Below, piece after piece: positions 1 through 64,000 of a stretch of 64,000 nucleotides of DNA (the stretch's first letter is position 1; each line of letters starts with the position of its first letter). Position numbers and translations under genes: made by a program. Location of the stretch: contig CALEAD010000002.1 in assembly GCA_937943625.1 (NCBI GenBank), forward strand, positions 1 through 64,000, read 5' to 3'. The notes below the pieces were generated by a model that had not been told where the DNA came from, did not search any database, and saw only the letters and a list, made by a program, of their open reading frames with translations. The DNA comes from an uncultured Anaerolineae bacterium. GTDB taxonomy: Bacteria; Chloroflexota; Anaerolineae; Promineifilales; Promineifilaceae.

Positions 1-157
1 TCACTGAGCAGAGTTGTTACGCAGGCCGCTCCCTGCGTTTTGGCAATGGGGTGATTCAATTGCCCCTACCGTTTTTCAAAGGCATTTGTTTTTCGTATTT
101 TTGAGCCATTTCGGCTCTGATTGCACAATAGTTACGATAAATAGCAAGAATTTACAT

Positions 158-191
158 CAGAAGTCAGGATTTTAGCAAAAGCCGACTTCTG
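158..191 (+). promoter_or_regulatory. Leader hairpin upstream of radical SAM gene
   Basis: CAGAAGTC (158-165) pairs perfectly with GACTTCTG (184-191) around an 18-nt loop, inside the 5' leader of the radical SAM gene. The Shine-Dalgarno GAGGAAAG (about 200-207) follows, then ATG at 213. It could be a leader stem or an operator. No cobalamin riboswitch features were recognised. Confidence 0.35.
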
Positions 192-212
192 GCCATTGCA
201 GAGGAAAGCGCA

Positions 213-2165
213 ATGACACCAGCACAAATTGAGGCGCGATTGGAACGTATCTTGCCCCGCGTCGCCAAACCCGGCCGTTACACCGGCGGCGAGTACAACC
301 AGATCGTCAAAAACTGGCAGGAAATTGATTACAAAGTCGCCTTTGCCTTTCCCGACATTTACGACATCGGTATGTCCAACCTGGGGCTGATGATTCTCTA
401 CGACATCGTCAACAAGCACCGCAACTTGCTGGCCGAGCGCGTCTACGCCCCCTGGACAGACATGGAAGCGCTCATGCGCGAGCAGGGCATCCCCCTCTTT
501 TCGCTGGAGACCAAACATCCCATCCGCGAGTTTGACATGCTGGCCATTAGCCTGCCCTATGAGCAGCTTTACACCAACGCCCTCAACCTGCTAGACCTGG
601 CGGGCATGCCGGTGCGCAGCCTGGAGCGTGACGCCAGCTACCCTCTGGTGATTGCCGGTGGACACGCCTGCTACAACCCGGAACCGATGGCGCCTTTCAT
701 TGATGTCTTTGTCATTGGCGAAGGGGAGGAGGCGATTCTGGAAATGATTGGCGTGATGCGCGCCGCGCGCCACTTAGACCGCGAAACGCAACTGCGTTAC
801 CTTGCCCAGCTCGATGGCTGCTATGTGCCCCGCTTTTACGACGTGGCCTACCACGAGGATGGCACGGTGGCGGCGATTACGCCGAACATGCCGGAGGCGC
901 CTGCCAAAGTGCTGAAAACGATTGTGCCCGTGCTGCCCCCGCCCGTCACTGATTTCATCATCCCGTTTGTGGAGACAGTACACAACCGCGCGCCGATTGA
1001 GATTATGCGCGGCTGCACGCGCGGCTGCCGCTTTTGTCACGCCGGCATGGTCACGCGGCCGGTGCGCGAACGGCCGGTTGCCGAAGTGCTGGCGGCGATG
1101 GATAAAATTTTGCAAAGCACTGGCTATGAGGAGATCGCCCTACTCTCGCTCTCTTCCAGCGATTACACGTACGTGCTGGAGCTGACGGAGCAAATCGGGC
1201 AGCGCTTTGGTCACCTGGGGCTGAATATCTCGCTGCCGTCGCTGCGGATCGAGACTGTCTCGACACATCTGATGGACAACCTAGGCGACGGCCGTCGCGG
1301 GGGCTTTACCCTGGCTCCCGAAGCGGCCACGGAAAAGATGCGCAGCACCATCAACAAATACGTCTCCCATGCGGAACTGCTAGAAACGGCGCGCGAAATT
1401 TTCCGCCGCGACTGGCGCACCATCAAGCTGTACTTCATGATCGGCCATCCGTTGGAGGAGATTGCGGACGTGCAGGCGATTGCCGACCTGGCGCGCGCAG
1501 TGCTGGCGGAGGGACGAAAGTTTCACGGCAACAAAGCCAGCGTCAATGTTGGCGTCAGCACCTTCATTCCCAAGCCGCACACCCCGTTCCAGTGGGAACC
1601 AATGGATGATATGACTAGGGTGCAAGAAAAGCTGGCGCTACTAAAGGCGGCCTTTCGCGGCGCAGGGCTGCATTTGCGCTGGAACGAGCCGCAGGAGTCG
1701 CTCTTTGAGGGGTTCCTCAGCCGCGGCGACCGGCGCATGGCGGAAGTGGTGGAGCGCGCCTGGCGCAAAGGCGCGAAGTTCGACGCCTGGATGGAGCATT
1801 TCCGCCAGGATGCCTGGCAGGAGGCGCTGGCCAAGGAGGGGCTGGACCCCCATTTCTACACGCACCGCCGGCGGCGCATAGACGAGGTATTCCCCTGGGA
1901 GCACATTGACGTGGCAGTGACGAAGAAGTTCTTGACGCAGGATTACCTGATGAGCCAGCAGCAGAAGACGCGCGTGGACTGCCGCCACCACTGCTTTGCC
2001 TGTGGTATTTTGCCTAAATTGAAAGAGCTGCGCCGCGTGACGCCGGAAGATGCCTGGGAGTGCCCGCCGGTGCCAGCATCGCGGGCGGCACGGAAACGGC
2101 CGTTGCCCTTTGCAGAGCGGGCGCTGGCGGTGGACAGTATTCCGCTGCCGCTGGTGGGGGATTGA
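213..2165 (+). CDS. B12-binding-type radical SAM protein (TIGR03960-like)
   Basis: A 650-residue protein of the radical SAM family with an N-terminal cobalamin-binding-like region. The [4Fe-4S] motif CxxxCxxC lies at C268, C272 and C275 (GCTRGCRFCHAG), and a second Cys/His cluster (CRHHCFACG) lies near the C-terminus, as in the TIGR03960 family. The reaction is not known. In many bacteria this gene precedes a DUF2344 partner, but none follows here. The start is set by GAGGAAAG upstream of ATG. Length is normal and the family call is firm; substrate and function are open. Confidence 0.85.
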   Translation: MTPAQIEARLERILPRVAKPGRYTGGEYNQIVKNWQEIDYKVAFAFPDIYDIGMSNLGLMILYDIVNKHRNLLAERVYAPWTDMEALMREQGIPLFSLETKHPIREFDMLAISLPYEQLYTNALNLLDLAGMPVRSLERDASYPLVIAGGHACYNPEPMAPFIDVFVIGEGEEAILEMIGVMRAARHLDRETQLRYLAQLDGCYVPRFYDVAYHEDGTVAAITPNMPEAPAKVLKTIVPVLPPPVTDFIIPFVETVHNRAPIEIMRGCTRGCRFCHAGMVTRPVRERPVAEVLAAMDKILQSTGYEEIALLSLSSSDYTYVLELTEQIGQRFGHLGLNISLPSLRIETVSTHLMDNLGDGRRGGFTLAPEAATEKMRSTINKYVSHAELLETAREIFRRDWRTIKLYFMIGHPLEEIADVQAIADLARAVLAEGRKFHGNKASVNVGVSTFIPKPHTPFQWEPMDDMTRVQEKLALLKAAFRGAGLHLRWNEPQESLFEGFLSRGDRRMAEVVERAWRKGAKFDAWMEHFRQDAWQEALAKEGLDPHFYTHRRRRIDEVFPWEHIDVAVTKKFLTQDYLMSQQQKTRVDCRHHCFACGILPKLKELRRVTPEDAWECPPVPASRAARKRPLPFAERALAVDSIPLPLVGD

Positions 2166-2227
2166 CAAAAGACTACGGCCGCATTCTGGCTCGGTCTCAC
2201 CCGGATAAGCAGAAATATTACGATTGG

Positions 2228-2250
2228 CGTATTACGTCTCGCGTAATACG
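2228..2250. terminator. Hairpin after radical SAM gene
   Basis: CGTATTACG (2228-2236) pairs with CGTAATACG (2242-2250) across a 5-nt loop, about 60 nt after the stop codon. There is no clear U-tract, so termination is only plausible. Confidence 0.35.
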
Positions 2251-2447
2251 ATTTGGCTATGATTCGCTCCTTTCGTTGTAAAAATACGCAGAATTTGTTT
2301 GAAGGCGGCGATCCGCGTCAGTTCAGATCTTTCGAAAATGTTGCTATCCGTCGGTGCTATGACAGAGAGCTTTAACAGGAAACGGCCGTGATCTTTCCTA
2401 ACCTCTTCTTCAACCTTTTCCCCTTTTCGACCCCGGCGTTGCCAACC

Positions 2448-3350
2448 ATGCTCTCTCTTGCCCTGGGGAAAAACGCGGCGCGGTCGAACGGCTGGGGAAA
2501 GGGGAAATTTGCCTTCTTTTTCATACTCTTTTGGGCGCCGGCCCTGGCCTGCGCCATGCCCACCATCTCTGGCCAGCGCGGCACGCCCCTGCCCCTGCCC
2601 ACCGAACTGGCCACCACCCCCTTCCCGGAAGAAAGCCGGCCGGGAAATTGGGACGCCATCTTTATTTCGGTCTCCTCGGCGGCGGGAGCGCAGAACGGCC
2701 GTTGCCACAAGCTGCTGCGTTTTTACCCCGACGGGCTGCTGCTGTACAGCAACTTCGCCTGCTTCTCTGCCGGCGCCGACGCCGCCAGCCAGGCCGCAGA
2801 CGTGGCAGGCTGGTTCAGGCGGGAAAATGCCAGCGTAGCTCGTGGCGATTATGTCCTGGAGGGGCAGCGCCTCTGGCTGCGTGCTGTCATGCAGGACGCC
2901 GTCCACGAAACGGCCTATTTGCGCAGCCTGCAGGGGGAATACTGCAAAGGAGAAATGGTGCTGCAAGAACCGGGCATATTGACCTACACCGGTGCGCCCT
3001 CTGAGCTGACAGAACCGGTACAGGAATATACCTTGCTTAGTGGAAATGTGCCGCAGACGCTGACGCCTCCCTGCCACGTAGCCGGTTTTCGCTTCCTGTG
3101 GCGTTCTTACATTACCCTGGCAGGGGGCGAGGCCATCTACCGCATCCGGACGGCCGTTGGCGAGCGGTGCAGCCTGCGCTATGTGGGGCCAGATGGGACA
3201 CGCTGGCCGGCAGATGGGCCGGCAGTGATCCTGGCCGACGAGGAGGGGGTGTGCGCCTGGCTATGGCCGGTGGGGGACGTGCGCGGCCAGGGGGTAGTGA
3301 CGGTAGAGATAGACGCCATTCGCCAGGACTTTGCCATTCAGCTCAACTAA
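2448..3350 (+). CDS. Secreted hypothetical protein with C-terminal Ig-like domain
   Basis: About 300 residues from ATG 2448; a GTG at 2388 would add 20. A hydrophobic segment (FAFFFILFWAPALACA) after basic residues looks like a signal peptide, followed by a Pro/Thr-rich stretch, which suggests an extracellular protein. The last 70 residues (RIRTAVGERCSLRYVGPDG ... GVCAWLWPVGD) resemble the small beta-sandwich domain often found at the end of Chloroflexota surface proteins. No catalytic motif was seen. The opposite-strand frame (2232-3077) is judged a shadow. Start and function are uncertain. Confidence 0.6.
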   Translation: MLSLALGKNAARSNGWGKGKFAFFFILFWAPALACAMPTISGQRGTPLPLPTELATTPFPEESRPGNWDAIFISVSSAAGAQNGRCHKLLRFYPDGLLLYSNFACFSAGADAASQAADVAGWFRRENASVARGDYVLEGQRLWLRAVMQDAVHETAYLRSLQGEYCKGEMVLQEPGILTYTGAPSELTEPVQEYTLLSGNVPQTLTPPCHVAGFRFLWRSYITLAGGEAIYRIRTAVGERCSLRYVGPDGTRWPADGPAVILADEEGVCAWLWPVGDVRGQGVVTVEIDAIRQDFAIQLN

Positions 3351-3352
3351 AC

Positions 3353-3465
3353 CACTGGACACGGGTGCTTTTGCCAGCTGCCAGTGTAGCGCGATTTACC
3401 AGATCACGTTACGGCGCCAGAGGTTGGCGCGAATTTCGCCAGACTCCAATTGCGAATTGAGTTCG
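3353..3465. repeat. Intergenic repeat, family B, copy 1
   Basis: Shares long stretches with 10147-10240: CTGCCAGTG-AGCGCGATTT, CGTTACG-CGCCAGAGGT and TTTCGCCAGACTCCA. The outer parts CTGGA and TCCAG are complementary, so the element can fold. It sits between the secreted protein and the nurA-like gene. Confidence 0.7.
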
Positions 3466-3525
3466 TTTTTCTCCGGCTTTTCTGTAATTACTCCGTGTTC
3501 TTTATCAGTACAATTAAGAGCAAGT

Positions 3526-4731
3526 ATGACTCTGGAACTGGCAAAACTCACCGATCAACTGGCGCAGATGGCGCAAACAACGGCGCGGGCACACGTCTTG
3601 CGTCGTGCTCGGCTGGATGAGGCATTGGCAACGTTGCGCGCGCACCGCACCGCGTGGACGGCCGTTGCCCAGGCGCTTGCCCTGGCAGAAGAGAAAGCAG
3701 ACCGCAAAGTGTACCGCTCAGCACGGCCGTTTGACGCGCAAGAGCCGCTTGACGCTGCCATTTCCCCTGCCGTGCCGCCGTCGCGCGCCACCCTCATTGC
3801 CACCGATGGCTCTCAAATTATGCCAGACCGCCATGCCGCTTATCTCTACTATTTGATCAACATTGGCGGCATTGTCTACCATCATGGCAGCAGCCAGGCG
3901 CCACACACCTTTTCCTTTCCGCGCCTGGTCTATCCTCAGGATGAGGCGGCGCTGGATGCGTTCAACAGCCGCAGCGGCGCGGTGAGCATAGAGCGCGACA
4001 TGGGGGAAATTGCCGAGCTGGCCAGGCAGGCGCAGCAGCACCGGCAAGAGGGCGCGCCGCTGCTGGCGGTGCTGGATCAGCGCTTGCTCTATTGGCCGAT
4101 TGGCAGCACCGGCGTGGCAGACAATGCTGCAGTCACGGAGTGGGGCGGATACATGACGGCAATCCGACAGGCAGGGGCGCTGCTGTGTGGCTACATTGAC
4201 CGCCCCGGCGCCAATGCCGTATTGACGCTGCTGAAGTCGCTAACGGCCGTTGCCGATCCGACCTTTGTCTGGCACACCCTGGGCAGCCACGCCGCCACGC
4301 GCGGCCTGACCGACCGCGATTTGTTTGCCGAATTCTTGCAGCCGGGACAGCGCAGCAAACTATTTGTCAACATCTCCCCGCCCAACGAAACCTTTGCTCG
4401 CCAGGACGCGGCGAACGAAGTGTGCTTCTTTTACCTGCACGCCGGTCAGGGCATTGCCCGTGTAGATATTCCGCGTTGGGTAGCAGAGGATGAAAAAACA
4501 GTAACGGCCGTTCATGCCCTGCTGGTAGACCAGTGCCGCATCCTGGGCGACTACCCCTACATTCTTGCCCGCGCCGACGAAATTGCTGTCGTCGGCCACC
4601 GCGACCACGAAGAGTTAGAGTTTGCCATCGAGCTACAGATGCAAAAACAAGGCGTGCGCAGCGCGCCAACAGCCAAACAAGGAGGCAAAAATCTGGCGCG
4701 CGGCGGCAAGCAACGCTTTACAGGGGGATAG
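3526..4731 (+). CDS. NurA-domain nuclease-like protein
   Basis: 401 residues with a NurA-type core: the acidic motif ATDGSQ (D94) starts the fold, followed by LAVLDQRLLYW with a second acidic residue, and a late HAxxVDQCRxLGDYPY segment. NurA family proteins are Mn-dependent 5'-3' nucleases that usually work with the HerA ATPase in end resection. No herA lies in this window, so the partner must be elsewhere or absent. ATG 3526 is chosen because the conserved part begins soon after it; upstream sequence is repeat. Family confident, activity inferred. Confidence 0.75.
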   Translation: MTLELAKLTDQLAQMAQTTARAHVLRRARLDEALATLRAHRTAWTAVAQALALAEEKADRKVYRSARPFDAQEPLDAAISPAVPPSRATLIATDGSQIMPDRHAAYLYYLINIGGIVYHHGSSQAPHTFSFPRLVYPQDEAALDAFNSRSGAVSIERDMGEIAELARQAQQHRQEGAPLLAVLDQRLLYWPIGSTGVADNAAVTEWGGYMTAIRQAGALLCGYIDRPGANAVLTLLKSLTAVADPTFVWHTLGSHAATRGLTDRDLFAEFLQPGQRSKLFVNISPPNETFARQDAANEVCFFYLHAGQGIARVDIPRWVAEDEKTVTAVHALLVDQCRILGDYPYILARADEIAVVGHRDHEELEFAIELQMQKQGVRSAPTAKQGGKNLARGGKQRFTGG

Positions 4732-4743
4732 GTTCCGCCCGGG

Positions 4744-5226
4744 TTACTGCTCTATCACCGTCACTTTCACCATCTCGTCCCCCTGGCGGATGGCGTTCAC
4801 CACGTTCATGCCCTTCGTCACCTTGCCAAACACCGTATGTTTACCATCCAGGTATGGCTGCGGCGAATGGGTGATGAAGAACTGGCTGCCATTTGTGTTT
4901 GGCCCCGCATTCGCCATCGAAAGTACCCCCGTCTTATGCTTCAGCGGGTTTCCCTTCACCTCATCGCCAAAGCGATAGCCGGGGCCGCCGCGCCCTGTGC
5001 CGGTGGGGTCGCCCCCCTGCACCACAAAATTACTGATCACGCGGTGAAACGACACACCATCATAAAATCCCTGCCGCGCCAGAAAGACAAAATTATTCAC
5101 CGTTTGTGGCGCATGTTGGGGGTAAAGCGTGATCTCAATCGTGCCCTTGTTTGTTTCCATGTGAACAACGTAGGACTTTTTCGTGTCAATCTCCATTGCC
5201 GGAGGTTTACTCCATTGCATTGCCAT
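4744..5226 (-). CDS. Cyclophilin-type peptidyl-prolyl cis-trans isomerase
   Basis: A 160-residue single-domain cyclophilin B-type protein that catalyses cis-trans isomerisation of Xaa-Pro bonds. Signature residues include [19 protein letters not shown], the active-site Arg in FHR, and NGSQFFIT. There is no signal peptide, so it is cytosolic. The start codon lies 6-7 nt after AAGGGAG, which is the end of an intergenic repeat copy (5232-5338), so the repeat appears to supply the ribosome-binding site. Confidence 0.92.
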
Positions 5227-5231
5227 TTGTA

Positions 5232-5338
5232 TCTCCCTTGAAAATGACCGCCAACCGCCGACGGCCGTCTGTAATTGTAGCCCGGGTTGTCAAACTTGGC
5301 CTGTAAGCACAGGTTTAGTAATCTGCGTAACGTTAACA
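5232..5338 (-). repeat. RBS-bearing intergenic repeat (family A), upstream of cyclophilin
   Basis: Read on the minus strand: GTAACGCAGATTACTAAACC, a second pairing block, ACGGCCGT/GGCGGTTGGCGGTC, then ATTTTCAAGGGAGATACAA and the ATG. Module order matches the copies at 44697, 52741 and 56465. It is orientated toward the cyclophilin gene. Confidence 0.75.
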
Positions 5339-5782
5339 CGCCCTGGCTCTTCAGGGTGTTTATGGTGATGATGAATGCCAGGCATGTGGACAAAAACCTA
5401 TGGCTCAACTGTTAAAAATGTGCATGACAGGTAGAATTACAGATTATGGCATTTGCAAGATGCATGTCAACACAACGGAAGGGATGTGGACAGACGTTCG
5501 TGATTTCTTAAGGTAAAAATCGCCTGAGCCATGCCTGTCTCTGCCGTATTTCGCGTTGCTGGCTGCCAGCGATCATGCTAGCTATCAACTGCCACCTGTG
5601 GTATGATAGTGGGTAAAAGGTCACCAGTTAGTATTTTGCCTTTTTAGGGCGAGTACGGGTAACAAGCGGCAGTTTCCTTTTGCCAAAGCAGATTGTAACC
5701 TGTAACCCACGTTCTAGCCTACACTTCCTTTATGTTGCGTAATCAAGCGCAAGTTGATTGCCTTATTATTAAGGTGTAAAAA
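5339..5782. other. Intergenic stretch, no gene seen
   Basis: About 440 bp without a convincing reading frame. An inverted repeat AATCAA (5741-5746) / TTGATT (5754-5759) lies 24 nt upstream of the next ATG and could be an operator. The sequence probably holds the promoter of the signalling locus, but no clear -35/-10 pair was found. Confidence 0.4.
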
Positions 5783-6448
5783 ATGTCCTCTCTTCTTAGT
5801 GATGACGAGTTCAAGCAGATGGCCCGTTGGGCAATGATTGGCCGACTTACAGCCTCGCTTTTGCATGACATTAACAATCCAATTCAGGCAATTCGCGGCT
5901 CATTAAGCCTGGCATTGGAAGACCTGAACAATGCCGAAGCCCTGCAACTGTATCTTGACCTGGGAATCCACGAGTCGGACCGCATTATCGAGTTAATTGC
6001 GCGAGCGCGCTGTCTGTATAGCAGCTATGGTCAGACATATGCCTACCTCAACATCAATTATCTGTTACACGAGTTGAAAGCCCTGGCAACGAAAGAGTTG
6101 GCCAACAAGCACGTGCAACTAGATCTGCAGCTGGCCGAGGGGTTGCCACCCGTTTGGGCTGTTTTTGGTGAGTTGTCGCAGGCTTTCCTATACCCATTGC
6201 TTACCCTGAGTGATTTGATATCCGAGTGTGGTGGGGGGGGGCTGGCCTTGCGCTCTGTGGCTATGCCTGAAGCCGTTAAGGTGAGTTTTGCTACGGCCGT
6301 TTTCCCCCATCCACTCCCAAAGATACCCTTGCTCGTCTGTGACGACATTATCCACCACTATGGTGGGTACACGCACCAATCCTATCAGGCTGACCGGAGC
6401 CTGAATCTGCTAGACATTATTCTCCCTGTTTCTACCACAGCAAAATGA
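5783..6448 (+). CDS. Histidine kinase-like protein with degenerate ATPase domain
   Basis: 221 residues. An NtrB-class H-box is clear (H28 in LLHDINNPIQAI), followed by a dimerisation helix. The C-terminal part keeps only the outline of a HATPase: the N-box position reads GELSQAFLYPLLTL (Asn lost), no DxGxG motif exists, and only the terminal HYGG...LP signature remains. It should not bind ATP, so it may act as a phosphotransfer or dimerisation protein. A run of nine G lies at 6233-6241 in frame. It overlaps the next gene by ATGA, so it is translationally coupled to the regulator. It has no sensor domain. Confidence 0.7.
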   Translation: MSSLLSDDEFKQMARWAMIGRLTASLLHDINNPIQAIRGSLSLALEDLNNAEALQLYLDLGIHESDRIIELIARARCLYSSYGQTYAYLNINYLLHELKALATKELANKHVQLDLQLAEGLPPVWAVFGELSQAFLYPLLTLSDLISECGGGGLALRSVAMPEAVKVSFATAVFPHPLPKIPLLVCDDIIHHYGGYTHQSYQADRSLNLLDIILPVSTTAK

Positions 6449-7263
6449 TAGCCACTTCTCAACCTGCTTCTCCCCATAGTATCCTCATTGCTGATGATGA
6501 ACCGGGTGTTTGCCTGGTTTTGGAAAAAACGTTGCAACGGCAGGGCTATAAAGTAGAAACCGCTCTGAACGGCCAGACAGCCCTGCGTCTTTTGCGCCAA
6601 AATCGCTTTGACCTGATCCTGTTAGACTTAAACTTAGGAGACATGAGCGGCCTGGCGGTGCTAAAAGTGGCGCGTCAGCAAGATGAAGACGCGGTCGTGA
6701 TTATTCTGACCGGTCATGGTTCCTTGCAAAGCGCCGTAGAAGCGCTGCGCCTGGGCGCTTTCGATTATCTTTTTAAACCCGCACTATCGGAGACCATTTG
6801 CCAACGGGTAAGCCAGGGGCTGGCGCAACGCCAACAAGCGTTGCAGCGCCGGCAGATTCTCAACCAGATTGAGACGTTGCGGCAAATGCTGGACCAACTG
6901 GCTACCCCCTCAGGGGCTGCGGCGCCGGCAATACAAAACGGCCGTTTTTTGCGCAGCGGCCCAGTAGTCATTGATCGCCACCATCACGTGGCAACCTACA
7001 ACAACACCCTACTTGACCTGACCAGTGCTGAATTTGATCTGCTCGTTTGTCTAATCGAAGCCGCACCAGAGCCAATATCACCTCGTCAACTACTTCAGTG
7101 TGCCCTCAATTACTGGGGTGATGAGCAGGAAGCAAGTGAAACAATCAAGTGGTACATTCATCACCTGCGCCGCAAAATAGAGCCGGAACCAAAAACCCCC
7201 ACGCATATCAAAACCATTCGTCACAAGGGCTACCTTTGGGTGAGCGAGCCGCCTGAACGCTAA
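6445..7263 (+). CDS. Response regulator, REC plus OmpR/PhoB winged helix
   Basis: 272 residues. N-terminal receiver with acidic pair DDE, phosphoacceptor D61 (LLDLNLGDMSG) and the conserved Lys in FKPA. A coiled linker (about 125-165) follows, then a C-terminal winged helix (EFDLLVCLIEAAPEPISPRQLL ... WYIHHLRRKIEP ... IRHKGYLW) typical of OmpR/PhoB DNA-binding domains. It overlaps the degenerate kinase gene by 4 nt, so the two are probably partners. It is a likely DNA-binding regulator of this locus or of distant targets. Confidence 0.9.
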   Translation: MIATSQPASPHSILIADDEPGVCLVLEKTLQRQGYKVETALNGQTALRLLRQNRFDLILLDLNLGDMSGLAVLKVARQQDEDAVVIILTGHGSLQSAVEALRLGAFDYLFKPALSETICQRVSQGLAQRQQALQRRQILNQIETLRQMLDQLATPSGAAAPAIQNGRFLRSGPVVIDRHHHVATYNNTLLDLTSAEFDLLVCLIEAAPEPISPRQLLQCALNYWGDEQEASETIKWYIHHLRRKIEPEPKTPTHIKTIRHKGYLWVSEPPER

Positions 7264-7508
7264 GCTCCTCCTCCTCCTCACCACACCGCGCGTTAGCCTG
7301 TTAGTTTGCAAACAGCCTCCCCCACGTGCCAGGTAAAGAAAGGTAGGGGGAGCAGTGGATAACGGCCGTAACCAGCCAGCCCCTCATTGACCCAACAGGA
7401 CTATTTTCCCCCCCCGCGCCAACCCAATCCAACCTTCTTCAACCTTTATCAACCTAAGCTGCGCCCCACTTTTGCTAAGATCAGCCATGACACAAGGAGC
7501 AAAGGGGC
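7264..7508. promoter_or_regulatory. Leader region before REC-roadblock operon
   Basis: 245 bp without a gene. It contains one ACGGCCGT (about 7361) and pyrimidine-rich AACCTTCTTCAACCTTTATC repeats. The downstream operon has CAAGGAGCAAAGGGG before ATG 7509. No promoter could be fixed. Confidence 0.3.
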
Positions 7509-8594
7509 ATGAAAAAACGAATTCTGATCGTTGATGATGAAGAATCGGTACTGCTTGTGCTAAAAAATAGCCTGATCAAGCTAGGCGACACCTATCAGGT
7601 AAACACAGCCAATAGCGCCTTTAAGGCCCTGGAACAGGTGCAGGCACAGCCGTTTGACCTGGTGATAACCGATTACAAAATGCCCGAAATGGATGGCTTA
7701 CAACTCATGGAAGCAATCCGCATGATTCAGCCACAGGCGCGGCTGATCATGATGACAGCCTACGGCACCGAGAAGCTGGAACAGAAAGTCAGCCAGTTAA
7801 AGGCATATCGCTACTTAACCAAGCCGCTAGAAATCAACGCCTTTCGCCAGATTGTCAAAGAGGCGCTCACCGCTGATGATGTCGCCATCAGCCGACCAGG
7901 TATTTTAGTGTTATCTGACGCCCGTTACCGTCAGGTAGTCAACCTGCTGCAAGAATTGCAGGTGAACGTGGGAAGCCGCTGCATCATCCTGACCGATGCC
8001 AACGGGCAAATGATAGCCTATAGTGGGGAAGTGAGTGGTTTACCCCTTGAGCAAATTGCTTCCTTGTTGTGTGGGGGCATGGCCACATTACAGGCAGCCG
8101 GCAGCGCTCTGGATGGGGATGAAGAGGCCATTCACCTCTCCTACCGCGAAGGAAAGCGCGACAATTTGTACGTGGTCAACATTGGCGCACAGCTTTTGTT
8201 GATCCTCATCCTCGAAGCCAAATCCTACAGCAGCCGCCTGGGGTCTGTCTGGTACTATGCGCGGCAAACGGCCGTTACCCTGCGGCAAACCCTCGGCGAA
8301 GCCGATTACGCCACCGCACCGCAAATTTTCACCGGCCAGGGCGTAGAAGCCTTAGAAGATGAACTGGATAAGCTGTTTGAGGATAGCAGCCCTACAACCA
8401 GAAACGGCGATGCCGAAATCGTCGCGCCTGCGCCATCATCTGTCCTGGCCAAAACCACAGTCCGGCAAACAATTTCACCTCCCAGGCAGCCAGAAAGCAG
8501 TGCCAGTTCAGGTAAACCTATCAGCTTTCAAGAAGCAATCATGCGCGGGCTAATCGCTCCAGACCTTTACCCAAGTAAAGAGGCAGGCAAATAA
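7509..8594 (+). CDS. Receiver domain fused to roadblock/LC7-like domain
   Basis: 361 residues. The receiver has DDEE, phosphoacceptor D55 (VITDYKMPEMDG) and TKPLE. After residue about 130 a roadblock/LC7-type fold follows (CIILTDANGQMIAYSGEVSGLPLEQIASLLCGGMAT ... LYVVNIGAQLLLILIL). A low-complexity Ser/Pro tail ends with a short conserved-looking helix. Roadblock domains bind and regulate MglA-type GTPases, so this gene would link aspartate phosphorylation to the GTPase two genes downstream. It is followed after one base by another roadblock gene. Confidence 0.8.
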   Translation: MKKRILIVDDEESVLLVLKNSLIKLGDTYQVNTANSAFKALEQVQAQPFDLVITDYKMPEMDGLQLMEAIRMIQPQARLIMMTAYGTEKLEQKVSQLKAYRYLTKPLEINAFRQIVKEALTADDVAISRPGILVLSDARYRQVVNLLQELQVNVGSRCIILTDANGQMIAYSGEVSGLPLEQIASLLCGGMATLQAAGSALDGDEEAIHLSYREGKRDNLYVVNIGAQLLLILILEAKSYSSRLGSVWYYARQTAVTLRQTLGEADYATAPQIFTGQGVEALEDELDKLFEDSSPTTRNGDAEIVAPAPSSVLAKTTVRQTISPPRQPESSASSGKPISFQEAIMRGLIAPDLYPSKEAGK

Positions 8595-8595
8595 C

Positions 8596-9132
8596 ATGGA
8601 CACACACCTGAACCAAGAAACCTACCGACTCCGTTGCGGCGTTGCCGTGTATGCCGAGCAACACAAAGCGTTTGAGCAACTGCTTACCGAGGCGCTCACG
8701 CAAATTCCGGCTAACTTTGTCTTTCTCGCTGACGTGGCCGGCCAAGTTATCCTGGCGAAAGGAGAGCATAAGGCAGTCAATCTGGTCATGCTCGGCTCTC
8801 TGGTTGCCGGGGATCTGGCTGCCAGTCAAGAAATTGCGCGGCTGACCAGCCAGTTTCAGGATTACCAGATTGTGCTGCGCGAAGGAGCGAATGTAAACAC
8901 CTTTATTACCGAAGCAGGGCAATACCTGGTTTTGTTGGTACAGGTAGATCACGACATTCCCCTGGGCTGGGCGCGCATGATTGTCAAACAAGTGGGTCAA
9001 CGGCTGGGACAGGTGATGGAAGGCACAGAAACGGCCGTTGGCCAACAGCCAACCCTGACCTTCGGCCACAGCGACAGCAATCTTTCCGAACTATTTGATG
9101 AAGCGTTAGATGATTTGTGGGGGGAAACATAA
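8596..9132 (+). CDS. Roadblock/LC7-like protein
   Basis: 178 residues. The core NFVFLADVAGQVILAKGEH ... LVAGDLAASQEIARL ... YLVLLVQVDHDIPLGWARMIV matches the roadblock/LC7 pattern of a DxxG hairpin, an Ala/Gly-rich helix and a final beta-strand pair. It starts one base after the REC-roadblock stop and ends two bases before the mglA-like start, so all three are co-translated. It is likely a GTPase-activating or exchange partner of the GTPase. The C-terminal tail is acidic (SELFDEALDDLWGE). Confidence 0.75.
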   Translation: MDTHLNQETYRLRCGVAVYAEQHKAFEQLLTEALTQIPANFVFLADVAGQVILAKGEHKAVNLVMLGSLVAGDLAASQEIARLTSQFQDYQIVLREGANVNTFITEAGQYLVLLVQVDHDIPLGWARMIVKQVGQRLGQVMEGTETAVGQQPTLTFGHSDSNLSELFDEALDDLWGET

Positions 9133-9134
9133 CC

Positions 9135-9722
9135 ATGCGTATCAACTGGCAATTGCGAATTCTCAATCTCAAAATTGTCTACTACGGGCCGGCCCTGAGT
9201 GGCAAAACCACCAACCTGGAACAGATCTACAAGTCCGTTGACCCCCAACGGCGCAGCGATCTGGTCTCATTAAAAACCAACGAAGACCGTACCCTGTACT
9301 TCGACTTTCTGCAACTAGAGCTGGGCAAAATCTCTGGCCTGACCCCACAGATTCAGCTTTACACCGTCCCTGGGCAGGCCTACTACGAAGCCAGCCGGCG
9401 TATCGTCTTACGTGGGGCTGATGGCGTCGTGTTTGTGGCCGATTCTGACGTGCGGCAGATGCGCGCCAACGTCGAATCCTGGCAAAGTATGCACCAACAC
9501 CTGGCCTCCTTTGGCCCTTCTCAGGCGGCGCTTCCCATTGTGGTACAGTTCAACAAGCGCGATCTGCGCTCCGCAATGCCGGTTCCGATTATGTCCCAGC
9601 TGCTAAAGCTAAACGGGCACCCCTGCTTCGAGGCTGTGGCCATTTCCGGTCAGGGGGTTTTGCCAACGCTAAAAGCCATTACCAAAAGCGTCGTCTCACA
9701 AATCCAACGTGAATTAGCTTAA
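9135..9722 (+). CDS. MglA-like small Ras-family GTPase
   Basis: 195 residues. G1 P-loop GPALSGKTTN at residues 18-27, LKTNEDRTLYFDF around switch I, TVPGQAYYEASRRIVLRGADGVVFVADS at switch II and after, and the base-specificity motif NKRDL. These are the bacterial MglA hallmarks, including TVPGQ in place of the Ras DxxGQ. MglA proteins set cell polarity and motility in Myxococcus and relatives and are controlled by roadblock proteins such as MglB. Here three roadblock-containing genes flank it directly. ATG 9135 is preferred over upstream codons because it begins the conserved beta-strand. Confidence 0.93.
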   Translation: MRINWQLRILNLKIVYYGPALSGKTTNLEQIYKSVDPQRRSDLVSLKTNEDRTLYFDFLQLELGKISGLTPQIQLYTVPGQAYYEASRRIVLRGADGVVFVADSDVRQMRANVESWQSMHQHLASFGPSQAALPIVVQFNKRDLRSAMPVPIMSQLLKLNGHPCFEAVAISGQGVLPTLKAITKSVVSQIQRELA

Positions 9723-9747
9723 AGAAAAACCTGCGATAAGTGTAACT

Positions 9748-10143
9748 ATGAACGCGAATACAAAGCCAAAATCAGGTTCAGCAAAGTTAGCCGAATTACT
9801 AGCGGAGATGAATGAAGCGGGTAACTTCCCCATTTCCATTCTTACAGACCGACAGGGCTTTCCAATTGCCTCAGCGGCGCAGCCAGGGCAAGACCCAGAT
9901 GTCCAGGCCGCCGTCGTTGCGCTGGTGCAAAAAACAGCCGCCCAGGTTCATCAACAGCTTGGTATGGCCAAAACCGACGAAATCTCGCTCTACGACGCCG
10001 AAGGGCAACGACTTATCTGCCGCCCTTTTGAAGCAAATGGCCATGACATGATCCTGGCAGTTCGCGTTCCTGACCGTCACCAAACCTACCGTCGTCTTAC
10101 CACCCGCACCATCAACCGCGTGCGCAGCATATGGAAGCTATAA
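9748..10143 (+). CDS. Roadblock/LC7 domain protein
   Basis: 131 residues, essentially one roadblock/LC7 domain: ISILTDRQGFPIASAAQPGQDPDVQAAVVALVQKTAAQVHQQL ... ISLYDAEGQRLICRPFE ... DMILAVRVP. It lies 25 nt after the GTPase gene. Stand-alone roadblock proteins of this kind (MglB-like) act as dimeric regulators of MglA. An intergenic repeat separates it from the PATAN-roadblock gene. Confidence 0.85.
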   Translation: MNANTKPKSGSAKLAELLAEMNEAGNFPISILTDRQGFPIASAAQPGQDPDVQAAVVALVQKTAAQVHQQLGMAKTDEISLYDAEGQRLICRPFEANGHDMILAVRVPDRHQTYRRLTTRTINRVRSIWKL

Positions 10144-10146
10144 GCA

Positions 10147-10240
10147 ACTGGACTCTGGCGTTTTTCCTGGCTGCCAGTGCAGCGCGATTTGACAAATCGC
10201 GTTACGACGCCAGAGGTCAATGTAATTTTCGCCAGACTCC
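10147..10240. repeat. Intergenic repeat, family B, copy 2
   Basis: Second copy of the element at 3353-3465, about 75% alike by eye. It includes GCTGCCAGTG-AGCGCGATTT and TTTCGCCAGACTCCAG. It is joined directly to a family C hairpin. Confidence 0.7.
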
Positions 10241-10245
10241 AGTTT

Positions 10246-10295
10246 GTAGTAACCGCTTCTGCAGGTAACCGACCAAAGCCGTTACTACGAACCTC
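10246..10295. repeat. Family C hairpin repeat (GTAGTAAC ... GTTACTAC)
   Basis: GTAGTAAC (10246-10253) pairs with GTTACTAC (10281-10288), followed by GAACCT. Similar arms with GTAGTG ... CACTACGAACC occur at 54325-54376, and a lone left arm occurs near 11088. Confidence 0.6.
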
Positions 10296-10346
10296 AAAAA
10301 GTTAGTTTGTTGCAGTATCGGGCTACATGTACAAAGGAGAACACTC

Positions 10347-11075
10347 ATGGCACTCCAGGGCAATTTACGCGATATGTCCGTCGCCGATCTTATTCAACAA
10401 TTTGGTCAGGACGGCAAAACAGCACGGCTAACTATCCAACACAATGGGGATGAAGCCATTCTCTATTTCCAGCAAGGCAAAGTCGCCCACGCTATTTGGC
10501 GAAACATGCGTGGTGAAGAGGTCGTTTACCGCACCCTACGGTGGCAAGATGGAACTTTTAGCCTGGAGATGGAAATAGAACCACCCGACGTAACCATCCA
10601 GCGCAGCTGGTCACAACTATTGTTAGAGGGCGCCCGGCGCCTGGATGAAGAAACTATTGAAATTGAGGAAATTTTTGAAACAAAGGAGAACCCAACAATG
10701 GCAACCAAGAAAAAGAGCGATCTATTAGCAGAGGCCCTGACAAATATCCTGGCAGAATCGGCCGATATTGATGGGGTGGCTATCGTCGGCGTAGACGGTC
10801 TGGTCTATTCCGCAAATGTGCCCAACCGGGAAATGGATGAAGACATCGTTGGCGCGGCGGCGGCCGCCATCCTGGGGTTAAGCAAGCGCAGCACGCAACA
10901 ATTGAAGCGCGGCAGTTTTACCCGTACCCTCATCCAAGGGGAAGATGGCAACATCATTGTTGCCAGCCTGGATGACGAAACGCTATTTGTTGGCTTGACG
11001 CCGAAAAATGTGAACCTGGGCATGGCCTTTGCGGAAGTGCGTGACGTCGCCGCGCGCATTCGCCAAATTCTCTAA
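10347..11075 (+). CDS. PATAN (DUF4388)-roadblock fusion protein
   Basis: 242 residues in two parts. Residues 1-80 form a PATAN/DUF4388 domain (MALQGNLRDMSVADLIQQF ... YFQQGKVAHAIW). Residues 118-242 form a roadblock/LC7 domain (DIDGVAIVGVDGLVYSANVP ... IIVASLDDETLFVGL). Between them lies an internal ATG at 10698 preceded by ACAAAGGAGAAC, the same 12 bases as the RBS of the full-length start. The roadblock half is therefore probably also made alone (125 residues). PATAN proteins are common adaptors in two-component/GTPase networks. Likely a scaffold joining the relay to MglA. Confidence 0.82.
   Translation: MALQGNLRDMSVADLIQQFGQDGKTARLTIQHNGDEAILYFQQGKVAHAIWRNMRGEEVVYRTLRWQDGTFSLEMEIEPPDVTIQRSWSQLLLEGARRLDEETIEIEEIFETKENPTMATKKKSDLLAEALTNILAESADIDGVAIVGVDGLVYSANVPNREMDEDIVGAAAAAILGLSKRSTQQLKRGSFTRTLIQGEDGNIIVASLDDETLFVGLTPKNVNLGMAFAEVRDVAARIRQIL
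10680..10700 (+). promoter_or_regulatory. Internal ribosome-binding site and start inside PATAN-roadblock gene
   Basis: ACAAAGGAGAAC (10680-10691), then six bases, then in-frame ATG (10698-10700). The identical 12-mer occurs at 10331-10342 before the annotated start. This points to a second translation product or to a recent gene fusion. Confidence 0.6.
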
Positions 11076-11107
11076 AAGTAGTAACGACTAAGGCTTCTCT
11101 GGAAAAG

Positions 11108-11158
11108 TTTGTTGGTTGGTTAGTTTGATGGGTGGTTTCCGGCCCAACTAACCAACGG
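11108..11158. repeat. Family D hairpin (TTGGTTGGTTAG ... CTAACCAAC)
   Basis: GTTGGTTGGTTAGTTTG pairs with CCAACTAACCAAC around GGTGGTTTCCGG. The same style of element lies at 24002-24072 and 42369-42450. It falls between the PATAN-roadblock and V4R-like genes. Confidence 0.6.
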
Positions 11159-11231
11159 CCTGGTGGTTACAAACAGTATCGTAATTCAGCAACAGTCACT
11201 ATCAGTAAATAAAATATAAGGAGCTATTAAA

Positions 11232-11705
11232 ATGGCATCAGAAGAAGTCAAACGAGCAAATCAGTATCGGCTAGCAACAATGGCCCTGACAAGCCTGGCT
11301 GCCGGCGTGTGGGATACCCTGGGCGATTCTGCTTTTGCCTTTAGTGGGCAAATGGGGCGGCAGGTTTTGGGTATCATGGAAAAAGAGATGGGGCTGGAAA
11401 TAGCCGGCGAAGAACCAGAGGATGTGCTGAGTGAAATCAGCCGTATCTTTGTGGATGAGTTTGGCTTTGCCAGCGACATTAGCGTGGAGCGGAAGTCACC
11501 AGAATTGCTCGAGTTGAAGGTGCATAACTGTATTAACCGGCACTATACGGATGAGCTGGCTGCCGTGGGGGTGGAAAAGCCGTTTATCTGCCCCATTATG
11601 AATGCCACCCAGGCTGCCCTGCGCCGTATGGACATTAAAGCGAGTGTGGATGTGCGCAAGTGGCCTGAAGGGAATGGCTCAATTATTACCTTCAAGAGCC
11701 GCTAA
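11232..11705 (+). CDS. V4R / methanogen-output-domain-like sensor protein
   Basis: 157 residues, single domain. It has an N-terminal helical stretch (NQYRLATMALTSLAAGVWDTLGDSAFAFSGQMGRQVL), then the pattern LKVHNCINRHYTDEL ... EKPFICPIMNATQAALRRM ... SIITFKSR. Two Cys in HNC and FICP recall the V4R (4-vinyl reductase) and MetOD1 families, which bind small ligands or metals in archaeal and Chloroflexota regulators. It has its own RBS (AAGGAG) and follows a 150-bp repeat-filled gap. It is probably a ligand-sensing component of the roadblock/MglA module; exact family moderate. Confidence 0.55.
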   Translation: MASEEVKRANQYRLATMALTSLAAGVWDTLGDSAFAFSGQMGRQVLGIMEKEMGLEIAGEEPEDVLSEISRIFVDEFGFASDISVERKSPELLELKVHNCINRHYTDELAAVGVEKPFICPIMNATQAALRRMDIKASVDVRKWPEGNGSIITFKSR

Positions 11706-11757
11706 CCGGTATGTTTTTGCCTGAGCCGTACTCGTTAAAAACCAGTTTTGGGAACCG

Positions 11758-11796
11758 ATTCCCCAGAAACGGCCGTTTTCACCGTTTCTGGGGAAT
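11758..11796 (+). terminator. Strong 15-bp hairpin between V4R-like gene and amidoligase
   Basis: ATTCCCCAGAAACGG (11758-11772) pairs perfectly with CCGTTTCTGGGGAAT (11782-11796) across a 9-nt loop, followed by CATTTTTC. The left arm and loop contain ACGGCCGT. It may end the upstream transcript or attenuate transcription into the amidoligase gene, whose ATG is at 11817. Confidence 0.6.
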
Positions 11797-11816
11797 CATT
11801 TTTCATCTGCGTAGCC

Positions 11817-13109
11817 ATGAAGGACCCTATTATCTTCGGTCGTCAGGACGTTCTCACGCCGACAGATGCCGGGTACTGGAAAGACCTGCTTTACCGCACC
11901 GTCAAAATCGGCACGGAAATAGAAGTTGCTCCGCCCAAGGGAGCGCACCATGCTGCGTTTGCGGCCAGTGTTAGCCAGGCGTTGCAACCTTCTGGCAGCC
12001 TGATGCGGCTGGGGGCTAATGGGGTGTTGGATGTGCAAAAAGAGCATTGCGGCATCGAGATTCGCATTATCGGCCGTTACCCCCACTATCGCGCCCTCTG
12101 GCAGCAATATAGCCAGATTGTGGCTGTGCTGCATAGCCACGGCAGCCGTGTGCGCCCCACCTGTGGCCTGCACTACCATCTGCTCACTCCAGACCTGTCT
12201 GAACCCGTGCCGGAAATTATTCTGGCCAACCTGTGGAACCTGACGCGGCGCTATGCGCCGGAGCTGCGCTTTCTTACCAGCGCCGGTGAGTCGCGTGAGG
12301 CGCTTTGCCGTCGGCGCAACTATACCAGTCACCTGGAAATGGTGAAGCACTCCCCGGGCAGCCTGAGTATGGCACAAATTCAGCAAAAATTGCGCAGCAG
12401 TCAGATCGTGCCGGAACATCAGAACTTCTTTAACCTGGAGCACGTGGGCTTTACAGAAAGCGGCGCGGTACTGCCTTTTCACCTGGAATATCGTTTCCCT
12501 GACGCCGAGATGTGCCCAACATCGTTGACGGCAAAGACGTTTTTGTTTCTGGTAATGCTACTGAAAGCAGTGGACCTGAGTCAGTATGGTGTGATTCATG
12601 TGGGCAAGGTTAAACCGTGGCGCCGCAAAATTGAATTGTTGGATATGTTGAGTAATAATGAGGGTAACCTGGCCACGAGCAACACAACGGCCGTTACAAA
12701 TGAGATCATTGAAGAACTGCGCCAGGGCGCCTATGAGCTGCTAGACCTGCTTGCGCCAACGTTCGACCGCTTTGAAGACAACCCTGCGCTCGATGTGTTG
12801 CTGCTGCTGGCAGAACAACCCATTTCTTTGCGCCGTTGCGCGGGCTATGACTGGCTCCAGATTGAGCGGCAATTGCGTGAGTGCGTGGCGCTGGATGAAG
12901 TTGGGTTAGATAAGACAGACCAACAATTAATGCGGTGGATCGAATTGGCGGAATGGACCGGTGAACAGAATGCCGAAAGCTGGCAATGGCACGCAGCCCA
13001 TGAGTTATTCCTGACGCCACAGGATTTGGAGCGCCGTTTAGCAAAGTTGGAAAAATTGCGCGGCTTGCGTTGGGATGGGCGTCTGGGCACAATGGTATTT
13101 ACTAAATAG
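11817..13109 (+). CDS. Amidoligase-family (COOH-NH2 ligase) enzyme
   Basis: 430 residues. It carries the marks of the glutamine-synthetase-fold amidoligases: GTEIEVAPP near residue 32 (acidic residues for Mg-ATP), CGIEIRI, CGLHYHL near 116, NYTSHLE, and LEYRFPDAEMC. Family members use ATP to join a carboxylate to an amine. The substrate cannot be read here. The adjacent class II glutamine amidotransferase (12 nt downstream) suggests an acting pair. The roughly 100-residue C-terminal helical extension is not in the core family. ATG 11817 is chosen because the hairpin occupies the region upstream. Confidence 0.78.
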   Translation: MKDPIIFGRQDVLTPTDAGYWKDLLYRTVKIGTEIEVAPPKGAHHAAFAASVSQALQPSGSLMRLGANGVLDVQKEHCGIEIRIIGRYPHYRALWQQYSQIVAVLHSHGSRVRPTCGLHYHLLTPDLSEPVPEIILANLWNLTRRYAPELRFLTSAGESREALCRRRNYTSHLEMVKHSPGSLSMAQIQQKLRSSQIVPEHQNFFNLEHVGFTESGAVLPFHLEYRFPDAEMCPTSLTAKTFLFLVMLLKAVDLSQYGVIHVGKVKPWRRKIELLDMLSNNEGNLATSNTTAVTNEIIEELRQGAYELLDLLAPTFDRFEDNPALDVLLLLAEQPISLRRCAGYDWLQIERQLRECVALDEVGLDKTDQQLMRWIELAEWTGEQNAESWQWHAAHELFLTPQDLERRLAKLEKLRGLRWDGRLGTMVFTK

Positions 13110-13121
13110 AACAGCCCTGGC

Positions 13122-13913
13122 ATGTGCGGCATTGCAGCTACCCTTCTCACACCTCAGGCACGCTCAGAATCGGAGTGGCAGGCCATTCGCGAAAATTTTA
13201 CAGCAAATTTGCTGTTTAATCAGTCACGCGGAGCGGCTGCGACCGGCCTGGTTGTGCTACAAGCAGATGGGCAGGTGCATTTGTGGAAGCAGCCGTTACC
13301 GGCACAGGCGTTTGTACAAACGGCCGTTTACCGTCAATTGCTCAGCAGCGTCGGTGCGCAAACCACCCTCTTGCTTGGTCACACCCGCCTTCCGACCAAG
13401 GGGGAGCCAACAAATAATGGGAACAACCACCCCATTCAGGTTGGTACCGTTTACGGCGTGCACAATGGCCACATTCACAACGATGATCAGCTATTTACCC
13501 AGGCAAACCGCCACCGCCTGGCCGAGGTAGACAGCGAGATCATCTTCCGCCTGATCGCAGAGACTGAAGGAGAGCCCACCCAAATGAAACTGGCTCTGGC
13601 AGAACTACAAGGAGAGTTTACTTTTTTGGCCGCCAATAGCCGTTGCCCAACCAGGCTCCTGGTTGTCAAACACCGCAACCCCCTTTCCCTCCACTACCAG
13701 GCCAGCTGGCAAGCCCTCATCTTCACTTCGCGCTACCTGTTTTTGCGCAAGCAATTTGGCCATGGCGTTTCAGGCGAAACAATCCTTCCAGATCATTTGT
13801 TGGTTTACGACGCGCAGCAACTGCCCGTGCGGCAACATCAGCCCATTGTAGCCCTGCCTCTTGATCTCAAGCAGGCAAAAAAGCAGAGCTACCCCAATCC
13901 TCTCATTTCCTAG
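13122..13913 (+). CDS. Class II glutamine amidotransferase (Ntn hydrolase)
   Basis: 263 residues. It starts MCGI, placing the catalytic Cys at position 2 after Met removal, with GHTRLPTKGEPTNNGNNHP and HNGHIHN, the hallmark of GATase II proteins. There is no fused synthetase domain, so it would hydrolyse glutamine or a gamma-glutamyl amide for a partner. The upstream amidoligase is the obvious candidate. Stand-alone GATase II proteins (YafJ-like) are known beside amidoligases in other genomes. It is followed after 10 nt by a REC gene, so it is in the same operon. Confidence 0.85.
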   Translation: MCGIAATLLTPQARSESEWQAIRENFTANLLFNQSRGAAATGLVVLQADGQVHLWKQPLPAQAFVQTAVYRQLLSSVGAQTTLLLGHTRLPTKGEPTNNGNNHPIQVGTVYGVHNGHIHNDDQLFTQANRHRLAEVDSEIIFRLIAETEGEPTQMKLALAELQGEFTFLAANSRCPTRLLVVKHRNPLSLHYQASWQALIFTSRYLFLRKQFGHGVSGETILPDHLLVYDAQQLPVRQHQPIVALPLDLKQAKKQSYPNPLIS

Positions 13914-13923
13914 AGCCGGCAAT

Positions 13924-14676
13924 ATGGCGACAGAAACGATTCTGGTAGTAGATGACAATGTCGAGCTATTAGACCTGCTCGAAAAACAGGTTCTCAAGCG
14001 ATTAGGGTACCAGGCCAAGTGTGCCCTGGATGGCGTCCAGGGGCTAGAAATGGCGCAACAAATCAAGCCAGACCTGATTATGCTTGACATGAACCTGCCG
14101 CGCATGTCTGGTATGACTGTGTTAAAAGCTTTGCGCAAACACAACATCAATGTTCCCGTTATCTTTATGACCGGTGAAGGCTCGGAGTATGTGGCTATTC
14201 AGGCGTTTCGCCTGGGCGTGTTTGATTACCTGCCCAAACCATTCTCGGTGAGCATGCTAGAAGAGACGCTCAACCGCGCGCTGCAAACGGCACGCCTGGC
14301 CAGAGAAAGAGAACAGCTTACACAATCGCTCGTCGCAGCCGAAGCCGTGCGCCAGACGGTTACCACGCTGGCTCACTACATCAATAACCAGTTGCTGGTT
14401 GCGAACGGGGGACTTGAGCTGTGCCAGGAACTGCTGTGCGACCCTGGCGCCATTGACCGGGACGCAATGCTGCAAATTTTGGCCCACAGCCAGCAAAGTG
14501 TGCGCCAGATCGAAGCGGTGTTGCGCGTGCTGAATCGCTTGACAAATGTAGAACTAACCACGTACCATGATACAATCTCGTTACTAGATATCGAAACGGC
14601 CGTACAGGCAGAGTTTAGCCTCCTGGCTGATTCACCCGGCAACGCGCAAACGACTAGTGGCAATGAACGGACCTAA
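13924..14676 (+). CDS. Receiver plus DHp (HisKA-like) protein lacking ATPase
   Basis: 250 residues. Receiver with DDN, phosphoacceptor D55 (MLDMNLPRMSG) and PKPF. A helical segment with H-box-like LAHYINNQLL (H151) follows, then a second helix, and it stops before any HATPase domain. This resembles a histidine phosphotransfer module built from a kinase DHp domain, with Gln in place of the usual Pro after NN. It overlaps the hybrid kinase gene by 14 nt. It probably passes phosphate between the hybrid kinase and the regulators. Confidence 0.72.
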   Translation: MATETILVVDDNVELLDLLEKQVLKRLGYQAKCALDGVQGLEMAQQIKPDLIMLDMNLPRMSGMTVLKALRKHNINVPVIFMTGEGSEYVAIQAFRLGVFDYLPKPFSVSMLEETLNRALQTARLAREREQLTQSLVAAEAVRQTVTTLAHYINNQLLVANGGLELCQELLCDPGAIDRDAMLQILAHSQQSVRQIEAVLRVLNRLTNVELTTYHDTISLLDIETAVQAEFSLLADSPGNAQTTSGNERT

Positions 14677-17587
14677 CTTCCTGGCAACATCGCTAAATAT
14701 TCTCGCCATTGGCACGGAAACAGCGGATTGGTTAACCACACTGGCCTATCTGCGTGAAGAAGGGCATCAGGTAACGGCTGTTACCACAGAACTACACGGC
14801 CGTTTCCATTTCCAGTCTAATCCGCCAGACTTAATCCTGCTCGGTCAGCTACCAGAGCGTGACACCCTGTTGGCTTTCTTGCGCGCCTCCACGCAAGATA
14901 GTGACCTGCTCATCCTGGCGCTGGCCAGCCCCGATGAGGTAAATGAGCTGCTAGAACAGTTTGATGAAGTCATCGAAACGCCCGTTACCCGCACCAAAGT
15001 GCGTCGGCGCCTGCAAACGGCCGTGCGCCTGCGTGAAGCCAATGAGCGGTATCACGCAACCGAATGCTCCTGGCTAGATACATTGGCCAACCTTCAAGAA
15101 TATGAGCAGTCCTTGCGCCAGCAATGGCAGCTCAGCCAGGCCTTGCAAAAAACACATACCCTGGCGGAAGTAGTGGATGTTTGTTTGACGGCCGTTCTTG
15201 ACCTCACGCAGATGGAAACGGCCGTGCTCCACCTCACCCAGTCAGGCACAATCAATCCAAAGACACAAACCTACCGTCAAACGCGCCCCGCTGCGGCGCA
15301 GCCCCCTCCCACCCAGGCCTGGCCCACGCCCAACACCCCCCTGCCCGATGCCTCAGCCGCCGTCAACCAGATAGAAATACCGCTACGCCACCACGAAACC
15401 CCCATCGGACACATCAACCTCAACTCCGCCAGAGCCGTCGTTCTGCCCCGGCAGATCACAACCATCCTGGAAGCGGTCAGCCAACAAATCAGCCATGCCC
15501 TCATTCAGGTAGAAACAGAAGAAAAGCTAAACCAATTTTACCGCATCGTAGAACAATCTCCCGTCTCCATCGTCATTACCGACCTTGACGGGCACATTGA
15601 ATACGTCAACCCAAAATTTACCGCGATTACCGGCTACACCCTGGCAGAAGCTATTGGCCGCAAGCCCTCCATTCTCAAATCAGGTTACACCTCACAAGAA
15701 ACCTATCAATTGCTCTGGCAAACCGTTCTGGCAGGGCAAGAGTGGCGCGGGGAGTTTCTCAACGTCAAAAAAGGTGGCTCTTATTTTTGGGAATCTGCCC
15801 TGATCACATCGCTCAAAAACAGGCATGGGCAAATCACTCAGTTATTAGGCATCAAGGAAGACATCACCACGCGAAAGAAGCTGCAACTAGAGCTAGAGCA
15901 GCACTACCAGGAATTGCGCACACTTAACCAGGCAATCCAGGTTATTACAGCCAGTTTAGACCTTAACACCGTGCTAGACACCATCCTGGCACAGCTTACC
16001 GCCATGTTGCCTAGCTCTTCTTGCGCCATCTGGCTGCGTGATCAAGAAACCGGGCAACTCACCTGTCAGCGCGCCGCCGGTTCCCTGAAACCTTATTTGC
16101 CGCCTCAATGGCTCGACGCCGCTTCAGAAGCACCTCCTCAGGTGGCCAAAGAAAGCCTGGTCATTGACGATCTTCTACTTAACAACTATGATGACCCTGT
16201 TGCCCAGGCAGAACAGGCACAACCTCGTTCCCTGACCATTATTCCCATAATTTTGGAACAACAAACCCTCGGCGCACTGCAATTGCTTGATGAGAGAGCC
16301 AACCACTTTGATCCGCACACAATAACCATGATTGAAGCAATCGCGGCAACATCGGCCACGGCAATTGAAAATGCCCGCCTGCACGAAACCCTGCAAACAC
16401 AATATGAAAACCTGAAGCAGGCGCGACTCCGCGCCCTGCAAAGTGAAAAACTGGCCATTCTGGGTGAGATCATAGCCGGTGTAGCCCATGAACTCAATAA
16501 CCCGCTGGCAGCCGTTGTGCTCTACTCACAAATTTTGCTTCGCAAGCATGCGCCGGTCGAGCTGCAAGAGGATCTACAAAAAATTATTACCCAGGCCAAA
16601 CGCGCCAGCAAAATTGTGCGCGGCTTACTCGAGTTTTCACGCCAGCGGCCCCCAGAACGCAAGGAAACTTCCATCAATGATCTGGTCTTGCAAAGTCTGC
16701 AATTACTGGCCTATGATTTGCGCACGCACAACGTAACCGTATTTACGCAACTTTCGCCAGATATTCCGCTTATTTGGGCAGACTCGCACCAGTTGCAACA
16801 GCTTATCATTAATCTGATCAATAATGCCGCTCAGGCAATCGTAGAAACAAAACAGAACGGTTATCTTACCATCACAACCAAGGTAAAAGCTGCCTCTCAA
16901 GAGGATGATGCTCCTGGTGCGCCGGTTGTTCGCCTAACCTTTCAAGATAATGGTCCGGGCATTCCAGAATCCATTCAATCACGTATCTTTGAACCTTTCT
17001 TTACCACAAAGGCGGAAGGGCTGGGAACGGGACTCGGCTTATCCCTGTGCCAGAAAATCGTCACAGAACATGGGGGAAAAATTTGGTTCGAAAGCCAGCC
17101 TGGCCAGGGTGCCACTTTTTTTGTTGAGCTGCCTATAATTGCAGCAGAGAACACGGCCGTTACCACATCTACCGCCCAACCAGACAGTGAGCTTAGCCAC
17201 GCGAACAACAAGAACCGCATTCTGATTGTTGATGATGAACCGAACCTGGTTCAGGTAATTGCGCGCGTATTGCTTCGCCAGAACTATCGCGTAGAAATGG
17301 CCTTCAGCGGCCAGGAAGCCCTGGAAAAGGTAAAACAACAAGCGTTCAACCTGATTCTTTGTGACTTGCGCATGCCCGATACCAACGGCTTTCAACTCTA
17401 TGAAAGTTTATTAGAGCAGTCGCCTGATGCTAAACAAAAAATCATTTTCATGACCGGGGACATCGTAAATAGAAATACTTTACACTTTCTCCAGGAGCAT
17501 AATCTGCGCTATCTGACCAAACCTTTCGAGGTAGAGGATTTGCTCCATCTTGTGGCAACGACAGTCAGCCGCCAGCCCGCTAGTTGA
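14663..17587 (+). CDS. Hybrid sensor histidine kinase (pseudo-REC, GAF, PAS, GAF, HisKA, HATPase, REC)
   Basis: 974 residues, no membrane segment. Order: degenerate receiver-like domain (about 10-130, no acidic pair), coiled coil, GAF-like (160-285), PAS (295-410, FYRIVEQSPVSIVITDLDGHIEYVN), GAF (430-585), HisKA with H609 (GVAHELNNPLAAV), complete HATPase (NLINNAAQA, DNGPGIP, GTGLGLSL) and a C-terminal receiver with D901. It is the only protein of the locus with an intact ATPase, so it is the expected phosphate source. ATG 14663 is used; a GTG six bases earlier is possible. It overlaps the REC-DHp gene, giving coupled translation. Confidence 0.9.
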   Translation: MNGPNFLATSLNILAIGTETADWLTTLAYLREEGHQVTAVTTELHGRFHFQSNPPDLILLGQLPERDTLLAFLRASTQDSDLLILALASPDEVNELLEQFDEVIETPVTRTKVRRRLQTAVRLREANERYHATECSWLDTLANLQEYEQSLRQQWQLSQALQKTHTLAEVVDVCLTAVLDLTQMETAVLHLTQSGTINPKTQTYRQTRPAAAQPPPTQAWPTPNTPLPDASAAVNQIEIPLRHHETPIGHINLNSARAVVLPRQITTILEAVSQQISHALIQVETEEKLNQFYRIVEQSPVSIVITDLDGHIEYVNPKFTAITGYTLAEAIGRKPSILKSGYTSQETYQLLWQTVLAGQEWRGEFLNVKKGGSYFWESALITSLKNRHGQITQLLGIKEDITTRKKLQLELEQHYQELRTLNQAIQVITASLDLNTVLDTILAQLTAMLPSSSCAIWLRDQETGQLTCQRAAGSLKPYLPPQWLDAASEAPPQVAKESLVIDDLLLNNYDDPVAQAEQAQPRSLTIIPIILEQQTLGALQLLDERANHFDPHTITMIEAIAATSATAIENARLHETLQTQYENLKQARLRALQSEKLAILGEIIAGVAHELNNPLAAVVLYSQILLRKHAPVELQEDLQKIITQAKRASKIVRGLLEFSRQRPPERKETSINDLVLQSLQLLAYDLRTHNVTVFTQLSPDIPLIWADSHQLQQLIINLINNAAQAIVETKQNGYLTITTKVKAASQEDDAPGAPVVRLTFQDNGPGIPESIQSRIFEPFFTTKAEGLGTGLGLSLCQKIVTEHGGKIWFESQPGQGATFFVELPIIAAENTAVTTSTAQPDSELSHANNKNRILIVDDEPNLVQVIARVLLRQNYRVEMAFSGQEALEKVKQQAFNLILCDLRMPDTNGFQLYESLLEQSPDAKQKIIFMTGDIVNRNTLHFLQEHNLRYLTKPFEVEDLLHLVATTVSRQPAS

Positions 17588-17604
17588 CTAACCAATCTTG
17601 TTTA

Positions 17605-17675
17605 ACCGCAAAGCGCGCAAAGGACGCAAAGAAAATACCAGACTATTGCTTTGTAATCTTTGCGTCCTTTGCGGT
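17605..17675. repeat. ACCGCAAAG...CTTTGCGGT long inverted repeat
   Basis: ACCGCAAAG and AAGGACGCAAAG on the left pair with CTTTGCGTCCTTTGCGGT (17658-17675). This resembles a palindromic element seen dispersed in many unrelated bacterial genomes. It sits after the hybrid kinase and may serve as a terminator. Confidence 0.7.
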
Positions 17676-17763
17676 GAATTCTTCAATGTGTCAGTTAAGC
17701 AGGCACGCGGAATTAATCTCCCAATCTCTCATCCCGATAAGGCACTGATTTTGAGGACGGCAC

Positions 17764-19767
17764 ATGAGCAAAAAAAGACGCATCACGGCGGAAGATTTGT
17801 ATGAGTTTCTGGTGGTTTCGGAGCCACAGATTTCCCCAGACGGGCAGCACGTGATCTTTTGCGTGCAGCGCGTGGAGCAGAAAACGGAGAAGAAATACAC
17901 TAACCTGTGGCTGGTTCCCAGCGATGGCAGCCAGCCGCCGCGTCAGTTTACCTATGGTAAGCAAAATGATACGCACCCGCGCTGGTCGCCAGACGGTACG
18001 CAGATTGCGTTTCTTTCTAACCGGCTGGATGAGAAGCAGGCGCAAATTTTTCTCATTCCGCTGCACGGGGGTGAAGCACGGCCGTTAACCGATATGACCG
18101 GTTCTTTTGCCAGCTTTGCCTGGTCACCGGACGGCGCGCAACTCGTTTGCCAGTTCCGCAAAAAGGACGCCGAGGCAATTGAACGCGAGAAAGATGAGCA
18201 GAAGAAAAAGCTGGGCATCGTGGCGCGCCACATCACCCGCGTGGATTATCGCTTTGATGGCGCCGGCTACCGCCCGCAAGAAAAGTGGCACATCTGGACA
18301 GTAGACGCGCAAAGTGGCGCAGGCAAGCAGCTTACCGACGGCGAATTTGACGAAACGGAACCTACCTGGTCGCCCGACGGCCGTTCCATTCTCTTCATCT
18401 CCAACCGCCACCCGCGCGCCGACTTCGAGCTGGACGCCACCGAGCTGTACACCATCCCCACCGCGGGTGGGGAAATACAGCTGGTACCGGCAGATTACGG
18501 CCGTAAAAATGCCCCATCCTACTCCCCCGACGGCCAGTGGATTGCCTACCTGGGTCGGCCACAAAAGGGCAGGTGGTACCAAAACGCCTATCTCTACCTG
18601 GTTCCCGCCGGCGGCGGCGCCGCGCGCAACGTCACGGCAGCGCTGGACCTGCACCTGAGCAGCGTAACCAATGGCGACGTGAACGATCCGGCGGCCAGCA
18701 AACCGGTGTGGGCCAACGACAGCCAGGCGCTTTTCAGCGTGGCGACCCTGCACGGCGACCAACCCTTGCTGCGCCTGAGCCTGGATGGGAAAGCGGCCAC
18801 CCTTGCCGGGGATGGCGTCATTGGCGGCTTTAGCTTCAGCGCCGATCAACAGACGGCTGCTTATGTCAAGCAAGACCTGTATGACCCCGGCCAGATTTGG
18901 GTGCAGGATGTGCGCAGTGGCCAGGCACGGCCGTTAACCCAATTCAACGCCGACCTGCTGGCGCAGCTTGACCTGGGGCGTGTCGCGGCGGTGCAGTTCA
19001 CTGCGCCGGACGGCGCTAAGCTGGATGGCTGGATCACCTTTCCACCCGCCTTTGACGCCGGCAAACAGTACGCGTCCATTTTGCAGATTCACGGCGGGCC
19101 GCAAACGCAATACGGCCGTACCTTTATGCATGAATTTTACTACCTGGCGGCGCACGATTATGTCGTGTACTGGGGCAACCCGCGCGGCAGCCAGGGGTAT
19201 GGCGAAGCGTTTGCCGGGGCAATTTACGGCCGTTGGGGCACGGTAGACTACGACGACATCATGGCCTGGGCCGACTACATGGCGGCGCAGCCCTATATTG
19301 ACCCGGCGCGCATGGGCGTCAGCGGTGGCAGCTACGGTGGCTACATGACGGCGCTCATCATCGGCAAGACGAACCGCTTTCAGGCGGCCGTTTCGCAGCG
19401 CGCCGTCACCAACATCATCAGCTTCTACGGCTCTAGCGACCTGAACTGGGGTGCGGAGTACCTGATGGGCGTGGAGGCGCCCCCCTGGGAGGCGCTGGAG
19501 GCTTACTGGGCAATGTCGCCCATGAAATATGTTGGCAACGCCAAAACGCCCACGCTGCTCATCCATAGCGAGCAGGATTTGCGCTGCGACAAGGAGCAGA
19601 GCGAGCAGTTGTTTGTGGCGCTGCGCCGCCAAAATGTGGACGCCGAGCTGGTGCTGTTTCCGGAAGAATCACACGGGCTGAGCCGCAACGGCCGCACTGA
19701 CCGCCGCATTGCCCGCCTGCACCACATTTTGCGCTGGTTTGAGCGGTATTTGCAGCAGAGCGGGTAG
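17764..19767 (+). CDS. S9 family prolyl oligopeptidase / acylaminoacyl peptidase
   Basis: 667 residues. An N-terminal seven-bladed-type propeller of WD40-like/TolB-like blades (repeats of P-x-WSPDG near residues 75, 120, 200 and 255) caps an alpha/beta hydrolase. The catalytic triad is S523 (SGGSYGGYMT), D605 (SEQDLRCD) and H637 (EESHGLS). No signal peptide is visible, so it is a cytosolic peptidase that trims acylated or short peptides. ATG 17764 follows GAGGACGGCAC. It is probably a single-gene unit. Confidence 0.9.
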   Translation: MSKKRRITAEDLYEFLVVSEPQISPDGQHVIFCVQRVEQKTEKKYTNLWLVPSDGSQPPRQFTYGKQNDTHPRWSPDGTQIAFLSNRLDEKQAQIFLIPLHGGEARPLTDMTGSFASFAWSPDGAQLVCQFRKKDAEAIEREKDEQKKKLGIVARHITRVDYRFDGAGYRPQEKWHIWTVDAQSGAGKQLTDGEFDETEPTWSPDGRSILFISNRHPRADFELDATELYTIPTAGGEIQLVPADYGRKNAPSYSPDGQWIAYLGRPQKGRWYQNAYLYLVPAGGGAARNVTAALDLHLSSVTNGDVNDPAASKPVWANDSQALFSVATLHGDQPLLRLSLDGKAATLAGDGVIGGFSFSADQQTAAYVKQDLYDPGQIWVQDVRSGQARPLTQFNADLLAQLDLGRVAAVQFTAPDGAKLDGWITFPPAFDAGKQYASILQIHGGPQTQYGRTFMHEFYYLAAHDYVVYWGNPRGSQGYGEAFAGAIYGRWGTVDYDDIMAWADYMAAQPYIDPARMGVSGGSYGGYMTALIIGKTNRFQAAVSQRAVTNIISFYGSSDLNWGAEYLMGVEAPPWEALEAYWAMSPMKYVGNAKTPTLLIHSEQDLRCDKEQSEQLFVALRRQNVDAELVLFPEESHGLSRNGRTDRRIARLHHILRWFERYLQQSG

Positions 19768-19837
19768 CGGGCAGCGGTTAGCAGGTTAGCCCCAGAAACG
19801 CAATAAGGAAATTGCGGCGGCCGTTTTTTCCTTTCGC

Positions 19838-20008
19838 GTGCTGGATTTGGACGGCATTTTCGTGCTGACGCCAATGACGCCAATGGTTCCGGAGCTGGCG
19901 CAAGAAATTGAGCGTCTGCGGCTAGAAGCTGGCCTGGACACAGCAGAGCTTTTGCAGGCCCTACGGGAAAAGCGCGAGCAGTATTTCCTGGAGAATTATG
20001 CTGAGTGA
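19838..20008 (+). CDS. Putative antitoxin of PIN toxin pair
   Basis: 56 residues from GTG 19838 (the frame is open back to 19790, and ATT 19811 after AAGGAA is another start). The C-terminal two thirds is helical and charged (ELAQEIERLRLEAGLDTAELLQALREKREQY), as in small VapB-type antitoxins. Its stop overlaps the PIN gene start by 11 nt, a typical toxin-antitoxin layout. No DNA-binding fold can be assigned from sequence alone. Confidence 0.5.
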   Translation: MLDLDGIFVLTPMTPMVPELAQEIERLRLEAGLDTAELLQALREKREQYFLENYAE

Positions 20009-20438
20009 ACGGCCGCGCGTTTTTGTTGATGCTGACGTCCTGTTTGCCGGGTCGGCCTCAGCCACAGAGCATGGGGCCAGTCTGGTAATTTTGCGGATGT
20101 CAGAAATCACCCTGATCAGGGCGGTCACGTCTGAGCAGGTGATCACCGAGGTGGAAAGGAATCTGACGCAAAAGCTGCCACAGGCTTTGCCCGCCTTTCG
20201 CCTGCTGGTTACGAAAAGTCTGACGGTTGTGGCCAGTCCCCCAAAATCTGCGCTGTTGGCATTCACCGGTTTAGCCAGCAACAAAGATTTGCCCATCCTG
20301 GTAACGGCCGTACGCAAACAATGCCCCCGGTTGGTTTCTTACAATGTGCGATACTTTCAACCTGGCCATCCTGATGTAGTCGTGCTGCAACCAGGAGCCT
20401 TTATCCAGCGGGTACGTCACCTGCTCACGCGCCTTTAA
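19998..20438 (+). CDS. PIN-domain protein, likely VapC-like toxin
   Basis: 146 residues. PIN nuclease outline: FVDADVLFAG with the first acidic residue, TSEQVITEVERNL with an acidic Glu, and NKDLPILVTAVRKQCPRLVSYNVRYF matching the usual KDxxIlxxA...lvTxD region with Asn-Val where Asp is common. The metal site may thus be altered. PIN toxins cleave RNA and are held by an upstream antitoxin; a small candidate overlaps here. The 3' end overlaps the convergent Sua5 gene by 14 nt. Confidence 0.68.
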   Translation: MLSERPRVFVDADVLFAGSASATEHGASLVILRMSEITLIRAVTSEQVITEVERNLTQKLPQALPAFRLLVTKSLTVVASPPKSALLAFTGLASNKDLPILVTAVRKQCPRLVSYNVRYFQPGHPDVVVLQPGAFIQRVRHLLTRL

Positions 20439-21519
20439 CACGCGCCGCCTCTATCACCCGCTCCGCGGCGCGCGCCAGGCGGTCGTGAATGGCCAGCCCC
20501 AACCCCAGCGGCGGAAAATCCCGCGCCAGAATCAGGCTGACTTCCAGGCGGTCTAGCTGGCGCATGGCGAAAAAGAGGCGGCGCGCTACCCCCTCCAGGT
20601 CATTGAGGGAACCGACAACAGCCGTCTGGCCAACGGCCGTTTCCCACCCGCCTTCCGCAAAAAAAGCCAGGTCCTCTTCCGCCAGCAGCAAAGCCACGGC
20701 ACGGCCATTGGCCTGCTGTGCCCTGGCAGTTTCTAGAATCGCCTGGCGAATCGCCGCATCCTCCCCCGTGAACAGCCACAGCGCCGTGTGCGGCGCATAA
20801 TGCCGCTCCAGCAGCCCCGGCGAGGGCAGCTCCGCACCGGGCGGGGCTAACTGCCGCCGCACCACCACCTGGGGCAACACCGCTTGCAGCGCCTCCACAG
20901 AGACGCCACCCGGGCGCAACACCACCGGCGTCTCCTCCGTTATATCTAGTACGGTAGATTCCACCCCCACCAGCGTCGGACCACCGTCCAGAATCAGCTC
21001 AATCTCCCCGGCCAGGTCGTCCCACACGTGCTGGGCACTGGTGGGGCTGGTGTGGCTAAAGCGGTTGGCGCTGGGGGCAGCAATGGGCGTGCCGGCGGCA
21101 CGAATAAGCGCCCGCGCCACCGGATGCGCCGGGCAGCGCACGGCCACCGTCGCGCCGCCGGCCGTCACCACGTCGGGCACGGCCGTATTACGGGGCAGCA
21201 CTAGCGTCAGCGGGCCGGGCCAGAAGTGGGCCGCCAGCTGCTGCGCCAGGGGGGGCACGTCGCGCGCCACGCGCGGCAGGTCCGTGGCATCTGCTATATG
21301 GACAATGAGGGGGTCGAAAAACGGCCGTTTTTTGGCAGCAAAGATGCGCGCAACGGCCGTAGCGTTCAGCGCGTCTGCGCCCAGCCCGTACACCGTCTCC
21401 GTGGGAAAAGCCACCAGCCCCCCTTGTTGGATGATATGGGCGGCAAGCTGCAGGGCAGAAACGGCCGTAGGCGCATCAAGCCGGCCAGGGTCTATCGTCA
21501 GGAACTGGGTATCCATCAT
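20425..21519 (-). CDS. Threonylcarbamoyl-AMP synthase, Sua5/YwlC type
   Basis: About 364 residues. The N-terminal YrdC domain (GGLVAFPTETVYGLGADA, KKRPFFDPLIVHI, PSANRFSHTSPTSAQHV) makes threonylcarbamoyl-AMP from Thr, bicarbonate and ATP for tRNA t6A37. The C-terminal Sua5 extension (SPGLLERHYAPHT ...) distinguishes it from the short TsaC form. Start ATG 21519 overlaps the stop of the upstream ABC transporter gene (TGATG), so the two are coupled. It is an essential translation-fidelity enzyme in most bacteria. Confidence 0.93.
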   Translation of the reverse strand: MMDTQFLTIDPGRLDAPTAVSALQLAAHIIQQGGLVAFPTETVYGLGADALNATAVARIFAAKKRPFFDPLIVHIADATDLPRVARDVPPLAQQLAAHFWPGPLTLVLPRNTAVPDVVTAGGATVAVRCPAHPVARALIRAAGTPIAAPSANRFSHTSPTSAQHVWDDLAGEIELILDGGPTLVGVESTVLDITEETPVVLRPGGVSVEALQAVLPQVVVRRQLAPPGAELPSPGLLERHYAPHTALWLFTGEDAAIRQAILETARAQQANGRAVALLLAEEDLAFFAEGGWETAVGQTAVVGSLNDLEGVARRLFFAMRQLDRLEVSLILARDFPPLGLGLAIHDRLARAAERVIEAARVKGA

Positions 21520-23270
21520 CAATCATAACGGGCAAAAATGCGCTGATAATCCCGGCTGCGCGCCAGCAGCTCCTCGTGCGTGCCCTGGTCTATCAGCCAC
21601 CCCTGCTTCAGCAACAAGATGCGGTCCGCCCAGCGAATCTGGCTCAGGCGGTGGGTGATCAAGAAAGTGGTGCGCTGCGCGCTGATGCGCCGCATCGCCT
21701 GCTGAATCTTGTCTTCCGTGGCGCTATCAATGGCGCTGGTGCTATCATCGAGAATGAGAATACGCGGGTTGGTCAGAAAGGCGCGGGCAATGGCAATGCG
21801 CTGCCGCTGCCCGCCAGAAAGCGTCACGCCCCGCTCTCCCACCTCCGTCTCATACCCGTCCTTAAAGCTCATAATAAAGTCGTGCGCCTGCGCCTCTTTG
21901 GCTGCGTGCTCGATCGCCGCTTGCGTGGCCTCGGCGCAGCCAAAGGCAATGTTTTCGGCAATGGTGCGCGAAAAGAGAAAAACGTCCTGCTCAATAAAGG
22001 AAATTTGCCCCCGCAGCGCCTCTAGCTGCCAATTGCGCACGTCCACCCCATCCACCAACACGCGGCCCTCTGTGGCGTCAAAAATGCGGTTTACCAGTCG
22101 CGTTAGCGTCGTCTTGCCGCTGCCCGTCTGCCCCACAATGGCCACCGTCTCGCCCGGTTGCACGCAAAAGCTGAGGTTCCGCAGCACCGGCGCTGTGCCG
22201 TCATAGGCAAAGCTCACATTCTCAAAAATGACTTCGCCTCGTACTGGCTGGCTGTACCCATTCACATTTTCGTCCAGCTCAGTTTCTGTGTTAATCATCT
22301 GCAAAATGCGGCGCGCGCTGGCCATGCCAATTTGCACCAGGTTAAAAGCAAAAATTGAGACAAAGGTGGGAAAGCGCAGCACGCCCACCAATCCCACAAA
22401 GGTCACGACGTTGCCCAGGGTAATGGCGCCTGCGCGCCAGAGGAACATGCCGTGCAAAAAGGCGCCCGCCCAGGCGATGCTAAACATGAGCATGGGCAGG
22501 TAGCGCGCCTGAATGAGGCCTTGCTGCACAAAATAATCGCGGTAGCGGGCCGCATTGTGTACGAATTTTTCTAATTCTTGCGGCTCCTGCGCGCTGCCCT
22601 TGACGACTTCAATGCCGGCAATGGCCTCTGCCAGACCGGCGTTCATTTCGCCAAACTGCGCGCGCAGCGCGTTGCTCACCGGCGTTAGCTGGCGAGCATA
22701 GTCAGCCACGGTAATCATCAGCGCAATCAGAAAAAGGGTGGGAACCAACAACAGTCGCCAGTCGAGTAAGGCAATCAGTACCAGCGGTGCCACAATGCCC
22801 AGGGCTGCATCTACAATGAGCTTCAGGCCGGGGCTGAACATCAGGTTCAGGGAGCGCACGTCGTTGGTGGCACGCGCCATCACGTCGCCAATGCGCTGAC
22901 GGCCGTGAAAGGTCTGGCTTTTGCCTAACAGGCTGGCGTAAAGCTCATCACGGGCATCGCGCTCGATACGCTGGGCGATGAACTCATTGGCATAATCGCG
23001 CGCCAGCCCCGTCAGGCTCTGCGTGGCCGAGGCGGCAAGGGCGCCTGCAGCCAGCGCCAGCAGCGCAGAGGTCGCCCACTGCGGCTGCATAATCAGGTCA
23101 AAGGCGCGACCAATGAAGACCTGCACATAGCTGTAGGCAAAGTTGTTGACAACGGCCGTTGCCGTCACCAGCACCGGCAACCAGGGGTAACGCAGCGTGT
23201 GCGACAGTAACCAGCGTCTGGCGCCACTGCGGTTATACCGGTACTCTTGCTCTAGCTTGAACTCGCGCAT
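21519..23270 (-). CDS. ABC exporter, fused membrane and ATPase domains (MsbA-like)
   Basis: 583 residues, half-transporter. An N-terminal six-helix membrane domain is followed by an ATPase with Walker A GQTGSGKTTL, signature LSGGQRQRIAIARAF, Walker B ILILDDSTSA and H-loop ITHRLSQ. The catalytic base after Walker B is Asp-Ser rather than the usual Asp-Glu, which suggests weakened hydrolysis, as in the degenerate half of heterodimeric exporters. No partner half-transporter lies next to it, so it might pair elsewhere or act as a homodimer. The substrate is unknown. Confidence 0.9.
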   Translation of the reverse strand: MREFKLEQEYRYNRSGARRWLLSHTLRYPWLPVLVTATAVVNNFAYSYVQVFIGRAFDLIMQPQWATSALLALAAGALAASATQSLTGLARDYANEFIAQRIERDARDELYASLLGKSQTFHGRQRIGDVMARATNDVRSLNLMFSPGLKLIVDAALGIVAPLVLIALLDWRLLLVPTLFLIALMITVADYARQLTPVSNALRAQFGEMNAGLAEAIAGIEVVKGSAQEPQELEKFVHNAARYRDYFVQQGLIQARYLPMLMFSIAWAGAFLHGMFLWRAGAITLGNVVTFVGLVGVLRFPTFVSIFAFNLVQIGMASARRILQMINTETELDENVNGYSQPVRGEVIFENVSFAYDGTAPVLRNLSFCVQPGETVAIVGQTGSGKTTLTRLVNRIFDATEGRVLVDGVDVRNWQLEALRGQISFIEQDVFLFSRTIAENIAFGCAEATQAAIEHAAKEAQAHDFIMSFKDGYETEVGERGVTLSGGQRQRIAIARAFLTNPRILILDDSTSAIDSATEDKIQQAMRRISAQRTTFLITHRLSQIRWADRILLLKQGWLIDQGTHEELLARSRDYQRIFARYD

Positions 23271-23325
23271 CTTTTCTCTGGCGTGAAGCGTAAAACCTGA
23301 AACGCAAAAAGCGGGTCATCGCACT

Positions 23326-23985
23326 TCACCCTTCACGCTCGCCATTGTCTGGGAACACCACTGCCTCTTTGCCCGCCAGCTTGTCCTGGATGCGCGCTAC
23401 GACAATATCCAGGTGATGCGGCTTGTGCACAAAGTTCAGATTCTGGCTGGGAATGGTCAGCACCGGGCAAAGGTCAAAGGTGGCCAGCCACTCGTCGTAA
23501 AAGGATTCTAGCAAGCTGAGGTAATCGGCCGTGATGCCCGTCTCCACTGCTCGCGCCCGCTGGCGAATGCGTGCCATCAGCACCGGCACCGGGCACTGCA
23601 AATACAGTAGCAAATCGGGGCGCGGCAGTTGGCGCATAATCAAATCAAATACGCGCCGATAAGAAAGGTAATCGCGCTCGTTCAGGTTGCCTAAATGATG
23701 CAAGGCGCGCGCAAAAATGTACACATCTTCGTAGATGCTGCGGTCGGCTATTGCCGACCCAGGGCTATTGGCCAGCTTGATGTGCTGCTCGGCGCGGTGG
23801 CCCAAAAAGAATATCTGTAAATGAAACGACCACTGCCGCATGTCGGCGTAAAAGTCGGGCAGGTATGGATTATCGGCCACTGATTCGTAGGCTGTCTGCC
23901 AGCCCAGGCGCGCGCCCAACCGTTCTGTGAGGGAGGTTTTGCCGGCGCCAATGTTACCGGCTACCAAAACAAGGCGATTGGTCAT
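23326..23985 (-). CDS. Deoxynucleoside kinase (dGK/dAK type)
   Basis: 219 residues. P-loop GNIGAGKTSLTERL at the N-terminus, then the dNK-specific SIYEDVYIFARAL (DRS motif in IADRSIYED) and a lid-like RIRQRARAVETG. It phosphorylates deoxyadenosine/deoxyguanosine for salvage. It lies 55 nt upstream of the ABC exporter gene on the same strand and probably has its own promoter in the divergent gap shared with plsC. Confidence 0.9.
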   Translation of the reverse strand: MTNRLVLVAGNIGAGKTSLTERLGARLGWQTAYESVADNPYLPDFYADMRQWSFHLQIFFLGHRAEQHIKLANSPGSAIADRSIYEDVYIFARALHHLGNLNERDYLSYRRVFDLIMRQLPRPDLLLYLQCPVPVLMARIRQRARAVETGITADYLSLLESFYDEWLATFDLCPVLTIPSQNLNFVHKPHHLDIVVARIQDKLAGKEAVVFPDNGEREG

Positions 23986-24001
23986 AGTGCGTTATTCGTG
24001 T

Positions 24002-24072
24002 TGGTTTGATGGTTAGCGGGTTAGAAAGTTGGTGTCCGGCCAGCAAACCAGCTATCTAACCAACCAACGACT
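24002..24072. repeat. Family D hairpin in divergent dNK/plsC gap
   Basis: TTGGTTTGATGGTTAGCGGGTTAG on the left can pair with CTATCTAACCAACCAAC on the right around GGTGTCCGGCC. It resembles 11108-11158 and 42369-42450. Confidence 0.55.
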
Positions 24073-24111
24073 TAACAGGTCAGGTATTGTCAATGGTCAG
24101 GGGGAATTTGT

Positions 24112-24134
24112 CAAAAGGAAACGGCCGTTTTCCT
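24112..24134. promoter_or_regulatory. Extended ACGGCCGT palindrome upstream of plsC-like gene
   Basis: AAGGAAACGG/CCGTTTTCCTT is nearly perfectly symmetrical around ACGGCCGT, with one extra T. It lies about 75 nt upstream of ATG 24205 and could form a hairpin or be a protein site. Confidence 0.4.
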
Positions 24135-24204
24135 TATCTCGCCAATATAGTTCACATAATGTACAATCAGTATCCAAAGTACCTTCTTCATCGGAGAAAC
24201 AAAT

Positions 24205-24882
24205 ATGATCCGTGCGTTGATTCGCTTCCTAACAAAGCTAATTCTTTTTTTGATTGCCGATGTGAAAGTAGTCGGTGTGGAGAAGTTGCCGCAGTCAGGT
24301 GCCTGCATTGTCGCCTCTAACCACCTTGGGCGGCTGGACGCAGCCCTGCCATTAACGGCCACAAAACGGCGCGACGTCATTTTGATGATTGCCGAGAAAT
24401 ATGAGAAGGTGGCCATCTGGCGCTTTTTGGCGCGCCTGATGGATGCTTTTTTTGTCAACCGGTATGAACCAGACCTGAAAGCGTTGCGTGAGGTCACGCG
24501 GCGGCTGAAGCGTGGCGAGTTCCTGGTCATTGCGCCAGAGGGAACGCGCAGCAAGACAGAGGCGTTGCTGCCAGGGCGTCCTGGCGCTGTCTACCTGGCG
24601 CATAAAACGGGTGCCGTGCTACTACCAGTAGCGATATACGGTACAGAAGATCGCGTGGTAAAGCAAAATTTGCGCCGCCTGAAGCGCAGCAAAATTGTGC
24701 TGCGGGCGGGTGAACCTTACACGCTGCCCCCTATGAACGGCGTAGACCGGGACCGTTACCTGGCAGAGCAGACGGATGAGCTGATGTGCCGCATTGCGGC
24801 GCTGCTGCCGGAGAAATATCGCGGCGTGTATGCCGATCATCCACGCCTGCATGAGCTGCTGGCGCAGGGGTATGGGAAATAG
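24205..24882 (+). CDS. 1-acyl-sn-glycerol-3-phosphate acyltransferase family (PlsC-like)
   Basis: 225 residues. The acyltransferase motif I NHLGRLDA is a NHx4D variant, followed by FFVNRYEPD, motif III FLVIAPEGTRS and a late VLLPVAIYG. It transfers an acyl chain to lysophosphatidate or a related lysolipid at the membrane; an N-terminal hydrophobic helix (LIRFLTKLILFLIADV) fits this. Start is ATG 24205 after CGGAGAAA. It is a single gene that faces glcD convergently. Confidence 0.88.
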   Translation: MIRALIRFLTKLILFLIADVKVVGVEKLPQSGACIVASNHLGRLDAALPLTATKRRDVILMIAEKYEKVAIWRFLARLMDAFFVNRYEPDLKALREVTRRLKRGEFLVIAPEGTRSKTEALLPGRPGAVYLAHKTGAVLLPVAIYGTEDRVVKQNLRRLKRSKIVLRAGEPYTLPPMNGVDRDRYLAEQTDELMCRIAALLPEKYRGVYADHPRLHELLAQGYGK

Positions 24883-24945
24883 GGGATGGAGGGAGATTGC
24901 CGCCTGGCGATTGGGTTGTTATGGCTTCTGCCCCTCTGCTCCCCT

Positions 24946-26331
24946 TCAGGCAGGGAAAATTTTGCCGGGATTGAGAATGCCGTTGGGGTCTAACATTTGC
25001 TTGAGGGCGCGCATCAGGTCAACGGCCGTTCCGTGCTCTTGTGGCATAAACGCGGCTTTGCCAATCCCCACGCCATGTTCGCCAGTACAGGTTCCGCCCA
25101 GCTCAATCGCTTTTTGCACCAGGGCGTGATTGACCGCCTGCACGCGGCGCTCCTCTTCTGCGGAGCGAATGGCCAGCGTCACGTGGACGTTGCCATCCCC
25201 GGCATGGCCAATCATGAAGCCGCCCACTCCTTGTGCGGCCATGGCCGCTTCTGCCTGAGCAATCAACTGTGGATAGGTGCTGATGGGCACGGCCACATCG
25301 GTGATCAGCCACTGCACCTCTGGGCGGGCGCGCCGCCAGGTTTCGTAGGTGTGGTGGCGGGCGTGCCACAGCCGCTGACGCTCGGTGGGGTCGGCAGTGG
25401 CGTGAATGCGCTCGGCGCCAAATTCAGCGCAAATGGCGCGCACCATCTCCAGGCCCGGCTGGATGGTTTCGGGGTGGGCGGCGTGCAGCTCCATGAGTAA
25501 GGTGGGGCGCGCGGGTAAATCTAGCTGGTTTTCGCGGGCAAGCAGAGCGGCCGTTCCTGCATCAATGAATTCCAGCGCCGCCACATCCAGCCCACTGCCG
25601 CGCACGGCCACAACCGCCTCTACTGCCTGCGCCACGCTGGGGAAGGAAGCCATGACGGCGCTCATCAGCGCGGGAATGGGCGTAAGCCGGAGTGTGGCCT
25701 CGGTGATAACGCCCAGTGTGCCCTCGCTGCCGACGAACAGATGCAACAGGTCATAACCGGCGGCTTGCTTGATGGAGCGCGAGCCTGTGTGTATGAGACG
25801 GCCGTCAGCCAGGGCCACCTCCAGGCGCAGCACATTGTCTTTAGCGGCGCCGTACTTCACCGTGCGGATGCCGGCGGCGTTGTTGGCCAACATGCCGCCA
25901 ATCGTGGCGTTGGCGCCGGGGTCTGGGGGAAAGAAGAGTCCGTAGCGCGCCAGTTGTACGTTCAGGTCTTTGTAGCCAATGCCCGGCAGCACCGTTACCT
26001 GAAAATCATCGGCGTGAACGGCTAATACGGCCGTCATGCGCGCCAGGGAGAGGAGGATGCCGCCAAAACGGGGGATGGGGTTGCCCTCCAGCGAGGAACC
26101 TGCGCCCCAAGGGGTGACGGGAATGCGCTGCGCATTGGCCAGGGACAGCACGTTGGCCACCTGGACGGCCGTTTCTGGCCATACCACCACCTCTGGCAAC
26201 TGCGGTGCAAAGCGGGACATATCCTGGGCATGAAGCTGGCGGTCGGCAACGGCCGTGCTCAGGTTACGCGCGCCAACAATGGCCTCAAGCTGCGCCACAA
26301 TCATAGGCGTAACGGGAGAAAAGTGAGTCAT
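24946..26331 (-). CDS. FAD-linked glycolate/D-lactate oxidase (GlcD-like)
   Basis: 461 residues of the FAD-binding type 4 / FAD-oxidase C family: PWGAGSSLEGNPIPRFGGI and GANATIGGMLANNAAGIRTVKYGA are the FAD-site loops, and the C-terminal HAGDGNVHVTL and GTCTGEHGVGIGK contain the metal and substrate residues. It oxidises glycolate or D-lactate to the 2-oxo acid. No glcE/glcF partner is adjacent, so a single-subunit D-lactate dehydrogenase is also possible. Confidence 0.9.
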   Translation of the reverse strand: MTHFSPVTPMIVAQLEAIVGARNLSTAVADRQLHAQDMSRFAPQLPEVVVWPETAVQVANVLSLANAQRIPVTPWGAGSSLEGNPIPRFGGILLSLARMTAVLAVHADDFQVTVLPGIGYKDLNVQLARYGLFFPPDPGANATIGGMLANNAAGIRTVKYGAAKDNVLRLEVALADGRLIHTGSRSIKQAAGYDLLHLFVGSEGTLGVITEATLRLTPIPALMSAVMASFPSVAQAVEAVVAVRGSGLDVAALEFIDAGTAALLARENQLDLPARPTLLMELHAAHPETIQPGLEMVRAICAEFGAERIHATADPTERQRLWHARHHTYETWRRARPEVQWLITDVAVPISTYPQLIAQAEAAMAAQGVGGFMIGHAGDGNVHVTLAIRSAEEERRVQAVNHALVQKAIELGGTCTGEHGVGIGKAAFMPQEHGTAVDLMRALKQMLDPNGILNPGKIFPA

Positions 26332-26346
26332 AAGCGCCTCTTTGAT

Positions 26347-26395
26347 CAGGAAACTTCATGCGTGGGCAGATCCCCACGAATGAAAACGTAACGCA
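26347..26395 (+). repeat. Partial RBS-bearing repeat (family A), modules 1-2 only
   Basis: CTTCATGCGTGGG ... CCCCACGAATGAAAACGTAACGCAGGTT matches the left half of the copies at 43791, 44697 and 57548, but lacks the right half and the ribosome-binding site. No start codon follows on this strand. Confidence 0.55.
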
Positions 26396-26399
26396 GGTT

Positions 26400-26426
26400 C
26401 CCCATTACGCCACCAGCGTAATGGGG
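26400..26426 (-). terminator. 11-bp hairpin over the end of the pentapeptide gene
   Basis: CCCCATTACGC (26400-26410) pairs with GCGTAATGGGG (26416-26426). The pentapeptide gene's stop codon lies inside it. A U-tract is not evident. Confidence 0.45.
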
Positions 26427-26986
26427 CGCAGGGCGCGCCTGCGCCAGATATACCAGAACAACAACAGGGCAATCAGCACAGCCAGCATTGCCGGCCAGCG
26501 CAAGGGGGGCGCAAGGGGCGTTGGCAGCGGATCAGGCGGCGTTTGCGCGCGCGGCCAGTTGATAGAGAAATAGCGCGCGCCGGTCGTTATGGCGTTGGCA
26601 AAGTTTGCACCCGCCACATTGCTGCGCCGCAGCACAGCGCGGCTAAAATTGGCACCTTGCAGGTTCCCCCCTTGCCAGTTTACGGCGTTGATTTTGGCTT
26701 CTGTGAAATCTGTTTGCTGGCAATTCGTCTGCTCCAGGTTTAGCCCCAGCAGCAGCGCCCCGTGCAACGTTGCACCAGAAAAATCAGCGCGGGTCAGGTC
26801 GCAGCCAATGATCAGCGCCTTGCTCAGGTTCGCGCCGCGAAAATCGGCATCAATCAATTGCAAACCGGTCAGGCGCGCGCCAGAAAGATTGGCGGCGCGG
26901 AAATCGGCCCCACTCAGGTCGCGGCTCTGGCGAATAGCGGCACTGAGGTCAGCCCTGGTTTGTATTTTTAGCGGTATCGTCGTCAT
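26405..26986 (-). CDS. Pentapeptide-repeat protein with C-terminal membrane helix
   Basis: 193 residues. Residues 20-135 contain about 20 A(D/N)LXX-type repeats (LSGADFRAANLSGARLTGLQLIDADF...), which fold as a right-handed square beta-helix. After a Pro-rich linker (PPDPLPTPLAPP), one hydrophobic helix (PAMLAVLIALLLFWYIW) and a basic tail would anchor it, with the repeats probably on the cytoplasmic side. Function is unknown for most such proteins; some mimic DNA and protect gyrase. No efflux or gyrase gene is nearby. Confidence 0.85.
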   Translation of the reverse strand: MTTIPLKIQTRADLSAAIRQSRDLSGADFRAANLSGARLTGLQLIDADFRGANLSKALIIGCDLTRADFSGATLHGALLLGLNLEQTNCQQTDFTEAKINAVNWQGGNLQGANFSRAVLRRSNVAGANFANAITTGARYFSINWPRAQTPPDPLPTPLAPPLRWPAMLAVLIALLLFWYIWRRRALRPITLVA

Positions 26987-27058
26987 CGTTCACACTCAAG
27001 AGGAATTAATGGTTAGCGGCTGGTGCGTTCTCCAATCTTCAGTTCCAGGCGCCAATCT

Positions 27059-27967
27059 CTAATCCACAATCGCTTCCTTAAAATCATAAAGCCCATCCTG
27101 CACCGCCCACTGCTTTTTGCAGGCTGGGTTTGGGCAGAAGAAACGGCCGTTTATCGGCCCCGTTGACAGCGGGGTCTGGCAGGAGGGGCAGGCAAAAAAG
27201 GCGGGGGCAACGGCCGTTGCGCCCGGCAAGGGGTGGGCGCTGCGCACAAACACGCTAGGGGTTAGCTGCCACCAATTACCGGTCAACTGCGCGGCGCTGT
27301 CAACGGCCGTAAGCCAGGGCGTGGGCACAACCCGCTTCAGCGGCGCAAAGCGAAAGTGCGAAACCGTCAGCGCGCGCTCCGGCGTAAAGCGCGCCAGGCG
27401 CAACTGCTGGCGAATCCAGCGCGGATGAAAGTCAAAGTTCAGCGGCACAAACTCTACCGGCTCCAGGGTAAACGGCGACCAGGCCTGTCGCCGCAGCCAG
27501 TAGCGCAAAATGGCCTTCAGGTTTTGCTTGTTGGCAAACTCCAGGATGTATTGCCCACCTGGGCGGGCAATACGCGCCAGCTGGCGAAACAACGCTGGCA
27601 CGTCGGCGGCATGATGCAGGGTGCGCACCTGCACAATCGTCTCAAACAGCCCTGGCACAAACGGCATCTGATACCAGTTGCCGGCCACATACAAAAAGCG
27701 GGGATCGTTCCTTAGGTGCGCCTGCGCCTCGCGCAGCAAAGAGCGCGAATAATCAAATAGCACCACGCGCTCATAACCGCGATATTCATCAGCCAGACGG
27801 CCGAATCCGGCGCCAATTTCAATCAGCATTGTGCCCGTGGGGGGCATCAGTCGGCGCAGGGCAATGCGCTCCACGCGGTCTTCGTAATCGCGACCCTGCC
27901 CCTGCCAGAAGCGCAGACGGTAATCAGAGCCTTCGTAATCACAGACAGGCGGCGCTGGCTCATTCAT
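27059..27967 (-). CDS. SAM-dependent class I methyltransferase with zinc-ribbon tail
   Basis: 302 residues. SAM-binding core LIEIGAGFGRLADEY (motif I) and later YVAGNWYQMPFVPGLFETIVQVRTLHH (motifs II/III). After residue 250 a zinc-ribbon-like CPSCQTPL ... FCPNPACKKQW follows. The zinc ribbon suggests binding of RNA or a protein, but the substrate cannot be named. The ATG at 27967 is preferred over one six codons earlier, because the upstream sequence is a palindrome (27975-27992) lying between this gene and its upstream neighbour. Confidence 0.82.
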   Translation of the reverse strand: MNEPAPPVCDYEGSDYRLRFWQGQGRDYEDRVERIALRRLMPPTGTMLIEIGAGFGRLADEYRGYERVVLFDYSRSLLREAQAHLRNDPRFLYVAGNWYQMPFVPGLFETIVQVRTLHHAADVPALFRQLARIARPGGQYILEFANKQNLKAILRYWLRRQAWSPFTLEPVEFVPLNFDFHPRWIRQQLRLARFTPERALTVSHFRFAPLKRVVPTPWLTAVDSAAQLTGNWWQLTPSVFVRSAHPLPGATAVAPAFFACPSCQTPLSTGPINGRFFCPNPACKKQWAVQDGLYDFKEAIVD

Positions 27968-27974
27968 GGGTAAA

Positions 27975-27992
27975 TTGTTTCCCAAGAAACAA
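27975..27992. promoter_or_regulatory. Palindrome TTGTTTCCCAAGAAACAA
   Basis: Perfect 7-bp arms TTGTTTC/GAAACAA around CCAA. It lies 8 nt upstream of the methyltransferase ATG. The core TGTTTCCCA-GAAACA recurs with one change at 28807-28822. It is possibly an operator, or a hairpin over the translation start. Confidence 0.5.
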
Positions 27993-27994
27993 CC

Positions 27995-28636
27995 CTAATC
28001 GGTGGGCACAGAGACGACCGATTCAGGCAGCGCCGAATCGGGAACGGCCGTTTGCCCCGACACACGCTGCCACAACTCCTCGTTGCTGGCCGGCAGCCCG
28101 CGCAGCAGCCTGTCTAGCGGCGTAAAGAGTGCTTGCAGGCGGGTAAAAGGCACACCCAGCTCCGTCTCATTCAGGGGAATGACCGCCTCAACCGCCAACT
28201 GCACCGGCAGACGCTCGTCAATGGGCACATCCAGGTCCAGACTCACCGGCAACTGCAACCCCACCGGCAGGCTTAGAGAGACCTCTCCGTTGATCTCCCC
28301 CCCGCCGCCGGGCAGCGTAAAGCGCGCCGGGATATTTTTCAGCGGCACTTCTTGCACCACCACCACCGTCGTCACCGTTTCCAGGGGCACGTTCAGCACC
28401 ACGGGGATGGTGTCACTCACCGGGATGACGCGCCGAATCGTGGCGCCATTCATTTCTTCAAAACTGGCGCTCAGGCCACCCACCAACGGCACAGCCACCC
28501 CCCCGACGATGGGCAAAATAAGCGGCGCGGCCACTAACAACACAATCAGCAACACCAGATTGGTGACGAAAGAAAACAGGATGGCAAAGGTCTTGAACGC
28601 CTGCCACGGCTTGCCGTTCCAAAAACGATTTTTCAT
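27995..28636 (-). CDS. Hypothetical membrane-anchored protein with repeated beta-rich domain
   Basis: 213 residues from ATG 28636, which has GGAGG at ideal distance. The N-terminus has one membrane helix (AFKTFAILFSFVTNLVLLIVLLVAAPLILPIV), then a soluble Val/Pro/Leu-rich region with repeated V-x-L-x-V-P-L patterns (PVVLNVPLETVTTVVVVQEVPL...). Its exposure is probably extracytoplasmic. I do not recognise a family. It lies 28 nt upstream of the methyltransferase gene, suggesting an operon. Confidence 0.6.
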   Translation of the reverse strand: MKNRFWNGKPWQAFKTFAILFSFVTNLVLLIVLLVAAPLILPIVGGVAVPLVGGLSASFEEMNGATIRRVIPVSDTIPVVLNVPLETVTTVVVVQEVPLKNIPARFTLPGGGGEINGEVSLSLPVGLQLPVSLDLDVPIDERLPVQLAVEAVIPLNETELGVPFTRLQALFTPLDRLLRGLPASNEELWQRVSGQTAVPDSALPESVVSVPTD

Positions 28637-28739
28637 TTGCCGACCTCCACATTGCCTGGCTTTCCCTGGTAAAATAGGTAAAGAAAGAACAACCCGGCAA
28701 ACAAGGGTGCGCAAACTTTCACGCTATTTCAGGTACAGC

Positions 28740-28745
28740 TTGACA
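28740..28745 (+). promoter_or_regulatory. Possible -35 TTGACA in divergent gap
   Basis: TTGACA lies between the membrane gene (minus) and the NYN gene (plus), with AT-rich TATAACAG-TATTATGG downstream. No -10 at 17 bp is clear. Confidence 0.25.
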
Positions 28746-28806
28746 TATAACAGTGGTATTATGGTAACATGCTTCTGACAATTATCAAAGCGTCATAAAC
28801 AGGAAA

Positions 28807-28822
28807 TGTTTCCCAGGAAACA
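28807..28822. promoter_or_regulatory. Palindrome TGTTTCCCAGGAAACA
   Basis: Perfect 7-bp arms TGTTTCC/GGAAACA around CA. It sits 90 nt before the NYN gene and 170 nt before the divergent membrane gene. It matches 27976-27991 at 15 of 16 bases, so both may bind the same regulator. Confidence 0.5.
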
Positions 28823-28912
28823 ATCGCCCAAATCCGGCCCACACCCCACCATACTACCGTGTGCCCTGCGCGCACCTGAGCCATAGCGGGGAAAGCATTC
28901 GCAGGAATCATC

Positions 28913-30199
28913 ATGTCACAAAACAACATTGCCGTATTTTTAGACCTGGACAACCTGGTAATCGGCGCCAGGCAGGCAAACTTAACCTTTAACATCCACC
29001 CCATTCTCAGCCACATTCAGGAGATAACCAACGGCCGTATTGTGCTGCGCCGCGCCTACGGGGATTCGCACCAAAATCGCGAGCTGGTGCGCGAGCTGGT
29101 GGCTGCCGGCTTCGTCACCCAGGTCAACCTCTCCGTGAACAACTTTGGCAAAAATCTAGCCGATATGCAAATCACGGTAGACGCGATGGAGTCATTGATA
29201 GATGAACGGCCGTATCACGTTTATGTACTCATGACCGGCGACCAGGATTTTTCGCCGCTTGCCCAGGCCCTGCGCAAACGCGATAAATACGTCATTGGCA
29301 TCGGTGTGCGTCACGCCACCAGTGCCAACTTCGCCAGCCTGTGCGACCGCTTCCTCTTTTATGAGGACATTGTGCCCACCATTAGCCTGGATGACAACAC
29401 CATCCCAACCTTGCTGCGCAAAAGCCTGGCGGTGCTCGAAAAAGAGATGCCCAAGGTGCGCGCTAGCGTCCTCAAGCAGCGCATGGATGAACTAAGCCGG
29501 GGAGGCTTCTCTGGCTCTACTTACGCCGAAGGGGGATTCCGCAAATTTTTAGAACGCTATGCGCATCTGGTAGAAATCTATCAGGAAGAGACCACCCTGT
29601 ACGTGGCCAGCAAACGCCCCGAAAAAGCACTGCCGCCACCAATGCCCGCGCCACCGCCCCCACCACCAATTGCTGCCCCCGCCCCCTCAGTCAGGCCACC
29701 GGTGCAGCCGCTGCAGCCACCCCCTTACCTGGTTTACCGCGCTTTGCTAAAGAAACATAAGCTGCGCGTCATTCCGGCGCCAATACGCCTGCTGCTGCTG
29801 AAAGAGTTGGTGCAGCGCTTACAGCAACAACCTTGTGAATGGCGCGCGCTCATTAAGCTGATGGCGTTGGCACGCGCGACAGAGAAAACAACAGAGGGGG
29901 AGTTGTCGAAAAATATGGTGAATGCGCTGCTGTTGCTGGCACGCAAGGCAGGCGTGATCCACGCGGAGCCGGGCCAGCCGCTGGCACAGGCCACGGTCAG
30001 GCTGGCTATTGGCGGCCAGCACCTCTTTCAGCAGGCGCTGGTGCGCTGTGACCGTACCTATCTACAGGCACTGCTGCCTTTATCGGAATCTTTTGATTTT
30101 GTGCAGGCTTCGCTGGCGCTGTACGACACACCGCAATACGCCCCTTACCTGCGGCGGCTGCTGCCCGAGGCAGCGGCCAACGGCGCACAACCGCATTAG
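28913..30199 (+). CDS. NYN-domain putative RNase with LOTUS/OST-HTH domain
   Basis: 428 residues. Residues 1-165 form a NYN (PIN-fold, LabA/DUF88) domain: AVFLDLDNLVIGARQ with acidic D10 and D12, then NLADMQITVDAMESL and VLMTGDQDFSPLAQALR. Residues 165-235 look like an OST-HTH/LOTUS RNA-binding domain (LRKSLAVLEKEMPKVRASVLKQRM ... GGFRKFLERYA). A Pro-rich linker (235-268) leads to a second helical domain with a possible repeat of the same HTH. It is likely an RNA-processing nuclease. ATG follows AATCATC with a weak RBS. Confidence 0.82.
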   Translation: MSQNNIAVFLDLDNLVIGARQANLTFNIHPILSHIQEITNGRIVLRRAYGDSHQNRELVRELVAAGFVTQVNLSVNNFGKNLADMQITVDAMESLIDERPYHVYVLMTGDQDFSPLAQALRKRDKYVIGIGVRHATSANFASLCDRFLFYEDIVPTISLDDNTIPTLLRKSLAVLEKEMPKVRASVLKQRMDELSRGGFSGSTYAEGGFRKFLERYAHLVEIYQEETTLYVASKRPEKALPPPMPAPPPPPPIAAPAPSVRPPVQPLQPPPYLVYRALLKKHKLRVIPAPIRLLLLKELVQRLQQQPCEWRALIKLMALARATEKTTEGELSKNMVNALLLLARKAGVIHAEPGQPLAQATVRLAIGGQHLFQQALVRCDRTYLQALLPLSESFDFVQASLALYDTPQYAPYLRRLLPEAAANGAQPH

Positions 30200-30651
30200 A
30201 ACAAGGGGGATATTTCGTCGCGGTGCGCAAATCCTTTGCTGTTGTCAATCAAATAAAGGCGCTGGGGCCGCAGGCGATACCAGTTCACTTTGTGCAGGGC
30301 AGCACAGATGGGGGGAGGGGCTTGTTGCAAAAACGGGTATTTTTGCAGGTAAAGGGCAACGGCCGTTTCCCGCGCCGGCCCCTCTAATAACGAAACAACC
30401 CCCTCGGCCTGAATGCCGCGAATTTCAGACCAGTCGGCATATTGGTCCCGCTGGATGGTGATGGCCACCTGCCCATTTTGCGCCATGTTTTGCGCGTGGC
30501 GCGTGTGCGCCGCCGAGAGGAAAAACAAATCAAACCCATCACTGGCGTAAAAAACGGCCGCCGCCCACACACCTGCTTCTCCCACTGTTGCCAGCGTCAT
30601 CACCTGATGCGCTGCCAGGTGCGCCAGCGCCTGCGCCCGCAGCTCATCCAT
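30196..30651 (-). CDS. Pyridoxamine 5'-phosphate oxidase-like flavin protein
   Basis: 151 residues of the split-barrel FMN-binding fold: QVMTLATVGEAGVWAAAVFYASDGFDLFFLSA, then HTRHAQNMAQNGQVAITI and a C-terminal WYRLRPQRLYLIDNSKGF. These proteins reduce or bind flavin-type cofactors. The role is not fixed. It overlaps the upstream ubiX stop by 8 nt, and its own stop overlaps the convergent NYN gene by 4 nt. Confidence 0.78.
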   Translation of the reverse strand: MDELRAQALAHLAAHQVMTLATVGEAGVWAAAVFYASDGFDLFFLSAAHTRHAQNMAQNGQVAITIQRDQYADWSEIRGIQAEGVVSLLEGPARETAVALYLQKYPFLQQAPPPICAALHKVNWYRLRPQRLYLIDNSKGFAHRDEISPLF

Positions 30652-31234
30652 GCTGTTTGCGCCCTCCCTGCCAGCGCTGGAACAAATCCTGCGGCAGCTC
30701 AATGTCCAGCAAATCCAGCACGCGATTGACGGTCTGATTGATGATGTCGTCAATCGTTTGCGGGTGATGATAAAAGGCAGGCATAGGCGGCGCCAGAATC
30801 GCGCCCATTTCCAACACCTGCGTCATCAAGCGCAAATGCCCCAGGTGCAGCGGCGTCTCCCGCGGCACAAGAACCAGACGCCGGCGATCCTTTAGCACCA
30901 CGTCCGCGGCGCGCAGTAACAGATTATCGCTAAACGAGTGAGCAATCCCCGCCAACGTCTTCATAGAGCAGGGGACAATGACCATACCGGCCGTTTTGAA
31001 GGAGCCAGAAGAAACGGCCGCAGCAATGTCCCTAAAGCGGTAGCTGGTATGCGCCAGCGCCTGCACCTGTTCAACCGTGTAAACGGTTTCCAGGCCAATG
31101 GTAATGGCGCCTGCAGCAGTGACGATGAGGTGCGTTTCCACATCTGGCACATCGCGCAATATCTCTAGCAGACGAATGCCATAAATAACGCCACTGGCGC
31201 CAGAGATGCCTACTATCAGTCGTTTTATGGCCAT
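30644..31234 (-). CDS. ubiX: Flavin prenyltransferase UbiX
   Basis: 196 residues. GISGASGVIYGIRLLEIL is the N-terminal FMN-binding loop, with the later CSMKTLAGIAHSFSDNLLLRAADV and LVPRETPLHLGHLRLMTQVLEMGA typical of UbiX/Pad1. It joins a dimethylallyl group to FMN to make the prenyl-FMN cofactor for UbiD-type decarboxylases. No ubiD lies in the window. The start is downstream of a family A repeat ending in AAGGGAG. Confidence 0.93.
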   Translation of the reverse strand: MAIKRLIVGISGASGVIYGIRLLEILRDVPDVETHLIVTAAGAITIGLETVYTVEQVQALAHTSYRFRDIAAAVSSGSFKTAGMVIVPCSMKTLAGIAHSFSDNLLLRAADVVLKDRRRLVLVPRETPLHLGHLRLMTQVLEMGAILAPPMPAFYHHPQTIDDIINQTVNRVLDLLDIELPQDLFQRWQGGRKQHG

Positions 31235-31247
31235 TCCGTATCCCAGC

Positions 31248-31348
31248 TCCCTTGAAAATGTAGCCCAGGTTGCCAAACCTGGTTGGCAGGTGCAGGTTTG
31301 GTAACCTGTGTTACGTTTCATTCGTGGTGGTAATCCCCACTCATGAAG
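31248..31348 (-). repeat. RBS-bearing intergenic repeat (family A), upstream of ubiX
   Basis: On the minus strand: CTTCATGAGTGGGG...ACCACGAATGAAACGTAAC, ACAGGTTACCAAACCTG, CCAACCAGGTTTGGCAACC, then ATTTTCAAGGGAG before ATG 31234. It lacks the GGCGGTC block seen in longer copies. Confidence 0.75.
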
Positions 31349-31495
31349 TCTCCTTCGTAAATGAGCGCGGACGGCTGGCTGCAGACTGCCAACTAACTAA
31401 CACGCGCCACGTTGTCATTCATGGCGGTCGGCGCAGCCGGTGAGGTCTCCTAAATGAAAACAACCGCCAACCCCGCCCCCGTTACAAACCTGAGT

Positions 31496-33703
31496 TTAAG
31501 AAAAATCATACCCCTTTGGCGTCCCATCCGGCAGGCAACGCACGGCAAACACATTCGTTATTGCCTGAATCTGGTGCAAAATACGCACCAATTGGCGCGG
31601 CCGTACTACCTCTGCCCCCAAAATGACATGCTTTTCCCCCTTACGTGAGGGAATGCGCGTATTGATAAAGGCGATGTTAATCTGCTCCTCCTGCATCAGC
31701 CGCGTAATGTCGTAGAGCAACCCTGGCCTATCGAACACATCTACCTGGATCGTTACCAGGCGCGCCTGGCGCGTACCACACTTCCCCCAACCGAGCTTCA
31801 AAATGCGCCCAGAAAGACGATTGGTCCGCAACCCAGGACACGTCTCTTTGTGCACGGTCACGCCGCCATCGGCGCGCACAAAACCAACAATGGTGTCCCC
31901 AGGACGCGCATTACAGGTGCCACAAAGACGCAATTTGCGCATTTGCGCATTCACAATGGTGTACTGCTCGCCGGTGCTGGTGTAGACGACGTTGTCCAGG
32001 TTATGGGCCGGGCTACGATCCCAGTTGCGCTCTAAGACAGTTGTGGCAACGGCCGTTAGCAGCAAATCCGCGCGCCCAATATCATGGTACAAATCCATCG
32101 TGTACTCATACTTAAAAGCGGCAGCAATCTCCGCGTGTGGGTAATCAGGCAAGCCCAGCATCTCCAGCTCCGCGGCCAGCAAACGCTGCCCCTGGAGCAT
32201 CGCCTTTTGCACCGGCAGGCGGCGGAACCAGCGCCGCGCATGCGAGCGCGCATAATTGGTAGCAATGTAACCCAAATCTTCATCCAGCCACGCTCGCTGC
32301 GGCTCGGCGCGCACGCTCTTGATAATCTGTACGCGGTCACCATCCTGCAACGGCTTATTCAGCGGATATAGCTGATTATTAACGTGCGCCGCGTAACATT
32401 GATTGCCCAGCCCGGTGTGAATGGCATAAGCAAAGTCAATCGCCGTTGCTCCCTGGCGCAAGTCTACCGGGTCCCCCTGCGGCGTGTACACACGAATCTG
32501 TTTGCGAAAGACATCCTCTACCACCCCCTTTACACCAGCGCCCGGATCTTGCGACTCCACGCGGATATTCTCGGTGATATTGGCTAAAAAGGAATCCACC
32601 CGCTTCGCAATTCCCTCCGTCCACAACGGCGTGCCCGCATACAACCAGCGCGCCAGCACGCCAATTTCCGACACCTGGTTCATCTCCACGGTGCGAATAC
32701 GTAGCTTCACATGCTGGCCGTCAGAATATACCACCGTCGTATGCAGCGAACGGTACAAATTCTCCCTGGGCACGGCAATATAATCATCAAACCAGCCAGG
32801 GACCGGTTTCCACAGCTGGTGCAGGTGCCCCAACGCCAGGTAACAAGAGGGCCAGTCATCCAGCAGGACGATGAGGCGAACGGTTCTGTCCGCCTCATCG
32901 TAAGAAACCCCGCGCGCGGTCAAATCCTGGTAGACCGTATAAACATTCTCTGGCGCCAGGAGCACATCCCGCACATCCAGGTTTGCCTGCAACAAACAGG
33001 CAAAAATCTCGGCGCTGATGCGCTTGAAGATTCCCTGCTGCTCCTGAATCATCTGCTCGCGCTGCGCCGTAATGGTGCGGTATGCCGGCTCATCGAGCAC
33101 CTCCAGCGCCAGGGATTCAAGTTCGTTTTTCACGCACCAAATACCCAGGCGATTAGCCAGTGGGGCATAGACGTTCAGTGTTTCTTTTGCTTTCTGGCGC
33201 TGCTTACGCTCCGGCATCGCCTTGATGGTGCGCATATTGTGCAGGCGATCAAACAGCTTCACAATCACCGTGCGCACGTCAGTGGTCATGACGTCGAACA
33301 GTTTGCCCAGGCTGGCGTTTTGCAGCTCCTCAGGCGTAAGTGTGCGCCCTTTGGCCACCTCTTGGGTTACATCTTTCAGCTTGGTGACCCCATCTACCAA
33401 CAACGCGACTTCGTTGCCAAACTGACGGCGAATATCGGCAATGGAAACGCGCGTATCTTCGGCGATGTCATGCAGCAACGCGGCGGCCAGGGCTGGCGCA
33501 TCGAGGTGATACTCGGCCAGGTAATAAGCCACAGTTAGGGGGTGCGTAAAAAAAAGCTCGCCGGACTGACGGCGCTGATCACCGTGTTCGCGACGAGCAA
33601 AAGCAAACGCTTCCTGAACGCATTGTCGCTGCTCTGCAGGAAGGTAACTATTGATTTTCTTAAAGAACTCAGTTGCATCGGTGACGATGCGTGTGTTACT
33701 CAT
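31496..33703 (-). CDS. RelA/SpoT homologue with intact hydrolase, degenerate synthetase
   Basis: 735 residues: HD hydrolase, synthetase, TGS, zinc-finger-like and ACT domains. Hydrolase residues are intact (H54, H78-D79, E82-D83, FDRLHNM). In the synthetase, the usual RFKDYIA reads GWFDDYIA (about 303), EIQIRT reads KLRIRT (about 332), losing the catalytic Glu, and AAHW reads LARW. (p)ppGpp synthesis is therefore doubtful, while hydrolysis looks possible. TGS (VYTPQGDPVDL) and ACT (DRPGLLYDITRLM) are present. It overlaps the upstream regulator stop by TAATG. Confidence 0.88.
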   Translation of the reverse strand: MSNTRIVTDATEFFKKINSYLPAEQRQCVQEAFAFARREHGDQRRQSGELFFTHPLTVAYYLAEYHLDAPALAAALLHDIAEDTRVSIADIRRQFGNEVALLVDGVTKLKDVTQEVAKGRTLTPEELQNASLGKLFDVMTTDVRTVIVKLFDRLHNMRTIKAMPERKQRQKAKETLNVYAPLANRLGIWCVKNELESLALEVLDEPAYRTITAQREQMIQEQQGIFKRISAEIFACLLQANLDVRDVLLAPENVYTVYQDLTARGVSYDEADRTVRLIVLLDDWPSCYLALGHLHQLWKPVPGWFDDYIAVPRENLYRSLHTTVVYSDGQHVKLRIRTVEMNQVSEIGVLARWLYAGTPLWTEGIAKRVDSFLANITENIRVESQDPGAGVKGVVEDVFRKQIRVYTPQGDPVDLRQGATAIDFAYAIHTGLGNQCYAAHVNNQLYPLNKPLQDGDRVQIIKSVRAEPQRAWLDEDLGYIATNYARSHARRWFRRLPVQKAMLQGQRLLAAELEMLGLPDYPHAEIAAAFKYEYTMDLYHDIGRADLLLTAVATTVLERNWDRSPAHNLDNVVYTSTGEQYTIVNAQMRKLRLCGTCNARPGDTIVGFVRADGGVTVHKETCPGLRTNRLSGRILKLGWGKCGTRQARLVTIQVDVFDRPGLLYDITRLMQEEQINIAFINTRIPSRKGEKHVILGAEVVRPRQLVRILHQIQAITNVFAVRCLPDGTPKGYDFS

Positions 33704-34455
33704 TATGGTTGTTGCTTTGCTTTGAAATCAGTAAACCGATACCCGACACCCCGCTCGGTGAGGATGTACTTGGGATTGGCAGGGTCGGGTTCGATTTTTT
33801 TGCGTAAGTAGTTTATGTAAAGCCGCAAATAGTGGGTCTCTTCGCGATATTCATATCCCCACACTTTTGCCAGGAGTGTGTCGTGTGGAATTACCCAGCC
33901 TGCATTCTGCACCAGATGGTTTAACAGACGATACTCGGTAGGGCGAAGGTCAATGCGCGTTCCGTTGACGATAACCTGATGGCGGTTGAAGTCTATGGAA
34001 AGGTAATCATCTATAACCAGGACTGTACGGGGCGGGGGAGATGGCCAATCGGCACGGCGCAACACGGCCGTTACGCGGCTGATCAATTCTCGCGGGCTAA
34101 ACGGCTTCGTCACATAATCATCGGCGCCCAGATCCAAGCCACGAATGCGATCCTCCTCATCCCCCTTGACGGTGAGCAAAATAACTGGAACGGTAGAAAT
34201 TTCGCGCAGCAGGCGCAGCGTTTCAAAGCCGTCCATCTCTGGCATCATCACATCCATCACCACCAGGTCAGGGGTGTGTTGGCGAATCTGCTCCAGGGCG
34301 CGCAGCCCATTTTCGGCCTCTATCACCTGGTAACCTTCCAGTTCCATATTCATGCGGATGAAGCGACGCATGCGTGCTTCATCATCCACAATGAGAATCA
34401 GGCGCGGGGCAGTCATTTCCAGCGAAGGTGGAATTTTCTCAACCATTGCGCCCAT
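33703..34455 (-). CDS. OmpR/PhoB-type response regulator
   Basis: 250 residues. Receiver with VDDEARMRR, phosphoacceptor in [13 protein letters not shown], and VTKPFSP; then a winged helix ([17 protein letters not shown] ... [17 protein letters not shown] ... RGVGYRF). No histidine kinase gene is adjacent. Start 34455 is chosen because its ATG overlaps the upstream small gene's TAA. Its own stop overlaps the RSH ATG, so the three genes are co-translated. It may control stress genes in concert with (p)ppGpp turnover. Confidence 0.92.
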
Positions 34456-34694
34456 TATTCCCGCACAAAGCCAACCACTTCTTCGATTTCTGCGGCCGCC
34501 ATTACCTGGATGAAGTTGATGCGGTGAATGGGAAAAATGACGGTAGATACATCCTCGTCCAGATAGTGGACATCTGTACCATCGCGTCGCCGTGGATTGT
34601 GGACAATAATGAGTTGTGCGCTGGGGTCTGGTAGTTCATCTACTTCACACACCACCGCATCTTCGTTATTCACATGCACAATAATCGTTTGCAT
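34455..34694 (-). CDS. Small hypothetical protein, first gene of RSH operon
   Basis: 79 residues, acidic, no membrane segment or known motif ([21 protein letters not shown]). Beta-strands and a hydrophobic core are suggested. TAATG overlap with the regulator gene implies coupled translation. Function unknown. It may modulate the regulator. Confidence 0.6.
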
Positions 34695-34784
34695 CTTATT
34701 TGCCTCACAAGCAGGCCCGCAGGTAAATGTGCCAGGCGATAAAAATTTTAGGCATGATTCAAGCGGACTTTACAATTTGACCAC

Positions 34785-34905
34785 CGGCTACCGACCGCCG
34801 ACCGCGATTTTGCCAGTGATAGGCGGTCTGTGGTCGGCAGTCATTCTCAAGGGAGAGTTCACCGGCAACCGCCGACCACCCTGAATGGAAACCGTAGCGC
34901 GGTTT
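34785..34905 (+). repeat. Decayed family A repeat
   Basis: Contains CGACCGCCGACCG, GGCGGTCTGTGGTCGGCAGTC, ATTCTCAAGGGAGAG and a second GCAACCGCCGACCACC. It points along + while neighbouring genes are on minus, and no convincing start follows. GTAGCGCGGTTTTTCAAACC adds a hairpin. Confidence 0.5.
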
Positions 34906-34979
34906 TTCAAACCGCGTATCGAACTGGAAGTTCGATTTACGAAGGAGAATTTGCGTTTCACGAGTACATCAACGATAGG

Positions 34980-35498
34980 CTATCCCATGTCAAAGAAGAA
35001 GTGTACCAGCAAATCTCCAAATAATACTTCATCCCCGTTTGTAAGCAAGTAGGGCTGGTGAGCCATCAACCGGTAATTATTGAGGTAAGTACCGTTGGTG
35101 CTGTCCAGGTCAATCAGTGCCACCCCCTGGGAGGTTAACTGCAACATGGCGTGCAGCCGCGAGACCCCGTGAGCGGCGGCATCGAAAGGGGAAAGGTCCA
35201 TTTCAGGGGTCGTGTCGGGGTCGTCTGTAGCGCGCCCGATGCGAATTTCTTGCCTCAATTCTAGCTGGAGACGTCTGCGGCTGCCAGGAATAAACGCGAT
35301 AATCGGCTTGCCAGAAACAGCAGGTGGCAGTTTGGTACCCTCCTCAATCATAGGTGGGGGGGGAGGCAAACGGCCGTGTTGCACAAACGGTAGTTGCGAC
35401 GTATTAACCGCCGCTGTCTGGATCAAAAAACAGCCACATTCGGTACAAAAAAGCGTGCCCTCATATTGCGAGGCGCCACATTCAGGGCATTTAATCAT
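34980..35498 (-). CDS. Zinc-ribbon plus FHA-domain protein
   Basis: 172 residues. N-terminal zinc ribbon CPECG ... CTECG (about residues 4-25), a Pro-rich linker (LPPPPPMI), and a C-terminal FHA domain (IRIGRATDDPDTTPEMDLSPFDAAAHGVSRLHAML ... LIDLDSTNGTYLN). FHA domains bind phosphothreonine. The neighbouring Ser/Thr kinase and PP2C phosphatase suggest a phospho-dependent complex. Its ATG overlaps the stop of the J-vWA gene by 8 nt. Confidence 0.85.
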   Translation of the reverse strand: MIKCPECGASQYEGTLFCTECGCFLIQTAAVNTSQLPFVQHGRLPPPPPMIEEGTKLPPAVSGKPIIAFIPGSRRRLQLELRQEIRIGRATDDPDTTPEMDLSPFDAAAHGVSRLHAMLQLTSQGVALIDLDSTNGTYLNNYRLMAHQPYLLTNGDEVLFGDLLVHFFFDMG

Positions 35499-36975
35499 TA
35501 AAAAGATCCTCGGGGTCACTTAACATAAGGGCCATTGTTTGACTGAGCAATGTGCGCGTGCCAAACTTTAATGCCTTGCGCCCCTCCCCAGATAGGTCTT
35601 GTAGGCTGGCCAGACGCTCCGCTTCCACCTGCGCCTGATGAGCCAGTTTGGTCTGTCCTAACTCAAAAAAGCGCGTACTCAGGTGCTGCATGCGTCGCGT
35701 CGCCATCTCTACGTTACCGCGTTCTATGTCTTCCCACACTTTCTCATTCAGACGATACATGCTCAACATGCGTACTGCTTTCAAGAGTGCCTCTGGTGGT
35801 TCCTCTGGTAGCGGGTTGGCCAAAACGAACAAGGAGAGGTCTTGCTTAAAGGTTTGCGGCGTGTTGCCCATGGCAGGAATTTCCGCGCTCAAGTTCACCG
35901 GAAGGGTGATGCGATTTTCTACCAGTTGTGGTTCTAAACCAAGCTCAAGCAGAAAAGAAAGTGGCCGACGACCTTCGATGTTACCCAGTTTGATCTCTCT
36001 GGCATCTATGGCAAGGGGCTGGGCATAGGGGGTCATCTTGAAGCCGTAGCGGACAAAGATGCTTTCGGGAAAGTTGAGCAGCAGGCGGATATCCTGAGCA
36101 TAAATAGAGCCTAACCCTTTAATACAACCGTCGAGATGTTTGATAATCTCTTCTGGCTGGTCTATATAGCCAGACCGTCCCCCAGAAGGGGTAACCAGGC
36201 GATCCAGGAATTGATCGTTCCATTCGTGGCCAATGCCAAAAGCAGTAATGCCGATGCCCTGGGCGGCCGTTTCTCTGGCAAGCTGCAAGCACAACCCTTC
36301 GTCCCCATACGTGTGGCCATCAGTCAAGAGGATGAGGTGGTTCAGGTAGCGACTGAGGGGTAAGCGGCGCATCTCCGCTACGCCAGCTTGCAAGCCCTGG
36401 TAGATTTCTGTGCCGCCAGAGGTCCTCATCCCTTTCACGCGCGCTAATATGCGGCTTTTTTCCTGCACTGTCCCTGCGGGAACCAGCACCTGAGCGCGGT
36501 CGCTAAAGCCCACAATGGAGATCACGTCATCTGGACCTAGTTTGTCCAATACCTTTTCTACAGCCTCCTGTACGCGATTCAGGCGCGCGCCGCGCATAGA
36601 AGTGCTGTGGTCCAGTACCAGGCATAAATTGAGCGGTAGGTGGGCATCCTCTTGCTGTTGCGGTGGGCGTACTTCCACCATCAGGTAAAGAACCTGGGGT
36701 GTTTTCATCAGCCCCACCCTGGTGCGGCTAAGCATGGCGTTCAGGCTTAAAGCGGACGTAGAAGATGTCTCTTGCAGCAACGAATCGTACAAAGCGCGCC
36801 GGCTCGGATCGCTAAGCACTTCGTAAGCGTAGGACAGCTGCTGCAAAGAAACGCCAGCCGCCCCCCCTTTTTGCTGCGCCAACCGCAGCCTGGCAAACGC
36901 CCGGTGAATCTCTTCCGCCGAGGCGTCTGTCTTTACCCCCAGAAGGGCGTAGTAATCGGGCGGCTCACCACTCAT
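35491..36975 (-). CDS. J-like domain plus von Willebrand factor A protein
   Basis: 494 residues. The first 70 form a DnaJ-like helical domain (DYYALLGVKTDASAEEIHRAF ... LSYAYEVLSDPSRRALYDSLL), but the HPD signature is replaced by LAQQKGG, so Hsp70 stimulation is unlikely. Residues 115-300 form a vWA domain with intact MIDAS D122-H-S124-T-S126 (LVLDHSTSMRGARL). The rest is a beta-sandwich and helical tail. In the same operon as FHA, PP2C and kinase genes; it probably binds metal-dependently to a partner. Confidence 0.85.
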   Translation of the reverse strand: MSGEPPDYYALLGVKTDASAEEIHRAFARLRLAQQKGGAAGVSLQQLSYAYEVLSDPSRRALYDSLLQETSSTSALSLNAMLSRTRVGLMKTPQVLYLMVEVRPPQQQEDAHLPLNLCLVLDHSTSMRGARLNRVQEAVEKVLDKLGPDDVISIVGFSDRAQVLVPAGTVQEKSRILARVKGMRTSGGTEIYQGLQAGVAEMRRLPLSRYLNHLILLTDGHTYGDEGLCLQLARETAAQGIGITAFGIGHEWNDQFLDRLVTPSGGRSGYIDQPEEIIKHLDGCIKGLGSIYAQDIRLLLNFPESIFVRYGFKMTPYAQPLAIDAREIKLGNIEGRRPLSFLLELGLEPQLVENRITLPVNLSAEIPAMGNTPQTFKQDLSLFVLANPLPEEPPEALLKAVRMLSMYRLNEKVWEDIERGNVEMATRRMQHLSTRFFELGQTKLAHQAQVEAERLASLQDLSGEGRKALKFGTRTLLSQTMALMLSDPEDLFND

Positions 36976-36987
36976 TTCTCACATTCA

Positions 36988-38064
36988 CTATCCTAAGTGA
37001 AAATCTACCACAATCGCGGTAATGTTATCATACCCGCCGGCCTCCATCGCTGCGTTCAGCAAATCAGCGGCTATCGCGTCCGGCGATTTATCTTGTTTCA
37101 TGATCATGGCAATCTCGTATTCAGGAATGAGACCACTCACACCGTCTGTGCAAAGCAGCAGCTTGCCCTTAGCAGGCAACCTTCTGGTATATGTATCTAT
37201 GCTCAGCTCCTCTCCCTGGCCTACGGCGCGCAATAAAATGTGACGATATTGATAGTAAGACGCTTCCTCGGCTGTAAGCTGTCCCACATCTTGCAGCCGC
37301 TGTACCAGAGAATGGTCAGTGGTCACTTTTTCTAGCTTATCATCATGCCAGATGTAAAGCCGGGTGTCTCCTACGTGTGAGACGTACAGACGGCTGCCTA
37401 AAACCAGTCCCACCGTCAGGGTTGTGCCGCTGTCGGATTCTTCCATGGGATCATACAAGGCACGATGGGCCAAAGCGATGGCCTCTTCCATCACTTCTTG
37501 AATAGGCCGCTGCATGCCCAGTCCCCCTTCAATTTGTAGCATGGGCAGGTAGATGCGGTCAATCAGGTGCATGGCGGCTATGCGAGAGGCGGTTTTGCTG
37601 GCTATGTGTCCGTTTTGGTGCCCACCCATGCCATCTGCCACAATGTATAGACCAAATGGAAGGAGGGGAAAGTGGCCGCCAGATTCTGATGTGAAAACGA
37701 GGCAGGCATCCTCGTTGCGCTCACGCACGGCACCAACAGCACAGCGCTTGCCCACACTCATGCCCTGTTCCCCGGTTTTGCTGGCTTTTGCCTGGCGGGA
37801 AAGCTGTAATAAGGGATTATCTGTTTCAGGTGATGGTTCGAGTACGGCCGTTTCCACGGATGCCGAATTGCGCGGACGCAGTTCACCCGTGTCGACGGTT
37901 CGTTCATTCCAATCCTCTCTTTGAGCAGGTACATGCTCCTGTTCAGCCGAGAGCAATTCAGCCTCTTGGGAAGAATAGGGTGGCAGCACGGGCATCAATT
38001 CCTCCGTCTCTGGGTCTGTATTTTCACTTTGCTTGTCTGCCAATCCGTTCATTATTTCGTCCAT
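36988..38064 (-). CDS. PP2C-type protein phosphatase
   Basis: 358 residues from ATG 38064. A disordered acidic N-terminus (1-110) is followed by PP2C motifs: GAVRERNEDACLV, YIVADGMGGHQNGHIAS, SGTTLTVGLVLGSRLYVSHVGDTRLY, LLLCTDGVSGLI and GGYDNITAIVVDF, with metal-binding Asp in ADGMGG, CTDG and YDN. It should remove phosphate from Ser/Thr in opposition to the kinase upstream. Regulated by gene order, probably one transcript. Confidence 0.92.
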   Translation of the reverse strand: MDEIMNGLADKQSENTDPETEELMPVLPPYSSQEAELLSAEQEHVPAQREDWNERTVDTGELRPRNSASVETAVLEPSPETDNPLLQLSRQAKASKTGEQGMSVGKRCAVGAVRERNEDACLVFTSESGGHFPLLPFGLYIVADGMGGHQNGHIASKTASRIAAMHLIDRIYLPMLQIEGGLGMQRPIQEVMEEAIALAHRALYDPMEESDSGTTLTVGLVLGSRLYVSHVGDTRLYIWHDDKLEKVTTDHSLVQRLQDVGQLTAEEASYYQYRHILLRAVGQGEELSIDTYTRRLPAKGKLLLCTDGVSGLIPEYEIAMIMKQDKSPDAIAADLLNAAMEAGGYDNITAIVVDFHLG

Positions 38065-38139
38065 ACTCACGTTTCTGTAATTTACTCGGTATCCGGGTTG
38101 GCGAGTCAGACAGGCAACCCACAAACTGCCAAAACAGGC

Positions 38140-40113
38140 TTACACTGAAAACGCATACAGGTGATGGTCAGCGGAACCAATGTAAAGCAAATCATTACTT
38201 ATCACGGGCGAGGAAATAACGGCCCCACCTGTTTCATACTCCCACCGCAGCTCACCGCGCTTAGTCCCCAAGCAGTACACCTTTTTATTCGCGCAGCCAA
38301 AGTAAACCGCATCGCGCCAGACGGCCGGGGAAGAAGCAATCTGCCCGTTGGTATCAAAAGACCAAACCTGACGGCCGCTATCCAGGTCTATGGCATACAG
38401 GCTGCCATCCGAAGAGCCGATAAAGACGGTGTAATCATGAATGCAGGGGGAAGAGACAATGGGACGACGCGTGCGGAAGCGCCAAACGGCCCAGCCTGTT
38501 CCCGCATCCAGGGCATAGACTGTGTTATCCATACAGCCAACCACGAGCAGGTCATCCTGCACAATGGGCGAAGATGTCACGGCGCGCTTGGCCTGAAACT
38601 GCCATTTTATCTTACCAGTGGCAAGTTCCAAACAATAAACGTACCCCCCCTCTGTGCCCAAAAAAACGTAGTCTTCGCTCACAAAAGGGGTGGAGCGAAC
38701 GGCGCTAAAGGCGTTTTGCCGCCAAATTTCTTTGCTGGTGTTGACGTTGACGGCGTACACATAGCCATCGTCCGAACCGAAAAAGGCGTGATCGAACCGC
38801 ACCACGGGTGAGGAATAGACGGCGCCTTTGGTGGCATAGCGCCAGTTCATACGGCCGTTCTGCGCGCTCAAACTGTATAGATGCGAATCGGCCGAGCCCA
38901 CAAAAACGGCGTCGCCATACACATAGGGGGATGAGCCGAGCCCATCGGAGGTAGGGTATTTCCAGATAAATTCGCCGTTGCCGGCCGACAAGGCGTAAAG
39001 GTTGTTATCATAGGCGCTGACAAACACCATGCCATGCGCTACGGCCGCTTTCGAGCGAATTTCATCCTCACACCTAAAGGCCCAGACCGGCTTTACCACA
39101 TTCACCGCGCGTGCTCTGTCTACCTGCGCCGGTGTGGGCGTGATCGTATCCCGCAGCGCTGGCGGCATGGCCGCCAGCACTGCTGCTTCCACGTCCATGG
39201 GGCCAGAAAACAGCGCTGCCTGTGCCTCTGCTTTCATCAAAGTTGCCAGCGCCTCTTTTAGCGCCTGTGCGTTGGGATACCGTTCTTTTGGATCATAGGC
39301 CAGGCAGCGCATGATGATGGCTTCAAATTCGGGCGAAATGCCAGGGTTGAATTTTTGGATCGGCCGTTCGGCAAAGGTAAAGGGGGGCTCTAGGCGTGGG
39401 TCTTTGCGTGTGAGCAGGTGGTGCATCGTCGCACCCAGCGCGTAAACGTCACCGGCCGGAGACGACTCGCCACGATACTGCTCTGGTGGGGAGTACCCCT
39501 CTGTGCCAATCATTGTGCCTTTGTTGCCCATCTCGAACAGTTTGGCAATGCCAAAATCAATCAGGCGGATATTTTGGAACTGGTCTAACATGGCGTTAGA
39601 CGGCTTCATATCCCGAAAGACGATGGGCTGTGGCTTCTGATTGTGCAGGTAAGCCAGGGCATCACTCAGCTGAAAGGCCCAGCTCAGCGCCGTTTCCTGA
39701 TCCAGCGGTTCTTTATTTTCTTCCAGCCAGTTCTGCAAATCCTTGCCGCGAATGAGTTCTAATACCAGGTAGCTGCGGTTCCCTTCGGTAAAGTAATCAG
39801 AAACGTCTGGAATGGCAGGATGATTCAGCATGGCCAACATGCTGGCTTCACGCTCAAATGATTTAATGGTCAGTTTGCGAATTTGGGGATCGGCGGCGGA
39901 AATGAGCATTTCTTTGATGGCACACAGCTTGGTCGCCTGGGGAAAACGCATGTCGCGCGCCTGATAGACAGAGCTAAAACCGCCTGCTCCTAAGGGGCCT
40001 ACAATCTGATACCGCTCTTGCAGCATATCACCTGGCTGCAAGCCGGAGCGGCTACGCAGTTTGGTCTGGCGGTCACGCTTGCGCTGCAACTGCCTGGTTG
40101 TTAATTGCCCCAT
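38140..40113 (-). CDS. Ser/Thr protein kinase fused to PQQ-type beta-propeller
   Basis: 657 residues. Hanks-type kinase (about 30-310): GAGGFSSVYQARD glycine loop, CAIKEM Lys, catalytic loop FRDMKPSN (His of HRD replaced by Phe), DFG in LIDFGIA and TEGYSPPEQY. Residues 340-657 hold eight blades of PQQ-like repeats (L-x-x-G-x-x-x-W). There is no membrane helix between them, so it is cytosolic; most kinase-propellers are membrane-anchored. The propeller probably senses or binds a partner. It is the first gene of the FHA/J-vWA/PP2C operon. Confidence 0.92.
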   Translation of the reverse strand: MGQLTTRQLQRKRDRQTKLRSRSGLQPGDMLQERYQIVGPLGAGGFSSVYQARDMRFPQATKLCAIKEMLISAADPQIRKLTIKSFEREASMLAMLNHPAIPDVSDYFTEGNRSYLVLELIRGKDLQNWLEENKEPLDQETALSWAFQLSDALAYLHNQKPQPIVFRDMKPSNAMLDQFQNIRLIDFGIAKLFEMGNKGTMIGTEGYSPPEQYRGESSPAGDVYALGATMHHLLTRKDPRLEPPFTFAERPIQKFNPGISPEFEAIIMRCLAYDPKERYPNAQALKEALATLMKAEAQAALFSGPMDVEAAVLAAMPPALRDTITPTPAQVDRARAVNVVKPVWAFRCEDEIRSKAAVAHGMVFVSAYDNNLYALSAGNGEFIWKYPTSDGLGSSPYVYGDAVFVGSADSHLYSLSAQNGRMNWRYATKGAVYSSPVVRFDHAFFGSDDGYVYAVNVNTSKEIWRQNAFSAVRSTPFVSEDYVFLGTEGGYVYCLELATGKIKWQFQAKRAVTSSPIVQDDLLVVGCMDNTVYALDAGTGWAVWRFRTRRPIVSSPCIHDYTVFIGSSDGSLYAIDLDSGRQVWSFDTNGQIASSPAVWRDAVYFGCANKKVYCLGTKRGELRWEYETGGAVISSPVISNDLLYIGSADHHLYAFSV

Positions 40114-40269
40114 GTGTTTTTTCCTGTGCCGTAACTAAAGGATACACAATATCCTACAGGCATTGATATTGCATTTGTTGATCTGTTCCAAAGAGAGTCC
40201 TGCAGGCCTGTATGGTTACGCCATGCTTTTATATTTAGGCACAATTATAAGTTGACCGGGGGAGAATAA

Positions 40270-41019
40270 TCAAGCAGTCCCCATGCAGCGCCAGATACGC
40301 TCACCGCCGACCTGGGCAATGTAGTTGGTTAGCTGTGCTTCCAGGTCAGCACGGCCGTTAAAAAAGCTACTGATCTGGGAAGCAAAGGCGGCAATGGCGG
40401 CTACACGTGCCGCTATGGCCTGAGGTGAAAGGGGGAACAGCTCTGCCTGCCAGTTACCTGTAGCCAGCACACGCATCAGGGCTTCTGGCTGCCGCGCATA
40501 GGGATAATCTTCGTAATACAACAGGTCGGGCGCAAAGCACGCTTCGGCGGCGGCACGCACCAGTTGATGATCCACGTGATTGCCTACACCCATCGGGCAA
40601 AAGCGGCGCTCACAGGGGGGCAGGGTGCGCAGTTGCGCAGTTAGCTGCGACAAAACGGCCGTATTCCCTTCATGCACCTGCCCAAACAGCGCCGCCTCGC
40701 TGGTGTAGAGATAGTCACCCGTTTCGGGATGCTGCCGGTAGATGCAGTCGGGAAATGCCCAATGCAGGTGCGCTGCGCCCAATATCGCGCAGGCGGCCAC
40801 GTCCTCGGCGCGGCGATGCGCCACAACCTCGGCCGCCAGTTCCCAGCGCGCGTGCAGACTGGCCGCAAAGGGGGAAATCTGTGGCACAGGTGGCTCACCC
40901 GCCATAATGGTCACGATCAGAATGCGCTGGCCCACGGCCGTTTGCGCAAAAATTTGCCCCCCGCAGGAAAGCGCCACATCATCTAAATGCGGCGAAAGGT
41001 AAATGGCATCGTATTGCAT
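40270..41019 (-). CDS. PIG-L / LmbE family deacetylase
   Basis: 249 residues. The zinc motif [13 protein letters not shown] near the start and [11 protein letters not shown] supply the His/Asp ligands. Family members remove acetyl groups from N-acetylglucosaminyl or similar lipid- or thiol-linked sugars (MshB, BshB, GlcNAc-PI deacetylase). The substrate is not clear. It is divergent from moaC, with a 60-bp shared gap. Confidence 0.88.
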
Positions 41020-41079
41020 GGCACCCTTTTGCTGAAGCGTTTGTTTCGCTCATTCACTTTGCCCTATAATAGCACACGT

Positions 41080-41562
41080 ATGAGCAAACAGTTGACACAC
41101 CTGGACGAAAGCGGGCAGGCCAGAATGGTGAATGTGGGACACAAGCCGCCCACAGAGCGCACCGCTGTAGCACGCGGGCGCGTGCAGATGCAGCCAGAAA
41201 CGCTGCAACTTATTCTGGCCGGCAATCTAAAAAAGGGAGATGTGCTGGGCGTGGCGCAACTGGCCGGCATCATGGCCGCCAAGCGCACCAGCGACCTCAT
41301 CCCCTTGTGCCACCCGCTCCCCCTGCACCACGTAGAAGTGACCTGTACGCCCAACCTGGCAAAAAATTGCATTGAGATCGAGGCAACCGTGCGCGTACGC
41401 GGCCGTACCGGGGTAGAAATGGAGGCGCTTACGGCCGTTTCCCTTGCCGCCCTCACCATCTACGACATGGCCAAAGCTGTAGACCGCACCATGCGCATCA
41501 CCGACATCCATCTATACGCCAAGTCCGGCGGCCAAAGTGGAGATTTTCAGACAGAAATATAA
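41080..41562 (+). CDS. moaC: Cyclic pyranopterin monophosphate synthase MoaC
   Basis: 160 residues. [17 protein letters not shown], the lid helix [45 protein letters not shown] and a C-terminal KSGGQSG. It rearranges the 3',8-cyclo-GTP product of MoaA to cPMP for molybdenum cofactor. It is followed after one base by the moaD-moaE fusion. No moaA lies in the window. Confidence 0.96.
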
Positions 41563-41563
41563 A

Positions 41564-42280
41564 ATGACTCTGCACATCCGTCTCTTCGCCACGCTCAAAG
41601 AGCTGGCTCAGGCCAGCCAGATTCAGCTAGATATTCCCCTACCCACAACCGTCGCGCATCTGCGCACGGCCGTTGCCGCCACCTATCCGCAGCTTGCCCC
41701 CAACCTGCCCAGCGCCCTGGTCGCCGTCAACAAAGCCTTCACCGGCGAGCAAACCCTCATCCAGCCCGGCGACGAAGTGGCCATCTTCCCCCCCGTCAGC
41801 GGCGGCATAGAGGCGCCTTACCCCACCTACTTTGCCCTCAGCACCGACCCGCCCGACCTGAACGCCATTCATCGCCACCTGTTGCAGCCCGATGTGGGCG
41901 CTGTCGTCAGCTTCACCGGCTCTGTACGCGGCCAGACGCAGCGCCATGGCCTGCCCCCGGCCACACTCTACCTGGAGTATGAAGCGTACAGCGAAATGGC
42001 AGAAGCGAAAATGGCGCAAATTGCGCGCGAAATCTGGCAGCGCTGGCCCAGCGTCAAAGGGATTGCCATTGTGCAACGAATCGGCCGTTTGCACATTGGC
42101 GAAATTACCACTTTTGTGGCTTGCGCCGCCGCCCACCGCGACCAGGGCGTGTTCGACGCTGCGCGTTATGGCATAGACCGCCTCAAAGAAATTGTACCCG
42201 TCTGGAAAAAAGAAGTCGGTCAAGACAAAAGCAGTTGGGTAGAAGGCCACTATCACCCTGGCGAGCGGGACAACCTGTGA
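41564..42280 (+). CDS. MoaD-MoaE fusion, molybdopterin synthase
   Basis: 238 residues. Residues 1-84 are MoaD-like (ubiquitin fold), ending PPVSGG. They continue straight into MoaE (residues 85-238; VGAVVSFTGSVRG, YEAYSEMAEAKM, RIGRLHIGE, FDAARYGIDRLKEIVPVWKKE). MoaD normally needs a free C-terminal Gly-Gly to carry sulfur, so this fusion may be cleaved after GG, as in the M. tuberculosis MoaX type. The gene starts one base after moaC. Confidence 0.92.
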   Translation: MTLHIRLFATLKELAQASQIQLDIPLPTTVAHLRTAVAATYPQLAPNLPSALVAVNKAFTGEQTLIQPGDEVAIFPPVSGGIEAPYPTYFALSTDPPDLNAIHRHLLQPDVGAVVSFTGSVRGQTQRHGLPPATLYLEYEAYSEMAEAKMAQIAREIWQRWPSVKGIAIVQRIGRLHIGEITTFVACAAAHRDQGVFDAARYGIDRLKEIVPVWKKEVGQDKSSWVEGHYHPGERDNL

Positions 42281-42368
42281 GTGTTGAGAAAGGTAAAATC
42301 CCCCTGCCACGCAACCTCTCATTCCCCCTGGTGTTTACGTGCTGAGAAACATCAGCCGCAGCAGGCTG

Positions 42369-42450
42369 TTGGTTGGTTTGATAGTTGGTTTGATAGCTGG
42401 TTAGTTTGATAGTTGGCCAATAAAAACCAACCAAACCAACCAACCAACAA
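42369..42450. repeat. Family D hairpin before fabF
   Basis: TTGGTTGGTTTGATAGTTGG ... CCAACCAAACCAACCAACCAA (left and right arms) with several TTGGTTTGATAG direct repeats. Same style as 11108 and 24002. Confidence 0.6.
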
Positions 42451-42517
42451 ATTAGCAGCTACTCTTCATTTTCGTATTCCACCATCCAAAATTCGAACCT
42501 CTAATTCGGAGAACAAC

Positions 42518-43768
42518 ATGCAAAACGGCAACCATTCCCCCCAGCGCGTGGTCATCACCGGTATGGGACTCATTACTTCGCTGGGACACAACGTCACAGA
42601 AACCTGGAGCGCAATTTTGGCCGGACAGTCGGGCATTGGCCCCTACACCTTGCTGGAAAGAGGCGAGCACACCCTTCCTTGCCTGTTTGAAGTTAAGGAA
42701 TTTGACCCAGAAGCGTATATGGATCGCCGTGAAGTACGCCGCAGCGACCGCTACCAGCAACTGGCCATTGTCGCCGCCAGAGAAGCCATGACCCAGGCCA
42801 ACCTGTCAATCCACGACGAAAACCGGCAGCAGATTGGCATCTACATCGGCACAGGCGTAGGAGGAATTCGCACCCTGGTAGAGCAAGAACACATTGCCAG
42901 TGAAAAAGGGCTGCGCCGGGTGAGCCCCTTTGCCATCACCATGATCATGCCAAATGGCGCATCCGGCATGTTGGCCATCGAGTACGGCATTCACGGACCC
43001 TCCACCACCATCACTACGGCCTGTGCCGCCGGCTGCGACGCGGTAGGGCACGCTTTTCGCGCCATTCGGCGCGGCGAACTGGTAGCCGCACTCACAGGTG
43101 GCGCGGAGTCCATTCTCGCCAGCGTAGCGATTGCCGGCTTTGAACGCGCACAGGCCACTACGACCCGTGCGCAAACCACACCGCGCCCATTTGACAAAGA
43201 CCGGGATGGTCTGGCTGTGGGTGAGGGCGCCGGCATGTTAGTGCTGGAGTCGCTGGCGCACGCACAGGCGCGCGGAGCCAACATCCTGGCGGAAATAGTT
43301 GGCTATGGGCAAACAACTGACGCCTACCATATTACTGCGCCAGCAGAGGGTGGGGAAGGAGCGGCACGTGCCATCCTGTTGGCATTGGCAGATGCCGGGC
43401 ATGCCCCCGCAGATGTGGACTACATCAGCGCCCACGGCACAGCAACGGTGCTAAACGACGCCACCGAAACGGCCGCTATCAAGCGCGCCCTCGGTGATCA
43501 TGCATATCGCGTTGCCATCAGTTCCACCAAATCTATGACTGGGCACATGATGGGCGCAACTGGCGCCATTGAGACCATCTTCTGCGCCCTGGCGATTCGC
43601 GATCAGATGCTGCCCCCCACCATCAACCACGATAACCCAGACCCCGCCTGTGACCTGGACTATGTGCCAAACAAGGCGCGCGCCGCTAAAATAGACCTTT
43701 GCCTGAACAATGCCTTTGGCTTTGGTGGGCATAACGCCGTCCTGGCGATAAAGAAATTTAGGGAGTAG
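42518..43768 (+). CDS. fabF: Beta-ketoacyl-ACP synthase II (FabF)
   Basis: 416 residues. Catalytic Cys in TTACAAGCDAVGHAFRAIR, His in SAHGTATVLNDATET and SSTKSMTGHMMGATG, with the GFGGHN end motif. It condenses malonyl-ACP with acyl-ACP in fatty-acid elongation. ATG 42518 follows GGAGAACAAC. It stands apart from fab partners, which are not in the window; rnc follows after a repeat. Confidence 0.95.
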   Translation: MQNGNHSPQRVVITGMGLITSLGHNVTETWSAILAGQSGIGPYTLLERGEHTLPCLFEVKEFDPEAYMDRREVRRSDRYQQLAIVAAREAMTQANLSIHDENRQQIGIYIGTGVGGIRTLVEQEHIASEKGLRRVSPFAITMIMPNGASGMLAIEYGIHGPSTTITTACAAGCDAVGHAFRAIRRGELVAALTGGAESILASVAIAGFERAQATTTRAQTTPRPFDKDRDGLAVGEGAGMLVLESLAHAQARGANILAEIVGYGQTTDAYHITAPAEGGEGAARAILLALADAGHAPADVDYISAHGTATVLNDATETAAIKRALGDHAYRVAISSTKSMTGHMMGATGAIETIFCALAIRDQMLPPTINHDNPDPACDLDYVPNKARAAKIDLCLNNAFGFGGHNAVLAIKKFRE

Positions 43769-43790
43769 GCAACCACAAGATATAGAGAGT

Positions 43791-43936
43791 GAAGAATGCA
43801 GACTTCGTGCGTGGGGCACACTACCACGCATGAAAGCGTAATGCAGATTCTATTTACAAGGTGGACCGCTGACCGTAGACCGCCAACCGCAGGCAGTGGT
43901 CGGCCGTCGGCGGTCATTTTCTCTCAAGGAAAATTA
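43791..43936 (+). repeat. RBS-bearing intergenic repeat (family A), upstream of rnc
   Basis: CTTCGTGCGTGGGGCACACTACCACGCATGAAAGCGTAATGCAG, then TTTACAAGGTGGACCG, GACCGCCAACCGC, GGTCGGCCGTCGGCGGTC and ATTTTCTCTCAAGGAAAATTA before ATG 43937. Closest relative is 57548-57678, which also has the TTTACAAGGT variant. Confidence 0.75.
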
Positions 43937-43981
43937 ATGATTGGTCAATCTCTGCTCTCCGCTCTCTTCTTCCGCCGGTGA
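43937..43981 (+). CDS. 14-codon leader ORF upstream of rnc
   Basis: ATG 43937 follows the repeat's AAGGAAAAT; codes for MIGQSLLSALFFRR and stops at TGA 43979-43981. The stop overlaps a GTG (43978-43980) that is in frame with rnc, and the rnc ATG is five bases further on. It could couple translation of rnc to the leader. It may also be incidental. Confidence 0.4.
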   Translation: MIGQSLLSALFFRR

Positions 43982-43986
43982 GATAC

Positions 43987-44682
43987 ATGGGCGAATACCT
44001 GGAATTAGAAGACAAGCTAAAGGTCTATTTCGATGATTACTCGCTGCTGACGCGGGCGCTGACGCACCGCTCTTATTTGAATGAGCACCCTGACATGCTC
44101 TTTGAGGACAATGAGCGTCTGGAATTTTTAGGAGATGCCGTGTTGGATTTTGTGGTGGGGGCTTACCTTTACCATCACTTTCCCGAGATGAATGAAGGGA
44201 ACCTGACCAGCCTGCGCGCGGCTCTGGTGCGCTCAGAAACACTGGCTTCCTTTGCGCGGCAGTGGGAACTCGGCCGTTTTTTGCGCCTGGGCTACGGTGA
44301 AGCTGAAAATGGCGGACGGGAGCGTGTGCCAATTCTTTGCGCCACCTTCGAGGCGCTGATTGGCGCGATTTATCTAGACAAAGGGCTGGATACGGCCAGA
44401 ATGCTCACAGAGAAGTTGATCAGCGCCGAAATTCCCCACATTCTCGCCTCTGATGCACACAAGGATGCCAAAAGTGAGTTCCAGGTTTGGGCACAGGCAC
44501 GCTTTAATATGACACCACGCTATCAGGTAGTGCAGGTATCTGGCCCTGACCATGCCCGCCTGTTTACAATTCAGGTGCTGGTAGGAGAGGAGGTGTGGGG
44601 CGAGGGGCAGGGTCGCAGTAAACAAACAGCAGCGCAGGCGGCAGCGCGAGCAGCCCTGGTGCGCGCCAATGAGTTGGAGTAA
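43987..44682 (+). CDS. rnc: Ribonuclease III
   Basis: 231 residues. Signature NERLEFLGDAVLDFVV with catalytic acidic residues, and ATFEALIGAIYLDKG with the metal Glu, then a C-terminal dsRNA-binding domain (DAKSEFQVWAQARF ... GEGQGRSKQTAAQAAARAAL). It cuts double-stranded RNA in rRNA and mRNA processing. ATG 43987 is the conserved start; a GTG three codons earlier overlaps the leader stop. Translation is probably coupled to the leader. Confidence 0.95.
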   Translation: MGEYLELEDKLKVYFDDYSLLTRALTHRSYLNEHPDMLFEDNERLEFLGDAVLDFVVGAYLYHHFPEMNEGNLTSLRAALVRSETLASFARQWELGRFLRLGYGEAENGGRERVPILCATFEALIGAIYLDKGLDTARMLTEKLISAEIPHILASDAHKDAKSEFQVWAQARFNMTPRYQVVQVSGPDHARLFTIQVLVGEEVWGEGQGRSKQTAAQAAARAALVRANELE

Positions 44683-44696
44683 TTGGCCGATGCGCC

Positions 44697-44830
44697 GTAG
44701 ACTTCATGCTTGGGGGCATCACCACGAATGAAAATGTAGCGCAGGTTACCAAACCTGCACGTACCAACCAGGTTTGGCAACCTGGTCTACACTTACAGAC
44801 GGCGGTCGGCGGTCATTTTCAAGGGAACCA
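44697..44830 (+). repeat. RBS-bearing intergenic repeat (family A), upstream of rmlD-like gene
   Basis: Most complete copy: CTTCATGCTTGGGGGCATCACCACGAATGAAAATG, GCAGGTTACCAAACCTGC, CCAACCAGGTTTGGCAACC, CAGACGGCGGTCGGCGGTC, ATTTTCAAGGGAACCA, then ATG 44831. That ATG opens only MKQI-stop; the real gene starts 27 bases on at 44858. Confidence 0.8.
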
Positions 44831-44857
44831 ATGAAGCAAATATAAAGTGACAGACGT

Positions 44858-45709
44858 ATGGCGCGGGTTTTGATCACAGGCGGGAGCAGCTACCTGGGCC
44901 AGCATCTAACGCCGCTGGCACAAAATGAGCATGAGGTGTGCTATACCTACTTCAACCAGGATGTGCTGGCGCTGCCGGGTGGCATTCAGCTCGATGTAAG
45001 GCAGGAAACGGCCGTTGCCCGGCTGATTGCCACGTTTCGCCCGCAGGTCATCATTCACACCGTTGGGTCGAATCGTGGCACAGATGTGCGCGGCGTGATA
45101 GAAACGGGTACGCGCCACGTCGTCCAGGCGGCGCAGGCAACGCAGGCGCGTTTGATTCATATTTCCACGGACAGCATTTTCAACGGCCGTACAGATGACC
45201 CGCACCCACCCCCGTATGATGAGAACGCCCCACCCAGCCCTGTAAATGAATACGGCCGTGCCAAAGCCGCCGCCGAGGCCATTGTACGCCAACACCTCAA
45301 CCATGTCATCATTCGCACCTCGCTCATTTACGGCCGTCGGGTAATAGACCATGGCACCGCCTGGATGGCACGCGCCTTACAGGCCGGGCAGCCTGTCACC
45401 CTCTTCAGCAATCAGATACGTAACCCCGTCTGGGTGCATACCCTTAGTCTGGCCTGCCTAGAACTAATCAACCACCCATACACCGGCACTCTTAACGTAG
45501 CCGGAGAGCAAATCCTCAGCCGCGCTGAATTCAGCCTGAAAATGCTCGACTATTGGGGCATTCAACCCCGTCACACCCTGACCATTGGTCCCAGCCAAAA
45601 CGCAGCATGGCCACTGGATTGCCGCCTGAAACTCAACCTGGCGCGCCAACTACTGCGCACCCCTCTCCCTGGGGTTGATGAAGTCCTATCGCCAATGTCC
45701 ACGCGCTAA
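44858..45709 (+). CDS. dTDP-4-dehydrorhamnose reductase-like NAD(P)-dependent epimerase
   Basis: 283 residues. N-terminal nucleotide-binding GGSSYLGQHL, STDSIFNG, and catalytic YGRAK (Tyr/Lys). RmlD-family members reduce the sugar keto group of dTDP-4-dehydrorhamnose, but some act on other substrates. No rmlABC is nearby, so the name is provisional. Start is ATG 44858; the earlier ATG 44831 in the repeat is followed by a stop. Confidence 0.8.
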   Translation: MARVLITGGSSYLGQHLTPLAQNEHEVCYTYFNQDVLALPGGIQLDVRQETAVARLIATFRPQVIIHTVGSNRGTDVRGVIETGTRHVVQAAQATQARLIHISTDSIFNGRTDDPHPPPYDENAPPSPVNEYGRAKAAAEAIVRQHLNHVIIRTSLIYGRRVIDHGTAWMARALQAGQPVTLFSNQIRNPVWVHTLSLACLELINHPYTGTLNVAGEQILSRAEFSLKMLDYWGIQPRHTLTIGPSQNAAWPLDCRLKLNLARQLLRTPLPGVDEVLSPMSTR

Positions 45710-46084
45710 TTGCTCTGCAGCCCCACAATTTGCCCACGCCAGAGGTATCCAAACGGGTGAATCTTGTAGTATCATGTTCATATGGGTTGCCCCTTTCGGT
45801 TCACGTTCTTTTCTGAGACAGTTGGGCATGGTTCATCCGGTTTGGGAAAACGCTTTAGCAATCGACAACTTCACAGTCTGCCGTCAGCGGTCTGCCGTCT
45901 GTCGTCTATCATCAAATCAATGCGTCAATGCGTCAGAGAATCACTGGCAGACAGCAGGCAAAAAATGCTTGACTTTTTAACAATGTCTATGCTAGACTGA
46001 ACGATTGTTTCGGGCAGAAAAGCTACTTGGTGAGAGCCGCTACCCAAACAAAAAAATCTTAGAAAGAGGAAGAAAGGTAAGTTC
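45710..46084. other. Intergenic leader of rpoD
   Basis: 375 bp with no convincing gene. It includes the family B-like fragment CGCCAGAGGT near 45739, several GTCTGCCGTC repeats (45877-45910) and the rpoD promoter at its 3' part. RBS GAAAGG lies just before ATG 46085. Confidence 0.5.
45969..45998 (+). promoter_or_regulatory. Putative sigma-70 promoter of rpoD
   Basis: TTGACT (45969-45974), 18-bp spacer, TAGACT (45993-45998), about 85 bp before ATG 46085. Confidence 0.5.
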
Positions 46085-47332
46085 ATGAGCGATTTAACTG
46101 AGCCATTCAACGAAATGGAAGTTATTAACGCATTAATTCGCCAGGGAACAGAACAAGGATATATCACCTACGACCAAATCCTGGAAGTTCTCCCCGAGGA
46201 CATAGAAGACAACCTGAACCTGCTAGAAACGCTTCTCGAAGAAGCGCAAAATGCCGGGCTTTCGGTGTACGAGAGCGAGGAAGATGAGGAACTTCTGCAA
46301 ACACGGGGGAGTGTGGAAGAGGAAATCACAGAAGAGGACCTGCTAGAAGAAGATGAACTGGCTTCATCGGCCTTTGGCCGCCAGACTCATGCGGCGCCGC
46401 TATTCGACCTGAGCAATGTGCCGATAGATGATTCTGTGGGGCTTTACTTTCGTGAAATGGGCCAGCAACAGCTGCTTACGGCCGATGAGGAAGTGAACCT
46501 GGCTATGGAAATTGAGGCCGGGCGTGAGGCGCAACAGCGGTTGGAAACAGAGCGAGACACGCTTGACCAGGACACGATTGACCAGCTGATGAATGTCCTG
46601 GAAATAGGCGAAGCAGCACGCGCGCACCTGATTCGCGCCAACACGCGCCTGGTTGTCAGCATTGCCAAGAAGTATCGCGGTCGCGGATTACAGTTTCTTG
46701 ACCTGATCCAGGAAGGCAACGTGGGGCTGATGAAGGCCGTAGAAAAGTATGATTATCGTCGTGGAAATCGCTTTAGCACTTACGCCACGTGGTGGATTCG
46801 CCAGGCTGTGACGCGCGCACTGGCCAATCACGGCCGTACCATTCGCATTCCTGCCCATTTAGGCGGACGTATCAGCAAACTGTATCAGGTGGCGCAAGAG
46901 CTAGAACAGGAATACGGCCGTCAGCCCACCGCCGAAGAGATTGCCGAGTGCATGGAACTGCCGGCCGAGCGCGTGCGCTGGATGCTGCGCACCAGCCGCC
47001 AGCCGGTTCACCTGGAACGTCCCGTGGGCGATGAATCGGATGCCGAGTTGGGCGATTTCATCGAAGACATCGAAGCCCCCCCACCAGCCGAGTCAGTCGC
47101 GCAAAAGATGCTCACCGAAGAAATTGGCGATATTCTTGATCAGCTCACCCCGCGCGAGGCGCGCATCTTGCGCCTGCGCTATGGCCTGCAAGATGGCGAG
47201 TCGCGCACGCTGAAGGAAGTGGGTGAAATGTTTGGTCTTTCCCGTGAGCGCATTCGCCAGCTCGAAAAAGAAGCACTACGCAAGCTGCGTCACCCCAATT
47301 TTGCCGGCCACCTGCGCCAATATCTGAACTAA
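46085..47332 (+). CDS. rpoD: RNA polymerase primary sigma factor
   Basis: 415 residues. A short region 1.1-like segment (LIRQGTEQGYITYDQILEVLPED), region 1.2 (DSVGLYFREMGQQQLLT), region 2 (RANTRLVVSIAKKYRGRGLQFLDLIQEGNVGLMKAVEKYDYRRG...TYATWWIRQAVTRAL), region 3, and region 4 HTH (TLKEVGEMFGLSRERIRQLEKEALRKLR). It directs RNA polymerase to -10/-35 promoters. Followed by a strong terminator, so it is a single-gene unit. Confidence 0.96.
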   Translation: MSDLTEPFNEMEVINALIRQGTEQGYITYDQILEVLPEDIEDNLNLLETLLEEAQNAGLSVYESEEDEELLQTRGSVEEEITEEDLLEEDELASSAFGRQTHAAPLFDLSNVPIDDSVGLYFREMGQQQLLTADEEVNLAMEIEAGREAQQRLETERDTLDQDTIDQLMNVLEIGEAARAHLIRANTRLVVSIAKKYRGRGLQFLDLIQEGNVGLMKAVEKYDYRRGNRFSTYATWWIRQAVTRALANHGRTIRIPAHLGGRISKLYQVAQELEQEYGRQPTAEEIAECMELPAERVRWMLRTSRQPVHLERPVGDESDAELGDFIEDIEAPPPAESVAQKMLTEEIGDILDQLTPREARILRLRYGLQDGESRTLKEVGEMFGLSRERIRQLEKEALRKLRHPNFAGHLRQYLN

Positions 47333-47360
47333 CCTCTCCCCCTCGCAAAAGCCATACATA

Positions 47361-47400
47361 GACGTGACCGGCCGCTGGGACCGGTCACGTCTTTTTCTTT
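47361..47400 (+). terminator. Rho-independent terminator after rpoD
   Basis: GACGTGACCGG (47361-47371) pairs with CCGGTCACGTC (47381-47391), 9-nt loop, followed by TTTTTCTTT. A textbook intrinsic terminator, 30 nt after the rpoD stop. Confidence 0.92.
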
Positions 47401-47466
47401 ATTTTCCATTTCACGACGCTTTCACCCCCGTTTCACAAGCCGTTTACAGACATCCTCCGCGGAATG

Positions 47467-47479
47467 GTTTACCGTAAAC
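47467..47479. promoter_or_regulatory. Palindrome GTTTACCGTAAAC upstream of BY-kinase gene
   Basis: GTTTAC/GTAAAC around one C, 71 nt before ATG 47550. A possible operator. Confidence 0.3.
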
Positions 47480-47549
47480 TGAGGCCTGCTGCTGCCCTGG
47501 GCAATATTCACAGCAGCGCACAAAAACCACGTTGCCCTGAGGATGTGAC

Positions 47550-49181
47550 ATGGAGTTGCGCGAATACGTCTTACTGTTTTGGCGATGGCTTTGGCTTATT
47601 GTATTGGGAGCCGTAGTCGCCGGTGCGATCGCATTTTTCGTCAGTCGTAGCCAGACACCGATTTACCAGTCAACGGCCGTGCTGCTGGTCAGCGAAGGCA
47701 AGGCAGACAGCAACGAATACCGCTCTCTGCTGGTGGGGGAACAGTTAGCCCAGTCCTACGTGACGCGGCTAAAAAATTACGAAGTACTGGCGCAGGCTAT
47801 CAGCAACCTGGGGCTGGACATGAAGCCGGAGCAGTTGGTCAGTCGCGTCAACGTGACACTGCTCAACAACACCCAGTTGATTAAGCTCAGCGTTTCTGAC
47901 CCCAATCCCGAGTTAGCCAGCGCCCTGGCAAACGAGATTCCGCGCGTTTTTGCCGAACGCAACATCACTCAGCAGCTCAGCCGCTTTGCCAGTTCCAAAG
48001 AAAACCTGGCGGCTGAGTTACGCAAAGTGGAGGAGGAGATCCGCCAGAAAGAGGCAATTCTGGCCGCGGAAATGAGGCGCGCTGTGCCCAATCAATCGCT
48101 CATTGACCAGACCAATAACAGTCTTTTACGCCTGCGCGACTCGCGCTCTGGCCTGCTGCAAACCTATGAGAATGTGCGTATTGCTGAAGCCAGCAGCCTG
48201 AACACTATTGTGATTGACGAAGCCGCGCGGCCCTCTTCCGTTCCGATCAGCCCGCGCACTGCCTCGAACACCCTGCTGGCAACGGTCGTTGGCGCCCTCC
48301 TGGCCGTAGGGTTGGTTTTCCTCATCGAATATCTCGACGACACCATCAAAGACCCCCAAGAGATAGAGAGCAGCCTGGGGCTGGCAACGCTAGGCAGCAT
48401 TGAACGCATGCGCATGAGCAATGCAACTGACGCCTTGATTGTCGCCATTGCCCCTCGCGCTCCTACTTCAGAGGGATTCCGCCACATTCGCACGAATATC
48501 CAGTACATCAGCGTAGACCGCCCCCTGAAAACTATCCTCATCACCAGCGCGAACATGGGTGAAGGAAAATCCACCATCGCCGCAAACCTGGCAACCAGTC
48601 TGGCACAGTCCGGCAAGCGCGTGATTTTGGTAGATGCAGACATGCGCCGGCCCATCCAGCATCACCTGCTGGAAGTAGATGGCACACGGGGCTTGGCCAA
48701 CCTGATTATTCGCGGCAAAGAAGACCAGGCGTTCCTGCGGGGAACGCTCATTGCCAACCTGCGCTTGCTGCCGGCCGGTCGTATCCCACCCAACCCGGCC
48801 GAACTACTGGGCTCGGAAAGAATGCGTGAGGTGGTGCAGTGGCTGGCGGAACAGGCGGATTATGTTATCTTCGACAGCCCTCCTGTGCTGGCCGTCACAG
48901 ACGGCACAGTGCTCTCACAAATGGTAGACGCAACAATCTTCGTTGCCAGCAGCCAGACACGCTTCCCCGCTTTCGCCACGGCGGTGAAAAAGATCATGGC
49001 GCTGGAACGCCCCATCGCCGGCGTCGTGCTGAATAAGATGAACCCGCGCAACAGCCACTACTACTATTACTACTATCGCCGCGAGTATCGCAGTGAGAGT
49101 GAAGCGAGTAATGGCCAGGAAAACGGCCGTAAATCCTGGAAAGAACACTTGCAGCACACCTTCTATTTCCTCCACTGGTAA
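47550..49181 (+). CDS. Polysaccharide co-polymerase/BY-type tyrosine kinase
   Basis: 543 residues. An N-terminal Wzz domain (helix LFWRWLWLIVLGAVVAGAIAFFV, periplasmic-type coiled region 60-230, second helix ATVVGALLAVGLVFLIEYL), then a cytosolic BY-kinase: Walker A TSANMGEGKSTIAANLA, A' VILVDADMRRP, and B VIFDSPPVLAVTD. The C-terminal tail has six consecutive Tyr (NSHYYYYYYRREYRSE), the typical autophosphorylation cluster. It controls exopolysaccharide chain length. No polysaccharide genes follow in the window, so partners are elsewhere. Confidence 0.92.
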   Translation: MELREYVLLFWRWLWLIVLGAVVAGAIAFFVSRSQTPIYQSTAVLLVSEGKADSNEYRSLLVGEQLAQSYVTRLKNYEVLAQAISNLGLDMKPEQLVSRVNVTLLNNTQLIKLSVSDPNPELASALANEIPRVFAERNITQQLSRFASSKENLAAELRKVEEEIRQKEAILAAEMRRAVPNQSLIDQTNNSLLRLRDSRSGLLQTYENVRIAEASSLNTIVIDEAARPSSVPISPRTASNTLLATVVGALLAVGLVFLIEYLDDTIKDPQEIESSLGLATLGSIERMRMSNATDALIVAIAPRAPTSEGFRHIRTNIQYISVDRPLKTILITSANMGEGKSTIAANLATSLAQSGKRVILVDADMRRPIQHHLLEVDGTRGLANLIIRGKEDQAFLRGTLIANLRLLPAGRIPPNPAELLGSERMREVVQWLAEQADYVIFDSPPVLAVTDGTVLSQMVDATIFVASSQTRFPAFATAVKKIMALERPIAGVVLNKMNPRNSHYYYYYYRREYRSESEASNGQENGRKSWKEHLQHTFYFLHW

Positions 49182-49269
49182 GCCAATTGCCGCAATGTTT
49201 TGTGCGGGAGTCACGGCATCTCTGCCGTGCAATTACTGCATCCTGGCCGCCTCAGGTATAATTCTGTGC

Positions 49270-51309
49270 ATGGCTATACTCACGGCAACCTACGTCGGGC
49301 AATCCTTCGGCGATTTTGACGTCTTCAGCGGCGTCACTGTCACCATCCCCAACAACGGCAAAATAGGCCTGGTGGGGCCAAACGGCATTGGCAAAACCAC
49401 CTTGCTACTCATTTTGGCTGGCCTGGCCCAGCCAGCCGCGGGCAGCGTCACCCTCTCACGCCAGGCGCGCATCGGCTACCTGCCCCAGGAATCTGCCGAC
49501 GCCTTCACCGGCAGCAACCATACCCTGTATGAAGAGATGCTGGCCGCCTTCGCGGTGCTGCGCAGCCAGGAAGCCGCGCTGCAAGAGCTGGAAGCGCAAA
49601 TGGCGCAAGGTGACCTGTCTGGGGCGTTAATGGCGCGCTATAGCCAGATGCAGCAGCAGTTTGAGCTGGCTGGCGGCTACACCTATCAGACGCAGATCAA
49701 GCAAGTGCTGACGGGGCTGGGCTTTGCCAGCGACAGGTGGCAAACGCCGCTGGCCTACCTGAGTGGGGGGCAAAAAACGCGCGCCCTGCTGGCGCGCCTG
49801 CTGCTGGAGAAGCCCAACCTGCTGATATTAGACGAGCCAACCAATCACCTGGACGTGCAGGCCATTGAATGGCTGGAAGGGACGCTGCGGCAGTGGGAAG
49901 GGGCCGTGCTGTTAGTGAGCCACGACCGTTACTTTCTTGACCGCGTGGTAACCACCATCTGGGAAATGGCGCGGCGCGGCATTACCGTTTATCGCGGCAA
50001 CTACAGTGCCTACGTGCAACAACGCCAGGAGCAGTGGCAGAGGCTGGCGGAGGAATTCCAAAGTTTTAAGGAATACGCGCAAAAGGAGATGGAGTTCATC
50101 CGCCGCAACACGGCAGGGCAGCGCACGCAAATGGCGCAAGGCAAGCTGAGCCGCCTGGCACGCGAGGTGGAAGCGGTGCGCGTGGGGGGATTGGGCACTA
50201 TTGCGCAGATGCGCAGCAAGGGCTGGCTGCAAATTGCCAATAACCTGGATTTGCGCCGACCAGCCAGTACGCCAGACGAATTGCAGCAGCGCATTAATGA
50301 ACTGCAAGGACCTGAACGCCCCACCACGCTGAATATGACGTTACGGCCGTCGCACCGCAGCGGCAACATCATTCTGCGTAGCAAGAATCTGCAAGTGGGG
50401 TACGCCGGATATGCCCCCCTGTTTGTGGCGGAGGATATTGAACTGCAGCGGCAAGAATGCGCCGCGCTGATTGGCGGCAATGGGGTGGGCAAGACCACAT
50501 TTCTGCGCACCATTCTGGGCCAGATACCGCCACTGGCCGGAGAAATAACGCTGGGCGCCAGCCTGAATATTGGCTATTTTGCGCAAACGCAAGAATATTT
50601 GCGCCCAGACGACACGGTGCTGGATGCCTTTTTGCGCCATTCCCCCATGCTGCCCGGTGAGGCGCGCGGCTACCTGGCACGTTTTCTCTTTCAGGGAGAC
50701 GATGTATTTAAGCAGGTAGACGCGCTCAGCGGCGGGGAACGTAGCCGGCTGGCGCTGGCCATTTTGACCCTGGGTGGCGCAAATTTCTTGCTGCTGGATG
50801 AGCCAACGAATCATCTGGACATCCCGGCGCAGGAGGTACTGCAGTCGGCTTTGGAGGAGTTTGGTGGCACGGTGCTGCTGGTAACGCATGACCGGTATCT
50901 GGTAGACCGGCTGGCAACACAGATTTGGGAAGTGGCAAACGGCCGTTTGCGCATCTTCCGGGGTTCTTATCAGGAGTACCTGGCGCAGCGGCAGCAGGAA
51001 GTGCAGCAGGCAAAAGAGGCAACCGTGGCAGGGAAAACGGCCGTTGCCCCATCCTCTTCCTCCAGCACAGGCGGCAACGGCAGTGAGGCGCGCAGCAAAA
51101 ATGAACAACGCCGTCATGCGGCCCGCCTGGCTGCCCTGGAAGAAGAAATTAGCGACCTGGAAGCCCGCCTGCACGACCTGACCATGGCTCTGCAGCAGAG
51201 CGCCAGCGCGCAAGACTTTGACAAGATGCAAAGCCTGAGCATAGAATATGCTGCAGCCGAAGAATCGCTGGCACACAAGTTGGCGGAGTGGGAGAATATG
51301 CATGAGTGA
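49270..51309 (+). CDS. ABC-F family ATPase (Uup/EttA-like)
   Basis: 679 residues, two ABC domains without membrane segments. Walker A GPNGIGKTTLLL and GGNGVGKTTFLR; signatures LSGGQKTRALLARLLL and LSGGERSRLALAILTL; Walker B LLILDEPTNHLD and LLLDEPTNHLD. A C-terminal coiled coil follows (ARLAALEEEISDLEARLHDL). ABC-F proteins act on ribosomes in translation or antibiotic resistance. ATG 49270 is chosen since the frame upstream lies in the gap. The 3' end overlaps coaE by 8 nt. Confidence 0.92.
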   Translation: MAILTATYVGQSFGDFDVFSGVTVTIPNNGKIGLVGPNGIGKTTLLLILAGLAQPAAGSVTLSRQARIGYLPQESADAFTGSNHTLYEEMLAAFAVLRSQEAALQELEAQMAQGDLSGALMARYSQMQQQFELAGGYTYQTQIKQVLTGLGFASDRWQTPLAYLSGGQKTRALLARLLLEKPNLLILDEPTNHLDVQAIEWLEGTLRQWEGAVLLVSHDRYFLDRVVTTIWEMARRGITVYRGNYSAYVQQRQEQWQRLAEEFQSFKEYAQKEMEFIRRNTAGQRTQMAQGKLSRLAREVEAVRVGGLGTIAQMRSKGWLQIANNLDLRRPASTPDELQQRINELQGPERPTTLNMTLRPSHRSGNIILRSKNLQVGYAGYAPLFVAEDIELQRQECAALIGGNGVGKTTFLRTILGQIPPLAGEITLGASLNIGYFAQTQEYLRPDDTVLDAFLRHSPMLPGEARGYLARFLFQGDDVFKQVDALSGGERSRLALAILTLGGANFLLLDEPTNHLDIPAQEVLQSALEEFGGTVLLVTHDRYLVDRLATQIWEVANGRLRIFRGSYQEYLAQRQQEVQQAKEATVAGKTAVAPSSSSSTGGNGSEARSKNEQRRHAARLAALEEEISDLEARLHDLTMALQQSASAQDFDKMQSLSIEYAAAEESLAHKLAEWENMHE

Positions 51310-52717
51310 GCAGGGCAAAACCATCGTCCAGAGCGGCAAGCTCATTATTGGCCTGACTGGCAATATCGCAACCGGCAAGTCGGCCGTTTTGCGCCTGGCG
51401 GAAGAGATGGGGGCACTCGTCATTGATGCAGACAAAATTGTGCATCACCTGATGGACAACGACGTCAACATGCAAGCCGCCCTGGCCGTTGCTTTTGGGC
51501 CGGATATTCGCCGTCCAGACGGCCGTATCAATCGCAAGAAGCTAGGGCAAATCGTCTTTCAGGACCCAAGCGCCCTACAAGACCTGGAACAGATGGTACA
51601 CCCGGCCGTGCGCGCCGCCATTGCCGCACAAATTCAACAGACAGACAAAAAGATCATCGTCATCGAGGCCATCAAATTGCTAGAAGGAGAGCTGGCAAAC
51701 ATCTGCCACCAGATTTGGGTTACACGTTGCAAAAAACAGCAGCAGCTAGAACGGCTGGTTGTCTGTCGGGGCATGGATCACGAGACGGCACACCGACGCA
51801 TTGAGTCCCAATCCCCACAAGAAGAAAAGGTGGCGCGCGCTGACGTAGTCATCGAGACCGATGGCCTGCTGCGCGACACAGAAGCGCAGTTTGAGCTTTT
51901 CTGGCAGCGGCTGCCAGACCCGGCAGAAGTGCCACCAGTCAGGCTGACAATTCCCACCGAAATAGGGTTATTACCCACAAGCAAAACGGCCGTTAAAGCA
52001 GAGAGCAGTGCGCCGGCAAAACCGGTGGCCCCGGCAGCCAAACCGGCCACTACCCCCTCCCAGCTTACCCGACCCATTCCCCAAGCGCTCAAAGCAAAGT
52101 TGGGACGCAAAATCGAGAAACCGGCAACACAGGCCAAAGAAATGCCCACAAAGAAGGCTGAAGAAACGGCCGTGCCTACCACAACCCCAGTTCCAATCAC
52201 TCCGCCTGCAAAGCCCACAATAGCGGGCAAGGCCATCGAAGTTCGTCGCGCACGGCCGTCGGACATTCCCGCCGTGCTACTACTGATTCACAGGGCCACA
52301 CAGGGCGCCGTCAAGCTCAAACGCGCCGACATGCTGCTAGCGCTAGGCGAGCGCAGCTACTTCATCGGCCAATCTGGCACCGACATCCTGGCTGTCATCG
52401 GCTGGAACATCGAAAATCTGGTCAGCCGCGTCACAGAAATCTACTTCCACCCCGAAGACGCCATCCGCGAAGCAGGCACGGCCATGCTAGAGAGCATCGA
52501 ATCCTCTGCCGACAGCCACATCTGTGAGGTCATTGTCATCTTTCTTCCCCCAAATGCCCCTGCGCCACTCACCCAATTACTCAAGGAACGGAGATATACG
52601 CCCTTTCCCCTGGAAAAAATGCCCGCCGCCTGGCAAGCAGCCATTCAGGAGTCTCAACCCGCAGGCAGCAGCTTTGTGATCAAGGTGCTACGCGAGCGCG
52701 TCACACACCCAATATAG
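51302..52717 (+). CDS. coaE: Dephospho-CoA kinase fused to GNAT-like domain
   Basis: 471 residues. Residues 10-205 are a complete CoaE: P-loop GLTGNIATGKSAV, VIDADKIVHHLM, INRKKLGQIVF, VHPAVRAAI and VIEAIKLLEGEL. Then about 105 low-complexity Pro/Ala/Lys residues, then from about 312 a GNAT-like fold (IEVRRARPSDIPAVLLLIHRATQGAVKL ... VIGWNIENLVSRVTEIYFHPEDAIREAGTAMLESI). CoaE phosphorylates dephospho-CoA. A C-terminal GNAT would use acetyl-CoA, so the fusion couples CoA making with CoA use. Its start overlaps the ABC-F stop. Confidence 0.85.
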   Translation: MSEQGKTIVQSGKLIIGLTGNIATGKSAVLRLAEEMGALVIDADKIVHHLMDNDVNMQAALAVAFGPDIRRPDGRINRKKLGQIVFQDPSALQDLEQMVHPAVRAAIAAQIQQTDKKIIVIEAIKLLEGELANICHQIWVTRCKKQQQLERLVVCRGMDHETAHRRIESQSPQEEKVARADVVIETDGLLRDTEAQFELFWQRLPDPAEVPPVRLTIPTEIGLLPTSKTAVKAESSAPAKPVAPAAKPATTPSQLTRPIPQALKAKLGRKIEKPATQAKEMPTKKAEETAVPTTTPVPITPPAKPTIAGKAIEVRRARPSDIPAVLLLIHRATQGAVKLKRADMLLALGERSYFIGQSGTDILAVIGWNIENLVSRVTEIYFHPEDAIREAGTAMLESIESSADSHICEVIVIFLPPNAPAPLTQLLKERRYTPFPLEKMPAAWQAAIQESQPAGSSFVIKVLRERVTHPI

Positions 52718-52740
52718 CAAGGTGAAGGATAAGGGATGAA

Positions 52741-52874
52741 GAGTGAGGCGCACTACCACGAATGAAACGTAACGCAGGTTTCCAAACCTGTACCAGCCAA
52801 CCAGGTTTGGGAACCTACGTTACACTTGCAAATGACCGTCGGTGGTTGACGGTCACTTTTCAAGGGAGTTTTTT
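52741..52874 (+). repeat. RBS-bearing intergenic repeat (family A), upstream of small membrane gene
   Basis: CACTACCACGAATGAAACGTAACGCAGG, GGTTTCCAAACCTG, CCAACCAGGTTTGGGAACC, GACCGTCGGTGGTTGACGGTC, ACTTTTCAAGGGAGTTTTTT before ATG 52875. The AAGGGAG acts as Shine-Dalgarno. Confidence 0.8.
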
Positions 52875-53099
52875 ATGGAAGCAATCAAACGCTGGGTCAG
52901 CCATCACCCCAATCTGACCGCCTGGTTTGTTCTCGCCCTGGGCATGGTCATTCTGTTGCTTATTGAAGCGCGAGACGTAGGCCTGGCGGGTATGCAATGG
53001 TTCTGGCTGATAGCCATCACCATCCTGGTAGCCGGAGCCTGCATCTGGATCATTAGCTGGGGCGATGACGAAGAAGAAGACAAGGCCACACAAGAATAA
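52875..53099 (+). CDS. Small two-helix membrane protein
   Basis: 74 residues. Two hydrophobic helices (LTAWFVLALGMVILLLIEA and WFWLIAITILVAGACIWII) joined by a short loop, then an acidic tail (DDEEEDKATQE). No family recognised. It is 6 nt upstream of the site-2 protease gene, so it is probably translationally coupled and may be a partner or substrate. The AAGGGAG RBS comes from the repeat. Confidence 0.7.
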   Translation: MEAIKRWVSHHPNLTAWFVLALGMVILLLIEARDVGLAGMQWFWLIAITILVAGACIWIISWGDDEEEDKATQE

Positions 53100-53105
53100 C
53101 CCACT

Positions 53106-54227
53106 ATGTATCATATCCCCCAACTACCTGCCATCTCGTTGGAAAGCGTGGAACAACTGCACTATAGCACGAGCGACCTGTTCCTCGTGCACGACACCAC
53201 GCTCAATCAGCCCTACCCTGGCCACGTGCGCTTTCGCGGCATCTTTTTGCAAGACCCTGCTATTTGTTTTGATACGCTGTACGGCCGTTTTCAGGAATTA
53301 GGCTTCACCCCCATGCTGCGCGAAGAAAACGGCCGCATTGCCCTCATCGCTCTGCCCCACGTCTTCCAACCGGCAAAAACACGCTGGATCATCAACCTGC
53401 TGCTCTTCATCGCCACCGTCTTTTCCACTCTGTTCACCGGCGCCAGCTACGGTGCCAATGGCCAATCGCTCGACTTGTGGCGTGGGTGGCCGTTTAGCCT
53501 CAGCATTTTGCTCATTCTGGGCGCCCATGAGCTGGGGCACTACTTTGCCGCGCGCTACCACAAAGTTCCCGTCACCCTGCCCTACTTCATTCCCCTGCCC
53601 TTTTTTTCCCTTTTCGGCACACTCGGCGCATTCATCCAGCTAAAAGCGCCGGTAAAAAACCGTCGCGCCCTCTTCGACGTAGGTGCGGCCGGCCCGCTGG
53701 CAGGGCTGGTACTAGCCATCCCCATCCTTCTCTACGGTTTGTTCACCTCACCGGTTGAAGTCATACAGCTTACGCCGGGCAGCGTCATGCTGCTAGAGGG
53801 CAACTCTCTACTCTACGCCCTGGCAAAAGTGCTGGTCTTTGGCCAGATGCTGCCTACACCGGCCGGGCTTGACGTGCACCTGAACCAGGTAGCCTGGGCA
53901 GGCTGGGTGGGGCTACTGGTTACAGGGCTAAACCTCATCCCCGTCGGTCAGTTAGACGGGGGACACGTTACCTACGTCCTCTTTGGCCGCCGGGCCAAAC
54001 AACTCTTCTGGCCGGTTATTCTCTCTCTGGCAGGGCTGGTCATCTTCACCGGCGCAACCATGTGGATTATCTGGATTGTAATGCTCTATTTCTTGGGGCG
54101 CTACCATGCGGAACCGTTGGATGACATTACCCCCCTGGACCCCAGGCGGCGCGCCCTGGCAATTTTCACCCTCCTTCTCTTCATCCTGGTCTTTGTGCCC
54201 ATCCCCTTACAGGTACTCACCCCCTGA
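53106..54227 (+). CDS. Site-2 protease family (M50) membrane metalloprotease
   Basis: 373 residues. An N-terminal soluble domain (1-90, beta-rich), then about 7 membrane helices. Zinc site HELGH (H141, E142, H145) in ILGAHELGHYFAARY, and the third ligand in LIPVGQLDGGHV (D284). It lacks a PDZ domain and resembles the EGY1-type group. It would cleave transmembrane substrates. Its start is 6 nt after the small membrane gene. Confidence 0.9.
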   Translation: MYHIPQLPAISLESVEQLHYSTSDLFLVHDTTLNQPYPGHVRFRGIFLQDPAICFDTLYGRFQELGFTPMLREENGRIALIALPHVFQPAKTRWIINLLLFIATVFSTLFTGASYGANGQSLDLWRGWPFSLSILLILGAHELGHYFAARYHKVPVTLPYFIPLPFFSLFGTLGAFIQLKAPVKNRRALFDVGAAGPLAGLVLAIPILLYGLFTSPVEVIQLTPGSVMLLEGNSLLYALAKVLVFGQMLPTPAGLDVHLNQVAWAGWVGLLVTGLNLIPVGQLDGGHVTYVLFGRRAKQLFWPVILSLAGLVIFTGATMWIIWIVMLYFLGRYHAEPLDDITPLDPRRRALAIFTLLLFILVFVPIPLQVLTP

Positions 54228-54534
54228 GCGTCATTCCTGGAGCAACCAGCGTGCGAAATTAACCTGATGCCCTATCATCCCCCAGTAATTCTCAATTCAG
54301 GTCGGCCTCGCGAAGCTGTTTCCGTTTGTAGTGCCGACTTGAGTCGGCTACCCGCTAAAGTGGTCACTACGAACCTTTCCGCGCCGTCTCGCCCACCCGC
54401 ATTGTTTCAAATTTAGAATTGCTGAGCATCCGTTCCTATTGCGTTGTATCGGCAAAAATCGTATACTTAATTTTACTGGAACAGTGGCTCAGGCATAAAT
54501 CTTCACTGGCGCCGACCCAACAGGCAGGCAAACA
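54228..54534. other. Intergenic stretch with family C hairpin
   Basis: 307 bp. GTAGTG (54328-54333) ... CACTAC (54365-54370) flank a perfect internal hairpin GCCGACT/AGTCGGC (54333-54348). No coding sequence or promoter could be fixed. ATG 54535 of the next gene has weak RBS GGCAAACA. Confidence 0.5.
54325..54376. repeat. Family C hairpin repeat, second copy
   Basis: GTTTGTAGTGCCGACTT ... GTCACTACGAACC; compare 10241-10293 (GTTTGTAGTAACCG ... GTTACTACGAACC). Shared ends, different centres. Confidence 0.6.
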
Positions 54535-54807
54535 ATGGAATTGCTCTCAAGTATTCTGCTCGTCCTCAATCAGCACAAAAAGCCGGTCGCACGGGTTGTG
54601 CTGAACGGTTACAACATTGACCAGGGAGGCCCGCTGGGGCATGAAGGCGCCATGCGCAGTTTTAAGCTGATTGAGGGAGACCTTTGGCAGGAATGGGCGA
54701 CGCAAACGCCACTTTTACTGCAAAGTGAGTTAGGGCAACAAAGCAAGATTCGTGTTGCGGCCTTGCCGGCAGAGGCTGAGAGTTTTGGTCTGATTGAGTT
54801 CATATAA
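54535..54807 (+). CDS. Small hypothetical protein
   Basis: 90 residues (MELLSSILLVLNQHKKPVARVVLNGYNIDQGGPLGHEGAMRS...), no membrane segment, no recognised family. Codon use looks coding. It is isolated, ends 21 nt before an intrinsic terminator, and begins the region of the DnaA-box cluster. Confidence 0.55.
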   Translation: MELLSSILLVLNQHKKPVARVVLNGYNIDQGGPLGHEGAMRSFKLIEGDLWQEWATQTPLLLQSELGQQSKIRVAALPAEAESFGLIEFI

Positions 54808-54828
54808 CTTAAACCCACCTACGATGGC

Positions 54829-54859
54829 AAAAAACCTTACCTCCGGTAGGGTTTTTTTT
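54829..54859 (+). terminator. Rho-independent terminator after small hypothetical gene
   Basis: AAAAAACCTTACC pairs with GGTAGGGTTTTTTTT (one G-U), loop TCC, followed by a T-tract. It lies just after the stop at 54807. Confidence 0.85.
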
Positions 54860-55435
54860 GTTTTTCTGGGATCGGCTGGGCCAGGGCTGTAGGTTTGGCC
54901 CTATATTTACTTTTCCACATTGTTTTGTTTCCTTATATCTATTTGTAGTAGTGTTTAGTAGCGGTGTGCATATGTGGATATCCTGGCAAACGGCCGTGTA
55001 TCTGTGCCTGTTGCGCTTTCTTGCCAATATATGGGGGGGATATACTTCAGGAGGTGTGTACTGTTTGGGGAAACGGCCGTTTTCTCTCTTTCTGGTGTGC
55101 TTGTTCCCCTTCCCCATATTTGTCTTTTTGCCATGGCCAAGCACCCAGATGTGCCATTTGCGCCCAAAAAGAGATGCCCACAATTTTTCGCACTTATCCA
55201 CATTAATTGACAGTTATCCACAGCTTTTCTGGAGTTATCCACATTTCCGGTAGCTGCGAAGGCTTGCCGGGAAAGTTGGTTAGTTGGTGGTTGAGTTCCA
55301 CCCCTCAGGCAAGGTTCAATGGCCGGGGCAGAAAACGTTCCTGACGGCCGTTTCCCCCCATGTTATAATCCCGCTTTGCTGCACGCTGCCGGTGGGTAGC
55401 CTGGCGGCAAAACTAACCGAACAAGGAACTGAATT
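54860..55435. other. AT-rich gap with DnaA-box cluster (possible oriC-like region)
   Basis: 576 bp without a reliable gene. Three perfect direct repeats TTATCCACA lie at 55194-55202, 55214-55222 and 55235-55243 (20-21 bp apart). One-mismatch boxes lie at 54911-54919 (TTTTCCACA) and 54973-54980 (TGTGGATAT). AT-rich DNA lies at about 54900-54960. No dnaA gene is visible, and genes on both sides are on the + strand. Suggestive of an origin or a DnaA-regulated site. Confidence 0.5.
55194..55243 (+). promoter_or_regulatory. Three DnaA boxes (TTATCCACA) in tandem
   Basis: Three perfect consensus 9-mers in one direction, spacing 20 and 21 bp. About 0.4 are expected by chance in the whole window. 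Confidence 0.7.
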
Positions 55436-56428
55436 ATGCAACGCACATCATCCGAAACGGTCGTGCGTCCCCAACGCGGCTGGCGCGACTACGCCGGCCT
55501 GACCCTGCGCGGCATGGCCATGGGCGCGTCTGACATCGTGCCCGGCGTCTCTGGCGGCACCATGGCCTTTATCCTGGGCATTTATGAAGAGCTGATACAC
55601 TCTATTCGCACCGTGGGGCAGCCCCACTTTCTGCGCGTGCTATTCCGCTTCCGCATCAAAGAGGTTTTTCAACTCCTTAACTGGCAATTTTTAACGGCCG
55701 TTGCCCTGGGTATTTTTCTAGCCATTTTCACCCTTTCTCACGGGCTAGAGTGGCTGCTCATTCACCAGCCGGTGCTGTTGTGGAGCTTCTTTTTTGGCCT
55801 GGTGCTGGCCTCCGTTTTTACCGTGAGCAAGCGCATTTCGCACTGGACGCCACCGCTGTGGGCCGCACTGCTGCTGGCGGCTGTTGGCGCCTACATCCTT
55901 GTGGGGCTGGTTCCGGTGCAAACCCCACAAACCTGGTGGTTTCTCATCCTCAGCGGCGCCCTGGCCATCTGCGCCATGATCTTGCCCGGCATTTCTGGCG
56001 CCTTCATTCTCGTTCTGCTGGGAAAGTATCAATACGTGCTGGCGGCAGTGAACAACCGCGACCTGCTCACGCTCTTTTTTGTGGCCGTAGGCGCCGTCAT
56101 TGGCCTGGTCTCATTTGCCCAGGTACTCGGTTGGTTGTTTAAGCATTACCACAACTTTACCGTTGCCGCTCTCACCGGGCTGATGTTGGGTAGCCTGCGC
56201 AAAGTGTGGCCCTGGAAGGTAGACGTTGCCTGGCTGCTCGACAGCGCCGGCAACCGTGTGCTAGACAGCCACGGCGAATTTATCGTCACGCAGCAACAAA
56301 ACATTTTGCCCTCGCTGGCTTCTACAGCAGAAGTAGGGCAACTAGCAACGGCCGTTCTGCTTGCGCTCTTTGGGTTTGCCCTCATTTTGCTGCTAGAACG
56401 CCTGGCCAACCGCAAAGAAAGCCACTGA
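55436..56428 (+). CDS. DUF368 membrane protein (polyprenyl-phosphate translocase family)
   Basis: 330 residues, about 8 membrane helices. Conserved glycine-rich motif MGASDIVPGVSGGTMAFILGIYEEL near residue 27 and repeated PGISGAFILVLLGKY near 185. DUF368 members are proposed undecaprenyl-phosphate flippases. It stands after the DnaA-box gap; RBS AACAAGGAACTG is before ATG 55436. Confidence 0.9.
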   Translation: MQRTSSETVVRPQRGWRDYAGLTLRGMAMGASDIVPGVSGGTMAFILGIYEELIHSIRTVGQPHFLRVLFRFRIKEVFQLLNWQFLTAVALGIFLAIFTLSHGLEWLLIHQPVLLWSFFFGLVLASVFTVSKRISHWTPPLWAALLLAAVGAYILVGLVPVQTPQTWWFLILSGALAICAMILPGISGAFILVLLGKYQYVLAAVNNRDLLTLFFVAVGAVIGLVSFAQVLGWLFKHYHNFTVAALTGLMLGSLRKVWPWKVDVAWLLDSAGNRVLDSHGEFIVTQQQNILPSLASTAEVGQLATAVLLALFGFALILLLERLANRKESH

Positions 56429-56464
56429 GATAAACGCTAAACCCATCCTTCATCCTTTCTGTGC

Positions 56465-56621
56465 ACAGTTCATACGTGGGGCGTACCATCACAAATGAAA
56501 ACGACACGCAGATTACCAAGCCTGCACCCACCAACCAGGTTTGGCAACCTGGGCTACACTTACAGTCAGCCGTCAGTGGTCTGTCGTCCGCCGTCGGCTG
56601 TCATTTTCACAGGAGGTTCCC
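56465..56621 (+). repeat. RBS-bearing intergenic repeat (family A), upstream of SEC-C gene
   Basis: TTCATACGTGGGGCGTACCATCACAAATGAAAACGACACGCAG, ATTACCAAGCCTGC, CCAACCAGGTTTGGCAACC, GTCAGCCGTCAGTGGTC, GTCCGCCGTCGGCTGTC, ATTTTCACAGGAGGTTCCC before ATG 56622. Confidence 0.78.
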
Positions 56622-57440
56622 ATGGAAAAACCCGGTCGCAACGACCCCTGCTACTGTGGCAGCGGGCAAAAGTACAAAAAATGCCACATGCCCCTTGATC
56701 AGCAAAAAGAAAAAGAAAAACGCGATTGGCTCCAGGCCGCCCACTTTCTCAACCGCGACTTTATGCTCTTTGCCCGCGAAGAGCGCTTCGCCGCAGACTT
56801 TGCCACCGCGCTGCCCTTTTACTGGAATAAACTGTACACCCTGGATAACGCCGAAGAGATGAGCCAGGCAGAGGCGCTGCGCTTTTTCGACTGGTTTGCT
56901 TTGGATTACACCCTGGCTACAGGCGGCCTTTTGGCAGAAATCTACCGCCAGGAAAAATGGGAAGATCTCTCTTCCGTACAACAGCAAGTGTTAGAAAAAT
57001 GGTTGCAAGAGGCCGGCGCTTCCTGGGCATATACCCTGACCGACTATGACGCGGACAAACTTTATCTACAAGACTTCCTCTTTGGTGAATCATTTGTTGT
57101 TGAAGAGCCAGGAGGACGAGGCGTTGTTGAAATTGGTGAAGTCATTCTGGCACGCCTGGTGCCCATGTATGACCATTGGGAGTTCAGCACCAGCGCTGCC
57201 TACCTGCCTGCCGACGAAATTGCTGACCTGAAAGAGAAGCTAATTGCAGCGCAAGAAACCATGCCCCAGGCCACGCAGATAGAATTCATGCGCCGCAACA
57301 GCCACCTGTTGGTGCACCATGCGCTGGCGCAGGCACAACGAAAAGGCCGCCCCCCCGTAGCGCGCCTGGACCCAGACCGCCCGGACAAAATGACGCAAAA
57401 ACAAAAAATTGTCCGGCAGGTGAAGCGCCGGCTTGCTTGA
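56622..57440 (+). CDS. SEC-C motif protein
   Basis: 272 residues. N-terminal zinc-binding SEC-C motif GRNDPCYCGSGQKYKKCH (residues 4-21), then a basic coiled segment and a 200-residue helical domain of unknown function (ALRFFDWFALDYTLATGGLLAEIY). SEC-C domains bind ligands such as SecB or the ribosome. It uses AGGAGG from the upstream repeat as a strong RBS. A stem TTGTTGTA/TACAACAG follows at about 57453-57472. Confidence 0.82.
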   Translation: MEKPGRNDPCYCGSGQKYKKCHMPLDQQKEKEKRDWLQAAHFLNRDFMLFAREERFAADFATALPFYWNKLYTLDNAEEMSQAEALRFFDWFALDYTLATGGLLAEIYRQEKWEDLSSVQQQVLEKWLQEAGASWAYTLTDYDADKLYLQDFLFGESFVVEEPGGRGVVEIGEVILARLVPMYDHWEFSTSAAYLPADEIADLKEKLIAAQETMPQATQIEFMRRNSHLLVHHALAQAQRKGRPPVARLDPDRPDKMTQKQKIVRQVKRRLA

Positions 57441-57547
57441 CAGAACATCAATTTTTGTTGTAGCATTACAACAGGCTGCGCGAAGTACCTAAATTGCATA
57501 CTTGATACAGCTTGAATCCATGCGGTAAGTAGCCCTTTTTTACAAGG

Positions 57548-57678
57548 GAGCCTTCATGCGTGGAGGGTACCACCACGCATGAAAATGTAACGCAGGTTCC
57601 ATTTACAAGGTAGACCGCAGACCGCAGTCGGCGGTCTGCAGTTGGCCGTCGGCAGTTATTTTCACAGGAGCCGGGCTT
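57548..57678 (+). repeat. RBS-bearing intergenic repeat (family A), upstream of STAND gene region
   Basis: CCTTCATGCGTGGAGGGTACCACCACGCATGAAAATGTAACGCAGG, TTTACAAGGTAGACCG, GGCGGTCTGCAGTTGGCCG, ATTTTCACAGGAGCC, then GTG 57679. Same TTTACAAGGT variant as 43791. Confidence 0.75.
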
Positions 57679-57897
57679 GTGGTTCCAGTAAACTATCCCA
57701 TCAGACAAATACGGCTCCAGTGTGGCAAGCTGTGCCTGTGCGCCCTGTGCGAGCATTCTTGTGGCTTTGGAGCAGCCGATTACCCCAGTAATTCCTGCTC
57801 ATGCCAGCAACAACGGATTCCCTGTCAGATGTTTTGCTGGGGCTATCCTTGGCTCAAACAGTGGAGAAGCGCATGGCAGATACATTCATTACGGTAG
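57679..57897 (+). CDS. Short Cys-rich reading frame overlapping STAND gene start
   Basis: 72 residues from GTG, 8 nt after AGGAG supplied by the repeat. Contains about a dozen Cys/Trp-rich residues (LQCGKLCLCALCEHSCGF...CSCQQQRIPCQMFCW). It overlaps the STAND gene in another frame (start at 57801 or 57873), so it is either a leader peptide or chance. Low confidence. Confidence 0.25.
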   Translation: MVPVNYPIRQIRLQCGKLCLCALCEHSCGFGAADYPSNSCSCQQQRIPCQMFCWGYPWLKQWRSAWQIHSLR

Positions 57898-60800
57898 ATA
57901 ACAAACTCTTCCTGGGGCGCGTTGAGGAACAAAAGCAGTTTAGAGCGGCCCTGAAAGAGCTGCTTGATACCAATCAAGACGATGAATTTCCTTACATTTG
58001 CCTGCTGTATGGGGATGGGGGCATTGGCAAAACAACGCTGGCCAAACGTTTTCGCGATATTGCCTTGGGAGAAAAACCGTTTGCCAGCGCTTACCAATAC
58101 CTTTGGGTAGATTGGGACGACGAGCGCAAAAAGCTGGCTGGCTTGCAGGTTGGCCGTGAATATGTCACTGCCGATGCCGTGTTCAAAGGTATCTACACGG
58201 CCGTTATCCGCGAAAAATGGGGACGCCACTTTCCCGCCTATCGCAAAGCAATCAAACAGACTGACGAAGCCGAACAAAAAGTTGCAGAAATCCTCACCAG
58301 CGAAGACTCCTGGGAAGAGCTGGCTGCTTTTCGCAGCATGGGCGTTAACCTCATCGCCAAAATTATCCGCACGCGCGTGCCCATGATTGGCGACAAGGGC
58401 GAGGAACTGGTCACCGCCTTTCTGGATGCCGGCGTGCAAATTGGCGCCGAACAGGCCGCCAAATTGCGCGCTACGCTGGAAACCTACCTGCGTGCTCGCC
58501 TCAAACCTGACTACTTTGACCACTTCCTCAACCCCAATGAACAACTGGCCTATGCGTTGGCACGCGGGCTGGAAAAAGTTGCCGAAAAAAAGCGCCTGAT
58601 CGTCTTTCTCGACTCCTACGAAGTCGTAGACCGTGCCGATATCTGGCTGCGCGCCGTCATTCGCGGTGCCGGTCCGCGCGTGATGTGGGTGCTGAGCGAC
58701 CGCAACGACCTGCTGCACAGCCGCCAGTTTGGCAACGAATACTTCAAAGGGTACGCTGACGACATTCCCCGTCGTCTCATTGCTTATCGCATGCGCCCAC
58801 TGGCGCTAGACGATATTCAGCAATACTTTGCGGTTCAGGGGCGCAACCTGAGCGCCCCTGAACTGGAGGCTATCAGTCGCCTAACGCGCGGCATTCCCCT
58901 GGCCGTGCAAGAAGTGGCAGATATGCTCAATGCGGGCGCCTCCCTGGCAGAAGTAGTGGGGGATACGGCCGAAGTGATCGCCAGCGATCAGGTGGTGCGC
59001 AAGATGACCGATCGCTACATGCAGCACGTGGTGGCCGAGGCAGACAAGAAAGCGATTTACGCGCTGGCCCTGGCCAATGGCGATGTGGATATTTTGCGCG
59101 CCATGCTTGCCCCGGAAGAGGGGCAAGCTTTTGACCTGGATGGCCTGATTCACCGCCTGGAGCGCGATTATGCTTCCGTACATGCGGACCGTGCCCGCCT
59201 GCACGATGATCCCGCCCTGTTTATTCGCGAATATCTGAAGGCGGAAGTGCGCCGCAGTGGCAAGCAAATACGCCAGCTCAACCAAGGCGCCGTGGGTGTG
59301 CTGCGCCAGCGCTTGCGTCTCATTGAAGAAAAAACGAAGCGATTGGAAGATCGCTGCACCGATGAAAACTGGGTACGGTCCGTCATAACGCTGGCACAGT
59401 TTCTTTTCTGGCTGGATGAGAAAGAGGCGTGGGGTTGGCTTCTGCCCCACTACGTGGCCGGGCTGGCTTATAACCGCGACCTGTGTGGTGGCTTGCTGCA
59501 AGTAATCGCTTCCTGGCGGGATCAGCTTAGCGAGGGGGGGCAAATGGCCTACGAGCGACTGCGCGCGGCTTACCAGCCCCATCCTGCCCCAGATGAGGAA
59601 GCGGCCATGCTCACATTGCTGGAGCGTGTGGGGCAACAGGAAATGCCGGAAGGGAAGGCGCAGCAGGAGTGGTGGGCTATTTTGTCCTGGCGACATGGCC
59701 TGCTGCACTTGCGTCAGCAAGAGATGGCCGAGGCGCTGGCGGCGCTGCAAATGGCCGAACAACAGGTACCGGCTGATGGGGAGCAGCTACGGCGACGGCT
59801 GGGAGAGGCACTGGAGGCGTGGGTGCGCCGTGCCCTGTGGCCACACGGGGAGTACGTGCCAGAGCAGGCAGCTGTGGCCGAGAAGTTGTTGCAAAAAGTG
59901 ATCACCTGGCTGCCCGACCGCCCGCACGCTTACTATTACCTGGGGGTGATGCGGGAAATGGCGGGTGACCACGTGGCGGCGCTGGCGTTTTATGAACAGA
60001 CGTTGCAGGTAGACGGCCGTTTTCTGATGGCGCACGTAGGCAGCGGCAATGTATACCGCAAGCTGGGTGACCTGGAGGCGGCGTTAAAGGCGTATCGCAA
60101 AGCCGCCCGCCTGAGCGCCAACGCTGCGGCGCCGCATGTGGGCATGGGCGAAACCTACGAAGCCCAGGGCGAGAGTGAAAAAGCGATCCGCGCCTACAAA
60201 AAAGCCATTGCCCTGGAGCCGCACCTGGTTCAGCCCTATTTGCGCCTGGCAGAGCTATATCTGCGCAACGGCCGTTTGGCCGATGCCCTGACTGCCTACC
60301 AGACCGCCCTCAGCCAGAACCCGAATAGCGCCCAGGCGCACTACGGAATGGGGCGGGTCTACGCCCGGCAAGAGCTGTTTAACGAGGCGCGTGATGCCTT
60401 TCGCCACGCCACGATACTTGACCCCCACTTTGCTGCTCCCTTCATCAGCCTGGGCGACCTGTATCAGACCGGCAACCAGTGGGATGAAGCAATCGGCGCC
60501 TATCAGCGCGCCATTATTCTGGCTCCCCAGGACCCTGCTCCCCGACGCGGGCTGGGTGACACCTACCGCAAACTGGGGCGCACTGTCGAGGCGCAGACGC
60601 TCTATGAACAGGCGCTTGCCCTGGGCGCTGACGCTACCGAAATTCGCTACCGCCTGGGAGACGTATACCGCGACCTGGGGCGCTACAACGACGCTCTGGC
60701 GGCCTACCAGCAGGTGGCGCTGGAGAGCGAATCTGAGGATGCCGTCAGTGTACGCCTGGGCGAATTGTACCTGCGCCTGGGGCGCTATGAAGACGCCCTG

Positions 60801-63800
60801 GATGCTTTTCGTCATGCGCTGGCGCTGAATGGGCGTGACGCGCGCGCCCATAGCGGCCTGGGAGATGCCTGCCGCCTGTTAGGGCTGTTTGCCGAAGCAC
60901 AACAAGCCTACGAAACGGCCGTTGCCCTGGATGATACCCTGGCCGACGCACACCTGGGGTTGGGGCTGCTGCATCTGCGCGCCAGAGCCTTCAGCACAGC
61001 TGCACACGCCTTCACCCAGGCGTTACAGCAAAACCCCCGCTTGGCCGAAGCTCACAGCGGCCTGGGGCAGGCGCAAACTGAACTGGGCAACTACGAAAGC
61101 GCCTACAAAGCCTATTTGCAAGCCATCTCCCTGGCTCCCGAAGCAGCCGCACCTCTGGTAGGCATGGGGCAACTGCTGCTGCGCATCGGCCGCCCGCGCG
61201 AAGCGCAGGCCGCACTGCAAAAAGCCATCGAGCTAGAACCCGACAACCCGGCCGCACACACCGGTCTGGGGCAGGTTAAAGCGGCGGCTAACGCCATTGA
61301 AGAAGCGATTGCCGCCTACCGGCGCGCCCTTGCCGCCGATAGCAGCTACCTGCCTGCTTACCAGGCGTTAGGCGATGCCTACCACGCGCTGCAACAGCCA
61401 GCAGCCGCCTTACAGGCCTATCAACAGGTGTTAGCTCAAGATGCGCAGCACAACCTATCTTATGTAAATCTTGGCGACGTGGCCGCCGCCCTGGGCAATG
61501 ACCAGGAGGCATTGGCAGCCTATGAGCAGGCGCTCCAGCGACATGGCCCCTCGCTGGCTGTATACCTGGGCCTGGGCAACGCCCACTATAAGCTGGGGCA
61601 ATATGACCAGGCTGTGCAGGCATACCAGCAGGCATTGCAGCAAGACGGCCGTTCTGCGCGCGCCTGCTATGGCCTGGGCCAGGTGTATGCGGCACAGGGG
61701 CAGCCGCAAAAGGCAATGTCTGCCTACCAGCAGGCCATCCAGCGTGATGCGCGTGACCCCATGCCCTACGTAGGCGTGGGCGACCTCTACCGCCAGCAGT
61801 CAGAGTGGCGCAAGGCGCGTGCCGCCTACCAGAAAGCGCTCGACCTGGATGCAACTTGCGCTGCGGCGCAGATGGGGCTGGGTGCCGTTTACCTGGCGCA
61901 AAAAGAGTGGGATCAGGCGCAGCGCGCCTATCAAGAAGCAGTGCGCCTGGCCCCTGACAGTGCCCAGGCCTACGTGGGGCTGGGAGACACTGCCTACCAG
62001 AAAAAACAGTTGCACGAAGCGCGCCAGGCTTATCAAACGGCCGTTTCCCTACAACCAACGCTTAGCACTGCCCACATTGGCCTTGGCAACACCTACCTGG
62101 CCCAGGCGCAGCACGCCCAGGCTCTCAGCGCCTATCAGCAGGCGCTGGCGCACGGCAGTGGCAACGGCGCCTTTCCCTATCACCATCTGGCGTTAGTGCA
62201 GGTGGCGCTGGGCAACCTGGACGATGCCGTCTACGCCTATCGGCAGGCCATTGCCCAGGGACAACAGAGCGCTGGGCTGTACACGGGCCTAGGTGATGCT
62301 TACTTACAACAGGCAAAATTGGCTGAAGCGCGCGAAAGCTACCAGCAGGCCTTACAGCTTAATCCGCACAGTGCACCCGCGCATGTGGGGCTTGGGCACA
62401 TTTACCGGCGCAGCGGCAAGCAAGAGGAAGCTATTCTGGCCTATCAGCGGGCACTGGAGTTTGACCCGCGGGCGGCGGCTGCCTACCTGGGGTTGGGTGA
62501 CATCTACTGCCACACCCAACCGGAGCAGGCGCTGCTCTTTTACCAGCGTGTCTTACAGCTTGCGCCGCTTTCCGCCCATGCGCATTATGGGTTAGGCCAG
62601 GCGTACCTGGCTCTGGAACGGTGTGCGGAGGCGCGGGAGGCCTTTTTGAAGGCTAGCGACTTGGAACCGCAAAACCCTGCCCCTCTGGCGGGGTTGGGCA
62701 TGGCCTGGTTACGCAGCGGGCAGGCGGAAAAGGCGCGCGCAGCGTTGCAAAAAGCCCAAAAACTGGATGCGCGTTATGCGGGTGTGTACGTTGGGCTGGG
62801 GCTGCTCCATGCGCAGCAGCAAGAATGGCAGGAAGCGGTTGCCTGCTACCAACAGGCCATTGAGCTAAACCCGCACGATACGGCCGTTTATGCCTACCTG
62901 GGTGATGCATATGTGCAGCTAGGGCAGGATGAGGCGGCGCTGCACGCCTATGAGCAGACGCTTGGTCAAAATCCGCACGCCGTTGGGGCGCTGATGGGGC
63001 TGGCACGGCTGTTGCAAAAGCGTGGCGAAACGGAACCAGCCATGCAAATGTACCGGCGCGTGATGCAGCGCGAACCGCAGAATAGCGAAGCTGCAATTGG
63101 CCTGGGGGATTTGCACCTGGCAATGGGACAGTACGAAGAGGCTGTGCAGGCCTATCGCCTGGCGCAGCAGCCAGGGCTGGAAACGGCCGTGCTCTACAGC
63201 AAGCTGGGCGATGCCTTGCGCCTGGCCGGGCGCGCCATAGATGCCCATGTAGCCTACCATCGCGCCCTGCAGCTTGATCCCCAGCAGGCAGATGCTCTCG
63301 CCGGCCTGGGCTGGCTGCACCAGCAAAAGAGCGACCATAAATCAGCCCTGATTACCTTTCGCCAGGCTATAACGTATAACGCTGCACAGCCCCTGTTTCA
63401 CATCGGCCTGGGGCGCTCACTTGCCGCCCTGGGGCGCACCCAAGAGGCGATTGCCGCCTATCAGCAGGCGCTAACCTTATCGCCGCGGCAAATTGAGGCG
63501 CACCTGGAGTTAGCTACGCTTTTCTACCAGACAGGAGAGCTAGGCAAAGCGCGTGAAGCGTACCAGCAAGCGCGCGCGCTCGACCCTTACCATGCTGCTG
63601 TTTACCAGGGATTGGCGCAGGTTTATTACGCGTGCGGTCAGTACGAAGATGCGCAAAAAGCCTTTGCCTACGCCGCAGAGCTGCGTCCTGATTGGGATGC
63701 GCCGCATACCGGGCTTGGCCAGATTCAGCAGACGCGGCGCGACTATGCCGCGGCGCTGCGCGCCTATGAAACCGCGCTGAAGTTGAACCCCACCGCCGCA

Positions 63801-64000
63801 GCGGCACACGCAGGTATGGGGCAAACCTATCACTGCCTGGGAAAATATGCTCAGGCGCGTGGCGCACTGGAGACGAGTATTCAGCTAAATCCGCAAGATA
63901 TGAGTGCGCGCATGACGCTGGCCCAGGTATTGGCAGACCTGGGGCGGCTCAACGAAGCTATTGCCGCCGTAGAAGATGCGCTGGCGCTGCAACCGGAAAC
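57873..64000 (+). CDS. Giant STAND-type NTPase with TPR array (3' end outside window)
   Basis: At least 2,042 residues, open at the window edge. ATG 57873 has GGAG at good spacing; ATG 57801 in frame is an alternative. Residues 10-420 form a STAND/AAA-type NTPase: FLGRVEEQ, Walker A GDGGIGKTT (47-55), and Walker B LIVFLDSYE (D247). A helical linker runs to about 685, then about 40 TPR units of 34 residues (G-x-x-Y-x-x-x-G-x-x-x-x-A-x-x-A-Y). No effector domain is visible yet; one may lie beyond the edge. Such proteins are often immune or stress sensors. Confidence 0.85.
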   Translation, partial: MADTFITVDNKLFLGRVEEQKQFRAALKELLDTNQDDEFPYICLLYGDGGIGKTTLAKRFRDIALGEKPFASAYQYLWVDWDDERKKLAGLQVGREYVTADAVFKGIYTAVIREKWGRHFPAYRKAIKQTDEAEQKVAEILTSEDSWEELAAFRSMGVNLIAKIIRTRVPMIGDKGEELVTAFLDAGVQIGAEQAAKLRATLETYLRARLKPDYFDHFLNPNEQLAYALARGLEKVAEKKRLIVFLDSYEVVDRADIWLRAVIRGAGPRVMWVLSDRNDLLHSRQFGNEYFKGYADDIPRRLIAYRMRPLALDDIQQYFAVQGRNLSAPELEAISRLTRGIPLAVQEVADMLNAGASLAEVVGDTAEVIASDQVVRKMTDRYMQHVVAEADKKAIYALALANGDVDILRAMLAPEEGQAFDLDGLIHRLERDYASVHADRARLHDDPALFIREYLKAEVRRSGKQIRQLNQGAVGVLRQRLRLIEEKTKRLEDRCTDENWVRSVITLAQFLFWLDEKEAWGWLLPHYVAGLAYNRDLCGGLLQVIASWRDQLSEGGQMAYERLRAAYQPHPAPDEEAAMLTLLERVGQQEMPEGKAQQEWWAILSWRHGLLHLRQQEMAEALAALQMAEQQVPADGEQLRRRLGEALEAWVRRALWPHGEYVPEQAAVAEKLLQKVITWLPDRPHAYYYLGVMREMAGDHVAALAFYEQTLQVDGRFLMAHVGSGNVYRKLGDLEAALKAYRKAARLSANAAAPHVGMGETYEAQGESEKAIRAYKKAIALEPHLVQPYLRLAELYLRNGRLADALTAYQTALSQNPNSAQAHYGMGRVYARQELFNEARDAFRHATILDPHFAAPFISLGDLYQTGNQWDEAIGAYQRAIILAPQDPAPRRGLGDTYRKLGRTVEAQTLYEQALALGADATEIRYRLGDVYRDLGRYNDALAAYQQVALESESEDAVSVRLGELYLRLGRYEDALDAFRHALALNGRDARAHSGLGDACRLLGLFAEAQQAYETAVALDDTLADAHLGLGLLHLRARAFSTAAHAFTQALQQNPRLAEAHSGLGQAQTELGNYESAYKAYLQAISLAPEAAAPLVGMGQLLLRIGRPREAQAALQKAIELEPDNPAAHTGLGQVKAAANAIEEAIAAYRRALAADSSYLPAYQALGDAYHALQQPAAALQAYQQVLAQDAQHNLSYVNLGDVAAALGNDQEALAAYEQALQRHGPSLAVYLGLGNAHYKLGQYDQAVQAYQQALQQDGRSARACYGLGQVYAAQGQPQKAMSAYQQAIQRDARDPMPYVGVGDLYRQQSEWRKARAAYQKALDLDATCAAAQMGLGAVYLAQKEWDQAQRAYQEAVRLAPDSAQAYVGLGDTAYQKKQLHEARQAYQTAVSLQPTLSTAHIGLGNTYLAQAQHAQALSAYQQALAHGSGNGAFPYHHLALVQVALGNLDDAVYAYRQAIAQGQQSAGLYTGLGDAYLQQAKLAEARESYQQALQLNPHSAPAHVGLGHIYRRSGKQEEAILAYQRALEFDPRAAAAYLGLGDIYCHTQPEQALLFYQRVLQLAPLSAHAHYGLGQAYLALERCAEAREAFLKASDLEPQNPAPLAGLGMAWLRSGQAEKARAALQKAQKLDARYAGVYVGLGLLHAQQQEWQEAVACYQQAIELNPHDTAVYAYLGDAYVQLGQDEAALHAYEQTLGQNPHAVGALMGLARLLQKRGETEPAMQMYRRVMQREPQNSEAAIGLGDLHLAMGQYEEAVQAYRLAQQPGLETAVLYSKLGDALRLAGRAIDAHVAYHRALQLDPQQADALAGLGWLHQQKSDHKSALITFRQAITYNAAQPLFHIGLGRSLAALGRTQEAIAAYQQALTLSPRQIEAHLELATLFYQTGELGKAREAYQQARALDPYHAAVYQGLAQVYYACGQYEDAQKAFAYAAELRPDWDAPHTGLGQIQQTRRDYAAALRAYETALKLNPTAAAAHAGMGQTYHCLGKYAQARGALETSIQLNPQDMSARMTLAQVLADLGRLNEAIAAVEDALALQPE

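Follow-up and report, generated by a model that had tools for sequence, protein, structure and literature searches.

Between positions 5783 and 17587 of the window, the 64,000-nucleotide stretch of DNA analysed here, lie twelve consecutive open reading frames, A to L, all on the + strand and in the order that an earlier note on this DNA had given them (Table 1). The same note had described most of the genes as joined by short gaps or overlaps, which is the case in three tight blocks, A–B, C–F and I–L: A and B overlap by 4 bp and K and L by 20 bp, and the intervals C–D, D–E, E–F, I–J and J–K measure 1, 2, 25, 12 and 10 bp. H and I are 111 bp apart, and three gaps exceed 150 bp (B–C, 245 bp; F–G, 203 bp; G–H, 156 bp) and could hold promoters. 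The low GC fraction of the locus (0.50–0.54 versus 0.52–0.63 elsewhere in the window) was not taken as proof of a recent transfer, as there are further regions of the window with values almost as low.

Table 1. Genes of the locus, with positions in the window and the matches on which each assignment draws; the starts of E (9135), I (11817) and K (13924) are the more likely choice of start codon.
Gene	Assignment	Position	Strand	Evidence
A	HisKA (DHp) protein without recognisable ATPase domain	5783..6448	+	HisKA E 2e-8
B	Response regulator, REC and winged-helix DNA-binding domain	6445..7263	+	PF00072 E 8e-29, PF00486 E 6e-17
C	REC-roadblock protein	7509..8594	+	PF00072 E 9e-26, weak Robl_LC7 E 9e-4
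D	MglB-like roadblock protein	8596..9132	+	NCBIfam MglB E 8e-12, below cut-off; weak roadblock match
E	MglA small GTPase	9135..9722	+	Family profile versus MglA structures; P-loop, TVPGQ, NKRD motifs intact
F	Single-domain roadblock protein	9748..10143	+	Robl_LC7 E 0.0056, below Pfam cut-off
G	PATAN (DUF4388)-roadblock adaptor	10347..11075	+	PF14332 E 7e-24, Robl_LC7 E 2e-12
H	V4R-like putative sensor	11232..11705	+	Alignment (Cys100/Cys120, N-terminus), hhalign to V4R
I	Predicted GS-fold amidoligase, new family	11817..13109	+	AF2 model, Foldseek, invariant residues
J	Stand-alone class II glutamine amidotransferase (glutaminase)	13122..13913	+	GATase_6 E 7e-17, above cut-off
K	REC and DHp-like protein	13924..14676	+	PF00072 E 6e-27
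L	Full hybrid histidine kinase (PAS, GAF, HisKA, HATPase, REC)	14657..17587	+	Domain matches

Two modules meet in the locus: a sensory switch of the roadblock/MglA kind and, attached to it through G, the H–I–J enzyme cassette. The first module would comprise a phosphorelay (A, B, K and L), the REC-roadblock protein C, the MglB-like/MglA pair D and E, the roadblock protein F and the adaptor G; the second would comprise the putative sensor H, the amidoligase I and the glutaminase J. For A, which the earlier note called an ATPase-dead kinase, a Pfam search returned HisKA and no HATPase match, and related loci hold a GAF-GAF-HisKA homologue that likewise has no HATPase match; A is probably a phosphotransfer protein. 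K is a probable phosphorelay intermediate, its profile match covering the REC domain only and its DHp part having been judged by eye from the translation. The family profile of E matches Myxococcus MglA structures at an E-value of about 1e-80 (7e-81), and the P-loop, the G3 Gln and the NKxD motif of MglA GTPases are all present, with invariant residues in the alignment. D is the probable GAP/GEF partner of this GTPase, C is kept across MglA loci, and F is kept beside MglA in related loci.

Within the cassette, I matches no Pfam or NCBIfam family in its own right. An AF2 model built from 39 sequences, including the distant L237, is confident (pLDDT 91.6, as against 52 with 10 close sequences), and Foldseek places YbdK, Dop, GS, PafA and GCS at the top of its matches (E 1e-6 to 1e-4, probability 1.00), at low TM-scores of about 0.3–0.55, while also pairing the model with phage amidoligases. 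Across 41 sequences G32, E34 and E36 (GxExE), E76, E81, H119 and H121 (CGLHxH) and E224 and R226 (E-x-R) are invariant, so that I combines the fold with the GxExE motif, second acidic cluster, HxH and C-terminal E-x-R of the GS-like amidoligase superfamily. On this model, I is predicted to be a GS/YbdK/PafA/Dop-fold amidoligase. Five of the 41 relatives touch Amidoligase_2 (PF12224) weakly (best E 0.019), short of the curated Pfam cut-off, and the window protein itself does not match it; hhalign against phage PF12224 proteins gave probabilities of 0.1 and 11, too low to use, and a PF12224 search of 100 genomes of the class was silent, as were its controls. We file I as a new family within the GS-like amidoligase superfamily, outside PF12224. 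From Desulfobacterota comes a bridging protein that matches the profile of I (E 6e-45), carries GVELE, DGSL and RCSTHMH as read by eye, and adjoins two PF14395 COOH-NH2 ligases. A phage or plasmid origin of I was considered and rejected, since no viral contig in IMG/VR encodes a relative and none was found among the plasmids of PLSDB. A role in anti-phage defence was likewise set aside: H, I, J, E and G have no PADLOC match, and C matches through its REC domain only.

The partner enzyme J shows the Cys after the start Met and the R, N-G and D motifs of class II glutamine amidotransferases, with Cys2, R89, N101, H103, N115-G116 and D137-S-E139 invariant in 37 sequences, and it co-diverges with I (rho 0.82). 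Glutamine use does not appear to be universal, since J is missing beside an intact I in Longilinea, in whose whole genome all GATase II proteins are longer ones, and in L058 and L079. Longilinea arvoryzae KOME-1, a strain in culture, has the locus in compact form, lacking J. Coleofasciculus holds I as an orphan.

H has no Pfam match. Its superfamily aligns with V4R (PF02830) by hhalign over 122 columns (probability 69, E 4.5e-5), Cys100 and Cys120 are invariant in the alignment, and the N-terminus, MATEExKK, is nearly so. The set of MglA, roadblock and phosphorelay genes is also found without H-I-J, and in such loci the slot after G is occupied by a protoglobin, PhnD-like or ODP gene instead of H, which points to H as a putative sensor. 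Co-divergence of H with I is poor (rho 0.13), and in four cases (G181, G012, G274 and G285) no I adjoins H; copies of H that lack a neighbouring I retain MATEExKK, and the idea, raised by this N-terminus, that H is the substrate of I was therefore rejected. Of about 50 loci, 7 have a carbonic anhydrase in or at the cassette, and these enzymes belong to two unrelated folds, a beta-type enzyme in five (L046, L063, L067, L071 and L082) and a Cam-type gamma enzyme in L069 and in L191, where it follows directly after H at a contig end. Because few loci have a carbonic anhydrase and the H–I interval elsewhere holds other small genes, among them a globin-like and a Cys-rich one, the carbonic anhydrase may serve sensing rather than catalysis. 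From its recurrence beside I, the best guesses at present are bicarbonate as the carboxylate, which would give carbamate, or an input linked to CO2.

Relatives of the locus, 48 in all, were collected by I alone, and they come from Chloroflexota, Cyanobacteria, Desulfobacterota and several more phyla. H lies directly upstream of I in 40 of 42 loci, a G-like PATAN/roadblock adaptor within 3.5 kb upstream in 33 of 34, and J directly downstream in 34 of 39; the order G-H-I-J is kept across phyla though identity among the I proteins is only about 50%. About nine groups of bacteria have the cassette together with this adaptor gene. As the loci were picked by I alone and the neighbours nonetheless recur, the arrangement goes far beyond chance. 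The earlier note had called for a search for conserved co-occurrence of amidoligase, GATase II and MglA, and took an amidoligase pair and an MglA set that are unlinked and move separately in related genomes as the outcome that would count against it. The co-occurrence stands for J, and for MglA in Chloroflexota, where all 17 loci whose upstream sequence reaches 4.5 kb or more are MglA-linked; it does not extend to other phyla, where MglA is linked in 2 of 15 loci and not in the other 13, and at least ten MglA-roadblock loci lack H-I-J. Among genomes of the class, MglA was found in 11 of 14 that bear I, against 1.9 expected (hypergeometric p 2e-8), and 12 genomes share I and H, against 0.6 expected. 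MglA co-diverges with I (rho 0.60), and on the MglA tree I-linked and I-free copies are interleaved, which forces at least four switches. The near-constant partner is thus the PATAN-roadblock adaptor together with H, not MglA. The minimal operon, in a Desulfococcaceae genome (L072), stands alone as REC-PATAN-roadblock, H, I and J, with neither an adjacent kinase or DNA-binding regulator nor a linked MglA. We dropped the notion that Cyanobacteria do without the GTPase part, given that Leptolyngbya (L044) has a roadblock protein, a different Ras-like GTPase and a PATAN protein before H-I-J.

Drawing on the observed genes, folds, conserved active-site residues, conserved linkage and co-divergence, we lean, with some reserve, towards a sensor-gated, glutamine-dependent C–N ligase, possibly with bicarbonate as its carboxylate substrate, that is switched through the adaptor and, in Chloroflexota, MglA. 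Against this stand the loci with an intact I and no J, the poor co-divergence of H with I, the copies of H apart from I and the small share of loci with a carbonic anhydrase. H-I-J with its adaptor looks like a real, undescribed sensor-controlled pathway. In such a pathway H and the kinases would sense a cytosolic condition, the roadblock/PATAN adaptor would shift in phosphorylation and dimer state, with the nucleotide state of MglA shifting too in Chloroflexota, and the adaptor would license I and J; J would then split glutamine to yield ammonia, and I, with ATP, would turn a carboxylate into an acyl phosphate and then an amide. A more specific version strikes us as unlikely: H-I-J would pair a bicarbonate-activating GS-fold ligase with ammonia from the class II glutaminase, as an evolutionarily independent counterpart of carbamoyl phosphate synthetase. 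Some lineages would have a dedicated carbonic anhydrase, beta or gamma, to provide the bicarbonate, and control would lie with the PATAN-roadblock adaptor, joined by MglA in Chloroflexota.

The position of H-I-J, where other MglA loci hold pure sensors (protoglobin, PhnD-like or ODP), some of them followed by a PAS-type kinase, also suits an input-side role, in which the cassette would be an enzymatic sensor of glutamine, ammonia or bicarbonate status that feeds the roadblock/MglA switch, with B and L as outputs. The sensing of carbon and nitrogen would accord with a carbonic anhydrase and a glutaminase, but a ligase that consumes ATP and keeps its active site fully conserved would be an unusual sensor, and the minimal operon adjoins no kinase or DNA-binding regulator; we see this as a minor possibility.

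The model of the earlier note, in which a phosphorelay sets the GTPase state of MglA and this state in turn positions the amidoligase, or licenses it, to modify the cell surface or a protein, draws on the complete MglA linkage in Chloroflexota, on the co-divergence of MglA with I and on the resemblance of I to the protein-modifying ligases PafA and Dop. That linkage stands and supports the model in part; MglA as the constant partner does not, since the 13 loci without a linked copy include the four-gene operon and many MglA loci lack I. The cassette has no conserved surface gene, and a protein substrate is not favoured by the fold over others, because PafA/Dop, YbdK and GS all match at low TM-scores, so that we judge this model quite unlikely. 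Each part also occurs separately, as in the orphan I of Coleofasciculus, and the F–G, G–H and H–I gaps all exceed 100 bp, as they might if enzyme pair and GTPase system were merely co-transcribed or co-inherited neighbours that do not interact. Such an account is very unlikely in our estimation, given that G-H-I-J order persists at this level of divergence in I and that the interleaving of I-linked and I-free MglA copies would not be expected from random adjacency.

MglA-roadblock systems are known mainly as switches for polarity and development. A roadblock-attached enzyme cassette whose order is kept across many phyla would give the MglA family a testable biochemical output and, were the carbamoyl reading true, would place a bacterial metabolic enzyme under Ras-like GTPase/roadblock control. 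Standard annotation does not see the system, because neither Pfam nor NCBIfam has a model for this amidoligase family. Its roadblock-sensor-enzyme layout invites comparison with the roadblock complexes that control eukaryotic small GTPases, the recurrent carbonic anhydrases offer a concrete lead to substrate or signal, and L. arvoryzae KOME-1 is a possible starting organism.

Like the Group 1-type MglA/MglB polarity system of Myxococcus xanthus, the locus has an MglA orthologue and a linked MglB-like roadblock protein, to which it adds three roadblock-domain proteins (C, F and G), its own phosphorelay and the enzyme cassette; PATAN genes are sometimes found near MglA/MglB systems (PMC4316618). 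The genome that carries the locus has only two T2SSE ATPases, of 443–469 aa, and the lack of longer, PilB/PilT-like ones gives no support to a role of MglA with classical type IVa pili. Actinobacterial conservons (CvnA-D) are likewise single operons in which a kinase, a roadblock protein and a small GTPase act together in signalling (PMC4316618; PMC13343842). Unlike them, the locus has an MglA-type GTPase with TVPGQ, response regulators and the amidoligase-glutaminase cassette, and Pfam matched no CvnC-type protein (DUF742) among the twelve. HGbRL, a globin-coupled sensor of Methylacidiphilum whose proposed target is a roadblock domain (PMC4476040), recalls the protoglobin and globin-like genes at or beside the H position, although it has globin and roadblock domain fused in one protein and comes with neither amidoligase nor GATase. 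Phage amidoligase-glutaminase clusters (LUZ24, phiEco32-like) also place a GS-fold amidoligase gene before a class II glutaminase, with active-site motifs in the same order as in I when judged by eye. They differ in sequence, in which I does not rise above noise against PF12224 (best E 0.019; hhalign probability 11), and in carrying ATP-grasp and PF14395 ligases and, where read, nothing annotated as roadblock, PATAN or GTPase, the reverse of the cassette. Carbamoyl phosphate synthetase joins a glutaminase to an ATP-dependent, bicarbonate-activating ligase; its folds are unrelated to the GS-like ligase and class II GATase of the cassette, and it would be a functional analogue if bicarbonate were the carboxylate of I.

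Using family searches, structure prediction and comparative genomics, our work here resolves the locus into two modules, a cassette of the V4R-like putative sensor H, the GS-fold amidoligase I and the class II glutaminase J, and an MglA–roadblock set that accompanies it in Chloroflexota. All twelve open reading frames that the earlier note had claimed (A to L) are present where and in the order it had placed them, on one strand. Domain searches identified HisKA unaccompanied by an ATPase-domain match in A, REC–winged helix in B, REC with a weak roadblock match in C, an MglB-like protein in D, MglA in E, a weak roadblock match in F, PATAN–roadblock in G, a class II glutaminase in J, REC in K and a hybrid kinase in L; H and I returned no family match in Pfam or NCBIfam. 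Gaps exceed 100 bp at B–C, F–G, G–H and H–I, so that a single transcript is not required, and promoter and terminator scans gave no clear transcript boundary at the locus. Elsewhere in the window, 38140-40113 and 35491-36975 (both minus strand) mark a Ser/Thr protein kinase with a PQQ/BamB-type beta-propeller that lies near a VWA-domain protein, and 2232-3350, upstream of the NurA gene, carries overlapping ORFs on both strands, none convincing as a gene.

Scanning GTDB contigs with the family alignment yielded 47 loci with relatives of I in Chloroflexota, Cyanobacteria, Desulfobacterota, Acidobacteriota, KSB1/Caldithrix, WOR-3, Coatesbacteria and other phyla; within the class, 14 of 298 genomes carry I, mostly at 60-73% identity. 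Because these loci were gathered through I alone, its neighbours provide an independent test of linkage. Upstream of I, 40 of 42 loci have H at a distance of at most 1.5 kb, and 33 of 34 have a PATAN/roadblock gene no more than 3.5 kb away; on the downstream side, J follows within 1 kb at 34 of 39. J co-diverges most closely with I (rho 0.82), followed by G (0.65) and MglA (0.60), and H hardly does (0.13). Class profiles place I together with H in 12 genomes (0.6 expected) and with MglA in 11 (1.9 expected). The proposed co-occurrence of amidoligase and MglA thus holds for Chloroflexota (17/17 loci with enough upstream sequence), but among the other phyla MglA appears only in L065 and L074 (19/32 overall).

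The whole system in Desulfococcaceae HSG9 comprises four genes (a REC–PATAN–roadblock fusion, H, I and J); conversely, there are Chloroflexota loci that carry C-D-E-F-G and similar kinases but no H-I-J. I-linked and I-free MglAs interleave in the MglA tree, forcing at least four switches, which indicates that the cassette was gained by or lost from MglA loci repeatedly. In Leptolyngbya (L044:6706-8684), another Ras-like GTPase (PF03029/Roc/Ras matches), with roadblock and PATAN as separate genes, lies upstream of H-I-J.

The active-site residues of I are invariant, and its structure is predicted confidently (pLDDT 91.6). Foldseek matched the model to YbdK, Dop, glutamine synthetase, PafA and phage amidoligases with low TM-scores, which leave the predicted fold class safe but not the nearest function. 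A Desulfobacterota protein (L237), matching I at E 6e-45, forms a bridge to the canonical motifs; it sits in a phage-like stretch, next to two PF14395 ligases (Table). In the I tree, Cyanobacterial sequences nest inside a mainly Chloroflexota clade (support 99/96), and those of two Deltaproteobacteria MAGs lie close to one Chloroflexota MAG; both patterns would fit horizontal transfer, although the latter may stem from MAG binning errors.

In MglA systems, the slot after the PATAN–roadblock gene would take interchangeable sensors. By analogy, H would be the sensor here, since elsewhere this slot is filled by a protoglobin, PhnD-like or ODP protein (Table). Protoglobin and ODP are gas-binding folds; the likeness of H to V4R proteins is moderate only. 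In HGbRL, a globin was proposed to act on a roadblock domain (PMC4476040). The extra protein between H and I at four loci is perhaps a divergent globin-like sensor, its family profile matching Tlr1989 weakly (PDB 8h17, E 8e-5), and RsbR and a globin-coupled kinase at noise level. Other genomes of the class hold a distant H-like family (L129, L130, L132, L136, L140) flanked, as annotated by eye, by a nitroreductase-like gene on one side and two CoA-transferase-like subunit genes on the other; these operons may help identify the ligand of H.

Carbonic anhydrases recur at the cassette, with six in 127 kb of H–J intervals versus one (L191) in the ~791 kb surveyed outside them (Fisher p 4e-5), where ~0.13 would be expected in the intervals if a 4 Mb genome is assumed to hold 4 such genes. 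The gamma enzymes match Cam structures at E about 1e-74. That unrelated beta and gamma folds occupy the same place points to a common need for CO2/bicarbonate, and we argue for its being either a substrate of I or the compound sensed; further small genes between H and I, globin-like and Cys-rich, keep the sensing option in play.

Table. Features at loci carrying relatives of the cassette or of the MglA set
Feature	Coordinates	Placement or identity
Gene following PATAN–roadblock, MglA loci without amidoligase	L185:10633-11364, L186:5603-6148, L187:11079-11612, L201:7905-8663	PhnD-like, protoglobin (two loci), ODP diiron
Extra ~140-200 aa protein	L041:9549-10004, L043:9528-10004, L060:7097-7690, L061:5472-5900	H–I interval
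Phage-like Desulfobacterota stretch	L237:3122-9851	distant amidoligase resembling I, next to two COOH-NH2 ligases (PF14395)
beta-Carbonic anhydrase	L063:9212-9802	between H and I
beta-Carbonic anhydrase	L067:9347-9943	between H and I
beta-Carbonic anhydrase	L071:5372-5998	between H and I
beta-Carbonic anhydrase	L082:2862-3500	between H and I
beta-Carbonic anhydrase	L046:11327-11914	between I and J
Cam-type gamma-carbonic anhydrase	L069:1810-2427	between H and I
Cam-type gamma-carbonic anhydrase	L191:289-897	directly after H, contig end

From the observed gene set, folds, conserved catalytic residues and linkage, we favour, with moderate confidence, H-I-J being a sensor-gated, glutamine-dependent C-N ligase. 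H would sense, G would act as adaptor, ammonia would pass from J to I, and MglA would add a further layer in Chloroflexota. The absence of J from the I loci of Longilinea, L058 and L079 raises free ammonia or an amine as an alternative input, which I may use as well.

Phages are known to carry an amidoligase gene paired with one for GATase II (PMC3890496, PMC10580990), and MglA is known to occur with roadblock genes and, now and then, with PATAN genes nearby (PMC4316618). Among the open-access papers searched, we found no description uniting the two.
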